NCBI RefSeq assembly: GCF_011065895.1
Contig: NZ_JAALCR010000014.1
Span: forward strand, 124,001 to 188,000
DNA from: Paludisphaera rhizosphaerae
Lineage (GTDB): Bacteria > Planctomycetota > Planctomycetia > Isosphaerales > Isosphaeraceae
Reading direction: 5' to 3'
DNA: 64,000 nucleotides
The first letter of the stretch is position 1. Each line of letters starts with the position of its first letter. The notes beneath the pieces are model-generated. The model had not been told where the DNA came from. It did not search any database and worked only from the letters and a program-made list of their open reading frames with translations. This document shows positions 1-64,000 of the stretch, piece after piece. Position numbers and translations under genes: made by a program.

Positions 1-3000
1 CGTCGTCTACACTTACGGCGTGGCGGCCGAGACCTTCACCCAGAACTTCACGGTCAGATCCGGCAGGGCCGTGAGCAACTTCGCGATCGCCGAGGAGGGC
101 ACAGCCGATCACGACGACGACGGCCTGTCCAACGTCGACGAGGCCAACCTTGGGACCGACCCCACCTACTTCGACACCGACGGCGACCTGCTGCCCGACG
201 GTTGGGAGGCCCGCTACGAGGGCTTCGACCCGAAGAGCCCCACGCCGGCCCAGGGGGACGCGGACGGCGACGGCCTGACGAATATCGCCGAATACACCCA
301 CGACACCGACCCGACCAAAGAGGACACCGACGGCGACGGCGTCTCCGACTCCGCCGAGGTCGCCTCGGGCTCCGACCCCAAGGACCCGTCCGACGGCGGC
401 GTCGCGCCCGCCGACGACATGAAGGGGAAATTCCAGTTGACCACTGGGGATCCGAGCGGCAGCAAATCCGAACGATGGGAATTGCAAGTCGGCAACGTCA
501 AGTATCAATCGCCCGGCTACGGCCAGGTCGGCTCCGGCGACTACTTTTTCGATGCCGGCGAGAGTTACGAGATCCGGATGCGTCACATCGGAACTCGGCC
601 GGATTTCCTCGCTATGAATGGAGGTGCTAACTACGATTGGACGGCCTCCATCGCCCAAGTCGGGGCCAACTCGGTGCCGTTTTGGATCGACGACCAAGGG
701 GAATTGCTTCGAACGTACATTTCGAGCACGATCGGGCCGCCCAACCTGACCGAAGGTAAGGTGTCCTACCTCCACATTCCCCAACTCGACGTCGACGTCG
801 ACAGCGACAACAACGGCGCGGTGGACCATTCGAAGCAGGAAGATCGGCTGGAACGAGACGCGAACAAGGGCAAGGTCGTCTGGGCGAACCTCGGCGATCT
901 GGACGATGACGGCGTGCCCGACTTCGCCGACTTCGACGGGATCGCTGGGGGGCATTTCGTCCCCGTGACGGTGACGCTCTCGGACAATATCCGGTTCGCC
1001 GATCCCACGTCGATCCGCCTCAGCTTCAACTACGACGCGTCGAATCCCGCCGATCCCAACCTTCGAAAGGGCGCCGGCACCCCCGAGGATCCCTACGTCT
1101 ACACCGCCGCCCCAGGCAAGCTTCGGCTCTGGAAGCCGAACAAGGACGCCGGCGACACGCGGGACGTCAACGTCGATTACATCGGCTCCGGCGTTTCCAT
1201 CTCGGCCGCGGATCTAGGCCTGCAGCCCGGAGGAACGATCACGCTCTTCGTGGAAGCCGTCGCGACGGCCGCCTCGCCGTTGGCGATCAGCGTGACAGCC
1301 AACGTCGCCGGAGGAAAGTGGAGCGGAAATCTGACGGACGTGATCCACGTAAGTACGGCCGCAATCGATCTGGTAAAGGCAAATGTGGGGACCGAGACGA
1401 CGTACTCCGACGTCGAGACTGTTCCGCTCTATCGCGCGCAGCCAATCGTAACGATCGATTCACCGAGTGGATCTGTGGCGGTGATTCCTGGATCATCTCC
1501 ATATCAAGGATATATCAACGTATCCGGTCAAGTTGAGGATTTAATCGCCCTCTCCGTCGACGACCCGTCCTCCTTCCGGCCTGTAGTGACCGTCAACGGG
1601 CAACTAGCCTCGCTTTCTTACCTCGGCCGAGGCCGCTATTCCTATCAAACGACCATTGAGGTACAGGCCGGCAAAAACTTCATTTCCGTCGAGGCTGAGA
1701 ATGCTCTGGGGAATCTCGGAGCCAACGCGTTCTACTTCGATGCGGCGGCCGTCGAAGGCCAAGCTTCGCTCGTCGGTCAAGTGACCCAAGCACGCAGTTC
1801 GTCTGACGAAAGGACGTTCGTCGGAAAAGTCGAGATCACCGACACCGGTTTCGTCGGCGCGGTCATGCCGGCGACGGTTACGAGCTATGCGAGCGACGGC
1901 CAGGAGTTGAAGTCGGTCCAAGTCGATTTGACCAAGGACTCCGATGGGATCTGGCGATCCCCCACGCTGATCGTGGCGGAGAAATGGGACGACCTCGGCG
2001 ACGATTCGTTGAACATTCCGCGGTTCTTCGAGATCCCGGTCGGAGGCCGATTGGAGGTCAAGCGCGGCGCAGACGTCGGCTCGCGTCATGCAAAGCCGAT
2101 CTCAGGCCTGGCCTTCGGGGCCGGAGTGACCGAATCGCTCCAGACGACCGGAACGCCGAACCTGACCCTCGACTATTCTCACGCGAAAACAAGCTCGCTG
2201 TCGGTGAAGGTCCAGAAGCCCGACGGCGGCCTCGAGGACTGGAGCGGCGATTTCAACAAGGCCGACACCCAAGCGATTTACGTCGGCGGCGGCGGCATCG
2301 CCTATGGCTCCAACGACGTCCTGGTCGAGCTTTCCGATCGCGACGGCAACCTGTTCCGCAGGCAGACCTCGCTGTTCCGCTACGACCCTTCCCCCACGCT
2401 GGATCTGCTGCAAAGCCCGAGTCGGAAATTGAAGGCGACCCTTCCCGTCGTGATCGGCCAGGAGAACGGGTTCGCTCCCCACCTGCAAGACGCGACCGTA
2501 CTCCAATTCCCCACAGGCTATTCGGACGCCCAGAAGAGCGCCTTCCTCACCGATGCCAGGCTCGAAGTCCTGGCCTTCAGCCCCGATCGGGACGTGGCGT
2601 ACGTCCGCTCCCGGGAGGGGAGGTCGGCCATGAGCACGTCGCTCCGGATGGAACAGTCCTTCGGCGCGAAGGTCATGGGGAGCATCGGTTCGGGCCTGGA
2701 GTATGCGGGAGCCGTCTCCTGGGGCTTCGTGGAAGGCGGCCTCCAGGGCGCCAAGGGGCTGGCGACGGGGGTCTATCAGGGCGCGAAGACGATCGTCATG
2801 GAGCCCTTGTACGTCGCCGCGGACGACCTCGCCACGGGCTACATCCTGGCGTTCCAGCCCGAATGGGCCGACTACTACGAGCCGATGAGCGGGATCCGCA
2901 AGGCGGTCGAGGCCGGTTACGAACCGGGCGAGATCGTCCACGAGGCCGTCGTCGGCGTGGCGCAGACGCCCGGCCGGTTCGTCCAGGCGCTGGTCGACGG

Positions 3001-3763
3001 CGACTCGGACAAGATCGGCCAGGAGTACGTCAACCTCGCGGCCCTGGTGCTCCCGTTCAAGGGGTCCAACCTCAGCTTCCCCTCGGGGTCGATCGGCCTG
3101 ATCCCCGTAGGACAGAGGATGACGGCCGGCGGCGCGCTCGCCATGGAGTACGCCCAGGTCACGATCCGGACTGTGACTATTGATGGCGTCGAGATCGCAC
3201 AGGGCACGCTGTTGGCCATGTCCGAGGTCACAGGCAACGTCGGCGGGGGCGGCGGCGTCGGCGGCGGAGACCCGACGCAGCCGTCGCAGACGAACCCGAA
3301 CGCCGCCGGGTCGACCAATCTGCCGCCGGATAGGGAGGCGAAGATCCTGGAGGGGGAATGGGTCGACGGTGCCCCCGGCTCGGCGGGCGATTTCATCGGC
3401 GGTCATGCCGCCAGGATGAAGACAAATCCCAACGTGGAAATTCTGGAGGTCTACGACAATAATGCCTTCGGGCAAGGGGTGGTATCCGCCAAGATCCGGG
3501 TCACGCGGCCGGGCATGGGGACGAAGGTCAAAGGGCAGCCCAGCAGACCGCACGCATTTTTCCCGGATAGCTGGACGGATGAAATGATCACCGCGGCTCT
3601 CAAGGAAGTGTGCGGCGACCCAGCCAATTTCGTCAAAGTGAACGCGTCGGACGGGTCGTGCCAGTTTCGGAAAATTGTTGATGGGATCCTGATCGAAGGA
3701 TACGTTCGGGACGGCCAGATCATCGGAGGTTATCCCAAAATTCAGAAGGTGCCGAACTCATGA
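1..3763 (+). CDS. Giant secreted polymorphic-toxin protein with EndoU-like C-terminus (5' truncated by window)
   Basis: The frame is open from the first bases of the window, so the gene begins upstream; residues below count from the GTG at position 20. Residues about 35-130 carry Asp-rich calcium-binding repeats of the thrombospondin type-3 kind (DTDGDGVSDSAE and relatives). The middle is long, beta-rich and unrecognised. About residues 890-1060 form a helical, Gly/Ala-rich pre-toxin region. A Gly-rich spacer near residue 1075 precedes a C-terminal domain (about 1107-1247). That domain contains GGHAARM, HAFFPDSWTDEMI and DGILIEGYVRDGQIIGGYP, which match the pattern I know for bacterial EndoU RNase toxin tips (a GGH motif, a FPDSW-like motif, a final nG.xIEGy...YP). 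The usual Thr before the terminal Tyr-Pro appears to be Gly here. Expected role: delivery of an RNase to competitors, with protection from the overlapping downstream gene. The EndoU assignment is by motif only. Confidence 0.72.
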   Translation, partial: VVYTYGVAAETFTQNFTVRSGRAVSNFAIAEEGTADHDDDGLSNVDEANLGTDPTYFDTDGDLLPDGWEARYEGFDPKSPTPAQGDADGDGLTNIAEYTHDTDPTKEDTDGDGVSDSAEVASGSDPKDPSDGGVAPADDMKGKFQLTTGDPSGSKSERWELQVGNVKYQSPGYGQVGSGDYFFDAGESYEIRMRHIGTRPDFLAMNGGANYDWTASIAQVGANSVPFWIDDQGELLRTYISSTIGPPNLTEGKVSYLHIPQLDVDVDSDNNGAVDHSKQEDRLERDANKGKVVWANLGDLDDDGVPDFADFDGIAGGHFVPVTVTLSDNIRFADPTSIRLSFNYDASNPADPNLRKGAGTPEDPYVYTAAPGKLRLWKPNKDAGDTRDVNVDYIGSGVSISAADLGLQPGGTITLFVEAVATAASPLAISVTANVAGGKWSGNLTDVIHVSTAAIDLVKANVGTETTYSDVETVPLYRAQPIVTIDSPSGSVAVIPGSSPYQGYINVSGQVEDLIALSVDDPSSFRPVVTVNGQLASLSYLGRGRYSYQTTIEVQAGKNFISVEAENALGNLGANAFYFDAAAVEGQASLVGQVTQARSSSDERTFVGKVEITDTGFVGAVMPATVTSYASDGQELKSVQVDLTKDSDGIWRSPTLIVAEKWDDLGDDSLNIPRFFEIPVGGRLEVKRGADVGSRHAKPISGLAFGAGVTESLQTTGTPNLTLDYSHAKTSSLSVKVQKPDGGLEDWSGDFNKADTQAIYVGGGGIAYGSNDVLVELSDRDGNLFRRQTSLFRYDPSPTLDLLQSPSRKLKATLPVVIGQENGFAPHLQDATVLQFPTGYSDAQKSAFLTDARLEVLAFSPDRDVAYVRSREGRSAMSTSLRMEQSFGAKVMGSIGSGLEYAGAVSWGFVEGGLQGAKGLATGVYQGAKTIVMEPLYVAADDLATGYILAFQPEWADYYEPMSGIRKAVEAGYEPGEIVHEAVVGVAQTPGRFVQALVDGDSDKIGQEYVNLAALVLPFKGSNLSFPSGSIGLIPVGQRMTAGGALAMEYAQVTIRTVTIDGVEIAQGTLLAMSEVTGNVGGGGGVGGGDPTQPSQTNPNAAGSTNLPPDREAKILEGEWVDGAPGSAGDFIGGHAARMKTNPNVEILEVYDNNAFGQGVVSAKIRVTRPGMGTKVKGQPSRPHAFFPDSWTDEMITAALKEVCGDPANFVKVNASDGSCQFRKIVDGILIEGYVRDGQIIGGYPKIQKVPNS

Positions 3764-4170
3764 CGCCCGACGAAGCAATTGCCGTTCTGCTGGATGCTGT
3801 TCAAGACGATTGCCAGGACCAATGGATTGATATCCATGGACAAGGATGTTTAAAATTACTGCGAGAAATGGGGCAGCGGGCTCCGAGAGCTATCACGGCC
3901 GTTGCCAATCTAATGGCAACACATTCAGAGAACTATGTAAAGCTCAATTGCGTGGAGTTGTTGACGCACGCCCACATGCCGGAGGCGGGTGAAGCGCTCG
4001 TTGAGGCTCTAGATCTACCGCTCGATGATGAGGTTCTCGAGCAAATTTTCGAGGACGCAAAAGATTCCCTCCAGATGCGTACCCATGCACAGTTCATCGC
4101 TAAGGCTCGGGCCCTCTACACTCGATGGCCGAACTCGTCGCTCCAAGACTTCTTGAAGTCTGTGAAATAA
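3760..4170 (+). CDS. Probable cognate immunity protein for the EndoU-like toxin
   Basis: This 136-aa protein starts with an ATG that overlaps the toxin stop codon (ATGA), so the two are translationally coupled. It has no signal peptide or membrane segment and is predominantly helical, with HEAT-like heptads such as CVELLTHAHMPEAGEALVEAL. A small cytoplasmic acidic protein directly behind a polymorphic toxin tip is the standard immunity arrangement, so I infer that role; I recognise no named immunity family. Base composition is visibly more AT-rich than the host genes, as is the toxin tip, which fits horizontal exchange of toxin-immunity cassettes. An insertion sequence begins five bases after its stop codon. 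Confidence 0.6.
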   Translation: MTPDEAIAVLLDAVQDDCQDQWIDIHGQGCLKLLREMGQRAPRAITAVANLMATHSENYVKLNCVELLTHAHMPEAGEALVEALDLPLDDEVLEQIFEDAKDSLQMRTHAQFIAKARALYTRWPNSSLQDFLKSVK

Positions 4171-4174
4171 AAAA

Positions 4175-4202
4175 GGTTCATCGGGTTGAGGCGTGCGCGG
4201 GG
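4175..4202. repeat. Left terminal inverted repeat of the ISL3 element
   Basis: It pairs with 6305-6332 read on the other strand, with 25 of 28 positions identical and GGTTCATC outermost. Confidence 0.88.
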
Positions 4203-4274
4203 CCGCATTGGCGACAATGCAATTATCCAATCAATTCGTATCGTGTTTCGTGGAGCGACAGGATTTTCAGCTTG

Positions 4275-4282
4275 AAGAACTC
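4275..4282. repeat. IS1 target-site duplication, left copy
   Basis: AAGAACTC directly abuts the left end of the IS1 element and is identical to 5073-5080. Confidence 0.93.
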
Positions 4283-5072
4283 GGTGGTGGCCCTAAAGCA
4301 GTGACGCGTTGTAATGGCGGATGAAGTACCAGAGGGCCCCGGTGTGGTTCAGGTCGCACCGCGAGAACGAGAGCGTCTTGCGGACGAACCGCGAGCACCG
4401 CTGCCGCACCGTGCACCAGAACCGCTCGACGTGGCAAGTCAGCCCGTCGCCCTTGTCGCACGGGACGTGCTGGGATTCCGGGATCACGGCCGCGTAGGCC
4501 GCCCAGGAGTCGCTGTAGACCGTCGCCCCGGCCCGGTATTCGTCCGGCAGCGCGTCCCAGAGGCACCGGGCCGTGAACTCGGAGCGGTCGCCGGCGACCA
4601 TTGCCACGACCTGCCGGGTCTCGGCGTCCAGCGCGGCCCAGATCCACCAGGCGTCGGCCTTGCTGCCGACGTAGCTCCACATCTCGTCGACCTCGACGAT
4701 CAGCCGCCCCGACTTTTTTGAGCGGCCCCGGCTCCCAGGGCGTCTCCTCGCGGTACAGCGAGTTGACGAAGCCCTGCAGCCAGCTCCGCGAGACGCCCGT
4801 GGCCCGGGCGATTCCGCGGAGGCTCACGCGCTCCAGGAGCAGGCGGCGGATGAGGTCCTTGCGTTCCTCGCTCACCGGACCCCTCTTGGGGTCGGCCACG
4901 AAGCGGCGGCCGCATCCCCGGCAGAGGAGTTGTTGCGAACCAGACCGGAGCGTCCCGTTGCGGACGACGTGGGTCGCGCGACAGTCCGGGCACGGCGGGA
5001 TCGGGTCAGGGGCGGGCGTCGTGGATTCCATCCCCGCAGTCTACGGAATATCACCGCGGCCGGGCCACTACC
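4283..5072 (-). mobile_element. IS1-family insertion sequence (790 bp) nested in the ISL3 element
   Basis: The ends are GGTGGTGGCCC (4283) and its near-complement GGGCCACTACC (ending 5072); similarity extends to about 16 of 22 bp. The element is flanked by a perfect 8-bp target duplication, AAGAACTC (4275-4282 and 5073-5080), the duplication size typical of IS1. The intact duplication and coding-like interior indicate a recent insertion. It sits inside the 3' end of the ISL3 transposase gene. Confidence 0.93.
4293..5031 (-). pseudogene. IS1-family transposase, two frames joined at an A6 tract
   Basis: The N-terminal frame starts at 5031 and encodes the InsA-like zinc ribbon (CPDCRATHVVRNG, LLCRGCGRRF) and helix-turn-helix (RGIARATGVSRSWLQGF). 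The DDE catalytic part lies in another frame ending at 4293, with VEVDEMW, VYSDSWAAY and HVERFWCTVRQR supplying Asp, Asp and Glu. The frames meet at six A residues (plus-strand T tract 4714-4719), giving a natural junction PGPLKK/SGRLIVEVDEMW. The shift required is +1 (or -2), not the -1 shift of classic IS1. A five-A tract would make one continuous ORF. It may be a homopolymer insertion mutation, transcriptional slippage or a sequencing error. The stop codon lies inside the terminal repeat. Confidence 0.85.
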
Positions 5073-5080
5073 AAGAACTC
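5073..5080. repeat. IS1 target-site duplication, right copy
   Basis: AAGAACTC directly abuts the right end of the IS1 element and is identical to 4275-4282. Confidence 0.93.
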
Positions 5081-6227
5081 CTTGTCGCGGAATCCGTAGG
5101 CCGTGCGTTTCAAGGTCTTGATCTTGTTGTTGGTCCCTTCCAGCTGGGCGCTGGTGATCCAGGCGTCGTAATAGGCCAGCAGGCCGCTGCGGTACAGGGC
5201 CAACGTCCTGGCCATCTCCTGAGGCATCTTGATCCCCGAGGCCCAGGCCCGCTTCAGCCAGCCGTCGAGGAAGAGGGTCGCGAACGTCTTGCCCGGCTGT
5301 TCCCAGAATCGTCGCAGGTCCTCCTTCATGTAGTAGGCCGCGGCCAGCGGCTTGTTCCACGCCAGCGCTTCTTCCAGGCGTCGCTTCTCGTCCTTCTCCT
5401 CGTCGAGGTTGGCGGGGTCCTTCAGGAGCAGCCATCGCACCCCCTTGAGGACTCGTTTTCGCAGGCCGTCGGTCAGCTCCCGGTGCAGCTCCCTCCTCAG
5501 GTCGGAGAGCTTGTCGTTGAAGAGCTTGGAGATATGGAAATGGTCGAAGACGATCGCGGCTCTGGGGAGGTTCTCGCGGACCGCCTTGCGGTAGGCCGCC
5601 GACATGTCCATGGCCACCGCCTTGATTTTCGCCCCGCTGGGCCGCAGCCGCTTCCAGAAGGGCTTCAAGGCGTCCCCGGCCTTGCCGTCGCCGACGAAGA
5701 CGACCGCCCCGGAATCGAGGTCCAGGACCGTGGTCATGTAGCGATGGCCCTTGGAGACGGCGAACTCGTCGATCGCGATGTCCACCAGACGCTTGAGCTT
5801 GGGCCGGGCGAACCGCCGCGACAGATCGCGTTTGATGATCTCCTTGACCATGTCCCAACCGACCCCCAGGAGCTTGGCGACGTCGCGGATGGTCATGCGG
5901 CGGCCCAACTCCAGGACGTATCGCTCGAAGGCCCGAGTATAGCTGCGTCGCGGATCGGCGAAGCCGACCTCGGCCTGGCGGACGCCCCCGCAACGGCGAC
6001 ACTCAAGCCGCGGGATTCGCAAGGCGACGAAGGTCGACTTGCGACCGATCGGCAGCGAACGAAAGAGCCGCGAGACCACGCCGCGATGAATCACCTCCGC
6101 CGACCCGCAGGCCGAGCATCGACACGTCGAGTCGTCGCGGACGATGTGAAAGATGACGCGGCCGTCGCCGAAATCCGCCCGAGTATATTGGTAGCCGCGA
6201 ACGCCGAACGCATGATACAACAAGCTC

Positions 6228-6293
6228 GTGGACATGCTGACCTCCCGCATTGGAGTCTTGTAACGCAACTCCAAGTGGAATCAGCATGTCCAC
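6228..6293 (-). promoter_or_regulatory. Long hairpin over the ISL3 transposase start codon
   Basis: GTGGACATGCTGA (6228-6240) is perfectly complementary to TCAGCATGTCCAC (6281-6293). A second, nested 7-bp pair (6250-6256 with 6268-6274) lies in the 40-base loop. The start codon at 6235 lies in the stem, and the ribosome site lies just inside the loop. RNA read through from outside the element would fold and hide the start, a known strategy of other IS elements to limit expression from external promoters. The role here is inferred. Confidence 0.6.
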
Positions 6294-6304
6294 CCCTTTC
6301 AAGC

Positions 6305-6332
6305 CCCCGCGCACGCTTCAGCCGGATGAACC
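6305..6332. repeat. Right terminal inverted repeat of the ISL3 element
   Basis: This is the reverse-complement partner of 4175-4202, with three mismatches in 28 bp. The shared inner block is GCGTGCGCGGGG. Confidence 0.88.
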
Positions 6333-6412
6333 CCAATTACTTCAAGATGGCGAGGAAGCAAGGGGAGCACAGCGGCTGACCCGGGCATTCGTACTGCGGG
6401 CGCTCGTGAGGA

Positions 6413-7966
6413 TCATGAAGGCGAAGAAGAAGCGGCAGGTTCGCAAGGCAGGCACTGATTTGATTTCCGCCGGGTGGACGGCATGGCCCCGCTGGTTACG
6501 AATTCCTCGGCCAGTCTTCGAGCCGTCGCCGCATCCCCCAAGAGCAACTCCGGAACGATGATATCGTACGCCCTCAGGGCGGAATTGGAAGTATCAACCG
6601 GAATGGGGACCCTCAGGTCCATGACGTCTTGCGGTTCAAACTTCAGCAAACCTTTAGAGTAGAAACGTCCGTTGGCGGCATGTTGCGACGCAGTGGTCGA
6701 GCTTATCAACGCCAACGCCCATGCTGCCTTCTCCCGCAATTTCAGCCGCTTGCGGAAGTGGATCGTGTAGAGCGTATTGGTCGCGGTCAGATCCCTAGCC
6801 CGATTGAGGCAAAGCCACGGGCCGATCGACGACATGCCGCTCATAAATCCATCAGCGGGAGGGTTAATCTCCGTCCTGAACCAGTACTCCCTTTCCCTCG
6901 CCTTCTGGCCTTTGTCAACCCCCCGCTCCAGCCCGATGGCGAGATACTCCGTGATGACTTCCGGGAAGCTTTCGCAACGGGCCGGCGGTAGGAAGAGCCA
7001 GACTCTTTCCCCGCGCTCCCGCAGATCTCGCCAAGCAGCCGAGTTGATGGCCGCGCCTTCGAGGTGTCGCGCCTTCGTGATGACTCGCGTTAGGTATTGG
7101 AGATCTATTCGAAGCTCGATCCGTTTGGCCTCACTCATGAGGAAGTAGTCGGCGGCACCGGTCACCGCCCCGATGCGTACCCTGGCGACATCGCCGAATC
7201 GCCTAGTCTCCGGGCCGCAGGGATGCGGCGACGGGGACGTCACGGCTCCCGTCGTCGGTCCAATTCCATCCCGGCCGCCTATGAGGTGTTGGATGACTTC
7301 CGGCAGGGTGCGGAACTGCGAACGATTGCAAATCACGCTGGGCTCGCCATAGCCCTCCGCGATCAGGACGACGCAGCCGTCCAGGATACCCTGGAAGAAC
7401 GACCTGGCCCCGCGGACGACCTCGACGCGCGCGAAGCATCTCGGCAAGTGTTGCCGCAAATCCCTGGCATAGTCGGCATATTCCCACCCGGCCGGAAGTA
7501 TCAGGCAGAGGCCACCCCCGGGCTTCAACAGCCTGAGACAGGCGCATAAAAACGCGTACCAGCAATTCGCGCGAAGGGGCACGGTGCCGCCGCCCGGGCG
7601 CTCGATTCGCAGCGCGGCCTGCACCACGTTCGAGTGGGCCTTGTGGAGTTTGAGGAACGGGGGGTTGCCAATAATCCGATCGAATCGGGCCCCCGTATTG
7701 AGTGACCAGTCCAGGAACTCCGTTCCGGGGTGATACTCGCCGCAATGCCGGTGGAGATCGTGCCGATCCAACTCGATGGCCGTAATCCTCGACCTGTCGA
7801 CCCCCGCTTCCGCCAACGCGTCCAGGAAGACGCCTTTGCCCACGCACGGTTCGAGCCATAGAAACCCCGGATCGTCGCGCAGCACCCGCGCCATGGCCCT
7901 CGCCAGTTCGGGCGGTGTGAAAACCTTGCATTCGTCGGGAGCTGTGATGTTGGGGGCGGCGTTCAT
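6413..7966 (-). CDS. N6-adenine DNA methyltransferase (NPPF class), fourth gene of the GHKL-receiver operon
   Basis: The chosen start (MNAAPNITAPDE) overlaps the stop of the preceding gene by ATGA, giving 517 aa; a longer reading from 8200 would bury the upstream gene. KVFTPPELARAMARVL opens the fold. WLEPCVGKGVFLDAL is the SAM-binding motif I, and IIGNPPFLKLHK is the catalytic NPPF motif of amino-methyltransferases. The methyltransferase core fills about the first 230 residues. The remaining 290 probably include a target-recognition region, as in Eco57I-like or gamma-class enzymes. I see no endonuclease motif in it or nearby. The role may be to mark self DNA or modify a regulatory site for the operon. 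Confidence 0.85.
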   Translation of the reverse strand: MNAAPNITAPDECKVFTPPELARAMARVLRDDPGFLWLEPCVGKGVFLDALAEAGVDRSRITAIELDRHDLHRHCGEYHPGTEFLDWSLNTGARFDRIIGNPPFLKLHKAHSNVVQAALRIERPGGGTVPLRANCWYAFLCACLRLLKPGGGLCLILPAGWEYADYARDLRQHLPRCFARVEVVRGARSFFQGILDGCVVLIAEGYGEPSVICNRSQFRTLPEVIQHLIGGRDGIGPTTGAVTSPSPHPCGPETRRFGDVARVRIGAVTGAADYFLMSEAKRIELRIDLQYLTRVITKARHLEGAAINSAAWRDLRERGERVWLFLPPARCESFPEVITEYLAIGLERGVDKGQKAREREYWFRTEINPPADGFMSGMSSIGPWLCLNRARDLTATNTLYTIHFRKRLKLREKAAWALALISSTTASQHAANGRFYSKGLLKFEPQDVMDLRVPIPVDTSNSALRAYDIIVPELLLGDAATARRLAEEFVTSGAMPSTRRKSNQCLPCEPAASSSPS

Positions 7967-8781
7967 TCGCAAAACAACCCGACATGGGGACGGGCCGACT
8001 TGAGGGCGGTCCACGGGGGGGCGCTGTTGTCGCGGATCATCTGCTGCTGCCACCCGAGCAGCCGCTCCAGCCTGCTGCGCTGGATCCCGCGCCAGGTCTC
8101 GACGCTCGAAGTGTTCGCACGCGTGTGGCCTTCCCACAAATCCTGGAAGAGTTCCCCGAGCACGAACTCGAGCACCGCCATCGGCGTGAAGGCGATGCAA
8201 GGGAGCCTAGGGACCGGCACCGAATGCGGGAAGGGTCGTTCCTTCCGCCCATCCTCGCCCTGGATCTGTGCGTGGAAATAGCAGCCCGGCGACGCCCCGT
8301 CCGCCAACTCCATTCGCCACATGCCGAGCGGTTCGATGAGCTGTTGCTCGAGGGTTTCGTGCCACTCGACCTTCACGCTTGCCTTGCCGGCGACATGGAA
8401 CGATTCGGATTCCTTGGATTTCTTCGCCCTCGGTGCCGGGCGTATCTGCCAGATCGCCGTGACCTTCGCACTGATTTCGACTCCCCCGGAACGCCTTCCT
8501 CGCTCGTAATTTGTGCTAGGTCGGGTGATGATCGCGTCTTCATCGAATATCGCCCATTTATATATGGACCCGGGCCGACCGCCGAGGCTCCCCTGCAATG
8601 GGGCCGACCGCCGGATTTGTTCGAGGTGCCCGTAGAATTGATCCAGGACTCGCTCGGCCCCCGGCGCGAGGAAGTCCCCGGACAGCGCGATGTGAGAAAA
8701 CTCCTTGATCTCCCTGAGCATTTCGGCGAAGGAGAATTGCAGTTCGTTTGGGGGCTCATCGCGACCGCTATGCATCGCCAT
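7963..8781 (-). CDS. Unknown protein, third gene of the GHKL-receiver-methyltransferase operon
   Basis: This 272-aa soluble protein starts one base after the receiver gene's stop, with GGGTGAG just upstream as ribosome site, and its end overlaps the methyltransferase start. I recognise no family. It has a helical N-terminus (FSFAEMLREIKEFSHIALSGDF), a beta-rich centre (GGVEISAKVTAIWQI ... ASVKVEWHETLEQQ), the pattern PRLPCIAFTPMAVLEFVLGELF, and a basic, Trp-rich C-terminal helix (RSRLERLLGWQQQMIRD). There is no signal peptide or membrane segment. Tight coupling on both sides says it acts with its neighbours, perhaps as adaptor or effector. Confidence 0.8.
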   Translation of the reverse strand: MAMHSGRDEPPNELQFSFAEMLREIKEFSHIALSGDFLAPGAERVLDQFYGHLEQIRRSAPLQGSLGGRPGSIYKWAIFDEDAIITRPSTNYERGRRSGGVEISAKVTAIWQIRPAPRAKKSKESESFHVAGKASVKVEWHETLEQQLIEPLGMWRMELADGASPGCYFHAQIQGEDGRKERPFPHSVPVPRLPCIAFTPMAVLEFVLGELFQDLWEGHTRANTSSVETWRGIQRSRLERLLGWQQQMIRDNSAPPWTALKSARPHVGLFCE

Positions 8782-8782
8782 C

Positions 8783-9943
8783 TCACCCTTCCGGCGTCGT
8801 CATCAAACGATCCGAATCGGCCTCGGCCACGATCGCCGCCATTCGGGGAAATCGGCGGGCGAGGGCCACGGTGGTCCATGCCTGGCCGGCATACGACGGC
8901 CAATCGTCGGGCACGATCCTGACGACATCGCCGCCCCCGCACGGCTCGTCCATTGTGGCATAGTCCTGGTCGATACAGACGACCGGATCGACGAGGTCCA
9001 GCGGCCGCAGGGGCAAGCCCGCGTTCGCTGGGAGCTGAGCGAGGAGCCTCTTCGCCGTCGTACTTCCCCCGAGTTCCCAGAGCAGGGATTCGATTCCGGC
9101 CCGCCACCATCTCTTGCCGAGGAAACCGCGAAGAACGCCCTGATAAGCGGCCGGCTCGAAAAACTGGCCGAGGTCGCCCTTCATGGCCGCCACCAGGGAG
9201 GCGTGGGTCACCCTGAGCCGGACCGCCAGGTGGTGTGTATCAAACAGGAAGCAGGGATAGGGCAATATGCGATGCAAAACCCAGCGGACGAAGAGAAGCC
9301 CGTGGTTGCGGTGCGCCACTTCGGAGACAGGCGGGCGGCACTGTGCGACGTCGCGAATCGCGGCATTGATCCAGCCGGGCGTATCATCGCTTTCCGGGTC
9401 GGGCAATGCCAGCAGCTTCCTGACTTCTATCTCGATGGCCCCTCGGTCTTCGTACGGCCAGGACTCGGGAAGCGACCGGATGGCGTTCGCCAAAGACGCT
9501 ACTTGGGGGCCGACGGCTGAGGGATTTCCCTTGATGAAGACCCACTCAAGGTTGTGGGTACGGGCCAGCAGGTGGGCGCGAGGCTCGGCGGGGGTGAGCG
9601 AGAACATGCGTGCCTCGCCGGTATGAATCGCGAACCCCGTGGGCCGATTCAAGCGATTCGCGTGTTCCCGTAGCACCGCTGCAAGCGCCATGCCATTGAT
9701 GGGCTGTAGAGATATCTCCGTCACCTTACTGCGACCCGGCCAGTCGCTGATATCGTAGTCGACCAGGACCAGGTCGACGTCCTCGAGCATCTCCAGGTCG
9801 ACGCTATCAGGGTGTTCGACCCGAGCGTCCACGCCCTCGGCGAATCGAATCGCCCCGTTTTGTTCATCCGGCCGGTCATCTACTACCAGCACCCTGGCCG
9901 GCGTGGCGGGGCCCGGCGAACATTCGATTGGGTGGCTACTCAC
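8783..9943 (-). CDS. Receiver-domain protein with unknown C-terminal domain, second gene of the operon
   Basis: This 386-aa protein starts in an ATGA overlap with the kinase-like gene. Residues about 15-150 look like a divergent CheY-type receiver. RVLVVDDRPDE gives the acidic pair, LVLVDYDISDW the putative phospho-acceptor Asp, GFAIHTGE the Ser/Thr position and WVFIKGN the conserved Lys. The C-terminal 230 residues (for example RNHGLLFVRWVLHRILPYPCFLFDTHHLAVRL) do not resemble a DNA-binding output domain I know, so phosphorylation probably controls a protein-protein or enzymatic output rather than transcription. Its partner is almost certainly the upstream dual-GHKL protein. Confidence 0.8.
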   Translation of the reverse strand: MSSHPIECSPGPATPARVLVVDDRPDEQNGAIRFAEGVDARVEHPDSVDLEMLEDVDLVLVDYDISDWPGRSKVTEISLQPINGMALAAVLREHANRLNRPTGFAIHTGEARMFSLTPAEPRAHLLARTHNLEWVFIKGNPSAVGPQVASLANAIRSLPESWPYEDRGAIEIEVRKLLALPDPESDDTPGWINAAIRDVAQCRPPVSEVAHRNHGLLFVRWVLHRILPYPCFLFDTHHLAVRLRVTHASLVAAMKGDLGQFFEPAAYQGVLRGFLGKRWWRAGIESLLWELGGSTTAKRLLAQLPANAGLPLRPLDLVDPVVCIDQDYATMDEPCGGGDVVRIVPDDWPSYAGQAWTTVALARRFPRMAAIVAEADSDRLMTTPEG

Positions 9944-12267
9944 TGATTATCCTTCACGTCGTGGAACTGGACTTCGACGGCAGTGGCGAAGCCAACGGAA
10001 GGCGGGACGAACCGGACTGTGGCTCCATATTGCTCAAGGATGTCCCTGGTAATCGTCAGCCCTAGTCCCATGCCTTGCCCCAGGGCGCTGTCGACCTCGG
10101 CCGTCGTCGACTCGAACGGCCGAAACCATCGCTCTGATTCGCCGAGGTCGACCGCCGCGCCGGAATTCTCGATAACGACCGTTTGCCTGCCGCCATCGGA
10201 CGAGCCACGCGCGAGGATCTCGCCGTCCTCAGCGGCGGCCTTCACCGCGTTCGTCAGCAAATTCGAGAATACGACGGTGAGCTCGGCCGGGAACATCGGG
10301 GGCGACTTGAGCCCCTTCGGTATCTCATTTCGCAGGCGAATACCCCTGCGATCTATGGCCGGCGCTACGAGCCTCGTCGCGGCGTCGAAGCGGTCGCCGA
10401 GAGGCTGCCTGCTGCGTCGCCTCCTCGCGTCCGTGGAGGTAATCTCGACCATGTAGGCGGCCTGACGTTCAATCTGTCTCCTCAGATCGCCCGCATCCTT
10501 GTAGATGGGAGTCAGCTTTGAACGGACGGATGTCGGGAGGCTGCGGTCCTCGCGGAGCCGTCCGAGCGATTGATAGACGGCCGTGGCGCTCCCGAGCATC
10601 CCGTTGATCTCATGTACGAAGCTGGCCATCTGGGTGCCAAGGGAGGAGAGCACGCGAGACATGGCGGCGGAGTCCTCGCTGCTTTCGGCCGCGCGGATCA
10701 CTTCGGCGGCGGCCTTCTGCGTCACCACGAGCCTGTCAGCGATCTTCGTCGTCTCCAGGTCATTCCTCTTGGTCAGCGCGTCTCTGGCCTCTCGCAGCCC
10801 CTCCATGAGCGACGATTTGGCCGTCTCAATCGCCTCTGAGCGCGGCGGTAGGGTGGCCGGAGAGAGAGGGGTGTCGGCCCCCGTAGGCGAGAGCCTTGCG
10901 GAGGGGCCGTCGCCACCCTTTTTCTGAGATGGATTCTCCCGGCGGGCGGCCGCCCGCGTCCGGGTCGCCAGGTCGAGGGCACGCTTCACAATGTCGACGA
11001 GGACGTCATAACCCTTCTCGGCGACGAACCCTTCTCTGTTGACCAGCATTCGAAGTGTCGGAGCGTCGTCCTGGGTCAGGAATACCGCGCCGGTATAGGA
11101 GTTGTTCGGCAGCACGAAAAGCTGCCAGTCTCCCGCGGTGCCGCTCTCACCGGCGACCATACTCTCGGTGATGGGATTTTTATCCCAACTTCGGCGTGCC
11201 GTGTTGGCGTCCAGGCTCAGCCAGTCATCGCCCCGATCCCCATATGGAAGGACTCGAAACCCTTCGAGATAGACGCGAATACCGCTCGTTTGGTGTGCCC
11301 ATCCGCGGACCAGTTTGTCCACGATCAGGCGCGAGCGAATGAGTATCCGCGCCTGGAAAAACGGTCCCGATTCGGGATCCGGGTGTGGGTGCGAGAACTC
11401 ACGCCGAGTTGCAGCAGGGTTTTCCTTTTTTGTGGATAATGTCGGAGAAATTGCGTACTTGACCGTCCGTTTATCCGACTTGCAGTCAATCTCTACCACC
11501 CATCGGGCATGGGTCAGGAGCACTTCCCAATAATTGTCGCCTTCGCTGAAATCGCCTTCGAGGTCGACCGAGCATCCCGGGTCCTCGCTCGACGCATCCC
11601 TGAGCTGAGGCCTGCCGAATAGGAGTTGATCCCCGAACAGCTTGCTCGGCAACGCCTCCGTCAGGATCGATGGAGGCTGGAAAGAACGGCATTCGGCGAT
11701 GAATCTGGCCCTCTCCCTCTCGTCCCACGGTCGCCTAAGTTTGCTGAGCGAGATCGTCGTCCCGGATGGAGCGGGCCGAGTTCGCTTTACGCTTTCGAGC
11801 GTAATTTCATCCACGAGTTCATTCAGGGTCGTTCGGGATTCGATCTTCTCCCAATCGATCGATGCCTTGATCGCCTCCTTAGCCGTTTGTCCGGGATTTC
11901 CTCGCACAGAATCGACTTCCATGAGCATGGCGAGCTTATGTGCCGCCAGCCGCCCAATACCCTTGGAGCCCGTCACCCGACGTCGATAGAAGTCAGACCG
12001 GCGGTCGATCTCCTTGAATCGTGAAGCAATTCGAAGGAAACCAAGGCGGAACCGCTCTTCATCCATGCCACAGCCATTGTCGCGGATCACGACCCTCCCT
12101 CGGGCCCTATCGGCCAAATCGGCCGCAGTAACCACGACATGTGTAGCATCTGCATCGTAGCAGTTCTTAATCAACTCCAGAAGGGCCGTGGAATCCCGGC
12201 CGACGAGCAGTTCGCCGAGCTCTCGGAATACATGCGTATCTACAGTAAAGGACAAGCTTTGGGGCAT
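9940..12267 (-). CDS. Dual GHKL ATPase: N-terminal Hsp90/MORC-like domain fused to C-terminal histidine kinase
   Basis: This 775-aa soluble protein leads the operon. The N-terminal ATPase has ALLELIKNCYDADATHV (N box), RVVIRDNGCGMD (G1-like) and GSKGIGRLAAHKLA (lid/G2), the arrangement of Hsp90, MutL and MORC proteins. A beta-rich middle region follows to about residue 440, then a Ser/Pro linker and coiled coil. From about residue 545 comes a histidine-kinase-like half: ASFVHEINGMLG with a possible phospho-His, LTVVFSNLLTNAVKAA (N box), VVIENSG, and GQGMGLGLTITRDIL (G2). There is no transmembrane or obvious sensor domain, so the Hsp90-like part is the likely sensor or switch. It probably signals to the receiver protein encoded next. 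Confidence 0.85.
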   Translation of the reverse strand: MPQSLSFTVDTHVFRELGELLVGRDSTALLELIKNCYDADATHVVVTAADLADRARGRVVIRDNGCGMDEERFRLGFLRIASRFKEIDRRSDFYRRRVTGSKGIGRLAAHKLAMLMEVDSVRGNPGQTAKEAIKASIDWEKIESRTTLNELVDEITLESVKRTRPAPSGTTISLSKLRRPWDERERARFIAECRSFQPPSILTEALPSKLFGDQLLFGRPQLRDASSEDPGCSVDLEGDFSEGDNYWEVLLTHARWVVEIDCKSDKRTVKYAISPTLSTKKENPAATRREFSHPHPDPESGPFFQARILIRSRLIVDKLVRGWAHQTSGIRVYLEGFRVLPYGDRGDDWLSLDANTARRSWDKNPITESMVAGESGTAGDWQLFVLPNNSYTGAVFLTQDDAPTLRMLVNREGFVAEKGYDVLVDIVKRALDLATRTRAAARRENPSQKKGGDGPSARLSPTGADTPLSPATLPPRSEAIETAKSSLMEGLREARDALTKRNDLETTKIADRLVVTQKAAAEVIRAAESSEDSAAMSRVLSSLGTQMASFVHEINGMLGSATAVYQSLGRLREDRSLPTSVRSKLTPIYKDAGDLRRQIERQAAYMVEITSTDARRRRSRQPLGDRFDAATRLVAPAIDRRGIRLRNEIPKGLKSPPMFPAELTVVFSNLLTNAVKAAAEDGEILARGSSDGGRQTVVIENSGAAVDLGESERWFRPFESTTAEVDSALGQGMGLGLTITRDILEQYGATVRFVPPSVGFATAVEVQFHDVKDNQ

Positions 12268-12341
12268 TACTTGCGTCCAGAATCCGGCTACTGCTCATCC
12301 CGCGTTGATTCACAACGAAGGATACCTTATAGAACTCGGTC

Positions 12342-12695
12342 GTGATACGCGCGACCAACTCTGGCGGCAGAATGGGACTACCTACACGAATGACTGGACG
12401 CCTAGCCCGGTGGCCCGACTACTACGACCTCGTTGCTACCCGAGTCGAAGCGACGGTAGGAGGTTCGGGGAACGAGCGCCATATGCTACTCAAGGCTGAA
12501 TCAGGGTGGGTTCGATGTGGCGTTTGGTATGGCTTCCTGGCGGATCCCGATGGGGCTGTGATCAGAACTCTGATCGTCGAGATCGTCCTCGTTCGCAAGC
12601 CTAGGCGGGCCACTAGGGGTTTCGAAGCATCTGGCTTGATCATCGTAGACGAACTCAGTTTTCCGGAGCTGGGGTTCGACGCACCCCATGGATAG
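12342..12695 (+). CDS. Possible small hypothetical protein (uncertain)
   Basis: An ORF divergent from the four-gene operon could encode up to 117 aa; the start may instead be 12372 or 12390. Its second half (SGWVRCGVWYGFLADPDGAVIRTLIVEIVLV) reads like a real beta-rich sequence, and no frame competes convincingly. There is no clear ribosome site, no family is recognised and codon bias is mixed. It may be a remnant. Confidence 0.3.
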   Translation: MIRATNSGGRMGLPTRMTGRLARWPDYYDLVATRVEATVGGSGNERHMLLKAESGWVRCGVWYGFLADPDGAVIRTLIVEIVLVRKPRRATRGFEASGLIIVDELSFPELGFDAPHG

Positions 12696-13219
12696 GTATG
12701 GACACCTGCGAATAGCGGTGCCGAGTGTCACTCGCTTGTGGCAAGGCCAGCCTCTGCTTCGACACACCGCCGCCTCGGCGGTCGGCCTGGGCGAGCGGGG
12801 ATTTTAAGTCCACTGTTTCTCAAACAGCTGCCTCGGTGATAGTCCGAGACGAGGTGTAGGGGCTTAGCTCAAGCTTTCACATCCAGCCGAGGGCTTGGAG
12901 TCCTGCTGCGGCCGTCTTCGTTCGACAGGGCAGGCGGAGGGGCGTCAAGGTAGGCGTTCGTGTAGGCGTCGCGGAACCGCTCGACGGCCGCGGCCGTCGC
13001 ATACGACTCCATGGTCGGATCGCGGGTCCCAAGGCTGTCCAACCTTCGCTCGATCCGGTCGAGCCACGTCTAGCCAGCTTCAGGGATTGAAGCAGGTACA
13101 GGGGACAGCTGGGGAAAGGATCCTCGGCAGAGGCCCGTTCAACATTATCAAGTCCATGAGCTGGTTCTGGCTCTAACCTTATTCTGGCCCGAGGCTCTGG
13201 AATAAGGCCCGTCGGCACC
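12696..13219. other. Gene-poor stretch with a decayed coding remnant and a weak hairpin
   Basis: No intact gene is visible. A 66-codon open stretch on the minus strand (13069-12869), containing RIERRLDSLGTRDPTMESYA, reads like the tail of a lost gene but lacks a start and follows an in-frame stop. An 8-bp hairpin (CCTTATTC 13177-13184 with GAATAAGG 13200-13207) lies just beyond the end of the next minus-strand gene and could act as a weak terminator, though no T run follows. Confidence 0.4.
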
Positions 13220-14302
13220 TCAAATCCGGAACTCGATGGGGATGTTGTCAAGGAGTGCGGCGGGATGGATCGCGCCCCATTCCGCGCGGGCGAGGGCCTT
13301 TCGAGTCGAAGGGCTCAGCGGAAGCCGCCAGCGATCGACGAAGTAGCGGCCCAGGTCGCGGCCCGCGGCCGTCGAGGCCGCCACGTACCATATGAGGCCT
13401 TGTCGCAGGGCACCCTCGGGTGAGTCCGGAGTAACCTCGGGGCACTCGCCGAGGACGCGATAGAAGCGCCGGAGCCAGCGGTCGCCTCCGACCTCGCGAC
13501 GCAGCCGCATCATGGCCGAGGCGTATATGTCGGTCTGGTTGGCCGTCAGGTTCGGATGCCGGCGGTCCTTCTCGCCGAGGCCCCCCTGCATGGTGAACGC
13601 CTTGAGGAAGGTGAGGTCGGTCTTTTCGATCTGGCCCTCCAGGGTCTCGATCCATTCCAGCGCCCCCTGGTCACCGGGCGCGACCTCAAGCTTCAGGACT
13701 TCCATGCAGACGTGCCGCATGAACACGGCGAAGCCGGTGCCGAACTGGGAGTGTCGGTCGCCGAAGACGAAGTAGTTCCGCCCCATCTCATAGAAGTAAT
13801 AATTTTTGAATGCTTTGGGGCTCTGGACGGCCAGCGGATAGTCGTCGGCGTAGAAGTGGATGACCTCGATGCCGGTCTGGCCCAGGTAGCCGCAGCCCCC
13901 GCCGCAGGTCAGCTCTCCCGGGACCGCCGCGATCGTCCCCCGGCCGTCGATGTGGTGGAACAGCCTCGGAACCTCGCCGACGAAGTCGGCATAGACCGCC
14001 CATCCGGCGTCGAGTCGCGACACGAACTCGGCGATAATGCTGCGGTCGAACTTCAGCGAGTCGGTCAGCAGCGCGATCCGGCGACCGATCCAGGGGAACA
14101 TCCAAGTGCTGACCCGCTTGGCGTCCCACTTCGCCGCATCCATCGCCATGGGCCGGTAGTCGAACGGTTCCCCCGGCCGGATCAGCTCCTTCGCCGTGGC
14201 TGCTCGCCGCGACTTCTTCTTCGCCGATTTCTGCACGCCCGGATCCTGAGCAAGCAACAAGCCGGACACTGTCAAGAAGTCGCGGCGCGTGGGATATCCC
14301 AT
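13220..14302 (-). CDS. Exported protein of unknown function with twin-arginine-type leader
   Basis: The 360-aa product begins MGYPTRRDFLTVSGLLLAQ. This is a short Tat-type signal (RRDFL followed by a hydrophobic stretch) common on planctomycete periplasmic proteins. The mature part is helical, with aromatic-rich patches (KAFKNYYFYEMGRNYFVFGDRHSQFGTG split by charged residues) and a Gly/Cys patch, TCGGGCGYLGQTGIEV. There is no HExxH or other catalytic signature that I can name. It stands alone between two accessory regions and is probably a host gene. Downstream is the weak hairpin at 13177-13207. Confidence 0.75.
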   Translation of the reverse strand: MGYPTRRDFLTVSGLLLAQDPGVQKSAKKKSRRAATAKELIRPGEPFDYRPMAMDAAKWDAKRVSTWMFPWIGRRIALLTDSLKFDRSIIAEFVSRLDAGWAVYADFVGEVPRLFHHIDGRGTIAAVPGELTCGGGCGYLGQTGIEVIHFYADDYPLAVQSPKAFKNYYFYEMGRNYFVFGDRHSQFGTGFAVFMRHVCMEVLKLEVAPGDQGALEWIETLEGQIEKTDLTFLKAFTMQGGLGEKDRRHPNLTANQTDIYASAMMRLRREVGGDRWLRRFYRVLGECPEVTPDSPEGALRQGLIWYVAASTAAGRDLGRYFVDRWRLPLSPSTRKALARAEWGAIHPAALLDNIPIEFRI

Positions 14303-14556
14303 TGAAGTACTCCGATTCGTTATTCCACGAGAGATCGGGCCTTCTGATGCGAGCAGTCAGCACTAAACGCGATGAAACCACCGCTCGGCGTCTTTCAGAT
14401 CTACTCGCTATGATCCTCGTGGCTCCCCCGTCGCCTGACAAGGTCCCAGCCCCTCCACACGCGTGTGCGACACGTATTGCCTGTAGAATCCCATACATTG
14501 AACAATGGTGCCGACGGAAGAAGCAAGAAGTTGACAATAAAAAGAAACAACTGGAA

Positions 14557-14874
14557 TCAAACGGGATCCGAAGGTTGCATTCCAGTGGTGCTCGACCTGC
14601 CGTTTGTCTTTTGCGAAGCTGGGTCACCGAGGGCACTCGCTAGGTCGTCGGGAAGCTCGCTCGCCTTGATCCTCCACAGGTCGTCCGTGGAGATCCGCAG
14701 GATTTCGGCGTCCCCCTTCAGCGTCAAGAGCGGGGTCACCAGAAGAGCCTTCGTCTGGTCACCCCCGGCGTAGAGGTCGGGATGCCTCGCAAGCATGTCC
14801 CTGGACGATGACGTGACGAAGTGCGGAGCGGGCGGATGCTCGCCGGCTTCAAGGACCTCCCTGGACTGCGACAA
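14557..14874 (-). CDS. Hypothetical protein, last gene of a small leftward operon
   Basis: About 105 aa from a TTG at 14874. The frame stays open upstream, but that part overlaps the preceding gene, so the start is a guess. The sequence LYAGGDQTKALLVTPLLTLKGDAEILRISTDDLWRIKASELPDDLASAL looks like a genuine folded protein. It lies 16 bases beyond the end of the 123-aa gene on the same strand and would be co-transcribed with it and the ribbon-helix-helix gene. Function unknown. Confidence 0.5.
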   Translation of the reverse strand: MSQSREVLEAGEHPPAPHFVTSSSRDMLARHPDLYAGGDQTKALLVTPLLTLKGDAEILRISTDDLWRIKASELPDDLASALGDPASQKTNGRSSTTGMQPSDPV

Positions 14875-14890
14875 CGCGGAGGAACATCGA

Positions 14891-15262
14891 TCAGCCCTCC
14901 GAGGCGTCCAAGTCCACCGTGAACTGACCCACGTCGGCCGGGTCGAAGCAGACGATGTGATCGTCGCCGTAGCCGCCGGTGCCGGCCTCGGGACAGGTCC
15001 ACAGGCATCCCTGGTAACGCACGAACCGCTTGACCGGCTCACGCCAGTCGAGGAACGAACAGAGGGCGTCGGCGAGCGTTTGGGAGGCCGCATCGTAATC
15101 AGCCCGCGCGAGGTCGTGGCCTTCGCCTTCCAGGTGCAGCCCCCACGATTCGGCCGCCTGCTTGTAAACCTCGATGGCCGCGATGACGTCGGCCGACTCG
15201 GTTCGCTTCGTGGGAGTGGAAAGTAGGCGTGGGCCGGGGGCGCTTGCGGGGGGAGTGCTCAT
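14891..15262 (-). CDS. Hypothetical protein coupled to the ribbon-helix-helix regulator
   Basis: This acidic 123-aa protein has a start codon that overlaps the stop of the upstream regulator gene (ATGA). It contains ARADYDAASQTLADALCSFL (helical) and a C-terminal part rich in Trp, Cys and Gly (GCLWTCPEAGTGGYGDDHI). No family is recognised. The coupling suggests it works with, or is controlled by, the small DNA-binding protein, as in toxin-antitoxin or plasmid-control pairs, but nothing in it identifies a toxin. Confidence 0.65.
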   Translation of the reverse strand: MSTPPASAPGPRLLSTPTKRTESADVIAAIEVYKQAAESWGLHLEGEGHDLARADYDAASQTLADALCSFLDWREPVKRFVRYQGCLWTCPEAGTGGYGDDHIVCFDPADVGQFTVDLDASEG

Positions 15263-15489
15263 TCCGGATTGCCTTTCGTCTTGCGGGTGGCCTTCATCCT
15301 CTTGGCCATCTCCTCTTGCTCCATCTGCGCCAGCACGGGCCGGAGGATGGCGCTGAGTAGTTCAGTCATGCTCTCGTCGCGGTAGGCGGTCACGATGCGC
15401 GCCGACTCCACGACGTCCATTTCGAGTTTAACGCTCAGCGTCCGGGGCTTGTCACCAGCCATCGGCGTTTGTTCCAGCAGTGCCGCCAT
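15259..15489 (-). CDS. Small ribbon-helix-helix-like DNA-binding protein
   Basis: 76 aa from the ATG at 15489, with GGAGAC upstream. The core TLSVKLEMDVVESARIVTA plus ESMTELLSAILRPVLAQ fits one beta strand and two helices of the Arc/CopG (ribbon-helix-helix) fold. The C-terminus is Lys-rich. It is divergent from the gene at 15728, and the space between holds repeated GTAGCAA motifs overlapping a promoter, so it is probably the repressor of both directions. It may act as the copy or excision control of the integrative element. Confidence 0.62.
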   Translation of the reverse strand: MAALLEQTPMAGDKPRTLSVKLEMDVVESARIVTAYRDESMTELLSAILRPVLAQMEQEEMAKRMKATRKTKGNPE

Positions 15490-15512
15490 CGTGCGAAGTC
15501 TCCACAGTGGCC

Positions 15513-15623
15513 ATCGTAGCAAACTACACCGCCCGACACTGGAATGATACGCAAGTCCACCATCGGTAGCAATCGAATAAATAACACTTTGCTACTTGAC
15601 TACGGTAGCAAAGTAGCTAGGAT
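15513..15623 (+). promoter_or_regulatory. Promoter with operator-like GTAGCAA repeats
   Basis: A sigma-70-like promoter is visible: TTGACT (15596-15601), a 16-bp spacer, then TAGGAT (15618-15623). CTTTGCTAC (15587-15595) and GTAGCAAAG (15605-15613) form a perfect 9-bp inverted repeat straddling the -35 box and spacer. Further GTAGCAA half-sites lie near 15515 and 15575. Repressor binding here would block transcription of the gene at 15728. The divergent ribbon-helix-helix protein is the natural candidate. Confidence 0.6.
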
Positions 15624-15659
15624 ATGGTTGTCGGGTCGAGAAGGCCCGGAAACGAAAGC

Positions 15660-15695
15660 GGGCCGGGGTGGTGCTGGTAACACCGTCCCCGGCCC
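15660..15695 (+). other. GC-rich leader hairpin upstream of the 15728 gene
   Basis: GGGCCGGGG (15660-15668) pairs with CCCCGGCCC (15687-15695), with an inner GGTG/CACC pair. It lies between the promoter and the ribosome site. It is the first of several GC-rich hairpins, one before each of the following genes. Confidence 0.55.
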
Positions 15696-15727
15696 TTGGA
15701 AAGCGCCTACGCGAATAGGAGCCTACC

Positions 15728-16240
15728 ATGTCTCAACATACCACTCTGGACAAGATCGCCGCTTCCCTGACCGTCTCCCTGGACAGCACGAAGACTCTGG
15801 CCGCCGCCGAGAGCCGTTGCGGCTCGATCGCCGCTCTCGGACTCATCACGGCCGTCGAGAAGGCCCTGGACGACCTGACGGCCCTCCGCATGACCTCCCT
15901 GCGTGACGAACTGCTCGCGCCCCCCCCGATCGCCGGGAACTGCGACGACCACGAGGAGATCAGCGCCGATTTCCTCCGGGATCCGCTGAGCTGGCCCGAC
16001 GATTCGGATCTCGTATACTTCAGCCCGCCGCACGTCTTCGACTACGCCGACGCCTCCCAATGGGACGCCTGGACCGACGCCGACCGCTGGGCTCCGACGC
16101 CCCTCGAGGTCTTAGCCCGCGGCTTCTCCGACGCCGAGGCCGCCCGTTCTGACGCCGACTGGGACGATCTCTACAACGCCGCCTATCCTGACCTGATGAC
16201 CGACGCCGACCTGATGGCTGCAGGGCTGGCCGTCGGCTGA
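15728..16240 (+). CDS. Acidic hypothetical protein, first rightward gene of the integrative element
   Basis: A 170-aa protein with AGGAG seven bases before its ATG. The N-terminal 60 residues are helical with Ser/Thr/Ala bias. The rest is strongly acidic and aromatic (SWPDDSDLVYFSPPHVFDYADASQWDAW split over two segments), with repeated DADW/DADL units. There is no signal peptide and no family I recognise. Position directly behind the repressible promoter suggests an early or control function for the element. Confidence 0.65.
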   Translation: MSQHTTLDKIAASLTVSLDSTKTLAAAESRCGSIAALGLITAVEKALDDLTALRMTSLRDELLAPPPIAGNCDDHEEISADFLRDPLSWPDDSDLVYFSPPHVFDYADASQWDAWTDADRWAPTPLEVLARGFSDAEAARSDADWDDLYNAAYPDLMTDADLMAAGLAVG

Positions 16241-16254
16241 CCTCCGACGTCGCC

Positions 16255-16279
16255 GCGGCCGGGGATGGTCCCCGGCCGC
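16255..16279 (+). other. Perfect 11-bp hairpin between 15728 and sigma-factor genes
   Basis: GCGGCCGGGGA, loop TGG, TCCCCGGCCGC. No T run follows, so it is an attenuator, processing site or mRNA-stability element rather than a clean terminator. It resembles the hairpin at 15660-15695. Confidence 0.55.
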
Positions 16280-16313
16280 TCGTCTCACTGCCTACGAGTC
16301 GGAGGGTTCTGTG

Positions 16314-16934
16314 ATGGCGACGCAAGTACGCGCCCTGAGCGGCCGCTGGTGGCAACCGCTGACCGAAGATCAAAAGCAGATGGCCGAGCGATACGCCTGG
16401 TTGCCGCGGAATGTGGCTTCCTGGTTCATGACCCGGTGGTCGTCCCCTGAAGACCGCGAGGCGCACGGGACTATGGGACTAATCTACGCGGCTTCGAGCT
16501 TCAAGCCGGAGAAGGGATTCGGCTTCTACGGATACGCGACGTTCTGCATCAAGGCTGAGATCACCTACGCCCGCGCCCGCGGGCTGGAAGGCCTGGTCCG
16601 AGTCCCTCGGAAGGCCGAAGAGGCGGGGCTCGGGGTGCAGGTCGTCTGGGGGTCGACGTCGATCGGCGTCGACGGTTCCGACCTGCTCTCTGCGATCGAG
16701 GATCGGAGGGAAGGTCCGAGGATCGACTCCGAATCGCGGATCCGGTTCCAGCGCGCCGTCCAGTCGCTCCCGGCCCGCCAGCGTCGCGCGGTGCGGCTCC
16801 GCTACATCAAAGGCATGCGACGAAAAGACGTGGCTCGCGAACTCGGCGTCTCGACTCGCTATACGAATCGCCTGATACAGGAAGCGCTCCAACGACTGTC
16901 CACGTCTCACAGCCTGGCCGAACTGGCTTCCTGA
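16314..16934 (+). CDS. Small sigma-70-family RNA polymerase sigma factor
   Basis: About 206 aa. GGAGGG seven bases upstream favours the ATG at 16314 over the GTG at 16311. Residues about 45-90 resemble sigma region 2 (MGLIYAASSFKPEKGFGFYGYATFCI), matching the pattern for core-polymerase binding and -10 recognition. The C-terminal 60 residues are region 4 with a helix-turn-helix (SLPARQRRAVRLRYIKGMRRKDVARELGVS in two parts). Regions 1 and 3 are lacking or short. Being encoded within an integrative element, it probably redirects polymerase to element genes or to host genes. No anti-sigma gene is recognised next to it. Confidence 0.82.
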   Translation: MATQVRALSGRWWQPLTEDQKQMAERYAWLPRNVASWFMTRWSSPEDREAHGTMGLIYAASSFKPEKGFGFYGYATFCIKAEITYARARGLEGLVRVPRKAEEAGLGVQVVWGSTSIGVDGSDLLSAIEDRREGPRIDSESRIRFQRAVQSLPARQRRAVRLRYIKGMRRKDVARELGVSTRYTNRLIQEALQRLSTSHSLAELAS

Positions 16935-16948
16935 CAAACACCCGCCGT

Positions 16949-16969
16949 CGCCCGGCCTCACGCCGGGCG
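16949..16969 (+). other. GC-rich hairpin after the sigma-factor gene
   Basis: CGCCCGGC, loop CTCAC, GCCGGGCG. It is the third of the serial intergenic hairpins on this strand. Confidence 0.5.
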
Positions 16970-17016
16970 GCATAACCCGCACATTAAGGCTGAGAGCATC
17001 GGAGGGGATCAATCAG

Positions 17017-18003
17017 ATGGGAAGCGTCATCGAGAGCTGGCGGACGCCGAAGACGTCGCGCGACCTGGGCCGGGCGGTCGAACTGTTCATCCGGGACGGG
17101 CTGGGGATCATGCCGGACGAACTTGAACGGAGCCGGTGGGGGATCGAAGCGATGGTGGACCTGGAGGACGGTCCGGGGGCCATGGTGATCGTCCAGGACC
17201 GCGAGGCGACCGGCATGAAGTGGGTATACCTCGACGAGGATCAGCAAGCCTTGCTGGACGCCTGGGAGGCCGCAGGCGAACCTCCGGTCGAACAGGTCAA
17301 CTTCCGCCTCGACCTGGGCGGGCCGCTCTCCCCCGAAGCGGAGGCCGCCGCCCGCGCCGTCATGGCCGGGAAGGTTTGCGAGGAGATCGGCTGGACCCCG
17401 GACGAAGTCGCCGCGATGCGGAAGCGGAATTTCCCCGACATCCTGGAGCGGGTGGATTCGAAGCGGCACACCGGCAGGACCGGGCCGCCAACCAACTCCG
17501 CCGAGCTGGCCGAGGCGGTCAAGGCCTGCCTGAAGGCGGCATACGGCCTGGTGGCGACCGGCGACGATTACTGCCTCGAGGTCGACATCGCTCCCTACGG
17601 CGTCCTGCGGATGGTCGTGGGCAAGCCGGAAGACTTCGAAGCGAAGCCGGTTCAGCAGGCCGAGGCCGCGTCCACGGATGAGGTGCAGGCGAAGACGCCG
17701 ATGGGCCGGCTGCTGGCAGCCGCGTTGGAGATCTATCACGACCCGGGCACCATCGGGGATCGCCAGGGCTGCATCGACAAGATCCTGAACACGATCGTCC
17801 GGTTGGCCCACGGCTACGCGGCCGACGCGGTCCCCGCGGAGAGCAGAGCCGTGAGATTCGGCGGCACGACCGTCCTCGTCGAACCAGAGGACTTCGACGG
17901 GGACGTCGAGCGGGTACACGTCATCGACGACGCCGACACGAGCAACCTCGGCGATGAGGATGAGGCCGAGGACGCAGACCGGTTCGTCCCGGCCCACAAC
18001 TGA
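17017..18003 (+). CDS. Hypothetical protein of the integrative element
   Basis: This 328-aa acidic soluble protein is preceded by a Shine-Dalgarno-like GGAGGGG. It is helical and Glu/Ala-rich through residues 1-130 (ELFIRDGLGIMPDELER; EAAARAVMAGKVCEEIGWTP). A short segment, GDDYCLEVDIAPYGVLRMVV, suggests a beta sheet near residue 190. The C-terminus is highly acidic (LGDEDEAEDADRF). I recognise no domain. It may be a DNA-mimic-like or regulatory protein, but that is only a guess from charge. Confidence 0.65.
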   Translation: MGSVIESWRTPKTSRDLGRAVELFIRDGLGIMPDELERSRWGIEAMVDLEDGPGAMVIVQDREATGMKWVYLDEDQQALLDAWEAAGEPPVEQVNFRLDLGGPLSPEAEAAARAVMAGKVCEEIGWTPDEVAAMRKRNFPDILERVDSKRHTGRTGPPTNSAELAEAVKACLKAAYGLVATGDDYCLEVDIAPYGVLRMVVGKPEDFEAKPVQQAEAASTDEVQAKTPMGRLLAAALEIYHDPGTIGDRQGCIDKILNTIVRLAHGYAADAVPAESRAVRFGGTTVLVEPEDFDGDVERVHVIDDADTSNLGDEDEAEDADRFVPAHN

Positions 18004-18209
18004 CCCCGATGCTGCCAGCAGGCACGGTCCCGGCTCCAGCCAGGGCGATAGGGAGCCGGTTGACCGACGGTGGAAGTGATCGTCCGGCCACGTATAATCC
18101 AGTTCACCGGGTGGCGTCGACGGGTTCGAAACCGTCAACGCCCGACGCGACCTCCGGCCGGCGCTCTCCCTGGGGCGTCGGTCGGAGTCGGCCCGTGCCA
18201 GGGAGATAG

Positions 18210-18914
18210 ATGCCGATGTCTGACGCGCACGCGCCTCGTCTAGTTGCTCTGCCTGATGGTAGGCCGCTCGATATCCTGCCTCCTTCGTGGGAGTTGAGCG
18301 AGGCTCTGTGCGACCTCACGGAGACATCCCTTCCAGGTGAGCCATGGGAGAAGGCCCTGACGGTTATGAACACCGTGGTAACTCACTGCGTTGACATATC
18401 GGACATTTCCACCGCCGGCATCGTCAACACGAGGGCGGACGACCTGCGCCCCTACGTGGGCGGCCCATGTCGCTGGCCTGAGATCGTTCGTGCCATCGTC
18501 GCGACATGGCCTAACTCCGGCCCTTGGAGTCACTGGCGAGCGTTTGTTCGTGTATGCGTTGCGGTCTACGTCGAAAACACGCAGCCTCCACTTTGGACGC
18601 TGGATCCCGAGAAGCTCAGGCAGAGCGAGGAAGCGGACGGCACCCACGAAGCTGACACCTGGCTGAATTCCGCCAATCCCTCCGCGCTCTCGGCCTCCGC
18701 GCTCGCCACGCCGACTTCGACGCCGACGAAGCCCCCTCGCAGACGCGGAAGGCCTAAAACCGCCGCCAGCCAGAAGGACTGTCGGATAGAGCAGGCTTGG
18801 GAGAGCGGCCAATATGAAAATCTTGTGGATCTAGCCAACGCGTTTGGGATGACTGTGAAAGCCGTCAATGCGGCGCGTGGACGAGTGAGATGGCATCGGA
18901 GGAAGCCGGAGTAA
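18210..18914 (+). CDS. Probable DNA-binding protein with AT-hook-like and HTH segments
   Basis: 234 aa; the ATG at 18210 follows GGGAG. The N-terminal 130 residues are unrecognised. A Ser/Thr/Pro-rich linker follows, then the basic PPRRRGRPK motif, an AT-hook core. The C-terminal helix-turn-helix-like stretch YENLVDLANAFGMTVKAVNA precedes a basic tail, WHRRKPE. It is likely to bind element DNA. Its stop codon lies within the stem of a terminator. Function otherwise unknown. Confidence 0.6.
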   Translation: MPMSDAHAPRLVALPDGRPLDILPPSWELSEALCDLTETSLPGEPWEKALTVMNTVVTHCVDISDISTAGIVNTRADDLRPYVGGPCRWPEIVRAIVATWPNSGPWSHWRAFVRVCVAVYVENTQPPLWTLDPEKLRQSEEADGTHEADTWLNSANPSALSASALATPTSTPTKPPRRRGRPKTAASQKDCRIEQAWESGQYENLVDLANAFGMTVKAVNAARGRVRWHRRKPE

Positions 18915-18956
18915 ATTCCCCGTCAAGGCCCGTTGATTTACTCCGGCGCTTTTTTT
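18905..18956 (+). terminator. Rho-independent terminator of the left gene block
   Basis: GCCGGAGTAAAT (18905-18916) pairs perfectly with ATTTACTCCGGC (18936-18947) and is followed by GC and seven T residues. The stop codon of the 234-aa gene sits in the left arm. The motif CCGGAGTAAAT recurs alone at about 19026-19036. Confidence 0.85.
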
Positions 18957-19116
18957 CATGCGAGTCACACGCGGTCAAGTACTGGAACACGCAGTCTCGG
19001 TCCCGGAGCAATTCGCCGCCGATCGCCGGAGTAAATCAGGAACTCCGAAGCGGCCCTTACACTTCACCCGACGAAGGAAACAGCACCACAAACGACACCC
19101 GACGAGACCCACCACC

Positions 19117-19320
19117 ATGAACGCCGTCTCTGAATTCCCATCCGCTCTGCTCACCGTCGAGCAGGTCGCCGAACGCTTGAGCGTCAGCACGCGGACAGTG
19201 TTTCGGATGGCCGCGTCCGGCGAGTTTCCGTCGGGCTTCCGCGTCCGCAATCTGCGTCGTTGGCGGTCGAAGGACGTCGACGAGGCCATCGCCCGCATGG
19301 CGAGCCGGCCGGCCCGCTGA
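19117..19320 (+). CDS. Excisionase-like helix-turn-helix protein
   Basis: 67 aa from the ATG at 19117. The sequence LLTVEQVAERLSVSTRTVFR plus ASGEFPSGFRVRNLRRW is the MerR/Xis-type HTH_17 pattern: a helix-turn-helix followed by a wing. Such small proteins act as recombination directionality factors or element regulators, and the tyrosine integrase downstream makes an excisionase role likely. No strong ribosome site is visible; a longer reading from 18958 adds unlikely sequence. Confidence 0.78.
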   Translation: MNAVSEFPSALLTVEQVAERLSVSTRTVFRMAASGEFPSGFRVRNLRRWRSKDVDEAIARMASRPAR

Positions 19321-19332
19321 GCGCACGGAAAA

Positions 19333-19362
19333 GCGGCGAAGGCGATCCACCGCCCTCGCCGC
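19333..19362 (+). other. GC-rich hairpin between excisionase and zinc-ribbon genes
   Basis: GCGGCGA (19333-19339) pairs with TCGCCGC (19356-19362), with an inner GGCG/CGCC pair. It continues the pattern of one hairpin per intergenic gap. Confidence 0.5.
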
Positions 19363-19419
19363 CTTGTGAGTCTCCCAACTCAAGCAGGATCCCAGCCACG
19401 GGATAGGAAGAAGTATACG

Positions 19420-19656
19420 ATGGAATTTCTGCGCCGTCAAGAATCAAATATTGAACACAATATAATACCAAAACTGCAAATCGACGTCTGCCCGACGTGC
19501 GGCCGGTTCCATCCCCGCCGCCGCGCCCGCCGCTGCCCCATCTGCTCGAGGCCCTCGAAGCTCGAGGGCGCGTCCAGGGGCTGCGAACGCTGGTACTGCG
19601 CCGACTGCGACGTGATCTTCGAGAGCGACGTCGCTTCGAGGAGGGGCCGTCGATGA
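19420..19656 (+). CDS. Small zinc-ribbon protein coupled to the DUF3987 gene
   Basis: 78 aa with AGGAAG upstream of the ATG. Paired metal ligands are clear: CPTCGRFH, CPICSRP and YCADCD, so one or two zinc ribbons are expected, with a basic middle (RRRARR). The stop overlaps the next start (ATGA), so it is translated together with the DUF3987 protein, probably as a nucleic-acid-binding accessory in element replication. Confidence 0.72.
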   Translation: MEFLRRQESNIEHNIIPKLQIDVCPTCGRFHPRRRARRCPICSRPSKLEGASRGCERWYCADCDVIFESDVASRRGRR

Positions 19657-21194
19657 GCACGGCCGAAAAACTCGCCGCCACGGAATGGGCGGCCGGCGTG
19701 CCCCCGGATCAACAAGGGCCGGCGGTCCTGGCGATGATGCGGGGCGAGGGCGACCCGACGTCGGCCGACTCGTGGGGGCCGCTGCGGCTGGCCGATCGGC
19801 CGGCCGCGGAGCCGTTCCCTCTGGAGGTTTTGCCGCCCGCCGCCTGTCGCCTCGCGGTGGAAGGCGCGAAGTCGATCGGCTGCCCGGTCGACTTCGTCGC
19901 GGGGGCGGTCCTGGGCGTGGCCGGCGGCGCGATCGGCCGTTCCGCCTCGCTCCTCGTCAAGCCCGGCCACTTCGCCTCGGCGTCCCTGTTCGTCGCGATC
20001 ATCGGGCCGCCCACGTCGGGCAAGTCCCCGGCGCTGGACCTGGCCGCGGGCCCGATCCACGCCATCGACGCCGACCTCGCCCGCGCCTACGAGGCCGACG
20101 ACCTCCGGTGGAAGGCGGAGTGCAAGGCGATGGGGCCCAAGGCGAAGGAGTCGGAGCTGCCGCCCCGCCCCCGGCCGCGGCGGATCGACGTCGACAACTT
20201 CAAGCTCGAGAAGCTGCCGATCCTGCTGCGAGACAACCCCCGCGGCCTGCTCGGGATCAAGGACGAGTTGTCGTCCCTCATGGGCTCGTTCGGCGAGCAC
20301 AAGGGCGGGCGCGGGACGGACAAGGAGGGCCTCCTCACGGCCTGGTCGGGCAAGAAGATCATCAAGGACCGCGTGGGCGACGACAACGGCGTGCCCGTCC
20401 GCTCGCCCCATCCCTGCCTGTCGATCGTCGGGGGGACGACCCCCGGCAACCTGCCCAAGTTCGTCGACCCCAACTCGCCGGACGACGGGTTCATCGAGCG
20501 GTTCCTCTTCGTCTACCCCGAGCCGATGGGGATCCCCGAGGTCGAGGACGAGGACGGCGTCTCCGACGCCGCGGCCGACGACTGGAGGGCCCTCGTCGGC
20601 CGCCTCTGGGCCCGCCCGATGAACGGCGAAGTCTCGTTCGTCGCCCGCATGACGCCGGAGGCGAAGGCCGCGCGTAAGCGGCTGCGGCGGGGCCACGCCC
20701 GCGAGATGAACGACCCCGGCTTCAACCCGTCCCTCGCATCCACGTGGGGGAAGCTGTCCGCCTACGCGGACCGCCTGGCCCTGGTCCTCGGCCTCATGGA
20801 TCACGCCGGCGATCCCACGGCCGACCCCTTCGACGTCCCCGACGTCGCGGAGCGTCACGTCCTCGACGCGTGGCGGCTCGCGGCCTACTTCAAGAGCCAC
20901 GCGCGGCGGGCGCACGGCGACGTGTCCCTGGACCTGCCGGGGGCCGAAGGCAAGGCCGTCGACGCGATCGTCCGCTGGGTGAAGTCCAAGGGGATCCGCA
21001 CGTTCAGCGAACGCGACGTCAAGCAGGCCCGGGACTGGATCAAGCAGGACGCCCTCGACGCCGCGTTGCTCCACCTCGCCAAGATGAACGCGATCCGCCC
21101 CGCGAAGGCACCGTCGGACGGCTCCAAGGGAGGCCGCCCCAAGGGCCCCGTCTTCGACGTGAACCCCGTCCTGCTGCCCGCCCCGACGCCGTGA
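19653..21194 (+). CDS. DUF3987-family ATPase (replication helicase/primase-associated)
   Basis: 513 aa; the start is fixed by the ATGA overlap. After an N-terminal lead come LEVLPPAACRLAVEGAKS and a small Ala/Gly-rich segment. A Walker A motif, GPPTSGKSPA, is near residue 120 and LLGIKDELSSLMGSF carries the acidic Walker B-like position. IVGGTTPGNLPKF and DDGFIERFLFVYPE are typical of DUF3987, which sits beside primases in phage and integrative elements. The C-terminal 130 residues are helical (winged-helix-like, IRTFSERDVKQARDWIKQDAL). The likely role is helicase or loader function at the element's origin, with the primase encoded next. Confidence 0.85.
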   Translation: MSTAEKLAATEWAAGVPPDQQGPAVLAMMRGEGDPTSADSWGPLRLADRPAAEPFPLEVLPPAACRLAVEGAKSIGCPVDFVAGAVLGVAGGAIGRSASLLVKPGHFASASLFVAIIGPPTSGKSPALDLAAGPIHAIDADLARAYEADDLRWKAECKAMGPKAKESELPPRPRPRRIDVDNFKLEKLPILLRDNPRGLLGIKDELSSLMGSFGEHKGGRGTDKEGLLTAWSGKKIIKDRVGDDNGVPVRSPHPCLSIVGGTTPGNLPKFVDPNSPDDGFIERFLFVYPEPMGIPEVEDEDGVSDAAADDWRALVGRLWARPMNGEVSFVARMTPEAKAARKRLRRGHAREMNDPGFNPSLASTWGKLSAYADRLALVLGLMDHAGDPTADPFDVPDVAERHVLDAWRLAAYFKSHARRAHGDVSLDLPGAEGKAVDAIVRWVKSKGIRTFSERDVKQARDWIKQDALDAALLHLAKMNAIRPAKAPSDGSKGGRPKGPVFDVNPVLLPAPTP

Positions 21195-21222
21195 ATAGGC
21201 CCTCTCGGTCGAAGTGGGAGGG

Positions 21223-21358
21223 GTTTTGAAGGTGTCGAGGGGAGTTTTGAAGGGGTTTTGAAGGAAATCGACTTTCGACGATCGGTTTCCTAACTCGCTT
21301 TGCAGAAATACCTTGTGTCGCAGCAATCGCGTTTTGAAGGTTTTGAGGGTTTTGAAGG
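21223..21358 (+). repeat. Iteron-like GTTTTGAAGG direct repeats
   Basis: Six copies lie in 136 bp between the DUF3987 and primase genes: 21223, 21244, 21255, 21331, 21340 (variant GTTTTGAGGG) and 21349. The last three overlap by one base, so they are in 9-bp register. The surrounding DNA is AT-richer than the genes. Direct repeats beside replication genes suggest an origin or initiator-binding array. Confidence 0.65.
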
Positions 21359-21367
21359 CCCATAGGT

Positions 21368-22498
21368 ATGTTGGGAGCCAGCCTCATGCCCTCGACGTCG
21401 GTCCCGAAGGTCCCTCGCGAGCGTCTCGATTGGGACGCCATGAAAGGCGGCGTCGATGAAGAGGCTGTGGCGGCCGCATTGCTGGGCGAACCGGCTCGGC
21501 AAGACGCTTCGGGCCTCTGGTGGGTGTGCCCGTTCCACCCCGACCGCAACCCGAGCTTCGTCGTCCGCCACGGCGGGTGGAAATGCTTCGGATGTGGGGC
21601 GCGTGGGGACGCGGTGGACCTGGTCATGCAGCTGGAGGGCCGTCTCTTCCCCGACGCAGCCAGGCGGGCCGTCGAACTCTCGGGGGGCTTCGGGACGTTC
21701 GAGCCGTCGTCCTACCGCCCCAAGGTCGTGCAAGCCGCCGCGCGGCCCCCGGCGAGTCCGTCCGGGCTCCCCGCGGGCGAGGCCGCCAGGGTCGTGGAAG
21801 CGGCCGTCGCACGGCTCTGGACGCCGGCCGGGGCCGAGGCTCTCGCCTACCTGCAACGCCGCGGCCTGGAGGACGAGACGATCCGCTCGGCCCGGCTGGG
21901 GTTCGCAGATCCGGTGATGGTCCCGACGAGGGACGGCGACCGGACGTTCCGGGCGTCGGGGGTCGTCGTCCCATGGTTCGACGGGGGCCGGCTGGCGTTG
22001 GTCAAGGTCCGCCGCCTGGACGACGGCCGGCCGAAGTACGTCGAGGCCTACCGGGCCGCCCCCGGGACCTTCCCCTCCCCGGAGGCGATCCGGCCGGGCC
22101 GCCCCCTGGTGATCGTCGAGGGCGAGTTCGACGCGATGCTGCTGGACCAACTGATCGGCGACTTCGCGAGCGTCGTCACGCTCGGCTCGGCGTCGTCGAA
22201 GGTCGACCCGGGCGTCCTGGCTCGGCTGCTCCGGAACCCTCGCTGGTACGTCGCCCACGACGCGGACCCGGCCGGGGAGGCGGCGGCCGCGCCCTGGCTG
22301 AATCTCGCGTGGGCCGCCCGCGTCCGGCCGCCTACCCCGGCGAAGGACTGGACCGACGCCCACGGGCTGGGATGCAACGTGGTCCGCAACCACTGGCTGC
22401 GAGCGATCCGGGAAGCCCCCCGGCCCACCTGGGGCGAACTGGAGTCCTGGAGCTGGGGCGAATCGAGCGAGGTCGAAGACCTGGAAGGTTGGAATTGA
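21368..22498 (+). CDS. DnaG-type primase: CHC2 zinc finger plus Toprim domain
   Basis: 376 aa. Residues about 55-85 form the CHC2 zinc ribbon (VCPFHPDRNPSF and KCFGCGARGDAVDLV). Residues about 240-300 form the Toprim fold, with VIVEGEFDAMLL supplying the Glu and AHDADPAGEAA the DxD. This is shorter than chromosomal DnaG and lacks the helicase-binding C-terminus, as in phage or ICE primases. It should synthesise primers for element replication together with the DUF3987 ATPase. The start could also be the internal ATG (MPSTSVP). Confidence 0.88.
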   Translation: MLGASLMPSTSVPKVPRERLDWDAMKGGVDEEAVAAALLGEPARQDASGLWWVCPFHPDRNPSFVVRHGGWKCFGCGARGDAVDLVMQLEGRLFPDAARRAVELSGGFGTFEPSSYRPKVVQAAARPPASPSGLPAGEAARVVEAAVARLWTPAGAEALAYLQRRGLEDETIRSARLGFADPVMVPTRDGDRTFRASGVVVPWFDGGRLALVKVRRLDDGRPKYVEAYRAAPGTFPSPEAIRPGRPLVIVEGEFDAMLLDQLIGDFASVVTLGSASSKVDPGVLARLLRNPRWYVAHDADPAGEAAAAPWLNLAWAARVRPPTPAKDWTDAHGLGCNVVRNHWLRAIREAPRPTWGELESWSWGESSEVEDLEGWN

Positions 22499-22576
22499 CT
22501 CAGATCCGCGAAGCGGTGAGAACCCACGAACTAGAGCGACGAACGATCGGGTTGCACCAGGAGCGGAGGAGTCAAC

Positions 22577-22719
22577 GGGGACTGGCTCCGCAGCGCAGCG
22601 AAGGTGGCTGTCCCCCTTGGCTCCGAAGCGGCCTCGGGGATGCCCGGAGAAAGGGGACAGGCACCCGGCCGCCAGGTTGATACCAAGAGCCGAGGCTCTC
22701 GCGCCGGGAGCCAGTCCCC
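22577..22719. repeat. Nested inverted repeats upstream of the integrase
   Basis: GGGGACTGGCTCC (22577-22589) is the exact reverse complement of GGAGCCAGTCCCC (22707-22719). Inside, GGTGGCTGTCCCC (about 22604-22616) nearly complements GGGGACAGGCACC (about 22655-22667). The four related 13-bp words form a large cruciform-like structure resembling the REP/RAYT-type repeats scattered in some genomes. It may also regulate integrase expression. Confidence 0.6.
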
Positions 22720-22778
22720 TTTCTCCTCCGCCGTGGGCAATTCAAGCGGTCGCCGCTCTAGACACAGGAGGCCGAACG

Positions 22779-24251
22779 ATGGCCAGTTTTCGAAAGAAGG
22801 GCAGGAACTGGTACTTCACGTACACGAACGCCGCCGGGAAGCGTTCCGAGGTCAAGGGCTGTCCAGACAAGCGAGTCACGGAGCAGATGGCCGCAGCCGC
22901 TGAGGCGGAGGCCTCCAAGGTCAGAGCGGGCCTCGTCGACCCCCGAGACCTGGCTTTGAGGGAGCACGGCCGAAGGCCTCTGGGAGAGCACATCGAGGCG
23001 TGGGGGAAGTCGCTCGTCGACTCCGGCGGGACCGACCGCCACGTCTCGATGTCCCTGTCTCGCGTCCGGCGGCTTTCCGCCATCGTCATGGGGGCCGGCG
23101 CCGCCGAGACGGAGTATCCACGGCGAGCGACCGCCGCCGACCGAGAATCCAGGGACCTGGCTGTATCCGAGCGGTTGGAGGCCGGGCGGCTCTCGGATCT
23201 GACCGCCGAGCGCGTGCGGTCGGCCCTGGGGGCTCTCAAGTCCCGCGGGATGTCCCTCCAAAGCCTCAATCATCATAGGGCCGCCGTCCGATCGTTCGAC
23301 ATCTGGTGCCTCGACACGCGACGGACGCGGGAGGCTTCCCTTCGTTCGGTCAAGGGCTTCAACGCCGAGGAGGACCGTCGCCACGATCGGCGGACCCTCG
23401 GGGTCGAGGAGCTGCGTCGGCTCATCGAGGCCGCCAGGCTCGGTCCCGTCGCGTTGGGCGTGGCCGGCTTGGCCCGCTCGTTGGCCTACCGGCTCGCGGT
23501 CGCCACGGGCCTCCGCTACTCGGAAATCCGGAGCATCCGGCCGGCGTCCTTCGACTGGTCGTCGACCCCCGCCACGGTCGACGTGACGGCCGCCTACGCC
23601 AAGAACGGCCGATCGGCCACCCAGACTCTCCCTCACGACCTGGCGAGCGACCTGCGGCCCTTCGTGGAGCAGGGGCCCCAGGGGGAACCCGTATTTCCGC
23701 TGCCGGCCGACAGAGGGGCGGAGATGCTCCGGGTCGACCTGGAGGCCGCAGGCATCCCTTACGTCGACGAGGCTGGACGCTACTTCGACTTCCACAGCCT
23801 GAGATGTCAGACCGCGACCATGCTGGACGCCGCAGGGGTGACTCCCCGGGTCGCTCAACGGATCATGCGGCACAGCACGCCCGGCCTGACCGACCGCTAC
23901 ACCCGGCCCAGGGCCGAGGACGTCGAACGGGCCGCCCTCTCGATGCCGAGTTTGAGGCCCGGAAAGGGTGGTGACGGAGAACCCATCAATGATCCCCTTT
24001 CCGCGTATTTGCCGTGCGCAGGGGACGCTGCCGGTCTCACCCCGTCCCATGCTGACAAGAGGACGATTTCGGATGAGCAACCGAGCATGAAGCTCGGACC
24101 CAGTAAAACAAGGGCTTCTGACGCTCCTTGTCCTACGGGGTCGGCTTCTGTCGCGAGTGACCGGGCTGGGACTCGAACCCAGGACCAACGGATTAACTTA
24201 CCTCATCGGCTCTCGCCGACCGCCGCCCTTCCGAAGGGAGGAGCGGGTTGA
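22779..24251 (+). CDS. Tyrosine site-specific integrase
   Basis: 490 aa from the ATG at 22779, preceded by CAGGAGG; a longer reading from 22617 is unlikely. The N-terminal half has an Arm/core-binding character (FRKKGRNWYFTYTNAAGKR). Catalytic residues: Arg in ATGLRYSEIRS, Lys in AYAKNGRSATQ, His-x-x-Arg in FHSLRCQTAT, His in RIMRHSTPG and the nucleophile Tyr in LTDRYTRP. The ORF continues about 115 residues past the Tyr, unusually long. That tail runs antisense through exon 2 of the tRNA-Lys gene and into its intron. This marks the right end of the integrative element in the tRNA. Confidence 0.9.
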   Translation: MASFRKKGRNWYFTYTNAAGKRSEVKGCPDKRVTEQMAAAAEAEASKVRAGLVDPRDLALREHGRRPLGEHIEAWGKSLVDSGGTDRHVSMSLSRVRRLSAIVMGAGAAETEYPRRATAADRESRDLAVSERLEAGRLSDLTAERVRSALGALKSRGMSLQSLNHHRAAVRSFDIWCLDTRRTREASLRSVKGFNAEEDRRHDRRTLGVEELRRLIEAARLGPVALGVAGLARSLAYRLAVATGLRYSEIRSIRPASFDWSSTPATVDVTAAYAKNGRSATQTLPHDLASDLRPFVEQGPQGEPVFPLPADRGAEMLRVDLEAAGIPYVDEAGRYFDFHSLRCQTATMLDAAGVTPRVAQRIMRHSTPGLTDRYTRPRAEDVERAALSMPSLRPGKGGDGEPINDPLSAYLPCAGDAAGLTPSHADKRTISDEQPSMKLGPSKTRASDAPCPTGSASVASDRAGTRTQDQRINLPHRLSPTAALPKGGAG

Positions 24252-24540
24252 AGGTCTGGACTATATCTTCGCCGTCGCAGGCGTGCCGCGTTTAGTCTCT
24301 GAGGCTGATGCCGAGGATCCCCCGGCGCCTTGCCTGCTGATGGCCCAATCCCCTCGCTTTTCGAACCGTCACGTTCGCCGTCGCCGGCCGCGTTGTGGTG
24401 CGAGTGGCTCTCAGGGCGTTCCAGCAAATAGCGGCATTCACTCGTCGCGGTTCGGTTTCTTCCCGCGCGAGGCTCCTATTGTGCGGCAGAAATCCGGCCG
24501 CCTTTGAAGTCCGTTGCTCTACCGACTGAGCTACCCGGTC
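24158..24540 (-). tRNA. tRNA-Lys(UUU), split by a group I intron
   Basis: Exon 1 (24540-24507, 34 nt) gives the acceptor GACCGGG, D-arm GCTC...GAGC and ACGGA-CTT of the anticodon arm. Exon 2 (24196-24158, 39 nt) gives TTAA-TCCGT, T-arm CTGGG-TTCGAGT-CCCAG, acceptor CCCGGTC and discriminator A. Joined, they make a 73-nt tRNA with perfect 7-bp acceptor, 5-bp anticodon and 5-bp T stems. The anticodon loop is CTTTTAA, anticodon UUU. CCA is not encoded. The break falls between U34 and U35. Confidence 0.9.
24197..24506 (-). ncRNA. Group I self-splicing intron in tRNA-Lys(UUU)
   Basis: 310 nt ending in the obligatory G at 24197 and following a U. The P7 core is textbook: CTCAGAGACTAAAC (24303-24290) and AAGATATAGTCC (24269-24258), pairing through GACTA/TAGTC. 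The segment GGAGCC (24476-24471) can act as internal guide, pairing GAG with the exon end CUU, as in cyanobacterial tRNA-Leu introns. A small hairpin (GCGGC/GCCGC) lies in the P1 loop. There is no room for a homing endonuclease. Confidence 0.87.
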
Positions 24541-24601
24541 GTGAGTTGTCAAAGACCCCACCAGAGTACGTTCTGAGCCCTGGTTCGTCCAGCCCTGCGA
24601 T

Positions 24602-26047
24602 TCAGGAACCGGCCGGCTTCGTCGTTCGGACGAGACGCGCGATGAAACGGGTCTCGCAATCGTGGAGCTGCGGCCAGAGCTGGAGCGTGCCCGGCGTGTC
24701 GTCCTCGTCCAGGGGGTGCGGGAACGGGTCGAGGCGGAAATCCGAATGCTCCTGGAGGAATTCCTCAATGAGCTTGGACGTCTCGCGGAGGGTGGCTGTG
24801 CCCACGGTATAGACGATGACGCCGCCGGGCTTGACCGCCGCCGCGGCCAGGTTCAGAAGCTGCTTCTGACGCTCCGCCAGCTCGGCGAGTTGATCCTTCT
24901 TGACGATCCAGCGCACCTCCGGGTGCCGCCGCCACGAGCCCACGCCCGAGCTGGGTGGGGAGACGAGAACGCCGTCAAACGTGCCGGGCTTGCCGGGGGC
25001 GTGGCGGCCGTCCCAGGCCTTGGCGGCGACGTTCCGGTACGGGGTCTTCCGGAGCTTCAGGGCCGCCGAGCGTCGGGCCGGCTCGTGCTCGAAGGTCGAG
25101 ATGATCGTCCCCTTGCCGCGCATCTCGTCGGCGAGGCCGAGGGCGAGAAGGCTGGAGCCCTCGCCCAGATCCCACCAGCGCTCGCCGGGATCGGGGTCGC
25201 AGACCTTCGCGACGGCTTGAGAGCCCAGGTCCTCGACGATCAGCGAGCCTTCCAGGAACGATTCGATCGGCCGGAGGTCGGCGTCGCGATCCAGTCGGGC
25301 GGCGGATTCGAGCTTACGCTGGATCCAGGGCTTGTGGCCCGCTTCGCGCAGTTCGTTCCAGACGTCTTTCGCTGGCTTGCCGCGCACTGCCGTCCACAGA
25401 CTGGGTGGAGCCTGAACGGCGTGCAGGAACGCCAGACGCCGGAGCTTGGGCGATTCGTCGCCGGGAGGCAGGGGGAGTTCGTCGCGAAGCCAGGCGGGGA
25501 AGAGCATCCAGGGGTCGGCGGCCACGGCGCGGCCGGCGACGAACCGCTTGAGCGTCTCAGCGCGAGCCGTCCAGTTAGGGGCGTCGCCGCCGACGAACAG
25601 GCTGGAGTGGAGGCGGGCCGATTTGCTGGCCCAGATCCGCGGGACGGCCGGCAGTTCGGCCGAATCCAGCAGCCAGGCGAGGAGCAATTGCTCCTCGACG
25701 TGCACCAGTCGGAGGGGCTCGATCCAGCCCCACCAGCGGACGAGCGACGCCAGCGACTGGTTGATCAGCTTTCGGTCCGACCGCGTGGCCCGCTTGCCGG
25801 CGTCTTCCCCCTGCGCCTCGACGATCGCCGATTCGAGACGCTTGCCGTTGTCGAGGACGTCGCGGAGAACCTTAGGCGCGATCGCGGCGATGAGAGCCGC
25901 CAGCGCCGGCATCGTCTTGCCGCGAGAAGAGGTCTGGTGTCGAGGTTCAGGGCGAGCCTCAGCCCGTTCCGCCGGCGGGCGAGACTTCGGCTTCGGGCCG
26001 GTCGAGGAGGGACCGCGACGAGGGGGACGTGAGTTGCTGCGGGACAT
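24602..26047 (-). CDS. RsmB/NOP2-Sun-like methyltransferase homologue lacking the catalytic cysteines
   Basis: 481 aa. A basic, Pro/Arg-rich N-terminus (1-45) is followed by a helical NusB-like region and, from about residue 285, a Rossmann methyltransferase core: WWDLGEGSSLLALGLADEM is motif I. Motif IV, normally DAPCSGxG with a cysteine, reads VSPPSSGVGSWRRHPEV. Motif VI, normally with the catalytic Cys in STCS, reads VYTVGT. Both cysteines of RNA m5C methyltransferases are therefore gone. It could be a pseudoenzyme binding rRNA and SAM, or have another chemistry. It stands alone next to the tRNA-Lys gene. Confidence 0.75.
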   Translation of the reverse strand: MSRSNSRPPRRGPSSTGPKPKSRPPAERAEARPEPRHQTSSRGKTMPALAALIAAIAPKVLRDVLDNGKRLESAIVEAQGEDAGKRATRSDRKLINQSLASLVRWWGWIEPLRLVHVEEQLLLAWLLDSAELPAVPRIWASKSARLHSSLFVGGDAPNWTARAETLKRFVAGRAVAADPWMLFPAWLRDELPLPPGDESPKLRRLAFLHAVQAPPSLWTAVRGKPAKDVWNELREAGHKPWIQRKLESAARLDRDADLRPIESFLEGSLIVEDLGSQAVAKVCDPDPGERWWDLGEGSSLLALGLADEMRGKGTIISTFEHEPARRSAALKLRKTPYRNVAAKAWDGRHAPGKPGTFDGVLVSPPSSGVGSWRRHPEVRWIVKKDQLAELAERQKQLLNLAAAAVKPGGVIVYTVGTATLRETSKLIEEFLQEHSDFRLDPFPHPLDEDDTPGTLQLWPQLHDCETRFIARLVRTTKPAGS

Positions 26048-26391
26048 GTTCGGAGCGGTCTCGGGAGGGTGGTGCGGAGATTTTGAACGTTGCGACCGCG
26101 GCAGATAGGCTCGCCGCGATCGGTTGCGGCCGCTACCGTTTGAGTTCGCGCAGGCATCGGGCGGCGTTGATTTCTTCGTCCTATGTCAGGGGCAAACCAG
26201 ATGGCGGCGTAACGTGGTTGCTTTGGCCCGGACGCGCGATTGGAAGACCCAGCCAGCATAGCTGGCGCTCTCGCGTGGCTCAAGACGTCCCAACACCGTT
26301 CATAACGGCCTGCCTTGGAAATGAAGCTCCCCGCCTCGGTCGAGTGGACCGTGGCGGGGTTCAGATGACGTCGGTTCGCGGCGGGCGATTC
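26048..26391. other. Intergenic gap with a terminator-like hairpin
   Basis: No gene is visible. CCCCGCC (26329-26335) pairs with GGCGGGG (26353-26359), extended by CGGTC/GACCG, just past the end of the minus-strand surface-protein gene. It probably helps terminate that transcript, though the following sequence is only mildly T-rich. Confidence 0.5.
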
Positions 26392-27570
26392 TCAAAGGTG
26401 CCCGAGGCGACGCCGGATGTTCAGGTCGCCGCCGTCGTTCGACGTGTAGGTCACAACGTACTGGCCGACGCTGTTGATGCTGACCGAGGCGTCCGAGCGG
26501 ATCCCGGCATCGTATCTCGTGATGTTGTTCGAGGACGAGACCTCGGCGACGCGGACGTGTTCGCTCGTCTGGTCGAAGCCGTTGTAGACGACCACGAACG
26601 CACCGCCGCTGCGCTTCAGCGCGACCTTCGGGCTCTCCTCGCTGAAGGAGGTCGCGGCGATCGAGAGCGTGCTGCTCATCACGCCCGTGGAGCTCACGCG
26701 GCGGGCGAGGATGTCGTTGTTGCCGAAGGTCTGTCGCTGCCAGGCGACGACCGAATTGCCCGCGTCGTCCATGGAGACGCTCGGCCGTGACTCGAACGCG
26801 GTGCTGGTGTCGATGAAGTTGGTCCCCAGCAGTCCGCCCGAGGCATTGTAGCGGTTCATGTAGATGTCGTGATCGTTCGTGCTGTAGGTATGCTCCCACG
26901 CGACGTTGAACCGGCCGTCGGGGGTCATCGCAACGCTCGCGCGGTCGTCGGCCGAGGCGGTCACGGCGACGTTGATCACGTTGAGGAGTTGGTTGCTGGA
27001 GTTGTACAGCTTGGCGAAGACGTCCGGCGTGTTGTCTCCAACGTAGTTGGTGTCTCGGGTGTAGGCCACCACGAAGTCGCCGCGGGCGTCCATGGCGATC
27101 GAGGGGTTGTGCTCCCTGAACGTCCCGGCGCCGACCTGGACGATCCCGCCGACCGGCGTGCCGGCGGCACTGAACCGCTGGGCGACGACGTTGGTATCGC
27201 TGCCCACGGTTTGCATCCACGTCACGACGAAGTTCCCACCGGCGTCCATCGCCACGGCGGGCGACCCTTCGTCGAGGCTGCTGAAGCTGACGACGATCTC
27301 CGAGCCGACCTTCTGTCCGGCGGCGTTGAATCGCTGGGCGCGGATGTCGTGGTCGGTGGAGCTGAATGTGTCGGTCCAGACCACGACCGACGAGCCGTTG
27401 CTCGAACTGGCGTTGGCGGAGCTGAACTGGGCGTTGCGGGTCGTCGTGTTCACGGGGGCCGAGAACTCACTGGCCAGAGACATCAATTGGCGGCCCTCGA
27501 GCGATTCAAGCCGGGGACGGTTTTTCGTGCGGGAAAGACGCCGGTCGGATCGGGAAGCGAAGAGGCTCAT
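26392..27570 (-). CDS. Planctomycete surface protein with beta-propeller-like repeats
   Basis: 392 aa. The N-terminus carries RPRLESLEGRQLMS, the characteristic planctomycete motif (RLE.LE.R.L.S) found on exported surface proteins, in place of an ordinary signal peptide. The rest consists of about six to seven repeats of roughly 50 residues with a core like PSVAMD..GNFVVAW and DIYAQRYNASG, typical of propeller blades. It is probably cell-surface or secreted and structural or ligand-binding. There is no catalytic motif. Monocistronic. Confidence 0.78.
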   Translation of the reverse strand: MSLFASRSDRRLSRTKNRPRLESLEGRQLMSLASEFSAPVNTTTRNAQFSSANASSSNGSSVVVWTDTFSSTDHDIRAQRFNAAGQKVGSEIVVSFSSLDEGSPAVAMDAGGNFVVTWMQTVGSDTNVVAQRFSAAGTPVGGIVQVGAGTFREHNPSIAMDARGDFVVAYTRDTNYVGDNTPDVFAKLYNSSNQLLNVINVAVTASADDRASVAMTPDGRFNVAWEHTYSTNDHDIYMNRYNASGGLLGTNFIDTSTAFESRPSVSMDDAGNSVVAWQRQTFGNNDILARRVSSTGVMSSTLSIAATSFSEESPKVALKRSGGAFVVVYNGFDQTSEHVRVAEVSSSNNITRYDAGIRSDASVSINSVGQYVVTYTSNDGGDLNIRRRLGHL

Positions 27571-27768
27571 GGTGAACTCCGGGTGCGAGGTTGGTGAGTC
27601 TGAACGCGGCTCGTTGCTCGCGTTAAGGAAAAATCACCAACCAGACGCCGACCGGACACAAACCGAACGAATTCCTGGAGGAAGGTGGGGTGGGACGATG
27701 AGCCCTATTCAAATCGCGTGATCACGAGGCTAGACGGAGCTGGGGATGATGAGGGATCGGACCGACCG

Positions 27769-29850
27769 TTACGACGACTTCGACCCGGGCCGGCCGCCGC
27801 CGCGTCCAGGCTTCTTGTCCTGACGACGGGCCGTGCTCCGACCGGGTCGGTAGCCCTGTTTCTGCATTTCGCGTTCGCCGGCCGGCTTGCCCTTCGCCGG
27901 GTTGGCGATGGAGTGATAGTGGTCGCCCTGGCCGGCCTCGTTCGCGTGCCGCCGTCGGGCCTCGAGGGCCGCTTTGGGCGCTTGGGCTGGGATCAGGCAG
28001 TCGCAACCGCCGCCGATGAGGTCGGCTCGGTCCGCCTTGAGCAGGGCCTCACGAACGAGGAAGTAGTTCTCGGGCTTGAAGAACTGCATCAAGGCGCGCT
28101 GGAGCTTGCGGTCGCGGAGGTGCTGGGCGACGTAGACCTCTTCGCCGGTGAAGGGGTCTCGGCCGGTGTAGTACATGCAGGTGGCGATGTCGAAGGGGGC
28201 CGGGATGAAGTCCTGGACCTGGTCGGGCTTGTAGCCGTTTTGCTTGAGGAAGACGGCCAGCTCGATCATCGCGTTCAGGTCGCTGCCGGGGTGCGAGGCG
28301 ATGTAATACGGCACCAGAAACTGCTTCTTGCCGGCCTTGCGGCTGGCCTCGGCGAAGGCGTCGGCGAAGCCGGCGTAGTCTTCCTGGTTGGGCTTCTTCA
28401 TCAGTTTGAGCACGTTGGAGTCGGTGTGCTCGGGGGCGACCTTCAAGGTGCCGCCGACGTGGTGCCGCGCCAGGTCTTCCAGGTACTTCGGCGAAAGCTG
28501 GGCGAGGTCCATCCGGATGCCCGACGCCACGTGGACCTTCTCGATCCCCGGCGTCTCCCGGCTCTTCTTCATCAGGTCGATCAGCGGGCCGTGATCCGTC
28601 CCCAGCAGCTTGCAGACCTTGGGATGGACGCACGACAGTCGCTTGCACTTCGCCTCGACTTCGGGCCGCGTGCAGCGCATCTCGTACATGTTCGCCGTGG
28701 GGCCGCCGATGTCCGAGACGACGCCCGAGAACTTCGGGTCCTCGGTCATCTTCTTCAGCTCGGTCAGGATCGAATCCTGCGACCGCGACTGGATGATCCG
28801 CCCCTGGTGGGTCGTGATCGAGCAAAAGGTGCAGCCGCCGAAGCAGCCGCGCATGATCGTCACCGAATCCTTGACGACCTCGAACGCCGGGATCCGCTGC
28901 CCCTTGTACATGGGGTGCGGCCGTCGGGTATACGGCAGGCCGTAGACGCGGTCCATGTCCTCCTGGCTGATCGGCAGGGCGGGCGGGTTGCAGACGACGG
29001 CCTGGCGGTCGTGGTACTGGACCAGCCGCTTCGCGTTCAGTGGGTTCGTCTCCATGTGGATCCGCTTGGTCGCTTCGGCGAACTTGAGCTTGTCGGTCTT
29101 CACCTCGTCGTAGGTCGGCAGGACGAGGGAGTCGGCCGGCGGGGTCTCGCTGGCGCCCATCGCATAGGCGGTTCCGCGCATGTCGCGGAGATCCTTGACC
29201 GTCTCGCCGGCCCTGAGGCGGCGGGCGATCTCGACGATCTGCTGCTCGCCCATGCCGAAGACGACGAGGTCGGCCTTGGAGTCGAGGAGGATCGACCGCT
29301 TGACCGTGTCACTCCAGTAGTCGTAATGGGCCAGGCGACGGAGCGAGGCCTCCACGCCGCCGGCGATCACGGGTACGCCGGGGAAGGCTTCGCGAGACCG
29401 GTGGGAGTAGGGGATCGTGGCCCGGTCGGGTCGCAGGCCGATCTTGCCGCCGGGGCTGTAGGCGTCGTCGTTGCGGACCTTCTTGTTGGCCGTGTAGTGG
29501 TTGATCATGCTGTCCATGTTCCCGGCGCTGACGCCGAAGAACAGGCGCGGACGGCCGAACTGCCGCCAGGGCTCGGCGCTCCGCCAGTCGGGCTGGCTCA
29601 GGATCGCGACCCGGAATCCGGCCGCCTCCAGCACGCGGCCGAGGATCCCCATCGCGAAGGCCGGATGATCGACGTAGGCGTCGCCCGTGACGAAGACCAC
29701 GTCGACGGCGTCCCATCCCCGGGCCTCCATCTCCGCCCGGCTGGTCGGCAAGGGAGGAAGGGCGATCGACACCATCGGCAGCTCGGGAAGCTGCGTCGGG
29801 GCCTCGTTGCGTGCGGAACAGGGGGGTGGGGCGATCGCCTGGGGCGTCAT
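27769..29850 (-). CDS. YgiQ-family radical SAM protein
   Basis: 693 aa. After an N-terminal Rossmann-like region ([20 protein letters not shown]) come [14 protein letters not shown] and [13 protein letters not shown], diagnostic of the YgiQ (UPF0313) family. CFGGCTFCS supplies the CxxxCxxC cysteines for the 4Fe-4S cluster. The C-terminus is Lys/Gly/Arg-rich. The cellular reaction of the family is not established. The start could be the internal Met ([10 protein letters not shown]) at 29775. No operon partner is visible. Confidence 0.93.
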
Positions 29851-30611
29851 GATGTTGCGTCGATGGCTCGGAGATGCGATCAGGGGAATCCTTACATTAT
29901 GGCTGCCGCGTCAATCCAGGGACAAGCCGAGCCGCCGTCGAAGGGCGACCACGGGATTGGCTTCGGATCGGGTTCGATCGCCTCGGGGATGCAGGCGTTT
30001 TGTGGATGGAAGTCATTGTCAGGCATGATTTTGTGGGTTGTTCGAGTTTGGCTTCGTATGGCGAAGACCCGAGCGATTCAGTCCTCGGATCGGGGTGAGG
30101 TCTCGGAGTTGGGCGCGGTTGCAAGGTGGGCGGAATCGACCGATCGGTTCTGGCCCCGCGTCTTTGAGCGTTGGGTTCGTTTGGGTCGTGGCCGGGTTGA
30201 CGGCGGTCGCTGTAAGTTCCATTCGGATATCTGATTAAAGTGAATCATGGGGTCTTTCGCGTTGGCTTCGTTCGACCATTTCGTCGATGATTTCCGTCGC
30301 CAGTCCGCTCTGACGAGCTTCCTATCGGATTGAATTCCAAACACGAGCGTCCGCTTTGTCATCGCCGCACCTCCCGGGGACGGCTGTTGTTGGATCTCGT
30401 CGCCGCACCCGAGAATGACTTCCTGAGTAGAGGTTACGACCAAGCGGGGATTACTCGACGTAGAAGCAGGGGTCGGGAGTCGAACGAGACCCTACGACCG
30501 TCACTCTCCGGCGGGCCTCTCGATTTGACCGGTCTCGCGGAAGCCCGTTACGATGGCGATTCGAGACGGCGGCCGAGACTCGGGCGTCGGCGGGGATGAA
30601 GGAGAATGCGG
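29851..30611. other. Gene-free intergenic region
   Basis: About 760 bp between divergent genes. Short ORFs occur on both strands but none has family resemblance or a ribosome site that I would trust. The section near 30040-30340 is AT-richer and probably holds promoters. AAGGAG at 30599-30604 is the ribosome site of the next gene. Confidence 0.5.
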
Positions 30612-32159
30612 ATGAGTCGGTCGCCGGCGCTGGGATTGATCGTATCGATGGCCGTCGCGGCGGTCGGCTGTTCCGAGTCCGAGCCCGAGGGGCCCAAACC
30701 GCCTCCCACATTCCCAGGCGTCACGCTCAAGCTGGGCGCGATGGGCGACCCGGCGATTCTGACCGGGATCGCCGCCCAGCGGGGCGAATGGACGGCCTCG
30801 CGCAAGGGGGAGATCGAGGTCGCCACCGACGCCGCCCGGACGGCCGATAACGCCGGCGAGCTCGACGTCATCGTCTTTCCCGGCCAGGAGTTGGGGAATC
30901 TGATCGATCGCTCCCTGCTCGACGAGATCGCGAACGACGTCGTTCTGCCGCCTGCCCCCTCGGAGGACGTGGAACGGAACGACCGGACGCGTCGATCCGA
31001 GGATGAGGAGGCGGTCGGCCTCCGCTATTCGGACATCGCCCCGGCCTACCGCGAGCAGGTGAGCAAGTTCGGCACTCACCGTTACGCCCTGCCGATCGGC
31101 GGCTCGACGCTGGTGCTGGCCTATCGCGCTGACGTTTTCAAGGCGGAGGCGAACCTCAAGGCGGCGAAGGAGCAGGGGATCACCCTGGAGCCCCCCGCGA
31201 CGTGGGACGACCTCGACGCCCTTGCCCGGTTCTTCCAGGGGAGAGACTGGGACGGCGACGGCTCCCCCAATTACGGCCTCGCCGCTGCGCTCGGCAAGGA
31301 CGCGGAGGGAGTGGCCGACGCGACGTTTCTGGCCCGGGCGGCAAGCCTGGGACAGCATCGCGACCACTACGCGCTCCTGTTCGATTCCGACACCCTGGCG
31401 CCCCGGCTGGAGTCGCCGCCGTTCGTCGAGGCCCTCAAGGCTCTGGCCGGCTGGAAGGCTGTCGGACCGCCGGGCGTGGAGTCGTTCGGCGCCGCGGAGG
31501 CTCGCGCGGCTTTCCGCGAAGGGAAGGCGGCCATGCTGATCGATCGCGCGGAGAAGCTCGCGGAATGGTCGTCGGCCAGGCCGGTGGCGGTCGCCCCGCT
31601 GCCGGGTTCGGATCGAGTTTACGAGCCCATGCGCAAGGCCTGGGAGAAGAGCGGGTCGATCAACCGGCCGACCTATTTGCCGTTCGGCGGCGGCTGGCTG
31701 GTGGGCGTCCGCAAGGGGCTCGACCCGGCCAAGAAGGGCGCGGCGCTCGATCTGGCTCTCTACCTCGCCGAGGCCGAGGTCGCCAATCGGATCCTTGCGG
31801 AACGGGCTTTCCCCATGCTCTCCGTGCGGGCCAGTCAGATGGGCCGGGGCATCCCCGATCCGACCTCGGCGCCCCACGTCGAGCCGCGAACCTGGTCGGG
31901 AGCCGTCTCGCGAAGTCTGATGGCCGAGCGGGTGTTGCCGGGCCTCCGCATCCCTGACGCCGACGGCTACCTCGCCGACCTCTCCGCCGGTCGAGCCGCC
32001 GCGACGGCGGGCAAACCGGCCGAGGAAGCTCTGAAGGAGACGGCCGCCGCATGGTCGGCTCGCAGCAAGTCGCTGGGGATCGCCCGACAGGTCTGGCACT
32101 ATCGCCAGAGCCTCAATGCCCTGGCGACGCTTCCCGAACCGCCTTCGCGCGACAAGTGA
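30612..32159 (+). CDS. Lipoprotein of the extracellular solute-binding protein type
   Basis: 515 aa from the ATG at 30612, placed seven bases from AAGGAG. The signal peptide ends in a lipobox, VAAVGC. The mature protein has the type 1 solute-binding layout: VTLKLGAMGDPAIL, LDVIVFPGQELGNL, a hinge YALPIGGSTLVLAYRADVF, and PPATWDDLDALARFF, which recalls sugar-binding ABC components. No ABC permease or ATPase genes are beside it, so it may serve a transporter encoded elsewhere or act as a sensor. The next gene lies 43 bases downstream. Confidence 0.78.
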   Translation: MSRSPALGLIVSMAVAAVGCSESEPEGPKPPPTFPGVTLKLGAMGDPAILTGIAAQRGEWTASRKGEIEVATDAARTADNAGELDVIVFPGQELGNLIDRSLLDEIANDVVLPPAPSEDVERNDRTRRSEDEEAVGLRYSDIAPAYREQVSKFGTHRYALPIGGSTLVLAYRADVFKAEANLKAAKEQGITLEPPATWDDLDALARFFQGRDWDGDGSPNYGLAAALGKDAEGVADATFLARAASLGQHRDHYALLFDSDTLAPRLESPPFVEALKALAGWKAVGPPGVESFGAAEARAAFREGKAAMLIDRAEKLAEWSSARPVAVAPLPGSDRVYEPMRKAWEKSGSINRPTYLPFGGGWLVGVRKGLDPAKKGAALDLALYLAEAEVANRILAERAFPMLSVRASQMGRGIPDPTSAPHVEPRTWSGAVSRSLMAERVLPGLRIPDADGYLADLSAGRAAATAGKPAEEALKETAAAWSARSKSLGIARQVWHYRQSLNALATLPEPPSRDK

Positions 32160-32202
32160 GCGTTCGCATCCGCCCCAGCCTCCGGACTCGGGAGACGTCG
32201 TC

Positions 32203-32787
32203 ATGAGCGAGCCCGACGCCGACGCGCCCGATTCGATGCTGGGCGGAGTACGCTCCAGATCGGATGAGCCTCTGCTGGCGCTGGAGATCCCCGCCTTCGT
32301 CCGTCGCGGGCAGGAACTCGAGGCGATCCTCCAGGGGGTCGACGACCGTTGCCGAAGCAACCGCCGGAAGTTGCTCGACATGGTTCACATGCGGCTCCGC
32401 CAGTGGGCGAAGCTGGCGACCGGCCCCGACGACTGGCGCGACGCCTTTCGCGCGTCGATCGCCGATCTCTGGGCGCTGACCAACGCGGACGCTCCCGCCT
32501 GGGCTCCATTCCCCGGAACAACGCGTCGGCGAAGGGCCGCGGCCCGCGACCTGATCGCCAGCGTCGAGCGATTCAACGGCCGCTGGGTCGAGTTCGTCGA
32601 CCGCATGGACCTCCGTCTCACGAACGAGATCATCGAGGACTACAACCGGTTCTACCTCGTTGAGAAGGAATGCGCGGTGGGTTCCTCTCGGCTGGCGGCG
32701 ATGCACTTCAAGATCGTGCCGAAGGTCACCGTCGCGAAAATCATGGTCGACTTCCCGCCGCTGCCGGTCCCCGAGCCGGCCGGCTGA
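32203..32787 (+). CDS. Hypothetical helical protein following the solute-binding lipoprotein
   Basis: 194 aa with GGAGA upstream of the ATG at 32203; a longer frame from 32116 overlaps the preceding gene. The sequence is alpha-helical (EAILQGVDDRCRSNRRKLLDM; LTNEIIEDYNRFYLVEKECAV split) with a Pro-rich C-terminus (FPPLPVPEPAG). There is no signal peptide. It is co-directional and close to the lipoprotein gene, so co-transcription is likely. Function unknown. Confidence 0.65.
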   Translation: MSEPDADAPDSMLGGVRSRSDEPLLALEIPAFVRRGQELEAILQGVDDRCRSNRRKLLDMVHMRLRQWAKLATGPDDWRDAFRASIADLWALTNADAPAWAPFPGTTRRRRAAARDLIASVERFNGRWVEFVDRMDLRLTNEIIEDYNRFYLVEKECAVGSSRLAAMHFKIVPKVTVAKIMVDFPPLPVPEPAG

Positions 32788-32821
32788 CAATCCGACCGCG
32801 AACGAGCTTCGTTCGCCCGGT

Positions 32822-33247
32822 TCAGGTCTGTCGCCTGCGCGTCAGACGGCGACGGAGGACGTCGGCGGCGTAGAAGCCGAGCACCGCGCCGAGGGTGTTC
32901 AAGATCAGGTCGTCGACGTCCAGGACGCCTCGGCCGGAGGCGTACTGAAGGCATTCGATCAGAGCGCTCAGGGCGAAGCCCGCCAGCGCCGCCTGCCGGA
33001 TTGTGCCTCGCTTGGGGGCCAGGGCGAGGACCGCCGCGCCGATCGGCATGAATACGGCGACGTTGCCGACGTCGTTGAGCCAGAATTCTCGGCCGCCGTG
33101 CCAGGCGCTTCGCGCCATGCCCTTGAACGGCGTGAGCGAGGTGCCGGTCCTCCCCTCGGAGCCGCGGCCGAGGACGTTTCCCAACGTCAGGTACAGCAGG
33201 AAGGAGACGTAGAGGATCAGGGCGGCGATGATCGGCGTTCGAATCAC
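32822..33247 (-). CDS. VanZ-like membrane protein
   Basis: 141 aa from a GTG at 33247. Four hydrophobic segments are visible: IIAALILYVSFLLYLTLG, VGNVAVFMPIGAAVLAL, AALAGFALSALIECLQ and LILNTLGAVLGFYAA. The motifs NDVGNVAVFMPIG, SALIECLQ and DVDDLILNTLGAVLG are the VanZ signature. VanZ proteins are linked to glycopeptide and lipoglycopeptide susceptibility, but most chromosomal copies have no known role. It converges with the 194-aa gene. Confidence 0.85.
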   Translation of the reverse strand: MIRTPIIAALILYVSFLLYLTLGNVLGRGSEGRTGTSLTPFKGMARSAWHGGREFWLNDVGNVAVFMPIGAAVLALAPKRGTIRQAALAGFALSALIECLQYASGRGVLDVDDLILNTLGAVLGFYAADVLRRRLTRRRQT

Positions 33248-33391
33248 GGCGTCGGTCCTCGAGCGCGGGATGTCCTGGGCTTCCTTCGCGTCGTACGATG
33301 AAGGAGGTCCATCGTGTCGACCATCGCCGCCGCATGCAACCCGAGGTGCGGTTTCGCAACGCCCGGAATGGAGAGAGGGAGGCCGTCGCCC

Positions 33392-34288
33392 ATGCCCATG
33401 CCCGTGCTCGAACACGAGGAGTTCATCGAGCAGGCGTACTTCTTCCACGCCTTCCGCGAGCGACTGGCCGACGGCGTCCCCTCGCAGGAGATCCTCCAGC
33501 GGATCGGCGAGGAACTCCTTTCCACCACGCGGCTGCCGATGGCCGTGGGCTTCCTCGCCACGGAGAGCAAGGTCTCCGGCCTGATGGCGCCGGCCATGCG
33601 GCATCTGTCGCACTACTTCACCGCCTTCCAGGCCCACGTCATCGCCCAGGCCGAGGCCGACCTCAGCCGGTTCCCCATGGAGCAGGCGCTTCTGGTTCTG
33701 GAGCGTGAAGTCGAATACAAGGCGAAGGGGGCGTCGCTCCCCGGACTGTTCATCTACCAGTTCGAATCGCTCTCGCGGAACCGGCTGGGCTATACCACGG
33801 GCCTCTCCGCGATGGCCGAGGACCCGATGTACGACGAGGACTGGCGCGACTACATCCTGACGCTTCAAACGCGCCTCGGCGACGTCGACTTCGCCGACCT
33901 GATCTTCGTCCGCTCCTCGTACTTTGTGAACGAGCGGCGGCGGATCAACCCGGACTTCATTCCCAAGTATCCGCCCCTCTTTGGCGAGAAGGAGGGGAAG
34001 ATCGCCCGGGCGAACCGGGGTCGTGATCCGCTCTACCTCTTCTCCGCCCTTCAGCGCCAGCTTGGCTATCCCGAAGTGCCGCGGCCGAAGCGCCCGGACG
34101 GCGTGGAAGACCGCATCGCCCTGCTGGAACAGCGGGTCGCACAGCTTGAGAGCCGCCTCAAGTTCGTCGAGAGCGAAGGGGGCGGCGGCGGGGGAGCGCC
34201 CGTCGACGTCATGAAACAGGTTATGGTCAATCCCGAGGACACCGCCGGCATCCCCGCGGGCTGGACGGCCCGGCGGCTCGGCTCGTGA
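33392..34288 (+). CDS. Hypothetical protein with C-terminal coiled coil
   Basis: 298 aa from the ATG at 33392, nine bases past GGGAGG. The bulk is helical and charged (FRERLADGVPSQEILQRIGEEL; DPMYDEDWRDYILTLQTR). Near the C-terminus RIALLEQRVAQLESRLKFVE is a clear coiled coil, followed by a Gly run. There is no signal peptide, membrane segment or known domain. Its end overlaps the upstream reading of the next gene, so the two are probably one transcript. Confidence 0.65.
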   Translation: MPMPVLEHEEFIEQAYFFHAFRERLADGVPSQEILQRIGEELLSTTRLPMAVGFLATESKVSGLMAPAMRHLSHYFTAFQAHVIAQAEADLSRFPMEQALLVLEREVEYKAKGASLPGLFIYQFESLSRNRLGYTTGLSAMAEDPMYDEDWRDYILTLQTRLGDVDFADLIFVRSSYFVNERRRINPDFIPKYPPLFGEKEGKIARANRGRDPLYLFSALQRQLGYPEVPRPKRPDGVEDRIALLEQRVAQLESRLKFVESEGGGGGGAPVDVMKQVMVNPEDTAGIPAGWTARRLGS

Positions 34289-34305
34289 GGAAAGGCGCAC
34301 CGTCG

Positions 34306-35532
34306 ATGATTCGCAGGCTCCTGTCGTCCTTGCCGTTGCTGTTCGCTGCGACCGCGATGGCCGCTCCTCCACCAGAGGCTCCCTCGGGGCGGTTCGCCTT
34401 CGAGCGGGTCGTGATCGATCCGGACTTCCCAGGCGCTTACCAGGTGGAGGTGGTCGACGTCGACGGCGACCGAAAGCCGGATGTCGTCGCCCTGGGCGGG
34501 AACGACTGCGCCTGGTATCAGAACCCATCGTGGAAGAAGCGGCTCGTCACGACGAAGAAGGACGCTCCCGGCGTCATCAGCAGCGCGACGATGGACATCG
34601 ACGGCGACGGCCGAGCGGAGATCGCCATCGCCTATGACTTCGAGATGAACCAGCCCAAACGGGGCAAGCTCTTGCTGGCGAAGCAGGGAGCGAGCCTCGA
34701 CGATCCCTGGAAGCTCCTGCCGATCGAGGACGTCGGCAGCATCCATCGTCTGCGATGGGGCGACATCGACCAGAACGGAACGCCCGACCTGATCGTGGCC
34801 CCGATCTTCGGAGCGAGCGCCACGCCTCCGGATTACGACGACGCGGCCGGGATCTTCGCCTATACCGGCCACGACGTGAACGACGCCTCGAAGTGGCAGC
34901 GTCGGGCGCTGGCGAAGCGTCGGGTCGTCCACGCGATCGAGTATCAGCCGGCGTTCGCCGATTCCACCAGGCCGATGCTGCTGGCGGCCGACAACGAAGG
35001 CGTCACGATGATCGGCCCGTTCCTGAACGGCCCGGACCCCGGCGTGGTCGACATCGTCCCCGGCGCTGAGGGGAAGGCCCCGAAGAAGGGGGCCAGCGAG
35101 ATCCACAAGGGCCGGTTCCGCGACGGCCGAATCTTCCTGGCGACGCTTGAGCCCTGGCATGGAACGACGGTCGTCGTCTGGCCCCAGAAGGCGGCGGACA
35201 CGACCGAGTTCGGCGAGCGCGTCGTGCTCGACGACACCCTCGCCGACGGCCACGCCCTCTGGGTCGCCGACGTCGACGGCGACGGTCAGGACGAGGTCTT
35301 CGCCGGCCATCGCGGCAAGGATCACCGCGTGAGCGTCTACGACTTCGACTCCCCGTCCTCCACCTGGCGCCGCACCGTCCTCGACCGCGACGTCGCCGCC
35401 CAGGACCTCCGCGGCGGTGACGTCGACTCCGACGGCCGCCCCGACGTCGTCGCCTCCGGCGGCTCCGCCAAGAACGTCGTGCTCTATCTCAACCGGACAC
35501 CGTCGAAGTCGGCCCAGGCTGGGAATCGGTGA
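34306..35532 (+). CDS. Secreted VCBS/FG-GAP repeat protein
   Basis: 408 aa from the ATG at 34306. A signal peptide (MIRRLLSSLPLLFAATAMAA) precedes a beta-propeller. VEVVDVDGDRKPDVVALG, ATMDIDGDGRAEIAIA, LRWGDIDQNGTPDLIVAP, WVADVDGDGQDEVFAG and GGDVDSDGRPDVVASG are five calcium-binding FG-GAP/VCBS blades. Such proteins are abundant in planctomycetes and bind ligands or polysaccharides outside the cytoplasm. There is no enzymatic domain. Confidence 0.88.
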   Translation: MIRRLLSSLPLLFAATAMAAPPPEAPSGRFAFERVVIDPDFPGAYQVEVVDVDGDRKPDVVALGGNDCAWYQNPSWKKRLVTTKKDAPGVISSATMDIDGDGRAEIAIAYDFEMNQPKRGKLLLAKQGASLDDPWKLLPIEDVGSIHRLRWGDIDQNGTPDLIVAPIFGASATPPDYDDAAGIFAYTGHDVNDASKWQRRALAKRRVVHAIEYQPAFADSTRPMLLAADNEGVTMIGPFLNGPDPGVVDIVPGAEGKAPKKGASEIHKGRFRDGRIFLATLEPWHGTTVVVWPQKAADTTEFGERVVLDDTLADGHALWVADVDGDGQDEVFAGHRGKDHRVSVYDFDSPSSTWRRTVLDRDVAAQDLRGGDVDSDGRPDVVASGGSAKNVVLYLNRTPSKSAQAGNR

Positions 35533-35590
35533 CTAGCGAAAGGGGCGTACACCCGCCGCGGCTGAAGTCGGGGACGCGGCGGGCGTTTGG

Positions 35591-36046
35591 TCACTTTGCC
35601 GCCTTGACGTCCTTGGGGACGTTTTCGGGCGGGGGCTCGATGGCGACCTTGTCGTCGGAGCCGGGGATTTCGGGCATGGCGGCGGGGGCGGGGAAGGCCT
35701 TTTCGGGGATGTCCTTCAGCTCCTTCTTGCGGTCCTTCTCGGCCAGGAGCGAATACCGCTTGTCCCCCTTGGAGCCCAGCTCATAGCGGCCCCAGTAGAC
35801 CTGCGAGGCGGGGTTGTAGTAATAGACGTACTGCGGGTACGACGGGTAGTAGACGCAGTAGTGGTAGTCGTAGTTGGCGTACGACACCGTCGGCTTGTAG
35901 TAGTACCGGACGTAGTAATAGTTGTACGTCGGGCTGTAGCTATAGCTGTTGTCGTAGTATTGCCGGAGGCCGAACGCCGCCCAGGCGGCCGCGGGGGCGA
36001 CGGCGAGGACCGAGAGGGCCAGGACGAGCGAGCGAGCGGACTTCAT
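35591..36046 (-). CDS. Tyrosine-rich exported protein
   Basis: 151 aa from the ATG at 36046 with GAGGAACC upstream. A signal peptide (MKSARSLVLALSVLAVAPAAAWA) precedes a segment of about 65 residues that is roughly one-third tyrosine (YDNSYSYSPTYNYYYVRYYY and similar). A charged, Pro-rich tail follows. This composition suggests a structural or cross-linking cell-envelope protein. It is the last gene of a run of four exported-protein genes on this strand. Confidence 0.7.
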   Translation of the reverse strand: MKSARSLVLALSVLAVAPAAAWAAFGLRQYYDNSYSYSPTYNYYYVRYYYKPTVSYANYDYHYCVYYPSYPQYVYYYNPASQVYWGRYELGSKGDKRYSLLAEKDRKKELKDIPEKAFPAPAAMPEIPGSDDKVAIEPPPENVPKDVKAAK

Positions 36047-36109
36047 CGCGAGGTTCCTCAAAGGGGTGCGGTCGGGTTCGGAATCATCTACGCAGCCGCC
36101 GTGAGGCGC

Positions 36110-37294
36110 TTACGGTTTGGCCGGAGGCGCGTCCGCGGGAAGGTCGGTCGGTTCGGCCGTCTTGTCGTATCGGACGGCGACGGCCTCGCGGAGCCGGCCG
36201 ACGTCGCGAAGAACCTCCTCATACTTCGCCGCCACGGCCGGTCCCCGGCCGGTGGCCAGACCCGAGCGGGCGGATGCGCCGGCGGCCGACTCCCCTTCGT
36301 CGGCCGGCGGAGTTCCCCCCTTGGGCCAGGCGGCCTTGAACGATACGTGGATCGTGCCGATCGACGACGAATTCGGCAGCTTCTCGGCCGCGGCGCTCCT
36401 GGCGTAGTCGTCGACCTGGAAGGCGTCCGAGGTCTGATTGGTTCGATGCCAGCCGGGGATCACCCCCTCGGCGCCGGCCCCAAGAATAAAGAACTCGTAC
36501 GACGGCGTGTCGCTGAACGCGAACATGTTCAGGCCGTCGACCGTCAGCGTCACCGCTGCGTCGTGCTTCGACTGATTGAGGACTCGGACGGCGTAGACCT
36601 CGCCCTTCGCGATCGAGAGGAACGCCAGCCCGTCGCCGTCGAAACTCGGGGCCCTGGGACGGTACTTCGAGAGATCGGGCGGGCCGGCGCCGGGGTCGGG
36701 ACCGACGAGGATCTCGATCGAATAGGGCGAGGTCCGCGAGGCTGAGATCCGAGTCCCCTTGGCGGTGGGCTTCTGAATGCTCTCCAGGGCCTGGTCGACG
36801 GCTTTCTCACGTTCCTTCGGCGAAGCGTCGGGTGGGACGACCATGGTCGCGCCCGTCACGGAGGCGATCGACGTCAGGTCGAACACGCCTCGGGAGCGGA
36901 GTTCCAGCAGCTCCTTCCCGTTGCGGTCGACGATCCGAGCGAGGACGGCCATCACGGTCAGCTTGGAGGCCGCGTCCGTGACGATCTTGTACTCCCCCTT
37001 CACGGCGATCCGAGCCGATCGCTTCACCTGAACGCCGAGCTTCTCCAACTCGACCTTGAGCGTCTGGGAGATGCCGGGCCCGCCGCTGGAGGCCAGTTCG
37101 GGAGGGCCGGTGAACTCCCCCATGATGACGGCGTCGCCGTACTTGGCCGCCTCCGGTTGGATCTGCTTCGCGAGCGCAGCCAGTTCCTTCTTGAGGCCGG
37201 ATTGCTCCGACCGGGGCTTCTGGGCCTCGGAATCGCCGGTCTGGCCGACCCAGACGGCGAGCGCGAGGGCCGCCGCGATGATGGCTTGGCTCAT
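36110..37294 (-). CDS. Exported hypothetical protein following the dihaem cytochrome-like gene
   Basis: 394 aa from the ATG at 37294, only five bases after the upstream stop. There is a signal peptide (MSQAIIAAALALAVWVG). Residues 40-180 resemble a curli-assembly or TolB-like N-terminal fold (KYGDAVIMGEFTGPP; VKGEYKIVTDAASKLTVMAVLARIVD). Residues 200-330 contain a beta-rich segment (FLSIAKGEVYAVRVLNQSKHDAAVTLTVDGLN split) resembling DUF4384-type domains. The tight spacing implies an operon with the cytochrome-like protein. Confidence 0.68.
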   Translation of the reverse strand: MSQAIIAAALALAVWVGQTGDSEAQKPRSEQSGLKKELAALAKQIQPEAAKYGDAVIMGEFTGPPELASSGGPGISQTLKVELEKLGVQVKRSARIAVKGEYKIVTDAASKLTVMAVLARIVDRNGKELLELRSRGVFDLTSIASVTGATMVVPPDASPKEREKAVDQALESIQKPTAKGTRISASRTSPYSIEILVGPDPGAGPPDLSKYRPRAPSFDGDGLAFLSIAKGEVYAVRVLNQSKHDAAVTLTVDGLNMFAFSDTPSYEFFILGAGAEGVIPGWHRTNQTSDAFQVDDYARSAAAEKLPNSSSIGTIHVSFKAAWPKGGTPPADEGESAAGASARSGLATGRGPAVAAKYEEVLRDVGRLREAVAVRYDKTAEPTDLPADAPPAKP

Positions 37295-37299
37295 GGTCG

Positions 37300-39072
37300 T
37301 CAGTCCGTCTGGAAAATGATGAGAGGCGTTCCGCGGTCGATCTCGGAACTGGCCTGCTGGAACGCCGAGGTCCCCTTGCCAGTGGTCGACCACTCGGCGC
37401 GGTTCAGAGTCCCTCCCGGCCTGAGCAGGTCGTTCATCCCGAGACGTTGAAGCTGTGGGTTGGAACGGATTCGCGTCTGGAGGTCCGCCCCATCCTTCAG
37501 GCCAAGCTCCGCGGCGGCGGCAGCCAGGTCGAGGTCGGCCTGGTAGAGCTTGGCGATCGGAATCACCGGCTCGGGGAGGTCGGCGATCGGGGCTCTGGAG
37601 GAATTCTCCAGCAGGAACGACCCCACAGCCTGCTCCAACGCGGAGAGGAATCGACTCTGGTCAGCCTCCACGAGGGCGGACATCTCAGCGTCGGGGGCGA
37701 AGAGCCGATCCACCTTCTCCCGAGGCGCGCCCTGGAGCGCCGAGCCCTCGCGGACGCGGTCTTTCGGGAGCGGCCTCATGCCGTTCTTGTGGCATCCCAT
37801 GCATGAGAGCCCGTTGATGATCGTCGAACTTCCCGCGGAGTCGTTGGCGTCGAACACGATCTCGGGCGGTCCCTCGTCGATCCGCTTCCCGTCTCGGTCG
37901 ACCAGCATGTAGGCCTGGAGGCGGTTCGGCAGACTGAAGATGATCTCGCCGCCGGCGTGGGTGAAAGCCTGGTCTGGGAACGGGTTGGTGGAGAACTCCG
38001 GGCCCAAGGGGAACTGGAACAGGTTGATCGCCCGCCCGGTCTTCTTGAAATCGTAGCTCTTCCAGTAGTAGCCGAGCTGAGAATCATGGCGGTCGACCAG
38101 CCGGTTCTGTCGCGAAACGCCGCTCTGATTGAACGCGGCGCGGCGGAGCGAACCGGCGAGGAAGTCGGCCTCCACGTCGACTCGTAGCTCTTTCTCCAAC
38201 TCCTGGGCCGTGGAGGGGATCCCGACGATGGCATGGTAGAGAGCAGGTCGGGCGGCGGCGTCGAGAAACCAATCAGCGCGAATCTCGGCCAGGACGACGT
38301 CCGAGCCAAGGAGCGTTTCAATCTCCGCGGCGATCTCGCGCAGCTCGGCTTCGGCGTTTCCTTTGAAACGCAGGCCGTACGGGTAGGCGCGCAGCATTCG
38401 CATCCATTCGCGGTCGTTGTCCCAGCCGAGCCGTCGGATGTCCACGACCATCAGCGTCCGGGCTTCGCCGATCAGCGACGGCACGACGATGGTCGGCTTG
38501 CGGCTCAGACTGTTGAGCATCTTCGACACGCCCGCGCGGGCGAGACGGAGTTCTCGGTCGGTCCGGGACGGGTTGTTGTGAAGGGGGACCAGGTTGAAAT
38601 AGCGCTGGAACGGCCGGTCGACCGAAGGGAGCCCCCGAAGATGATCGCGGATCGCAACCTGGGTCTGCATGTCCGAGATGAAGCCCCGGGCCGGCGGCGC
38701 TGCCGGAAACGGAGCCCCGGCAAGGATCCAGGCTTCGATCGCCGATCGCTCGTCGTTGGTGAGCTTCCGGCCCTTGGGGGGCATGTCGTCCAGGCGATTC
38801 CACAGCTCCGAGGCGTCAGGTTTGCCCGGCGTCACGTAGGGGGAGCCGTCTTTCCTGGCAGCCGTGAGCGAGTCGCGATTGAGGACGTCGTATCCTGGCA
38901 CCTTGAAGGTCAGGCCGTGGCAGCCGTAGCAGGATTCTCGGAGGATCCCCACGGCGCGGGACGACAGGGACGCGGCATCCTCGCCCCGAACCGGCGCCGT
39001 CGTGGCGAGCTGGCATGCGAGGAAGACTGCCGACGCGCCGATCGCGTGCGAGAGTTGCGACTTCGGGCGCAT
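37300..39072 (-). CDS. Exported cytochrome c-like protein with two haem motifs
   Basis: 590 aa from the ATG at 39072. After a signal peptide come ESCYGCHGLTFKVPGYDVLN near residue 45, then DMPPKGRKLTNDERSAIEAWI. This is the planctomycete cytochrome c (PSCyt-type) signature, with a CxxCH haem site and distal Met. A second CxxCH, SCMGCHKNGMRPL, lies near residue 405. The region between is unrecognised. The expected location is the periplasm or cell envelope, in electron transfer. It sits between two other exported-protein genes in one operon. Confidence 0.78.
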   Translation of the reverse strand: MRPKSQLSHAIGASAVFLACQLATTAPVRGEDAASLSSRAVGILRESCYGCHGLTFKVPGYDVLNRDSLTAARKDGSPYVTPGKPDASELWNRLDDMPPKGRKLTNDERSAIEAWILAGAPFPAAPPARGFISDMQTQVAIRDHLRGLPSVDRPFQRYFNLVPLHNNPSRTDRELRLARAGVSKMLNSLSRKPTIVVPSLIGEARTLMVVDIRRLGWDNDREWMRMLRAYPYGLRFKGNAEAELREIAAEIETLLGSDVVLAEIRADWFLDAAARPALYHAIVGIPSTAQELEKELRVDVEADFLAGSLRRAAFNQSGVSRQNRLVDRHDSQLGYYWKSYDFKKTGRAINLFQFPLGPEFSTNPFPDQAFTHAGGEIIFSLPNRLQAYMLVDRDGKRIDEGPPEIVFDANDSAGSSTIINGLSCMGCHKNGMRPLPKDRVREGSALQGAPREKVDRLFAPDAEMSALVEADQSRFLSALEQAVGSFLLENSSRAPIADLPEPVIPIAKLYQADLDLAAAAAELGLKDGADLQTRIRSNPQLQRLGMNDLLRPGGTLNRAEWSTTGKGTSAFQQASSEIDRGTPLIIFQTD

Positions 39073-39106
39073 CGACGACCCCTCCATCGTGCCTGAGAGC
39101 GGCGGG

Positions 39107-41188
39107 TTACTCGTCGATCGAGCCGACGGGGAACCGCGCCTGGATGACTTCATCGCGTTTCGGCGTCGACCGGGCGGCGCCCCGAGGTCGGGCGTCTGGC
39201 TCGGCGGCAGAGGTCAGGGCGGGCGTGGAAGCGTCGGGCGTGAATAGATCGAGCCCGGTTTTGGCGCCTCCCAGACGGACGTCGACGCGGGTCTGTCCGC
39301 CATTCAAAACTTTGGTCATGACCTGGTCGCCGACGCCGCGATGGAACTGGATGACCGACGTCGCCGTGGAGTAGTTCATCGCGGCGGCCTGTCGCGCCGG
39401 GACGATGCTTTCGATTCCGTCCATCTGATAATGGAACGGAAAGCCATTCGCCGAGTTGTCGAAGACGACCTGGGAGAGGGTTTGCGCTTTCTGCTTCGAC
39501 CAGAGCCCCCCCTTGAGCTGGAAAATATAGGTCCCGAACGTCAACTCCTCCCAGGCGGTCACGCCGCCGCGACCATCGAGGTGGGCGATCTGGACCTTGT
39601 CAGCGGCAGGCATCTGGAATTTCGCGCCGGGTTTGATGGCGTGGGGCACGGCCTGCCCTCCTTCGTTGATCCAGGCGGTCAGCTCGGCCCCGGCGTCGGC
39701 CGCGACCTGGAGGGTCAGGACGGACGGCGGGGGGGCTGGATTCGGGCCGGAGTCGGGCAACGGCAGGCTGTTGGCGCCGCAGATCGGCAGCCCAACTTCC
39801 CAGGCGGTCGCCGTGGCGATCGAGATGCGCCGATTTCCCGTCGAACCGGTCGCCGGCGCGAGCAGAGTTTCCGAAGAGAGCAGCCGAGGCTCGCTCACGG
39901 GGAGCCCCCTGAGGCGAACGACGGTGAAGACGGTCTCCGGGGTGACGGCCGCGAGGTCGAAGTCCTGTGCGAGGAAGCCCACGTCGAGCTCGTCGTAGAT
40001 GCGGGCGATCCCCTGAATCTGCTCCGCGGCCGCCCGGATGACGTCGCGGGGGACGCCGGCTCTCGCCGCGGCCTTGTCGAGCCGCTGGACGATCGAGCGG
40101 ATCCGAGCAGGCTGTGGGACGCCCGACTCAACCAACTCGTTGTACACCCTCGTGAACGCGATCTGTTCGACGAACGCATTGTACTGGTCGCGGGCGAATT
40201 CCATCGAATCGAGCTTCGTCCGCACCATCGGGGCGTCGAGGTCGTCGACGGCTCTGGTGAGGAGCTCAAGTTGTTCGGGCGTGACGCTCGGTTTGCGGCC
40301 GACCATGTCGAGCAACTCGTCCTTGCGGGCGTCGGTGAAGAGCGCGTCTTGCAGTCGAGCTTCGACCTCCGGCGACAGGAAGGCGAGGAGCCCTCCCTTC
40401 TGGATCTCCGAGCGGACGATCCTGCGCTGGGCGTCGTCGGCGGCGAGCAGGGTGACGCGGACCTCGTTGCGGGGCGGGCCAGGGGGCTTCTGAGGAGGCT
40501 TGGGGGCTTCGGCAGGCTTTGCCGCCGTTGCTGCTGCGGCCGCAGCCATGGAAGCGACTTCCGCGGCCGAGAGCAGCCGCTGGCTCGCTGGATCCCACAT
40601 TTCCCCGGTGTACTGGCCGGTCTCCTGGATAAAGACCCGGTTCGAGGCGTCGTACACGCGAGTCTGCGTCTGCACCGGCTGGGCCGCCGGCGCCATGCCT
40701 TCGCCAACCTGCATCCGGCGGCCGTCGGGAGCCACCAGAATGTACTGGCCGGTGGCGGGGTCGATCATGTAGGTCCCCGCGCCGGCCGGGTTAGGCGTCA
40801 TCCCAGGCTGGTTGGCGAACCCCGTCGTCGGGTCCCCCTGGTTGCCTGGCTGCCGATTGTTGCGGTTGCCGCCGCCGATGCGGAACATCCCGTTGCCGTC
40901 GACTTGCCCCCCACCCTGGGGAACCATTCCGCCGGGGAAGCCGCCCCCTTGTTGATTGATCCTGGGCTGGTTCGGCATCGTGGGCTGCTGCTGGGTCTGG
41001 CCGCCAAGGCCGAACAGACCGCCGAAGAGACCACCGCCGTTCTGAGGCTGGCCTCCCCCCACGAAACCGCCGGGGACCCCCTGTCCCTGGCCGCCGCCGC
41101 GCTGCCTCTGCTGCTGCGCCCAGGCGGGTTGGGCCATGACGACTGTAGCCAGAAGAATCAACGCTGGCCGAAGTCCATTGACTCGCAT
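39107..41188 (-). CDS. Exported Gly/Gln-rich hypothetical protein, first gene of the exported-protein operon
   Basis: 693 aa. A signal peptide (MRVNGLRPALILLATVVMAQPAWA) is followed by about 120 residues of low-complexity Gly/Gln/Asn/Pro. Then come a short repeat-like unit (TYMIDPATGQYILVAPDGRR, then similar VFIQETGQYTGEMWDPASQR), an Ala/Lys/Pro stretch, a helical region and a beta-rich C-terminus (FGTYIFQLKGGLWSKQKAQ). No domain is recognised. Its stop is 35 bases from the cytochrome-like gene. Confidence 0.65.
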   Translation of the reverse strand: MRVNGLRPALILLATVVMAQPAWAQQQRQRGGGQGQGVPGGFVGGGQPQNGGGLFGGLFGLGGQTQQQPTMPNQPRINQQGGGFPGGMVPQGGGQVDGNGMFRIGGGNRNNRQPGNQGDPTTGFANQPGMTPNPAGAGTYMIDPATGQYILVAPDGRRMQVGEGMAPAAQPVQTQTRVYDASNRVFIQETGQYTGEMWDPASQRLLSAAEVASMAAAAAATAAKPAEAPKPPQKPPGPPRNEVRVTLLAADDAQRRIVRSEIQKGGLLAFLSPEVEARLQDALFTDARKDELLDMVGRKPSVTPEQLELLTRAVDDLDAPMVRTKLDSMEFARDQYNAFVEQIAFTRVYNELVESGVPQPARIRSIVQRLDKAAARAGVPRDVIRAAAEQIQGIARIYDELDVGFLAQDFDLAAVTPETVFTVVRLRGLPVSEPRLLSSETLLAPATGSTGNRRISIATATAWEVGLPICGANSLPLPDSGPNPAPPPSVLTLQVAADAGAELTAWINEGGQAVPHAIKPGAKFQMPAADKVQIAHLDGRGGVTAWEELTFGTYIFQLKGGLWSKQKAQTLSQVVFDNSANGFPFHYQMDGIESIVPARQAAAMNYSTATSVIQFHRGVGDQVMTKVLNGGQTRVDVRLGGAKTGLDLFTPDASTPALTSAAEPDARPRGAARSTPKRDEVIQARFPVGSIDE

Positions 41189-41466
41189 GGCGGCGACTCC
41201 CGGGATCCAGGGCTTCTACGTAAACCCTACGGTCGTCCAGATCAAATCTTACAGATCTGTCGGCGGCTACGTAGATTACAGCAGTCCTGACCGAATGTTC
41301 GCAAGGGGTTGATTGAGGTCATGGCGGATTGTGAATCGTCGGCAACCTTGCGACGCTCCCCGTTGAACTCGGCATCCTTGCGGCGCTATGATGGTCGCAT
41401 GGGCGGCTGGTTCGGTCGCGGATCGTCGAGTTTCGGCGGCGACGAACTCAAACGGGGGCTTCTGCG

Positions 41467-42876
41467 ATGATCATTTTCAGAATGCAGCGCCTCGCTCTTC
41501 GTCCCTGCCGAATCGCATCGATGACGCTGGCTGTCCTTCTGTCGCTTGCGAGCTCCTCGGCATGGGCAGAGGACTTCGCGTTGCTCGTGGCCGCCAGGGA
41601 TTACGCGACCGCCGGCAAGTCGGGACTGCGAAGTCTCAAGTATTCTCGGAACGACATCGTCGATTTGGGGGCGACGCTGATCGATTGCGGCTATAAGAAA
41701 CGCAGCGTGGTGATGATGTACGACGGTCACCCCGATTCATCCAAGCTGCCGGAATATGAGAAAATCAAGGAACAGCTCGACCTGATGCTGACCGACCTGA
41801 GCCCTGGTGATTCCGTCCTGGTGGCTCTGGCTGGGCACGGGGTTCAGTTCGCCAAGGATAAGGTCAACTACTTCTGCCCGCTCGACGCCGACATCGAGGC
41901 CAAGCGCAACCTCCTTTCCCTGACTGAAGTCTACGAACTGCTTCGCAGGTGCTCGGCGGGGCGGAAGATGCTGCTCGTCGACGCTTGCCGCGACGACCCG
42001 GTCAACATCGCCTCGCGTGGAGCGTTCGAGAAGATGGACCTGGAAAGTGAGACTCGACCGCAGCTTGAGGACGTCCCCGAGCAGACGATCGCCATCTTCA
42101 GTTGCAACACGGGCCAGCGGAGTTGGGAGGACGACCGGCTGAAGCACGGCGTCTTCTTCGCCCACGTCCTCAAGGGCCTGAAAGGCGAGGCCGATCGACC
42201 ATCCCCCGACGGTCGCGTGACGGTCCGGGAGCTGGCCGATTACGTCAAGGAAGAGACCCAGTCGTACGCCAAACTCGCCCTCAAGCAGGTTCAACGGCCG
42301 ATCGTCAAGAACGAGGGTGAGGTCGAGTGGGTCCTCCGCGCGCTGAAAGCCGACGCCGCGGCCGGCGCTCCCGGCCTGGCCGAAGCCCATCGCCTTCTCG
42401 CGTCCGGCGAATACGCTCGGGCCCGGGACGCCTACGTCAAGGCGCTGCGAACCGCGAGCCGGGACCCGAAGGCCTACCTGGGTCGAGGCCTCGCCGCCCT
42501 CTCGCTCAACGACCTGCCCGCCGCCGAGGCCGACTTTCTGAAGGCGACGCAGCTCGACGCCTCGTCGGTCGCCGCCTGGAAAAGCCTGGGGGGCGCCCGT
42601 GGTCGCGCGGGCAAGTTCGCGGAGTCGGTTCAGGCCTATTCGGAGGCTCTCAAGCTCGATCCCGACGCCGTCGACGCGCTGGCCGGCCGGGCTGCCGCCC
42701 AGATCCAGCTTGGCCGCCTCGACCCGGCGCTCGACGACCTCAACCGAGCGCTCCGGGCTCAACCGGACCACGTCGACGCTCTCTACAATCGGGCCCTCGT
42801 CCACCAGAAGCGCGGCGACTCCGAGGCCTCTCGCCGCGACCTGGAGCGTGCGAAATCGCTGGAAGGGGTTCGATGA
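41467..42876 (+). CDS. Exported caspase-like (peptidase C14) protein with TPR repeats
   Basis: 469 aa. A signal peptide ends near SSSAWAED. Residues about 38-240 are a caspase-fold domain: VLVALAGHGVQFAKDK gives the catalytic His and LLVDACRDDP the catalytic Cys. FSCNTGQRSWED and GVFFAHVLKGL follow as usual. The C-terminal 170 residues hold about four TPR units (DPKAYLGRGLAALSLNDLPAA; DPDAVDALAGRAAAQIQLGR). Such proteins may cleave after basic or acidic residues in the envelope. The export signal argues against a cytoplasmic death role. Confidence 0.87.
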   Translation: MIIFRMQRLALRPCRIASMTLAVLLSLASSSAWAEDFALLVAARDYATAGKSGLRSLKYSRNDIVDLGATLIDCGYKKRSVVMMYDGHPDSSKLPEYEKIKEQLDLMLTDLSPGDSVLVALAGHGVQFAKDKVNYFCPLDADIEAKRNLLSLTEVYELLRRCSAGRKMLLVDACRDDPVNIASRGAFEKMDLESETRPQLEDVPEQTIAIFSCNTGQRSWEDDRLKHGVFFAHVLKGLKGEADRPSPDGRVTVRELADYVKEETQSYAKLALKQVQRPIVKNEGEVEWVLRALKADAAAGAPGLAEAHRLLASGEYARARDAYVKALRTASRDPKAYLGRGLAALSLNDLPAAEADFLKATQLDASSVAAWKSLGGARGRAGKFAESVQAYSEALKLDPDAVDALAGRAAAQIQLGRLDPALDDLNRALRAQPDHVDALYNRALVHQKRGDSEASRRDLERAKSLEGVR

Positions 42877-42955
42877 AACTTGCGAGGCGGAGTCTGGGTA
42901 GTCTTGTTGGCGAAATACCCGGCCCCATCCCTTCCGTCGCAAGCGAATCCAAACG

Positions 42956-44449
42956 ATGATCCGACCTCGCAAGGCTTTGCTGTCGTCCGCCCTCGTCGTC
43001 GTTGTCGGCGGAGTTAGTCCGCTCCTCGCCGGCGAACCGGACCGGGTCACGTTCAACAAGGACGTCGCGCCGATCCTCTTCAACCGCTGCGCCGGCTGTC
43101 ACCGGCCGGGAGAGGTCGCTCCGTTCTCCCTGCTGAGCTATGGCGACGCCGCCAAGCGTTCGGATTTCATCGCGGAGTTGACCGAGAGCCGCAAGATGCC
43201 TCCCTGGAAGGCCGATGCGGGAGTCGGCCATTTCACCGACGCCCGCCGGTTGACCGACGAGGAGATCGCCACGATTCGCAAGTGGGCGGACGCCGGCGCG
43301 GTCGAGGGGAACGCAGCCGACCTGCCGAAGCCTCCCCAGTTCACCGAAGGTTGGCAACTCGGCGAGCCGGACCTGATCGTCAAGATGCCGGAGCCCTACA
43401 CGCTGACGGCCTCCGGACCCGACGAATACCGCTGCTTCGTCCTGCCGGTGAGCATCCCAGCGGGCAAGTACATCGAGTCGATCGAGTTCCGCCCGGGGAA
43501 CCGAAAGATCGTGCATCACGCGGTCATCACGTCGCTCTCGCACAAGGAGGCGGAATCGAAGCTGGCCGCCGGGGATGGCAAGAGCTTCCTTTCGGGCCTG
43601 GCGCCTCCGGGTAAGCTCCTCTCCGGTCCGCTCTCGATCTGGACGCCCGGGATGGAGCCGCACAAGCTCCCCGCGGAGGTCGCCGCCGCCTGGCCGGAGA
43701 ACACCGACCTCGTTCTTCAGCTCCACCTGCACCCGAGCGGCAAGGAAGAGGCTGAGCAGAGCACGCTCGGCTTCTATCTGACGGACAAGAAGCCCACGGC
43801 CCGGTTGCAGATGAACGCCTTCTCCAACAACCGGATCGACATCCCTCCCCGAGATTCGAACTTTCAGGTCCAGGCGTCCAAGACGTTGAACGCCGACGCG
43901 ACGCTGTTCGGCGTCTTCCCGCACCAGCACCTGATCGGCCGCTCGATGAAGGCTGAGGCCACGCTGCCGGATTCGACCAAGGTCCCGCTGATCTCGATCT
44001 CGGATTGGGACTTCAACTGGCAGTATTACTACCGTTATCAGGAGCCCGTCAAACTCCCTGCCGGCACTCGGATCGACGTGAGCTGGAGCTACGACAACTC
44101 GGCCGAGAACCCAGCCAACCCCAGCAAACCGCCGCGTCGCGTGACCTTCGGCGAGCAGACGACGGATGAGATGGCCTTCCTGATCTTCGACGTGATCGCC
44201 AGTGGGCCGGCTCCCGCCGATCGACCGCCGAGCCCCGAGATGATCGCTCGCCGCGTCGACGGGGCCAAGAAGCTCCTCGACAAGGACGGCGACGGCCGTC
44301 TCGATGAGGCGGAGCTGCTGGCCGCTCCCGGCGGCATGGTGAGCGCCGGGGAACTCAAGCGATGGCTCAAGGAGTATGACAAGGACGGCGACGCCAAGCT
44401 CAGCGCCGCCGAGTTGCTGGAGGTCGTGAAGTCCATGAGCCGTCGCTGA
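42956..44449 (+). CDS. Exported cytochrome c / copper monooxygenase-like / EF-hand fusion
   Basis: 497 aa. A signal peptide is followed by one haem site (LFNRCAGCHRPGE) with MPPWKAD supplying a likely axial Met. Residues about 180-400 resemble the two-domain fold of copper type II, ascorbate-dependent monooxygenases: KIVHHAVI, LQLHLHPSG and FPHQHLIG are candidate copper ligands. The C-terminus has two EF-hand loops, DKDGDGRLDEAE and DKDGDAKLSAAE. The order suggests an electron-fed oxidase in the periplasm with calcium-dependent structure. The substrate cannot be inferred. Confidence 0.8.
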   Translation: MIRPRKALLSSALVVVVGGVSPLLAGEPDRVTFNKDVAPILFNRCAGCHRPGEVAPFSLLSYGDAAKRSDFIAELTESRKMPPWKADAGVGHFTDARRLTDEEIATIRKWADAGAVEGNAADLPKPPQFTEGWQLGEPDLIVKMPEPYTLTASGPDEYRCFVLPVSIPAGKYIESIEFRPGNRKIVHHAVITSLSHKEAESKLAAGDGKSFLSGLAPPGKLLSGPLSIWTPGMEPHKLPAEVAAAWPENTDLVLQLHLHPSGKEEAEQSTLGFYLTDKKPTARLQMNAFSNNRIDIPPRDSNFQVQASKTLNADATLFGVFPHQHLIGRSMKAEATLPDSTKVPLISISDWDFNWQYYYRYQEPVKLPAGTRIDVSWSYDNSAENPANPSKPPRRVTFGEQTTDEMAFLIFDVIASGPAPADRPPSPEMIARRVDGAKKLLDKDGDGRLDEAELLAAPGGMVSAGELKRWLKEYDKDGDAKLSAAELLEVVKSMSRR

Positions 44450-44458
44450 GGATGATCG

Positions 44459-45514
44459 TCAGGCGCACTCGGTCCGCCGGAGCAGGGCGTCCACCCCTCC
44501 GGCGACCAGGTGCTGGACCAGGTTGTACACGATGATCGGCAGCATCACGAGCGGCTGAGAACCCATCGTCAGCGAGGCCAGCACCAGTCCCGTACCGTTG
44601 TTGTTCATCCCCAGCCCGAACATCAACGCCACTCGCTGGCCTCGGTCCGCGCCAGCCAGGCGGCCGATCACATGTCCGGCCGCGAAGGTCAGCGTGCAGA
44701 GCCCCGCGACGAACGCCATGATGATCCCGAGGAAATCCCAGTCGGGCTTGGCCAACGCCTGCGGCAGGCACGAAGAGGCATTGGCGTAGCAGAGGATCAA
44801 CAGGGTCACCGGTGCGACGATTTTGAGCCGGCGCTCGACCCTTTGCGTGCGGTCTTCCCCCATGGCCGCTCGCGCGGCGATTCCCAGGACCGAGGGGATC
44901 AACACCCACGCGAACAGGAACGCTCCGGTATCGCTGGCCGCGAGCTGGTGAAGTTCCTCGCCGTAGTGGCTGGGGGCGATCGCCCCCAGGGTGTGCAGCA
45001 GCGCGGGGGTCGTCAAAGGGCTGAGGAGCGTCGAGCCAAGGACCAGGCCCAGGCTCAAGGCCATGTCGCCGTCGGCGGCCTGGGCCCAGCCCGTCGACGA
45101 ACCCGCGATCGGCATCGACGACACGAGGGCCAGGCCGACCAGGACGACGGCCGCCTCGTTGGGGTTGTGCCAGACGCCCAGCGCGGGGACCATGAGGGCG
45201 AGGAACGCCAGCGGCACGATCATGTTGGCCGCCAGACCGGCCAGGATCATCCCCGGCCGACGTCCAAGCCGGCCGATCCGATCGGTTCGCGCTCGCATTC
45301 CGGCGTTGAAGAGGAGCAGCCACAGCAGGAGCTTCGGCGGCGTCGCGGCGATCGGTCCGCGCAGGTGGGCCAACTCCACTAGATCCACCTCCTTGAGCCA
45401 GAGCCCCGGCCCCGGAAGCACGGCGGCGAGCCCGTAGCTGAGAATGATGAGTTTGAGCAGGTGCCTGTGCAGAAAGTGCGATACGGCGGACGTCTTGTCC
45501 ATGACAGCGTTCAT
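44459..45514 (-). CDS. Bile acid:sodium symporter (BASS)-type membrane transporter
   Basis: 351 aa from the ATG at 45514, preceded by GAGGG. About nine to ten hydrophobic segments are present. ALVSSMPIAGSSTGWAQAADGDMALSLGLVLGSTLL (in parts) and ALMFGLGMNNNGTGLVLASLTM correspond to the two discontinuous helix regions of the family, the latter with the Asn/Gly-rich sodium site. The transported substrate is unknown; bacterial members carry various organic anions. A 16-bp palindrome lies just upstream. Confidence 0.82.
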   Translation of the reverse strand: MNAVMDKTSAVSHFLHRHLLKLIILSYGLAAVLPGPGLWLKEVDLVELAHLRGPIAATPPKLLLWLLLFNAGMRARTDRIGRLGRRPGMILAGLAANMIVPLAFLALMVPALGVWHNPNEAAVVLVGLALVSSMPIAGSSTGWAQAADGDMALSLGLVLGSTLLSPLTTPALLHTLGAIAPSHYGEELHQLAASDTGAFLFAWVLIPSVLGIAARAAMGEDRTQRVERRLKIVAPVTLLILCYANASSCLPQALAKPDWDFLGIIMAFVAGLCTLTFAAGHVIGRLAGADRGQRVALMFGLGMNNNGTGLVLASLTMGSQPLVMLPIIVYNLVQHLVAGGVDALLRRTECA

Positions 45515-45555
45515 CGGCTCATCCCTCGACCTTGCGTGGTTGCCCGTCGTCACGA

Positions 45556-45571
45556 GGAGCCGATCGGCTCC
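45556..45571. promoter_or_regulatory. Perfect 16-bp palindrome upstream of the BASS transporter
   Basis: GGAGCCGATCGGCTCC lies about 40 bp upstream of the transporter start. Its position suits an operator; no regulator is assigned. Confidence 0.35.
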
Positions 45572-45756
45572 GTTGGACGAAGCATAGGAGGAGCCGCTGA
45601 GAAGACCGTGAGGGCTGCGTAAGATGTTTCTTATCGTCGGCTCATGGTCCTCTCATCCCGTCGTCCTAGGATGTCACCCGCGTCGAGGGACGGGCCGCCG
45701 CAGTGGACGGAGGTCGGGTCGCCTCACGGTCTCAAGGTGCGAAAAGGAGAGTCGAC

Positions 45757-46326
45757 GTGAGATTCGCCGTACTGTCGCTGGGCCTGGTGATCGCCGCGGG
45801 GTCGGCCTTCGCCGATGAGGAGTCGATCAAGGTCGAGGATCTGCCGAAGGCCGTTCGCTCCGCCGTCAAGAAGAAGTTCCCTGAAGGGAAGCTGGTCTCC
45901 GCCGCCAAGGAGGAGGAAGACGGCAAGACGATCTTTGAAGTCGTCGTCGAGGACGATGATGCGAAGATGGACGTCGCCGTCTCGGCGAAGGGAAAGCTGC
46001 TCGAAGTCGAGAAGACCATCGACGCCGCCAAGCTCCCCAGCGAGGTGACCGCGGCCGTCGAGAAGAAGTTCCCCAAGGCCAAGATCAAGAAGGCCGAGAA
46101 GGTCGTCAAATACGAGGACGAAGACGACGATGAAGACGAGGATGAAGATGAAGACGATGACGTGGACAAGTTCTTCGAGGTCGTCCTCTCCGTCGAAGGC
46201 AAGAAGGACTTCGAGGTGAAGATTTCGCCCAAGGGGAAGATCCTCAAGGACGACGAAGACGACGACCACGAGGAGAAGGAAGAGAAGGGCGACAAGGGCA
46301 AGAAGAAGGAGAAGGGCGACGACTGA
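45757..46326 (+). CDS. Exported acidic PepSY-like protein preceding a two-component pair
   Basis: 189 aa from a GTG at 45757, with AAGGAGA upstream. A signal peptide (VRFAVLSLGLVIAAGSAFA) is followed by two PepSY-like repeats: LPKAVRSAVKKKFPEGKL and LPSEVTAAVEKKFPKAKI, each followed by a beta segment. A run of about 20 Asp/Glu separates them from a third, partial unit, and the tail is Glu/Lys/Asp-rich. PepSY-like proteins often sit beside two-component systems and may be their sensory partner or target. The acidic run could bind cations. Confidence 0.75.
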   Translation: MRFAVLSLGLVIAAGSAFADEESIKVEDLPKAVRSAVKKKFPEGKLVSAAKEEEDGKTIFEVVVEDDDAKMDVAVSAKGKLLEVEKTIDAAKLPSEVTAAVEKKFPKAKIKKAEKVVKYEDEDDDEDEDEDEDDDVDKFFEVVLSVEGKKDFEVKISPKGKILKDDEDDDHEEKEEKGDKGKKKEKGDD

Positions 46327-46411
46327 GCTTCGTCGATGACGAGCGAGGCGACGGCGGCCGTTGGTTTTCAAGCCGGCCGCCGTCGATCGCTGCGCGAGAG
46401 CGGGAGGCGCC

Positions 46412-47107
46412 ATGGGGATTCGGGTCCTGGTGGTCGAGGACGATGCGGAGATCGCCGACTTCATCGTCCGCGGGCTTCGCGAGGAGGGATACACGGTGGA
46501 GTCGGCCTCCAATGGAGTCGACGGCGGCCACGCGCTGGCGCACGGGCCCTGGGATCTCGTCGTACTCGACTGGTGGCTCCCCGGCGCGGACGGTCTCACC
46601 CTGCTCAAACGCTTCCGCCAGGCCGGAAACGTCACGCCCGTCCTCTTCCTGACGGCTCGCGACGCCGTCTCGGACCGGGTCCGCGGCCTCGACGGCGGCG
46701 CGGACGACTATCTCTGCAAACCTTTCGATTTCGAGGAGCTGCTGGCCCGCGTCCGAGCCCTCTCGCGACGGCAGGTCGGCGCGGTTTCCAACGTCCTCAC
46801 GTATGGCGACGTCCACGTCGATTTGACGACCCATCGGGTCGACCGGGCGGGACGACGCCTGGAATTGACGGCCAAGGAATACGCGCTGTTGATCTTCTTC
46901 CTCCGACATCCGGACGAAGTTCTCTCCCGCACTCGAATCTACGAGCACGTCTGGGAGGAACGCTACGACGGCGTGTCGAACACGCTCGAATTCCACGTCA
47001 TGCAGCTTCGCAAGGTGCTGGAAGCTCAGGGAGGGCGGCTGATTCACACTCTCCGAGGGCGGGGTTACACCTTTGGTGCGAACCCCGACGAGGGCGCGGA
47101 CCGATGA
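46412..47107 (+). CDS. OmpR-family response regulator
   Basis: 231 aa from the ATG at 46412, preceded by GGGAGG. Receiver: VVEDD acidic pair, VVLDWWLPGADG with the phospho-acceptor Asp, LTAR Thr, CKPF Lys. The winged-helix DNA-binding domain contains LTAKEYALLIFFLRHPDEVLSR and VMQLRKVLEAQGGRLIHTLRGRGY. The stop overlaps the kinase start, so the pair is co-translated. It is convergent with kdp and could regulate it, but the PepSY-like gene upstream is an equally likely target. Confidence 0.93.
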   Translation: MGIRVLVVEDDAEIADFIVRGLREEGYTVESASNGVDGGHALAHGPWDLVVLDWWLPGADGLTLLKRFRQAGNVTPVLFLTARDAVSDRVRGLDGGADDYLCKPFDFEELLARVRALSRRQVGAVSNVLTYGDVHVDLTTHRVDRAGRRLELTAKEYALLIFFLRHPDEVLSRTRIYEHVWEERYDGVSNTLEFHVMQLRKVLEAQGGRLIHTLRGRGYTFGANPDEGADR

Positions 47108-48594
47108 ACCTGAAACTCGGAACGCGGCTGACCATCTACTACGTCACGGCCATCGCCGTGGTCCTCGTCGGCTTCTCGATCGCCCTGTACCTGCTGGCCT
47201 CCAAGCATCTCAACCGCCAGGCGTACGAACGTCTGGAGGCCGCGCTCAACACACTGTCCGCCGCCGCCGAGATCGAGCCCGACGGCGTGACCTGGGAACC
47301 CGAGGAACGCAGCCTGACCTTCGGCCGGCGCACCCTCGAAGGTCCACTCGTCTGGCGAGTCGCCGACGAACGGGGGACGCGGATCGACGGCTCCTCAACG
47401 GATGAGCCTGACCGCAAGCTGAGTCGTCTGGGAGTCGACGAGGGAGCCGATCGACGCTTCGCCACCTTTGCCGACGACTCAGGCGCGACGTGGCTGGCGA
47501 TGAGTCGACGCCTGGGGCGGCCTCCGACCGCCGCCGCGGAGGCGCCGCTGGCTAGTCCGGAGGAGGGTCGCCACGAGGCGCTGATTCTGTCGGTCGCCTC
47601 CTCGATGGAAGGCGTGCGATCAAACCTCCGCAATCTGGCGTTGACGCTCGCGGGGCTTTCGCTCGCGGTCTGGACCGTCTGCCTGACGACGGGCCGCCGG
47701 CTCTGCCGCGCCGCTCTGCAGCCGTTGACCGACATGGCCGCCGCGGCCGGCGCGATCGAGGGAGACGAGCCGGGACGTCGGTTGCCGATTCCCGCCGCCG
47801 ACGATGAGCTGGCGGAGCTGGGCCGCACGTTCAACGCGCTCCTCGACCGGCTGGGCGAGTCGCTGGAGCGGCAGCAGCGTTTCACCGGAGACGCCTCACA
47901 CCAACTCCGGACGCCCCTGACCTCGGTCCAGGGCCAGGTCGATCTGGCCTTGCGCCAGGACCGCTCGCCGGAGGAGTACCGTCGCGTCCTGACGCTCGTC
48001 CAGTCGAGAACCCGGCACCTTCGGCAGATCGTCGAGGGCCTGATGTTCCTCAGCCGGGCCGACGCCGAGGCGCGCCGGCCGGCGCTTGAGGAAGTGGCGA
48101 TCGACGACTGGCTCAAGGCTCACCTCGACGCCTGGCCGGGACGAGGGCGGGTGGAGGTCGTTCATGACGAGGAGCCGTCGTCGACGCCCTGCCTGGTGCA
48201 TGTTCACGGTCCCCTTCTGGGAGAACTCCTGAACAACCTTCTCGACAACGCCGCGAAGTACGGCCCTCCCGGTTCTCCTATCCAGGTTCGGCTTTCGCGT
48301 CGCGACGCGACGGTGGCGATCTCGGTTTCGGACGAAGGGCCGGGGATCGAGCCGGCCGAGATCGCCCGCCTGTTTGAGCCTTTCTACCGAACCGAGTCGG
48401 CTCGCCTGAAGGGGGCGCCGGGGGTCGGCCTGGGGTTGTCGGTGGCCGCGAGGATCGCCGCAGTCTTCGGTGGGCGGATCACCGTCGAGAACGCGGCTGG
48501 ACGCGGGGCGACGTTCACCGTTCATCTACCGATCAGCGAACGGCCGACGTCGGAAATCGTTCGTCCAGAGCCAGATTCAGTTCCAGCACGTTGA
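47104..48594 (+). CDS. Membrane sensor histidine kinase partner of the OmpR-type regulator
   Basis: 496 aa; the start is fixed by the ATGA overlap. There are two membrane helices (IYYVTAIAVVLVGFSIALYLL near residue 20 and ALTLAGLSLAVWTVCLTTG near residue 190) around a periplasmic sensor. Then come a HAMP domain, an H box (GDASHQLRTPLTS) and an ATPase domain with LLNNLLDNAAKYG, VSDEGPGI and GVGLGLSVAARIA. The last 62 bases overlap the 3' end of kdpC on the other strand. Confidence 0.93.
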   Translation: MNLKLGTRLTIYYVTAIAVVLVGFSIALYLLASKHLNRQAYERLEAALNTLSAAAEIEPDGVTWEPEERSLTFGRRTLEGPLVWRVADERGTRIDGSSTDEPDRKLSRLGVDEGADRRFATFADDSGATWLAMSRRLGRPPTAAAEAPLASPEEGRHEALILSVASSMEGVRSNLRNLALTLAGLSLAVWTVCLTTGRRLCRAALQPLTDMAAAAGAIEGDEPGRRLPIPAADDELAELGRTFNALLDRLGESLERQQRFTGDASHQLRTPLTSVQGQVDLALRQDRSPEEYRRVLTLVQSRTRHLRQIVEGLMFLSRADAEARRPALEEVAIDDWLKAHLDAWPGRGRVEVVHDEEPSSTPCLVHVHGPLLGELLNNLLDNAAKYGPPGSPIQVRLSRRDATVAISVSDEGPGIEPAEIARLFEPFYRTESARLKGAPGVGLGLSVAARIAAVFGGRITVENAAGRGATFTVHLPISERPTSEIVRPEPDSVPAR

Positions 48595-49594
48595 CGAGCG
48601 GCTCGCCGACGAGCCCTGCCAGGGGCGTGAAAGCGTGGGCGCGGACGAGCTTTTCAATCTCAGCGCGAGTCGAGTCGGCCTCACTATCGCTCGGGGCTCG
48701 CTTCGCCGCAACGCGGTCGAGCTGGTAGACGGACAGCGCGTTCCTCAGGGTGATGTGCGGGTCGAGGCCCGAGCCGGACGTCGTCACCATGTCGGCGATC
48801 ACGGGTTCCAGGTCGGCCGCCTTGTCGCGGTTCGCCGGGTCGCTCACCCACAGGTCAAAGAAGTTGGCGTGGACGGCCGGGTCGGAGGCGACAGGCTCGA
48901 TCCGCTTCACCTTTGTTCCGTCGGTCTGGGCGACCTCCACCACGCCGGGCCACCTGCCGGGATGAACGCGGGCAAAGCTCGCGAAGAACGGGGTGACCAG
49001 GTCCTCGGGCTTCGGAGCGTCCGCGTTGGGGTTCGATTTTTTCCAGGCTTCGAGCACCTCGGGGTGTTCATTCGCCCATTGGCGGATGTACTCGCCCTGG
49101 AGGCCGTAGGCCTCGCCGGAGAGGTCGGTTCGAGCCCAGTTCACCGGGCCGGTCGACGAAGCCGAGGCCCAGGCCGCTGCGCGATCGGGGACGGCGGCGA
49201 ACCAGGCGTCGATGTCTTGCTGAGGCGTTCGCGGCTTCGGGCCGGCGCCGGCCGATCGTGAGCCTTGCTTGTAGACGAGGATCGGGCCGATTTGCTGGCA
49301 GACGCGATCGCGGAGCTTAGGGTTGTTCGCACCCCAGTTGCTCCCTCCGGACGCCGTCGCATTGTATGAGGCCGCCGACGGCCGGGGCCAGAAATACTCG
49401 GGCGCGGTGAAGGGCTGCGCGATCAGCCGGGAGCCCTGTGATCCTGCTCCGCCCTTCCCCTCGATCAGACTCCCCGCGGCGGCGCTCGGGAAGAGCAGGC
49501 GTCCCACGCCGAATAACGCCAGCGGGTACAGTCCGCAACATAGAACGACCGTGGCCAGCAGCAAAATCAAACTTGCGCGGATATTGTTCTTCAC
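48533..49594 (-). CDS. kdpC: KdpC, potassium-transporting ATPase subunit C, with a large internal insertion
   Basis: 353 aa, against about 190 in usual KdpC. The N-terminus has one membrane helix (LILLLATVVLCCGLYPLALFG), then GSRLIAQPFTAPEYFWPRPSA and SYNATASGGSNWGANNP. The C-terminal half has TTSGSGLDPHIT and VNVLELNLAL. Between them, about residues 110-280, is a soluble insertion rich in Trp/Ala/Pro with no known match. KdpC stabilises the KdpAB complex and links ATP binding to transport, so the insertion would lie outside the membrane. It is the last gene of the kdp operon. Confidence 0.95.
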   Translation of the reverse strand: MKNNIRASLILLLATVVLCCGLYPLALFGVGRLLFPSAAAGSLIEGKGGAGSQGSRLIAQPFTAPEYFWPRPSAASYNATASGGSNWGANNPKLRDRVCQQIGPILVYKQGSRSAGAGPKPRTPQQDIDAWFAAVPDRAAAWASASSTGPVNWARTDLSGEAYGLQGEYIRQWANEHPEVLEAWKKSNPNADAPKPEDLVTPFFASFARVHPGRWPGVVEVAQTDGTKVKRIEPVASDPAVHANFFDLWVSDPANRDKAADLEPVIADMVTTSGSGLDPHITLRNALSVYQLDRVAAKRAPSDSEADSTRAEIEKLVRAHAFTPLAGLVGEPLVNVLELNLALDERFPTSAVR

Positions 49595-49646
49595 GACGAA
49601 CTCCGATGCATTGAACGTGGACGGATACGACCGCTTGGCGCTCTCT

Positions 49647-51839
49647 TCAAACGACTCCGGGGAGCAGCGACAGAACGACGTCGATCAGCTTGATTCCGAT
49701 GAAAGGAAGGACCACGCCCCCCAGCCCCCAGACGAGCAGGTTGCGCCGGAGCAGGGCGTCGGCGCCGACAGGGCGGTACCTCACTCCCTTCAGGGCGATC
49801 GGGATGAGGCAGGGGATGATGATCGCGTTGAAGATCACCGCCGAGAGGATGGCCGACGTCGGCGACGACAGGCCCATGAAGTCGAGCGCCTTCAACCAGG
49901 GGAGTGTCCCGGCGAACAGGGCGGGGACGATGGCGAAGTACTTCGCCAGGTCGTTGGCGATCGAGAACGTCGTCAGGGCTCCGCGAGTCATCAGCAGTTG
50001 CTTGCCGATCTCCACGACCTCGATGAGCTTGGTCGGGTCGCTGTCGAGGTCGACCATGTTGCCGGCCTCCTTGGCGGCCTGGGTGCCGCTGTTCATGGCG
50101 ACCCCCAGGTCGGCCTGCGCCAGGGCGGGGGCGTCGTTGGTGCCGTCTCCCATCATGGCGACGAGCCGGCCGTCGGCCTGTTCCTTGCGGATGTAGGCGA
50201 GCTTCGCCTCGGGGGTGGCCTCGGCGATGTAGTCGTCGACGCCCGCCTGCCTGGCGATGCTGCCGGCGGTGAGCGGGTTGTCGCCCGTGACCATGACAGT
50301 CCGGATGCCCATCTTGCGGAGCCGTTCGAACCGCTCGCGGATGCCCGGCTTGAGGATGTCCTCCAGGACCACGACGCCGACGATCCGGTTCCCCTCGGCG
50401 ATCAGGAGCGGAGTCGCCCCCTGGGCGGCGTGAACGTCCACCTGCTCCTTCAACCGCGCCGGAGGCGTGCCGTTGGCGGCCAGGACATACCGGAGCACCG
50501 CGTCGGAAGCGCCTTTGCGGATCCTCCGCCCGTCCGGCAGGTCGACGCCGCTCATCCGGGTCTGGGCGGTGAACGGGACGAAGACCGCGCCGGACGGGGG
50601 AGCGGCCGCCGATGCGTTGCCTCCGGGCGTGTGGCGATACAGTTCAACGATGCTCTTGCCCTCAGGCGTCTCGTCGGCGGCGCTCGCCAAGGCGGCCAAC
50701 GCGCCGACCTCCGTCGCGGCCAGGTCGTCCAGTGGCAGGAACTTCGTGGCCTTGCGGTTGCCGATCGTGATGGTCCCCGTCTTGTCCAGCAGCAGCGTGT
50801 CGACGTCGCCGGCCACCTCGACGGCCTTGCCGCTCTTGGCGATCAGGTTCGCCCGAAGGGCTCGATCCATTCCCGCGATGCCGATCGCTGCCAGCAGTGC
50901 GCCGATGGTCGTCGGGATCAGGCAGACGAGCAGAGCGACCAGGGTCGGCACGTCGCTCCCCAGGCTTTTCAGGCCCGTTGCGCCCAGGTATTCGCCCATG
51001 TACGCCTCGGCGTTGGCGGCCATCGGCCAGAGGGCCGCCACGACGATCAGGAAGATCAGCGTGAACGCGGAGAGAACCAGCGATAGCGCGATCTCGTTGG
51101 GCGTCCGCTGCCGTGAAGCCCCTTCCACCAGGGCGATCATTCGGTCGAGGAACGACTTCCCGGCCGTCGCCGTCACGCGGACGATGATGCGGTCGGAGAG
51201 CACTCGCGTCCCGCCGGTCACGCCGCTGCGGTCGCCTCCCGCTTCGCGAACGACCGGGGCGGACTCGCCGGTGATCGCCGACTCGTCGACGCTGGCCACG
51301 CCGGCGACGATCTCGCCGTCTCCGGGGATCGTCTGACCGGCTTCGACGGCGACCAGGTCGCCCTCTTTCAGGTCTGTCGAGGAGACCTCATCGAACTCCG
51401 ACTCGGGCGCGATGAGCATTGCCGCCGGGTTGAGCCCCCTGGCGGTGAGGCGGAACGCCGGCGTCGAGCGGCGGGTCTTTCGCAGCGAATCCGCCTGGGC
51501 CTTGCCGCGGGCCTCGGCGAGAGCCTCGGCGAAGTTGGCGAACAGCACCGTCAACAGCAGCCAGACGTCCAGCGCGAGCAGGTAGCCGAACGTGGCGAGC
51601 GTCGAAGCTGGATCGATCAGCTTGTAAACGGTGTAGACGATCGAGAGGGCGGTCCCGACCTCGACCGTGAACATGACCGGGTTCTTCCACATCCGGTCCG
51701 GCCGGAGCATGACGACGGCCTGCCAGAGGGCCGCCTTGAGCAGGTCGGGGGCGAACAGGCCCTGGCGACGGCTCAGACGTCGGGCCGTCTTCAACTCGTC
51801 GGCCGGTGCTTTCGGGGCCTGGGGGAGCAAAGCAGTCAT
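49647..51839 (-). CDS. kdpB: KdpB, potassium-transporting P-type ATPase catalytic subunit
   Basis: 730 aa, near the family norm. [13 protein letters not shown] holds the phosphorylated Asp, [17 protein letters not shown] the dephosphorylation loop, and [21 protein letters not shown] the hinge. About seven hydrophobic helices are present. The N-terminal 35 residues are a hydrophilic extension. It hydrolyses ATP to drive K+ uptake through KdpA under potassium limitation. Spacing from kdpA is 60 bases and to kdpC 52 bases. Confidence 0.97.
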
Positions 51840-51899
51840 TGTTTCGTCTCAATCCGAATGGGTTCCAGACGCAGGGAATTCACGTCGTCCTGGTTCGGG

Positions 51900-53729
51900 T
51901 CAACGACCGAAGGGGATCGGCCCCAGGTGGTCGGCGATCGGGCCGAGCGCCAGGGCGGGGAGGAAGAGCAGGGCGCCGAGGAGCAAGACCGTCCCCAGCA
52001 GGACGAATCCAAAGGTCGGCGTATCGGTTCGCATGGTCCCCGTCGTGAACGGCGTCCGCCGCTTCCGGGCCAGGCTCGCCGCCAGAGCAAGAGGGGCGAT
52101 GATCGGGACGAATCGCGAGACCAGCATCACCATGCCCGTCGAGAGGTCCCAGGCTGCGGCATGCGTCGCCGGCGTCGAGAGGTTCCTGGACGCGTCGTTG
52201 AAGCCGAACGTGTCCGCAAGTCCCTCGAAACCCGATCCGTTGTTGGCGCTCGCCGAACTGAACTCGTAGAGGATTTCGCTGAATCCGTGGGCGCCGGGGT
52301 TGTTCGTCGCCTCTCGACCCCAGCTCATCGCGGCGAAGAGGCCGGTGGGCCCCAGGACCATGATCGGGTGGACGAGCAGCGCCAGCATGGCCAGCTTCAT
52401 TTCCCGGGCCTCAATCTTCTTTCCCAGGTATTCGGGAGTTCGACCGACCATCAGGCCCGCCAGGAAGACGCCGATGATGAGGTAGACGAGCATGTTCACC
52501 AGACCGACTCCCTTGCCACCGAACACGCAGTTCAACTGCATGCCGATCAGGGGGCCGATGCCCGCCAGGGGATTGAGCGAGTCGTGCATGCAATTCACGG
52601 CGCCGCAGGAGATCGCCGTGGTGAGGGCGGCGAATGTAGGACCCGCGGAGGGGCCGAACCGCAACTCCTTTCCCTCGGTGTTCCCCAGCCCTTTGGAGTC
52701 GATGGGGAGCTTCCCCAGGGCGGGGATGGTTTTTTCAGGGGCCCCCCCGGCGACGATCGTCCGGTCGGCCTGGGACTCGAACGCAGGGTTCGGGACGAAG
52801 GAGTCCTGATAAACCGTCCAGCCGATCATGGCCGAGAGCAACGTAAGCATTACCGCGTAGATCACGGCTGACTGTCGCGGTTGCTTGAGCATCACGCCGA
52901 ACATCACCACGAGCGCGAACGGGAAGATGAGCAGGCCTACGCATTCCAGGACGTTGGTCCAGGCGTTCGGATTCTCGTAAGGGTGAGCCGAGTTCGCTCC
53001 GAAGAACCCACCGCCGTTGGTGCCGAGCTGCTTGATCGGTTCGATCGCCGCCACCGGGCCGCGGGCGATCACCTGGGGTTTCGGCGTCCCATTCGTTCCA
53101 ACCCCCATGACGCCGGCCTGCACGGTCTGGATCTCAGCCGAGGGTTCCAGCGTCATCGGCGTCCCGGCCGCCATGAGCGCCACGCCCATCACGAGCGACG
53201 CCGGGACGAAGACGTAGGCGGTCAGGCGCCACATGTCGACGTAGAAGTTCCCCATGTGCGAATCGCCGCGGAGCCCCCGGACGACCGCCGTCAGGGCGCA
53301 GAATCCCACGCCCGCCGCGACGAACATGTTCGCCACGATGAAGACCAACTGCGTGAAGTACGACAGGTGCTGCTCGCCCGAGTAGTGTTGCAGGTTCGTG
53401 TTCGTCAGAAATGACGCCGCGGTGTTGAAGATCGTCGTCGGCGAAAGCATCCCCTTGCCGTCCGGGAAGACGGAGTCGGTCTGGTTCAGCGGCGCCGCCG
53501 GCTGGGCGGCCAACACCAGATAACCGAAGACGAATATTACGGCGTTGAACAGGATCAGCCCGGCCGCGTACTGTTTCCAGGACTGCGGCCCAGTGTCGAG
53601 GCGACGTTCGATCCAGGCGAACGGGCCGGCGGGAAGCCGATCGCCGTCCATAATCCTGGCTAACAGCCGCCCCACCGGGACGGAGAGCAGGACCGTAAGG
53701 CCGACGATCGAGACAGGCAGAAGCCACAT
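51900..53729 (-). CDS. kdpA: KdpA, potassium-channel-like subunit
   Basis: 609 aa from the ATG at 53729 (MWLLPVSIVG); the frame is open further upstream, but those residues are antisense to kdpF. The K+ selectivity loop GTNGGGFFGANSAHPYENP is present, as are ISCGAVNCMHDSLNP, VGRTPEYLGKKIEAREMKL and EILYEFSSASANNGSGF. About ten membrane helices. It binds and conducts K+ within the KdpFABC complex. Confidence 0.96.
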   Translation of the reverse strand: MWLLPVSIVGLTVLLSVPVGRLLARIMDGDRLPAGPFAWIERRLDTGPQSWKQYAAGLILFNAVIFVFGYLVLAAQPAAPLNQTDSVFPDGKGMLSPTTIFNTAASFLTNTNLQHYSGEQHLSYFTQLVFIVANMFVAAGVGFCALTAVVRGLRGDSHMGNFYVDMWRLTAYVFVPASLVMGVALMAAGTPMTLEPSAEIQTVQAGVMGVGTNGTPKPQVIARGPVAAIEPIKQLGTNGGGFFGANSAHPYENPNAWTNVLECVGLLIFPFALVVMFGVMLKQPRQSAVIYAVMLTLLSAMIGWTVYQDSFVPNPAFESQADRTIVAGGAPEKTIPALGKLPIDSKGLGNTEGKELRFGPSAGPTFAALTTAISCGAVNCMHDSLNPLAGIGPLIGMQLNCVFGGKGVGLVNMLVYLIIGVFLAGLMVGRTPEYLGKKIEAREMKLAMLALLVHPIMVLGPTGLFAAMSWGREATNNPGAHGFSEILYEFSSASANNGSGFEGLADTFGFNDASRNLSTPATHAAAWDLSTGMVMLVSRFVPIIAPLALAASLARKRRTPFTTGTMRTDTPTFGFVLLGTVLLLGALLFLPALALGPIADHLGPIPFGR

Positions 53730-53785
53730 GGGAAATCGCTCGTTTCCAGGGTCGTTGAAGGTCGGATCATCAGGGCGTCCGACGG

Positions 53786-53866
53786 TCAGAAGTTCTCCGG
53801 CCGCAGCAGGGCGGCCAGCAGGTAGGCGAAGAGGAAGGCGGCGACGAGCACGGTCAACCAGATCAC
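53786..53866 (-). CDS. kdpF: KdpF, small membrane subunit
   Basis: A 26-codon ORF from a GTG, eight bases past AAGGAGA. The peptide begins (V/M)IWLTVLVAAFLFAYL and ends LLRPENF, the KdpF pattern of a single hydrophobic helix followed by Arg-Pro-Glu. It lies directly upstream of kdpA and stabilises the Kdp complex. Confidence 0.85.
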   Translation of the reverse strand: MIWLTVLVAAFLFAYLLAALLRPENF

Positions 53867-53878
53867 GGGGGCTCTCCT

Positions 53879-53974
53879 TTAAACGTGGTCGCAGGCGTTG
53901 ATGAACAGGCCCATCAGGGCCATGATCGCGACTCCCAGCAGGAGCGTCGCGGGAATCCAGACGGTCAGGTCCAC
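53879..53974 (-). CDS. 31-aa single-helix membrane peptide leading the kdp operon
   Basis: A GTG at 53974 is preceded by AAGGGAGGAG. The peptide starts (V/M)DLTVWIPATLLLGVAIMA and ends INACDHV, giving one membrane helix with a short polar end. It is 12 bases from kdpF and is the first ORF after the predicted sigma-54 promoter. It may be an additional Kdp subunit or a regulatory leader peptide. I know no family name for it. Confidence 0.62.
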   Translation of the reverse strand: MDLTVWIPATLLLGVAIMALMGLFINACDHV

Positions 53975-54020
53975 GGAAGTCTCCTCCCTTTTGAGTTTGG
54001 TCCGCGTCGTGCGTACTATC

Positions 54021-54036
54021 GCAAGGAGGGCGCCGA
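54021..54036 (-). promoter_or_regulatory. Predicted sigma-54 promoter of the kdp operon
   Basis: On the minus strand the sequence CGGCGCCCTCCTTGCG has the invariant GG (54034-54033) and GC (54022-54021) separated by ten bases, close to the consensus TGGCAC-N5-TTGC. Transcription would start near 54010, about 35 bp before the 31-aa ORF. A sigma-54 activator gene lies divergently 180 bp away. Confidence 0.65.
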
Positions 54037-54132
54037 ATCCGGAGCCTGGCGCAACTCACGGCCTCGCCTGCGGATCGGCGAAACGACCCGACGCGGCTCT
54101 CTGGCTGAAGTCGTGCAGGACGCCGCAAGCCG

Positions 54133-54149
54133 TCGTGCGTTTTGCACGA
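54133..54149. promoter_or_regulatory. Palindromic enhancer-like site between the activator gene and kdp
   Basis: TCGTGC-GTTTT-GCACGA is a perfect 6-bp inverted repeat. It lies about 100 bp upstream of the sigma-54 promoter and 49 bp before the activator start. Extra TCGTGC half-sites lie near 54007 and 54111. The position suits binding of the NtrC-type regulator for kdp activation and autoregulation. Confidence 0.5.
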
Positions 54150-54197
54150 TGCAAGCAGCAGGTTTCAGGCGTTTGAAGGGGAGACTGGATCCAAGAC

Positions 54198-55505
54198 ATG
54201 AATATCCTGGTCATCGACGATGAGACCATTCTCCGGCGTACGATCCGAACGGTGCTGGAGAGCCAGGGGCACGCGGTTGAAGAGGCGGCGACTGGCGCCC
54301 AGGCCGTGGACCGTGCGCGAGCCGCTCGGCCCGATCTGGCGCTGCTCGACCTGAGGCTCGGCCGCGAGTCAGGGCTGGACGTTCTGGTCGATCTCGAACG
54401 CGCCGCGCCGGGGCTGGCGGTGGTGGTCATCACGGCCTATGCGAGCATCGATACGGCCGTTGAGGCGATGCGCCGCGGCGCCGTCGACTATCTCCCCAAA
54501 CCGTTCACGCCTCGGGAACTCGCCGATCTCATCGCCCGCTGGGCCGTCCCGCGGGCTTCCGTCGCCCAGACGGCTGAGGCCGTGCTGTCGAGTGAATCTC
54601 CCGCGATGCAGCGCGTTCTGGAGACGGCGTTCGCCGTGGCCCCGAGCGACGCTTCCATCCTGCTCCGCGGCGAGAGCGGCACCGGCAAGGGCGTCCTCGC
54701 CCGCGCAGTGCATGCGAGGAGTCGTCGCTCGGCCGCACCGTTCGTCACCGTCCATTGTCCTAGCCTCTCGGCCGAGCTGCTGGAGAGCGATCTCTTCGGC
54801 CACACCCGGGGCTCATTCACCGGGGCCGTCCGCGACACCGTGGGCAAGGTCGCCGCGGCGGCGGGGGGGACGCTCTTTCTGGACGAGGTCGGCGACCTGC
54901 CGCTCCCCCTCCAGCCCAAGCTGCTGCGGCTGGTCCAGGACCGCACCTACGAACGCATCGGCGAGGCGACCTCGCGGACGGCCGACGTTCGAATCATCGC
55001 CGCCACCAACCGCGACCTTGAAGCCGAAACCGCCGCCGGACGGTTCCGCGAGGATTTGCTCTATCGCCTGAACGTGATCGAGCTGATCCTGCCCCCGTTG
55101 CGGGACCGTCGAGCCGATATCCCGGTTCTGGCCGACCATCTCCTCGCCCAGTTCGCAGGGCGCTTGCAGCGTCCGGTGACGGGATTCACACCCGCCGCAC
55201 GCGAGGCGATTGCTCGGCATCGATGGCCGGGGAACGTCCGCGAGCTGCAGAACGCGATCGAACGCGGAGTCCTTCTCTGCCGTGGAAACGAGATCGACGT
55301 GAGCGATCTGCCTGCCGCGTTGGCGTCGCCCTTGTCGACGCCCGCTCCGCGCGTCGCGGTCGGCGAGGAGATTCCGATCGACGCACTGGAGATCGAGCAC
55401 ATACGCCGCGTGCTGGCGTCCAGCCCGACCCTGGATGACGCGGCTCGCACGCTTGGGATCGATCCCAGCACGCTCTACCGCAAGCGCAAGAAATACGGGC
55501 TTTGA
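54198..55505 (+). CDS. NtrC-family sigma-54-dependent response regulator
   Basis: 435 aa. The receiver is at residues 1-120 (VIDDE, LALLDLRLG with phospho-Asp, ITAYAS, PKPF). The AAA+ domain is at about 140-370: GESGTGKG Walker A, GSFTGA sigma-54 contact loop (first Ala of GAFTGA is Ser), GGTLFLDEVGDLP Walker B, and RWPGNVRELQNAIERG. A Fis-type HTH is at the C-terminus (LDDAARTLGIDPSTLYRKRKKYGL split). It is divergent from kdp and upstream of its kinase. It most likely activates kdp from the palindrome near 54140. Confidence 0.93.
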   Translation: MNILVIDDETILRRTIRTVLESQGHAVEEAATGAQAVDRARAARPDLALLDLRLGRESGLDVLVDLERAAPGLAVVVITAYASIDTAVEAMRRGAVDYLPKPFTPRELADLIARWAVPRASVAQTAEAVLSSESPAMQRVLETAFAVAPSDASILLRGESGTGKGVLARAVHARSRRSAAPFVTVHCPSLSAELLESDLFGHTRGSFTGAVRDTVGKVAAAAGGTLFLDEVGDLPLPLQPKLLRLVQDRTYERIGEATSRTADVRIIAATNRDLEAETAAGRFREDLLYRLNVIELILPPLRDRRADIPVLADHLLAQFAGRLQRPVTGFTPAAREAIARHRWPGNVRELQNAIERGVLLCRGNEIDVSDLPAALASPLSTPAPRVAVGEEIPIDALEIEHIRRVLASSPTLDDAARTLGIDPSTLYRKRKKYGL

Positions 55506-55522
55506 GCCTTGGAGTCGCCGCG

Positions 55523-57382
55523 ATGTCGCTGAAGTATCGGCTCTGGCTTTCCTTCGCCCCGCTGCTCTTCCTGTTGGCCCTGCTGGGAACGGGGGCCGTC
55601 TATTCTCTGGGGGTCGTGGGAAACCGAATCGACGAAATCCTGCGCGCGAACTACAAGAGCGTGGAGGCGATGCACGGGTTGAACGAGGCCCTCGAACGAA
55701 TTCACGCCGCCTTCCCCGAGGCGATGGAAGGAATCCCCGGCGCGAGGGGTCGGTACGAGGCTGCGTGGACCTCGTTCTTGAAGGAGTACGATCTGGAGAA
55801 GAACAACGTCACCGAGGCGGGAGAAGCCGAGCTGGTTGCTCGGCTGGGCGAGGCGACCGAGCGATATCATCGTCTGGGAGACGAGTTCCTCGCTTCGCCC
55901 GCCGGGTTCGACCGGAAGGCCGCCTTCTACGGCGTTGAAGGTCGCACAGGGCCGATTCAGCAGGCGTTCGAAGAGGTCAAGAAGCAGGCGGACGGGATTC
56001 GCCGACTGAACCAGGAGAGCATGGAACTGGCCAGCGAGAAGGCCCGGCAGACGGCGGCCGGCGCTCGCCGATGGGCCGGCGCCGGCCTGATCGTCGCGCT
56101 TGTCGCGACGGGGATGCTCGCCTGGCGGACGACCCGAACCATCCTGCGTCCGATCGAGGATCTGACGCGTTCCGCCCAGGCCGTCGGCGACGGCCGTTTC
56201 GATCAACTCGTCACGGCCGACACTCAGGACGAGGTCGGCGAACTGGTGGCCTCCTTCAATCGCATGACGTCCCAGTTGCGCGACTTCCGCCAATCGCAGG
56301 CCACGCGGCTGCAGCGAGCCCAGCAGGCCAGCCAGTCGGCCATCGACGCCTTCCCCGACCCGATCCTCATGATTGAGCCCGGCGGTCGGGTCGACATGGC
56401 CAACCCGGCCGCTCGCCAGTTGCTCGGCGTCACTCCCGGCGGTCAGGCCGACCCTCCCTGGCAGCCTCCCGAGAGTCTCCGTGAACCCCTCGCCGACGCG
56501 CTTCGCGATCGCGTCCCTTTCTTCTCGCGATCGTTCGATCAAGCTTTGACGTATCGATCGGAGGGAGGAGACAGGGTCTACATTCCGCAGGTCCTGCCGG
56601 TTCGCGATCCTCACGGCGGGACCCTCGGCGCGGCCGTCGTGTTCAACGACGTGACCCAGTTTCGGCTTCTCGACGAGTTCAAGAGCGACCTGGTCGCGAC
56701 CGCCAGCCACGAGTTGAAGACTCCGTTGGCCGGCCTTCAACTGGCCGTCCATCTGTTGCTGGAGGAGGCGGTCGGGCCGATCACCGAGAAGCAAACCGAG
56801 CTGCTCATCGACGCCCGCGACAATACGGAGCGACTGCTCAAGATCGTCGAGCACATGCTCTCCCTCGCCCGCCTGGAGAATCGCCGCGAGCCTTTGGCCG
56901 TGCGTCCCGAGGACCCCGTCGGCTTGCTCCGGGCGGCCGTTGAACGGGTCCAGCCGAGGGTCGACGGGATGAAGGTGAGCATCGACGTCGGCTCCGCGCC
57001 GCTGCCGCCGGTGGCCGCCGATCCCCAGCGCCTGGGACAGGCGCTCGACAACCTGCTGGTCAACGCGGCGAATTACACGGATCTCGGAGGCCGGATCACG
57101 CTGTCCGCCCGTTCGGTCGACGACGATCGGGTGGAATTGGCCGTACAGGACACGGGAGTCGGGATCCCACCGGAGTACGTCCCCCACGTGTTCGACAAGT
57201 TCTTTCGCATCCCCGATCAGTCGCGATCGCAGGGAACAGGACTGGGCCTGGCGATCGTCAAGGAGATCGTGACCGCCCACGGCGGCGAGGTCGAGTGTGA
57301 GAGCGAGCTCGGCCGGGGCTCCACGTTTCGCATCACTCTGCCCGTTTGGAAGCCAGCCGGCGCACTGGAGGCCGCGTTATGA
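55523..57382 (+). CDS. Membrane sensor histidine kinase with HAMP and PAS, partner of the NtrC-type regulator
   Basis: 619 aa from the ATG at 55523; the in-frame ATG at 55502 is too close to the preceding gene. There are two membrane helices (residues about 10-32 and 185-205) around a helical periplasmic sensor. Then come HAMP (RPIEDLTRSAQAVGDGRF), a PAS domain (IDAFPDPILMIEPGGRVDMANPA in parts), an H box (ATASHELKTPLAG) and an ATPase domain (LDNLLVNAANYT, GTGLGLAIVKEIV). The architecture resembles PhoR/NtrB-type sensors. Its stop overlaps the KdpD-like gene, tying the three genes together. Confidence 0.92.
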   Translation: MSLKYRLWLSFAPLLFLLALLGTGAVYSLGVVGNRIDEILRANYKSVEAMHGLNEALERIHAAFPEAMEGIPGARGRYEAAWTSFLKEYDLEKNNVTEAGEAELVARLGEATERYHRLGDEFLASPAGFDRKAAFYGVEGRTGPIQQAFEEVKKQADGIRRLNQESMELASEKARQTAAGARRWAGAGLIVALVATGMLAWRTTRTILRPIEDLTRSAQAVGDGRFDQLVTADTQDEVGELVASFNRMTSQLRDFRQSQATRLQRAQQASQSAIDAFPDPILMIEPGGRVDMANPAARQLLGVTPGGQADPPWQPPESLREPLADALRDRVPFFSRSFDQALTYRSEGGDRVYIPQVLPVRDPHGGTLGAAVVFNDVTQFRLLDEFKSDLVATASHELKTPLAGLQLAVHLLLEEAVGPITEKQTELLIDARDNTERLLKIVEHMLSLARLENRREPLAVRPEDPVGLLRAAVERVQPRVDGMKVSIDVGSAPLPPVAADPQRLGQALDNLLVNAANYTDLGGRITLSARSVDDDRVELAVQDTGVGIPPEYVPHVFDKFFRIPDQSRSQGTGLGLAIVKEIVTAHGGEVECESELGRGSTFRITLPVWKPAGALEAAL

Positions 57383-58515
57383 GCGAGATCGACGAGGCCG
57401 TCGGTCGTCCCGAGCAGTTTCTGGCGATGATCCGCCGCCAACAGCGCGGGCGGTTGAAGGTGTATCTGGGCTTCGCGCCGGGAGTCGGCAAGACGTATGG
57501 GATGCTCCAGGAGGCCCACCGCCTCAAAGCCCAGGGGGTCGACGTCGTCGTCGGCGTGGTCGAGACCCACGGTCGGGCCGAGACCGCGGCCTTGCTCGAC
57601 GGGTTGGAATTGGTCCCTCGCCGTAAGATCAGCTATCGGGGCATTACCCTCGAAGAGATGGACGTCGACGCGGTTCTGGCTCGGAAGCCGACCGTCGTCC
57701 TGGTCGACGAACTCGCCCACACCAACGCCCCGGGAGGCAAGCACGCCAAGCGTTATGAGGACGTCGACGATTTGCTCCGCGCCGGCGTCAACGTCCTGAG
57801 CACATTGAACGTCCAGCATCTGGAGAGTCTCTACGACGTCGTCGAGCGGTTCACGGGGACGCGCCAGAAGGAACGAGTTCCCGACTCCGTGCTTCAGCAG
57901 GCCGACCAGGTGGTCAACGTCGACCTTTCGGCCGAGGATCTCCAGGAGCGGCTTCGCGTCGGCAAGGTCTATCCAGCGGACCGGGCCGCTCGGGCGCTCG
58001 AGGGGTATTTCACAGGCGAGAACCTGGAGCAACTCCGCGAGCTGGCCCTGGAGCATCTAGCCCATATCCTCGACCGTCGCCGTCAGGAGCGGCAGGTGGG
58101 TAATTCGGAGCCGAGTGGGTCGGAACGGGTGATGGTTTGCGTCAGCTCCCGGAGCCCGAACGCCTCGCGACTTCTCCGCGCCGGCGCCCGGCTGGCGGAT
58201 CGTTTGGGGGCTCCGTGGTACGCGGTCTACGTCCAGACGCCCGGCGAGCAGACGGAGAAGATCGACGCGGCCACCCAGCGAAGCGTGGCCGATACACTCA
58301 ACCAGGCCCGGTTGGCGAACGGCGTCCCCATGCAGTTCCGAGGTAAGGACGTGGCCACGGCCGTCGCGGGTTTCGTCCGCGAGTACGGGATCACCCACGT
58401 GGTTGTCGGCCGCAGCCAGCAGCCCTGGTGGAAGACCTGGTTCCGAACCTCCCTCCTCGATCGGATCGTTCGCTCTGTCCCCGAGGCGACCGTCGTGGTG
58501 GTCGGGGAGACCTGA
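57379..58515 (+). CDS. kdpD: Kinase-less KdpD: KdpD sensor domain plus universal-stress-protein domain
   Basis: 378 aa in an ATGA overlap. Residues about 20-235 are the KdpD N-terminal domain: GRLKVYLGFAPGVGKTYGML (Walker A-like), VVGVVETHGR, VDELAHTNAPG and TLNVQHLESL. Residues about 255-378 are a USP domain with VVGRSQQPWW (nucleotide loop GxxxxxWW). The membrane, DHp and ATPase parts of full KdpD are absent, as in the short KdpD of some cyanobacteria and Deinococcus. It probably modulates the upstream kinase in response to K+ or ATP. kdpD here denotes homology to the N-terminal half only. Confidence 0.92.
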   Translation: MSEIDEAVGRPEQFLAMIRRQQRGRLKVYLGFAPGVGKTYGMLQEAHRLKAQGVDVVVGVVETHGRAETAALLDGLELVPRRKISYRGITLEEMDVDAVLARKPTVVLVDELAHTNAPGGKHAKRYEDVDDLLRAGVNVLSTLNVQHLESLYDVVERFTGTRQKERVPDSVLQQADQVVNVDLSAEDLQERLRVGKVYPADRAARALEGYFTGENLEQLRELALEHLAHILDRRRQERQVGNSEPSGSERVMVCVSSRSPNASRLLRAGARLADRLGAPWYAVYVQTPGEQTEKIDAATQRSVADTLNQARLANGVPMQFRGKDVATAVAGFVREYGITHVVVGRSQQPWWKTWFRTSLLDRIVRSVPEATVVVVGET

Positions 58516-58548
58516 CGCAGAGGCTTGAGAGCCGAGGAGGCACTCGCC

Positions 58549-59358
58549 ATGGATCTGAATCTGAGAGGTCGAGTCGCGGTAGTCACAGGCGGAGCGAGCG
58601 GGATCGGGCGGGCTGTGGCGAGGGCCTTCGCCGCCGAAGGGGCCCACGTGGCGCTCTGGGACCTGAACGACGAGGTCGGCGTCGAATCGAACAGGCTCGG
58701 CGCGGAGTTCTCGGCGCCCGTCATGGGAGTTCCCGTCGACGTAGCCGACGAGGCGGCCGTCGACCTCGCCCTGGCGCGGACGGTCGCCGAACTGGGCCCG
58801 ATCGACCATCTCGTCCACGCCGCGGCGATCGGTTCCGGCAAGTTCGGCTTCCCGTTCACCAACCTTCGCCCGTCCGACTGGGCTCGCGTGCTGAACGTCA
58901 ACGTGATCGGCATGGCGAACGTCGCCCACGCCCTCGCGCCCGTGATGATCGAGCGCAAGTCAGGCACGATGGTTTTCGTCGCCTCCGTCGCCGGTCAGAT
59001 CGGCTCGCAGACCGATCCTCCCTACAGCGCGTCCAAGGCGGCCAACATCAACTTCGCCCAGTGTCTGGCGAAGGATCTGGCCTCGCACGGCGTCCGCGTC
59101 AACACGGTCTGTCCCGGGATGGTGCAGACCCCGTTGAACCGCTCGGTCTGGCAGGCCTGGCATGACCAGGCCTCCCCGGCCGACCGCCTCTCCTACGACG
59201 AATGGTCGGACCGGAAGATCCGCGCAGTCGTGCCGCTCGGCCGCTGGCAAACCGCCGAGGCTGTGGCCGACATGATCGTCTTCCTATCCTCGGATCGAAC
59301 CGCGCACGTCACCGGCCAGACGATCAACGTCGACGGCGGTTTCGTCATGCACTGGTAG
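58549..59358 (+). CDS. Short-chain dehydrogenase/reductase (SDR)
   Basis: 269 aa from the ATG at 58549, nine bases after GAGGAGG. The nucleotide-binding motif TGGASGIGRAVARAF is near residue 14, HAAAIGSG is in place of NNAG, and the catalytic Tyr-x-x-x-Lys is in PYSASKAA. CPGMVQTPLNRS and GQTINVDGGFVMHW complete the classical SDR fold of FabG-like oxidoreductases. VDVADE matches the usual cofactor-side Asp. Substrate unknown. It is 33 bases after the KdpD-like gene and could be co-transcribed, but no functional link is apparent. Confidence 0.92.
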   Translation: MDLNLRGRVAVVTGGASGIGRAVARAFAAEGAHVALWDLNDEVGVESNRLGAEFSAPVMGVPVDVADEAAVDLALARTVAELGPIDHLVHAAAIGSGKFGFPFTNLRPSDWARVLNVNVIGMANVAHALAPVMIERKSGTMVFVASVAGQIGSQTDPPYSASKAANINFAQCLAKDLASHGVRVNTVCPGMVQTPLNRSVWQAWHDQASPADRLSYDEWSDRKIRAVVPLGRWQTAEAVADMIVFLSSDRTAHVTGQTINVDGGFVMHW

Positions 59359-59394
59359 GCCCGAGGCCCAAACGAAGCAACCTCGGACGATGGG

Positions 59395-59829
59395 ATGGTC
59401 GTCGAGTTGACCCGGAGGCTCGACGACGCTCTGCGCGCCGGTAATCGACGCGCGCTCCAGAGGTCCGACGCGCTGGGCGCGGCCGCCACCCAGATCGGCC
59501 CCGGTGCCCGGGCGGCGGCTGTGGCCCTGCACAGCCAGATGGGCCTGTTGCACGGGAAGGTCACGCCGGTCTCCCGACTCCTCCTCGGCATCGCTCCGAC
59601 CCGCGGGGCCAGCGCCCAGATCAGCCTGCGGGCCGCGACGCGCCTGGTGCCGAACTACCAACTGATACTCGGCGGGGTGCGTGGCTCCGAGCAGCTCGCG
59701 GCGGACGAGGAGGGATGGCGGATCGGAGAGCGCCCCGCCTGGCTCCACGCGTTCGAATTGCGCAGAACGAGGCTGCGGAACTCACGGCTTGGAAGTCGCC
59801 GCGCGCCCTCCGATGAGCGGGTCGGGTAG
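59395..59829 (+). CDS. Doubtful hypothetical protein downstream of the SDR gene
   Basis: A 144-aa ORF that fills the gap after the SDR gene and overlaps the 3' end of the giant minus-strand gene by 48 bases. Codon third positions are GC-rich as in host genes, and the sequence (ARAAAVALHSQMGLLHGKVTPVSRLLLG split) is plausible, but antisense frames are also open. No ribosome site is evident. It may be a remnant or spurious. Confidence 0.35.
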   Translation: MVVELTRRLDDALRAGNRRALQRSDALGAAATQIGPGARAAAVALHSQMGLLHGKVTPVSRLLLGIAPTRGASAQISLRAATRLVPNYQLILGGVRGSEQLAADEEGWRIGERPAWLHAFELRRTRLRNSRLGSRRAPSDERVG

Positions 59830-62800
59830 CTGACGCGGCCAGCGCCCGGTATACGAGACGTTCCGTACGCGGGCCTCGCTCTCGTCGGCGAAGTGGAAGA
59901 AGCCGAAGGTCCTGCGGTTCGCCGGCTCGATCGCGCGGGAGTAGACCTCGGTTCCGTTCAGGCGGAGGGTCGCCCGATCGCCGGCGATTTCCAGGACGAC
60001 GCTGTTCCACTGCTTTTCCTTGAGCGGCAGAGACGCCGGGCCCCGGCGGTTCTCGGTCTCGACGGCCGTATTGCCGGGCTCGAGGCCGGTGCGGTCGTAC
60101 GCGGCGTCGGTCATCCAGTGGACCTTGACGCCGTCGGGATCCAGGAGGAACGCCAGCCGATCGAGGGCCGGCGAGGCCGTCGCCCGGCCGGGGTCGTAGA
60201 AGAACTCGTAGGAGATCTCGCCGTCCTCCAGCATCGGCCGATGGTAAGCGAGGAGGCTCTCCTGCTTCGAACCTGGGAACTCGGTGCGGACCCGGCCGAC
60301 GATCTCGTCGCCTCGCTTCTCCCAATCGGCCGTCGCGCCGGCGGGTTCGTCGTCGTAATAGTCGGCTCGCCAGCCCGTCAGGTCGGGGAGGGCCGAAAGT
60401 TTGAGGCGTTCGGGGACGTCCGGTGAACCCGTGATCCTGAGCTTCCTGACGCCGGCCGTGGAGCCCGCACTGGCGTGGACGGCCAGCCAGGGATCGCGTT
60501 CGGCGGGGAGGTTGGCCTCGTAGACCTGGCGGTCGTTGATGAAGATCGTCATGCGATTACCCTTCACGACCAGGCGGTAGGCGAACCAGTCGCCGATCCC
60601 GGCCAGCGGCGGCTTGACGTCGATCGTCTCGGTGCGCCGGCCTACCAGAAGTCGATACAGGTGGTTCAGGTCGTATTTCGGCGCGATGGCCACCCCGGCG
60701 TAAGAGATGCGGGCCTCGCGCCAGCCGAACGAGGTCAACTCGCAGTCGAGCTGGAAGTCGCCGCGCAGCGGGGTCGCCAGGTAGAGGTAGTCGTTGAAGT
60801 GCCCGGGCAAATGGGCGAGCTCGGCGTCACGACGGAGCCAGTGGCTCGACGGCGAGCCATTGCCACGCGTCTCGGCCGTGGCGAGGTCGACGGAAGCCCA
60901 GGACGAACCTTCGCCCGTCGCGGGCGGGACCCCGGCGTCAAGCGAGGCCAGCAGGGCCAGCGACCGGGTCCCCTTGACGAGGGTTTCCCACCGCGAGGCG
61001 CCGGCCTTCTTCTGGGCCCAATCGGCCGCGACGTCCAGCAAGGCCAGGACCGCGGGCGTCGCCTTCTTTCGCTCGGTCGCGAAGGCGGCGGCGGTCAACT
61101 CCGGCCAGCGGAGCCATTCGTCGAGATTGGAGGCGTCTCGGAGGGATTCGAGAAGCGGCTTCAACGCCGTCAGGGCGGCCTCGGCCGCCGCGTCGTCGTC
61201 GCGAGCGGTCGCGATCATCGCCTGCAAGGCGAGCTTTCCTCGCCGCGCCGCGTCGTCGCCGGCCGGAGCGGCTTCGACCCGATCGGCCAGTTCCGCGAGC
61301 TTTCCCGCCTGAGCCGCGGCCTCCACCATCGCCATCGCCGGGGCTCTCAGCTTTCCACCCGCCTCCGCTGGGGACGCTGCGGTCGGGGGGGGATTCGCGG
61401 GGGTGGAGTAACCCTGCAGCCGAAAGACCGGGTGGTCGGGCGAGGGGAGAACCCAACCCGCAAGGGCTTGATAGCGAGCCTCGGCGTCGGCCGGCGCGGA
61501 CGCCAGCACGTCCTCGGCCCCGAGGCTGAAGAGACGCTCGCCGATCACCGCGTGACGGGCGCGGCGTTCAGCTTCGGAGCCGACCTGCGCCGGGCTCCGC
61601 AGGGCGAGCGCGTTGCGGTCGGCGTCCGAGAGCGACTCGGGCCATCGGCCCTTGAGGACCACGTCGCGAACCTGCACCGCCGTCCTGTCCTTGTCATGGA
61701 AGAGGCCGAACCGACGCCCGGCCGTTGGCTCCAACGGATGCTCGTAGATCGTCCGCCCGTTCAACTCCAGGACGGCGGACGTCTCCTTGATCGTGAGCGT
61801 CAGCGCGTTCCAGTCGTTCGGCTTGAGGGGAAGCTCGCCGTCTCCCTGCCGATTCTCCGGCACGTCGACGGCGTTGGCGGCCGACACGCCCGACAGGTCG
61901 TTCGGGCCGCTCGTCAGCCAGTGCAGGCGCACGCCCTTCGGCTCCAAGAGGAAGGCGATGCGGCCCAGCGCGGGATGCACCATGACCTGATCGGGCTCGT
62001 AATAGAAGGCGTAGCTCAGGACGTCCCCGTCGCGGAGGGGCCGTTCGTAGAACAGGAGGCTCTGGACGGCGTCCTGGGGGAGCGCCGCCGCTCGACCGCT
62101 CTCGTCGTAGTATTCAGGGTTTTGAGTGGAGAGTCCCGAGGGGGGAAGCCGCCGGCCGCGAATGACGCCGCCTTCGGCCGACCAGTCGAAGTCGTCGGGA
62201 TTGGTGGAGGGCCTGGTCCGCCGGATGGAGGCTGTCGCCGCGTCCTCGGCGGCTGCGGGTGTGGGCGTCCGACGGGGCATCCGCGACTCGTTGAAGAAGC
62301 GGCTCGACCATCCTTCCAGGCGGTCCTCGGAGGTCAGCTTCACCTCGCGGGGGATCGTCGGATTCCCCGTGAGGACGACGTTGCGCCAGGCGGTGCGCTG
62401 GCCGGCGCCCGAGCCCAGGACCAGCCAGGGATTGGTCGGGGTGGGCGGCTTGTCCTCACGCATCAGGTGTCCGTTGACGTAGAGGCGCGTGGACTCCGGA
62501 GAGACCTTGTACATCACGCGGTTGAAGTCCTCGGTTCGCACGAACTTCCAGGGACGCCGAGGGTTCTCGGGATCGAGGTTCGGGGATTCGATCGCCGCGT
62601 TGGGGTCGGACGTGAGGGCGCCGTAGAGGACCCCGCCGCTGGCCCAGTCTCCTCGGAAGACGTCCATCGACAGTTCGAATTCGCCCGTGAGCGGGTAGTC
62701 GAACGCCAGCCGCTCGCCGAGCGCGCTGGCGACCAGGGCCGTGAGATCCTGATGACGAACCCATAAGGCCCGGAAGGAGGCGTTGTTGGTGCTGAAGGCG

Positions 62801-64000
62801 CTCCAGCCGGGGAGATCCACGACCGTGGAAGCCGTCAAACCCCGAGAGCCCGTCTCCTCGGCGCGGGCCGAGGCCAGCTCGCGCCGGACGATCGAGACGG
62901 CCGAGGAATCGGAGTAACGCCGCGCCTGCCCTTCAAGCGCCTCCATCAGCTCAAGGCCGAGGGCCCGCAGCTCGGGTTTGTCGCTCGACCGGGCGGCCCT
63001 CATCACTGGGTAGTCGTTCCAGGGGAACGTCCGCCGTTGCTGAAGGCGCATGCGGACGTTAAGGGTTTCGAGCGGCGAGGCGTTTTCGCGAGCGAGTTCG
63101 TCGATGCGGGACTTGACGCGACCGGAGACTTCCTCAACCCGCCCGGCCGTGAGGCCGATGAGTCTGTCGAGCGTCTCAGCGTTTTCGACCTTCTGCTCGA
63201 CGGCGGCGTGCGTCTCTTTGGCCAACTCGTCGAGCTTGCCAGCCTCGGCGGCCGACTCGACCAGCAGGCTCGCCGTGCTCCAGACGTCGTCGCTCGGCGA
63301 GGCATGGGGGGCCGGGTTCGCGCGGTTCGTGAAGCGAGCCGGGGGGTGATCGTCTGGGCCAGCGGTCGTCAGGAACCGGACGGACTTCCGCGATTCATTG
63401 GGGAGCGTCCAGGCCTTGAGAGCGGCGTATCGGTCGGTGACGGGAAGGCTCGCCATCCCCTGGAGGGTGAGGCGGAGGGCTTCGCCCAGGGGCGGGTCGC
63501 CGCCGGAGTAGCTCGGAGAGTCGAAGAACCGGCCGAACTGCTCCAGGGCTCCCGTCCAGTCCCCGGCGCGGGCGGATTCTCCGGCGATGGTCAGCAAGTG
63601 CTGCTTGCGCAGGTAGAGGAGGTAGTCGCCGCCGTAGTTGACGCCTCCGGTTCGTTCGACGACGTCGAAGTACGAGAGCAGCAGCTTGCGGCCCGCCTCG
63701 ACGTCGCCCGCGGCGAACGACTGGCGGGCGAGGGCGAGCATCAGAGGGCCGGCCGGTCCACCAGGCCCCGAGCCTTCATAGGCCTTCAAGCCGGCCTCCA
63801 CGACCTGACTCGCGGGCTTGCGAGCCGCCGGCCGGTCGAGTGCGGGCAGAGCCGCCAGCACGGCCAGCTCGGCGGTCGTGCGAAGGGGATCGCTCTTCAC
63901 GCGATCGAGCAGGGCGGCGAGGGCCGTATTCAGGTCGTCGTCGCGGCCGGAGGCGAGCGCGAGTTGCGTCTTCAGTACGAGCGCCGGCGCGGAGGCAAGG
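59782..64000 (-). CDS. Giant DUF1583/DUF1581-type planctomycete protein (5' end outside window)
   Basis: The frame remains open past the GTG at 63900 to the window edge, so at least 1,405 residues are present and the start lies beyond. The protein alternates helical TPR-like segments (ARAGDWTGALEQFGRFFDSPS and similar) with repeated beta-sandwich modules: GDFQLDCELTSFGWREARISY, YRLVVKGNRMTIFINDRQVYE and FEYDPG/FFYDPGRATASPALDRLAFLL. Each is followed by GVKVHWMTD, LPLKEKQWNSVVLEI and FGFFHFAD...RVRNVSYTGRWP. The module occurs at least twice (about 60.0-60.8 kb and 61.6-62.8 kb), showing internal duplication. This is the DUF1583 family found in planctomycetes. Function is unknown; the sandwich may bind carbohydrate. 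Confidence 0.85.
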   Translation of the reverse strand, partial: LASAPALVLKTQLALASGRDDDLNTALAALLDRVKSDPLRTTAELAVLAALPALDRPAARKPASQVVEAGLKAYEGSGPGGPAGPLMLALARQSFAAGDVEAGRKLLLSYFDVVERTGGVNYGGDYLLYLRKQHLLTIAGESARAGDWTGALEQFGRFFDSPSYSGGDPPLGEALRLTLQGMASLPVTDRYAALKAWTLPNESRKSVRFLTTAGPDDHPPARFTNRANPAPHASPSDDVWSTASLLVESAAEAGKLDELAKETHAAVEQKVENAETLDRLIGLTAGRVEEVSGRVKSRIDELARENASPLETLNVRMRLQQRRTFPWNDYPVMRAARSSDKPELRALGLELMEALEGQARRYSDSSAVSIVRRELASARAEETGSRGLTASTVVDLPGWSAFSTNNASFRALWVRHQDLTALVASALGERLAFDYPLTGEFELSMDVFRGDWASGGVLYGALTSDPNAAIESPNLDPENPRRPWKFVRTEDFNRVMYKVSPESTRLYVNGHLMREDKPPTPTNPWLVLGSGAGQRTAWRNVVLTGNPTIPREVKLTSEDRLEGWSSRFFNESRMPRRTPTPAAAEDAATASIRRTRPSTNPDDFDWSAEGGVIRGRRLPPSGLSTQNPEYYDESGRAAALPQDAVQSLLFYERPLRDGDVLSYAFYYEPDQVMVHPALGRIAFLLEPKGVRLHWLTSGPNDLSGVSAANAVDVPENRQGDGELPLKPNDWNALTLTIKETSAVLELNGRTIYEHPLEPTAGRRFGLFHDKDRTAVQVRDVVLKGRWPESLSDADRNALALRSPAQVGSEAERRARHAVIGERLFSLGAEDVLASAPADAEARYQALAGWVLPSPDHPVFRLQGYSTPANPPPTAASPAEAGGKLRAPAMAMVEAAAQAGKLAELADRVEAAPAGDDAARRGKLALQAMIATARDDDAAAEAALTALKPLLESLRDASNLDEWLRWPELTAAAFATERKKATPAVLALLDVAADWAQKKAGASRWETLVKGTRSLALLASLDAGVPPATGEGSSWASVDLATAETRGNGSPSSHWLRRDAELAHLPGHFNDYLYLATPLRGDFQLDCELTSFGWREARISYAGVAIAPKYDLNHLYRLLVGRRTETIDVKPPLAGIGDWFAYRLVVKGNRMTIFINDRQVYEANLPAERDPWLAVHASAGSTAGVRKLRITGSPDVPERLKLSALPDLTGWRADYYDDEPAGATADWEKRGDEIVGRVRTEFPGSKQESLLAYHRPMLEDGEISYEFFYDPGRATASPALDRLAFLLDPDGVKVHWMTDAAYDRTGLEPGNTAVETENRRGPASLPLKEKQWNSVVLEIAGDRATLRLNGTEVYSRAIEPANRRTFGFFHFADESEARVRNVSYTGRWPRQLPDPLIGGRAATSKP

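Follow-up and report, generated by a model that had tools for sequence, protein, structure and literature searches.

Whether a bacterial lysine tRNA gene can be host to a group I intron inside its anticodon, and how such a gene fares when an integrative element recombines at the same place, is the question raised by a locus of Paludisphaera rhizosphaerae, a planctomycete of the family Isosphaeraceae. The analyzed stretch of DNA, hereafter the window, comprises 64,000 nucleotides. A sequence-only reading had proposed that a tRNA-Lys(UUU) gene in it is interrupted between U34 and U35 by a 310-nt insert with canonical P7 strands and a terminal G, that the exons join to a perfect 73-nt tRNA, that tRNA-Lys would be an unusual host and that an integrative element had recombined exactly at the intron. 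On the evidence given below, it is very likely that the locus encodes tRNA-Lys(UUU) and that a group I intron, for which splicing is proposed from comparative sequence analysis, splits its anticodon after U34.

Identification of the Interrupted tRNA-Lys(UUU) Gene

The 5' exon of the window gene ends with the letters ACGGACUU and the 3' exon begins with UUAAUCCGUU. When joined, they form a canonical cloverleaf with the anticodon UUU in a 7-nt loop, CUUUUAA. The covariance-model search by which the sequence-only reading had proposed to check its assignment was carried out with the Rfam model RF00028 (Intron_gpI). The model matched positions 24516-24227 on the minus strand over its full length (model positions 1-253) with 36.1 bits and an E-value of 2.1e-7 in 901 bases and 4.3e-7 across the whole 8.05-Mb genome. 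This falls short of the 50 bits that Rfam sets as gathering score, a detection threshold of the curators and no biological feature. Three orthologues of the intron scored above it (G035, 57.2 bits; G036, 54.9 bits; G033, 54.1 bits), and the same genome-scale search also gave matches in 4 of 14 control genomes.

The Rfam scan at gathering thresholds reported nothing in the window, and ARAGORN with default settings found no tRNA there; with introns permitted, it detected the gene and placed its boundaries wrongly. The minimum free energy fold of the whole pre-tRNA was no more stable than those of shuffled sequences (z -0.77; 19 of 100 shuffles as good). The window genome was also found to contain a tRNA-Lys(CUU) and another, divergent tRNA-Lys(UUU), which is located in a tRNA array on contig C33 (L033:15486-15557). 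The coordinates of the features are collected in Table 1.

Table 1. Features of the interrupted tRNA-Lys(UUU) locus and of the adjoining putative element; positions refer to the window unless a contig is named.
Feature	Position	Strand	Description	Basis
Split tRNA-Lys(UUU) gene, whole locus	24540..24158	-		
5' exon of tRNA-Lys(UUU), 34 nt	24507..24540	-	3' end ...CGGACUU (C32 U33 U34)	intronless G017-G020
3' exon of tRNA-Lys(UUU), 39 nt	24158..24196	-	begins UUAAUCC (U35 U36 A37 A38)	
Group I intron, 310 nt	24197..24506	-	last nt is G	RF00028, covariation (n = 36), intronless relatives
Internal guide sequence GAG	24473..24475	-	partner exon CUU 24507-24509; 3-bp P1	
P3, 3' strand	24284..24289	-	5' strand 24431-24436	99.5% paired, 3 of 6 pairs changed on both sides
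P4, 3' strand	24335..24340	-	5' strand 24421-24426	paired in 36 of 36, invariant
P7, 5' strand GACUA	24293..24297	-	guanosine-binding helix	100% of cells paired
P7, 3' strand UAGUC	24259..24263	-	same P7 helix	100% paired
att block, 51 bases	24156..24206	-	last 10 nt of intron, whole 3' exon and 2 nt beyond	
Putative element between att copies, 35.4 kb	C14 ~112.8-148.2 kb; in window 1..24206			att repeat, Pfam
Tyrosine integrase	22779..24251	+	start inferred at Met of MASFRKKG	PF00589, E 1.8e-14 (window 22758-24080)

Distribution in Isosphaeraceae and Splice Boundaries

A survey of related genomes, likewise named earlier as a check, was carried out by BLAST with an exon-intron-exon query against 45 genomes of the family Isosphaeraceae (a search at the level of the order yields the same 45). 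The tRNA-Lys intron was present in 36 of them, 35 with a full copy on a single contig and one (G036) with pieces on two contigs, and is thus not unique to the window genome. Four genomes belonging to a single genus (G017-G020) harbor an intronless tRNA-Lys(UUU). These natural genes and the joined exons of the window gene match each other at 73 of 73 positions, which fixes the splice sites at the sequence level and agrees with the 73-nt product that had been predicted. In the remaining five (G013, G016, G021, G025, and G034; completeness 68-93%), no tRNA-Lys was found in this survey.

The exons are near-invariant, and the intron ends in G in 36 of 36 aligned copies. The genome G009 has a second copy (L128), which resembles that of G015 and may be a contamination. 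A pattern for the junction of intron and 3' exon, scanned over the GTDB genome collection, matched 28 stretches, with record names including Singulisphaera acidiphila DSM 18658, Paludisphaera soli JC670, Tautonia sociabilis, Aquisphaera insulae, and several Isosphaeraceae MAGs. One match (L169) stems from a MAG labelled 'Alphaproteobacteria'; its 3' exon matches genus g18, and the label is probably a binning or naming problem. Another, from a 'Gemmataceae' MAG (L191), is a clearly different intron of 241 nt.

Structure of the Intron and Covariation

The 36 interrupted tRNA-Lys genes were aligned (alignment A1), and RNAalifold, run with no group I prior, returned P1, P2, P3, P4, P5, P6, P8, and a hairpin in the P9 region together with the tRNA stems. 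With the P7 pseudoknot added, the structure consisted of 79 pairs, and 99.2% of the cells were paired over the 36 sequences, compared with 30-41% in a slid-partner control, which corrects for relatedness but is biased toward a structure obtained from the very alignment being tested. Changes on both sides of a pair were observed at 23 pairs and in 111 cells (shuffled mean 22.4; 0 of 500 shuffles as high, the shuffles ignoring kinship). The proportion of paired cells was 99.5% in P3, 97.2% in P5 and 100% in P4, P6, P7, and P8. Double-sided changes were found in P3, P7, and P8, the last pair of P7 being A-U in 26 and C-G in 10 sequences, and P4 was wholly invariant. P1, formed by CUU and GAG with a U.G pair at the 5' splice site, was the same in 36 of 36 (columns 34/87).

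Covariation supports the helices P1-P9 including the P7 pseudoknot. Taken with the covariance-model match and the presence in 36 of 45 family genomes, the covarying helices, among them the P3/P7 pseudoknot, uphold the earlier assignment of a group I intron between U34 and U35; the P7 strands of the 310-nt insert are GACUA and UAGUC, and the terminal G is the one conserved in all aligned copies.

Relationship to Other tRNA Introns

When 248 genomes of the class were searched with RF00028, 64 gave a match. The matches outside the family numbered 27, of which 18 are tRNA introns, 7 lie in rRNA and 2 have no assigned host. The tRNA hosts are Leu(UAA) at 34|35 (8), Ile(CAU) at 33|34 (4) and 36|37 (1), fMet at 33|34 (2), and Arg(CCU) (1). 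For the remaining two of the 18 (L133 and L136), the splice finder gave a tie between tRNA-Asn(GUU) at 35|36 and tRNA-Thr at 33|34; the host is presumably tRNA-Asn(GUU), chosen from the stem sequence, and planctomycete tRNA intron hosts are best read as also including tRNA-Asn(GUU) at 35|36. The window genome has a further group I intron of its own at C6:113630-113899, in the anticodon loop of another tRNA at 36|37, which differs from the Lys intron in host, site, core, and 3' end.

A sequence model of the Lys intron and 3' exon (R1) was run over 397 genomes of the class. Of the 352 genomes outside the family, at least 6 gave full-length Lys-type matches (two from family f3 and four from f2), a lower bound as the filters of R1 are strict, and all six were tRNA-Lys(UUU) split at 34|35. 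Opening of 29 weaker R1 matches outside the family (13 + 16) yielded no further Lys introns. Eight of the genomes behind these weaker matches carry an uninterrupted tRNA-Lys(UUU), and the intron is dispensable for the tRNA as such because at least eight other genomes of the class have the gene without it. The intronless G240 and G278 share a genus with the intron-bearing G228 and G281. At E 1e-9, R1 matched four of 392 genomes of the phylum; three are Lys cases already known, and in the fourth, G636, the match is partial and no tRNA was readable. Similarly, no tRNA could be read at the group I or R1 matches L147, L157, L079, L243, L245, and L316.

For phylogenetic analysis, 111 introns were compared over anchored core blocks of 83 columns, which were chosen since whole-intron alignment with MAFFT E-INS-i misaligned the Lys P4 region. 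Removal of 17 identical rows left 94 distinct ones, and the core block of L240 was set by hand. The tree excludes the rRNA introns L131, L132, L134, L135, L137, L140, and L148, the loci in which no tRNA was read (L079, L147, L157, L243, L245, and L246), the split copy L116/L117, the duplicates L066 and L191, and the second copy L128. The bootstrap of the first tree was unsettled (correlation 0.913). In the 83-column tree, the 39 Lys rows, drawn from three families, fell on one side of a branch at 100/100. This supports a distinct lineage of planctomycete Lys introns. As for membership in subgroup IC3, to which the classical bacterial tRNA introns (tRNA-Leu and tRNA-Ile) belong, the Lys clade is separate at 100/100, yet its union with the Leu introns was not rejected.

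The closest comparison is with the tRNA-Leu(UAA) introns of cyanobacteria, plastids, and phage records, which share with the Lys intron the site 34|35, the preceding GGACUU, a short CUU/GAG P1, and a group I core and, like it, are too short for a homing-endonuclease gene. They differ in the tRNA that they interrupt, in that the Lys introns have a clade of their own, and in that P5 is enlarged in the 36 aligned Isosphaeraceae copies and bears three additional covarying helices. The Lys intron could possibly go back to an intron of tRNA-Leu(UAA) that reached tRNA-Lys, at the same GGACUU and 34|35, through reverse splicing or copying, an origin that we hold to be possible but rather unlikely. Leu(UAA) introns of the class at this site share the guide GAG and mostly end in GGTA.G, one of them (L318) is present in the family genome G033, and trees constrained to unite Lys and Leu were not rejected (p-AU 0.38 and 0.30). 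Against it stands the best tree, in which the Lys rows lie outside the Leu(UAA) introns across the 100/100 branch, though both have the same site and the tree is built on 83 columns only. A nesting of the Lys introns inside the Leu(UAA) introns was likewise considered and is unsupported by the best tree, though joining the two is not rejected.

Phage Introns at the Same Site

The junction pattern scanned over IMG/VR matched seven contigs, among them L251 with the Isosphaeraceae intron. The remaining six contigs, 20 to 381 kb in length, represent four distinct sequences, and in each a tRNA-Lys(UUU), in some cases within a tRNA array, is split at 34|35 by an intron of 185-203 nt with a Leu-like core. 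The viral status of the contigs is that given by IMG/VR, and the proteins of L250 and L253 lend modest support to a phage origin. Two of the phage Lys-intron sequences were compared with 50,697 phage records and matched 12 records each. Nine places were opened; tRNA-Leu(UAA) introns were found in LR756501 (735 kb) and Agrobacterium phage Atu_ph07 and a tRNA-Arg(CCU) intron in a Microcoleus phage, whose annotation gives it as a long tRNA-Arg. LR756508 likely carries a tRNA-Lys(UUU) intron, and five of the nine places showed no convincing tRNA. Group I introns in phage tRNA genes had not been observed up to then according to a 2014 review; they do occur in large phage contigs.

In the free tree, the phage Lys introns were placed among Leu and Arg introns. 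Forcing the five phage Lys rows into one clade improved the score over that of the free tree by 3.26 log units, and a joint clade of phage and planctomycete Lys introns cost 0.15 log units and was not rejected (AU p 0.51; 0.395 without L259). It may tentatively be proposed that position 34|35 of tRNA-Lys(UUU) is a recurrent intron home colonised independently in planctomycetes and in large phages, that in Isosphaeraceae the intron would be obligatory for every AAA codon, and that elements would have adapted to it, the intron 3' end in their attachment site keeping ribozyme and tRNA intact. We consider this combined proposal improbable as it stands, in part because the small cost of the joint clade weakens the case for independent origins.

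Proposed Splicing and Dependence of Decoding on It

In the pre-tRNA-Leu of Anabaena, which has a group I intron, the exons are kept in place by the anticodon stem, and the short P1 of the Lys intron fits such an arrangement. The Lys exons would be kept together in the same way, with the guide GAG pairing with the exon CUU. As is usual in the chemistry of group I introns, guanosine bound in P7 would attack after U34, and U34 would next attack after the terminal G of the intron; the exons would then be ligated to the 73-nt tRNA-Lys with release of the 310-nt intron.

In bacterial tRNA introns broadly of this type, as in the work on Anabaena and Azoarcus, self-splicing in vitro is reported, which argues against a true group I intron that folds only with a host protein and does not splice by itself. 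The core of the Lys intron also looks complete, and the introns of the family, 281-338 nt long, are too short for the usual homing-endonuclease or maturase gene. Need for a protein helper, as described for other group I introns in a review (PMC3984707), is in our view doubtful, and splicing by the intron itself is preferred.

The dependence of decoding on splicing is argued from the genome G012 because the window genome has the second, divergent tRNA-Lys(UUU). In G012 (two contigs), 47 tRNA-model matches were obtained and all were read; one was without a clear anticodon (loop CTCAAA), and the tRNAs with the anticodon CAU are taken by us to be initiator and elongator Met. The tRNA-Lys(UUU) (L106) and tRNA-Ile(CAU) (L064) of this genome were found solely as intron-interrupted genes. 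The only Lys anticodon among the 47 matches was CUU, and a tRNA with this anticodon is not expected to read AAA. Since no other tRNA-Lys(UUU) was found among them, decoding of AAA in G012 should depend on splicing of the intron. The published description of the Isosphaera pallida IS1B genome gives 47 tRNA genes (PMC5352709).

A dead tRNA gene, in which a decayed intron remnant would no longer splice and AAA would be read by another tRNA, would agree with the score of the window copy below the Rfam gathering score and with the second tRNA-Lys(UUU) on contig C33. It is nevertheless very improbable, as the exons are near-invariant, the boundaries and the catalytic core are kept in 36 copies with compensatory changes, and G012 lacks any other tRNA-Lys(UUU) among its matches.

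Putative Integrative Element at the tRNA-Lys Gene

The claim that an integrative element recombined at the intron was borne out with one correction: of the intron, the 51 shared bases include the last 10 nt, and they go on through the whole 3' exon and 2 nt past it. An exact second copy of the block is located at G000:C14:112775-112825, 11.2 kb left of the window and 35.4 kb from the first, and is identified as the displaced one since it is without a 5' exon. Pfam analysis of the element portion within the window revealed genes for an integrase, a DnaG-type primase, a DUF3987 protein, an HTH_17 protein, and a sigma-70-like protein. The G+C content was 0.61-0.65 at 1-16 kb versus 0.64-0.70 to the right of the tRNA gene. 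The integrase lies in an open reading frame (22617..24251) that continues antisense across the tRNA 3' exon and the intron end.

The 3' end of the gene would have served the element as integration site, and the intron end and 3' exon that came with the element would have matched, leaving the gene whole after integration. The window gene would be a hybrid, its 5' part ancestral and its end derived from the element, and the crossover would have taken place at some point within the 51 bases. The arrangement is similar to that of genomic islands of the tyrosine integrase type in tRNA genes, which have an adjoining integrase, an intact gene at one end, and a displaced 3' fragment at the other; here, in contrast, the shared block extends beyond the tRNA sequence to include the last nucleotides of a group I intron.

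Among the 29 relatives tested, 4 (G006, G014, G028, and G030) have a related integrase no more than 1.5 kb from the gene. The outer boundary of the element is less certain and weakly supported. Beyond the displaced copy, a terminator-like hairpin of about 26-36 nt could be aligned with the 3' flank of four of six relatives, two of them integrase-bearing, and with 1.5-kb flanks no protein-level match was obtained left of the displaced copy. The flanks in G029 do not suit a simple single insertion.

Displaced copies in other intron-bearing genomes share 7 (G006), 3 (G028), 5 (G029), and 8 (G030, by eye) nucleotides of the intron end, of which the 3 of G028 mean little, and the exon has two mismatches in G029 and one in G030. 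The displaced copy of the intronless G020 shares 7 nt of the 5' exon instead. On six cases (the window genome, G006, G028, G029, G030, and G020), attachment sites track the presence or absence of the intron.

That the insert is no intron but leftover element DNA from a recombination that broke the tRNA, as the adjoining integrase and the overlap of the att repeat with the intron end might suggest, is scarcely credible and was dropped, as most intron-bearing relatives show no displaced copy (it was detected in just G006, G028, G029, and G030 among 35 others), few have the related integrase nearby (the 4 of 29 above), and the insert lies on the opposite side of the att block from the element and folds as a conserved group I intron.

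Significance of the Intron

The description of tRNA-Lys as an unusual host for a bacterial group I intron is consistent with the open-access literature searched, in which no tRNA-Lys group I intron of normal size was found in bacteria or phages. The text of the review PMC3984707 contains neither tRNALys nor lysine nor Planctomyc-. Published introns that name tRNA-Lys as host are much shorter than a group I ribozyme core would require and have a different anticodon, and they were judged not comparable. Hence, tRNA-Lys would be an addition to the short textbook list of tRNA intron hosts. Standard annotation overlooks the intron, ARAGORN with default settings and Rfam at its gathering threshold both being empty in the window.

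The intron is conserved over most of a family with cultured members (S. acidiphila, P. soli, A. insulae, and T. sociabilis) and is therefore testable at the bench. Related genera with and without it, both having displaced 3' copies, provide a natural experiment on the adaptation of integrases to a target split by a ribozyme. In the G012 genome, the decoding of both AAA and AUA would hang on the splicing of ribozymes.

Group I Introns in tRNA-Lys, tRNA-Ile and Probably tRNA-Asn

Within one genus (g38) of another family of the Planctomycetia, two genomes (G228 and G281) carry the tRNA-Lys intron and two (G240 and G278) contain an uninterrupted tRNA-Lys(UUU), a split pattern that points to recent gain or loss of the intron. 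The genome of Paludisphaera rhizosphaerae harbors a second group I intron, located in tRNA-Ile(CAU), and the same host and site were found at 40 further loci of the class sample, almost all of them from Isosphaeraceae. Among the tRNA matches of G012, an intron-bearing genome of that family, both tRNA-Lys(UUU) and tRNA-Ile(CAU) were seen only in the interrupted form. At two loci, L133 (G183) and L136 (G150), the host is best read as tRNA-Asn(GUU), with the intron between positions 35 and 36; this tRNA is not known in the literature as a host of group I introns.

Phage and Array-Borne tRNA Genes

The group I introns that split tRNA-Lys(UUU) genes on the phage contigs listed below are about 185–203 nt long, and a default ARAGORN run reported no interrupted tRNA-Lys for L247, L248, L250, and L253. 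Phage tRNA-Leu(UAA) genes (L254 and L255) and a phage tRNA-Arg(CCU) gene (L260) were also observed to host group I introns. Two tRNA arrays of the P. rhizosphaerae genome, which include an odd, divergent tRNA-Lys(UUU), resemble either a mobile element or the tRNA array of a phage.

Coordinates and identity of tRNA-associated features
Feature	Location	Strand	Details
Second group I intron (L001)	G000:C6:113630-113899		tRNA-Ile(CAU), between positions 36 and 37; 44.3 bits
Integrase frame, antisense run-on	window 24158-24251	+	spans tRNA 3' exon and intron end
tRNA arrays of 4 and 22 genes	L033:837-1224 and 15486-17839		contig C33, close to contig end
Phage-contig tRNA-Lys(UUU), intron between positions 34 and 35	L247, L248, L250, L253 (IMG/VR); L259 (LR756508.1; likely)
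Other phage tRNA hosts	L254 (LR756501.1); L255; L260		735-kb phage; Atu_ph07; Microcoleus phage

The Putative Integrative Element at tRNA-Lys

In G029 (L085, L126), the displaced copy of the tRNA-Lys 3' end has a 3' flank resembling that of the intact gene as well as two exon mismatches, which suggests tandem or nested elements. In the window, the integrase reading frame extends antisense across the 3' exon and intron end of the tRNA gene, and hence the C-terminus of the integrase would differ between the integrated and excised states.
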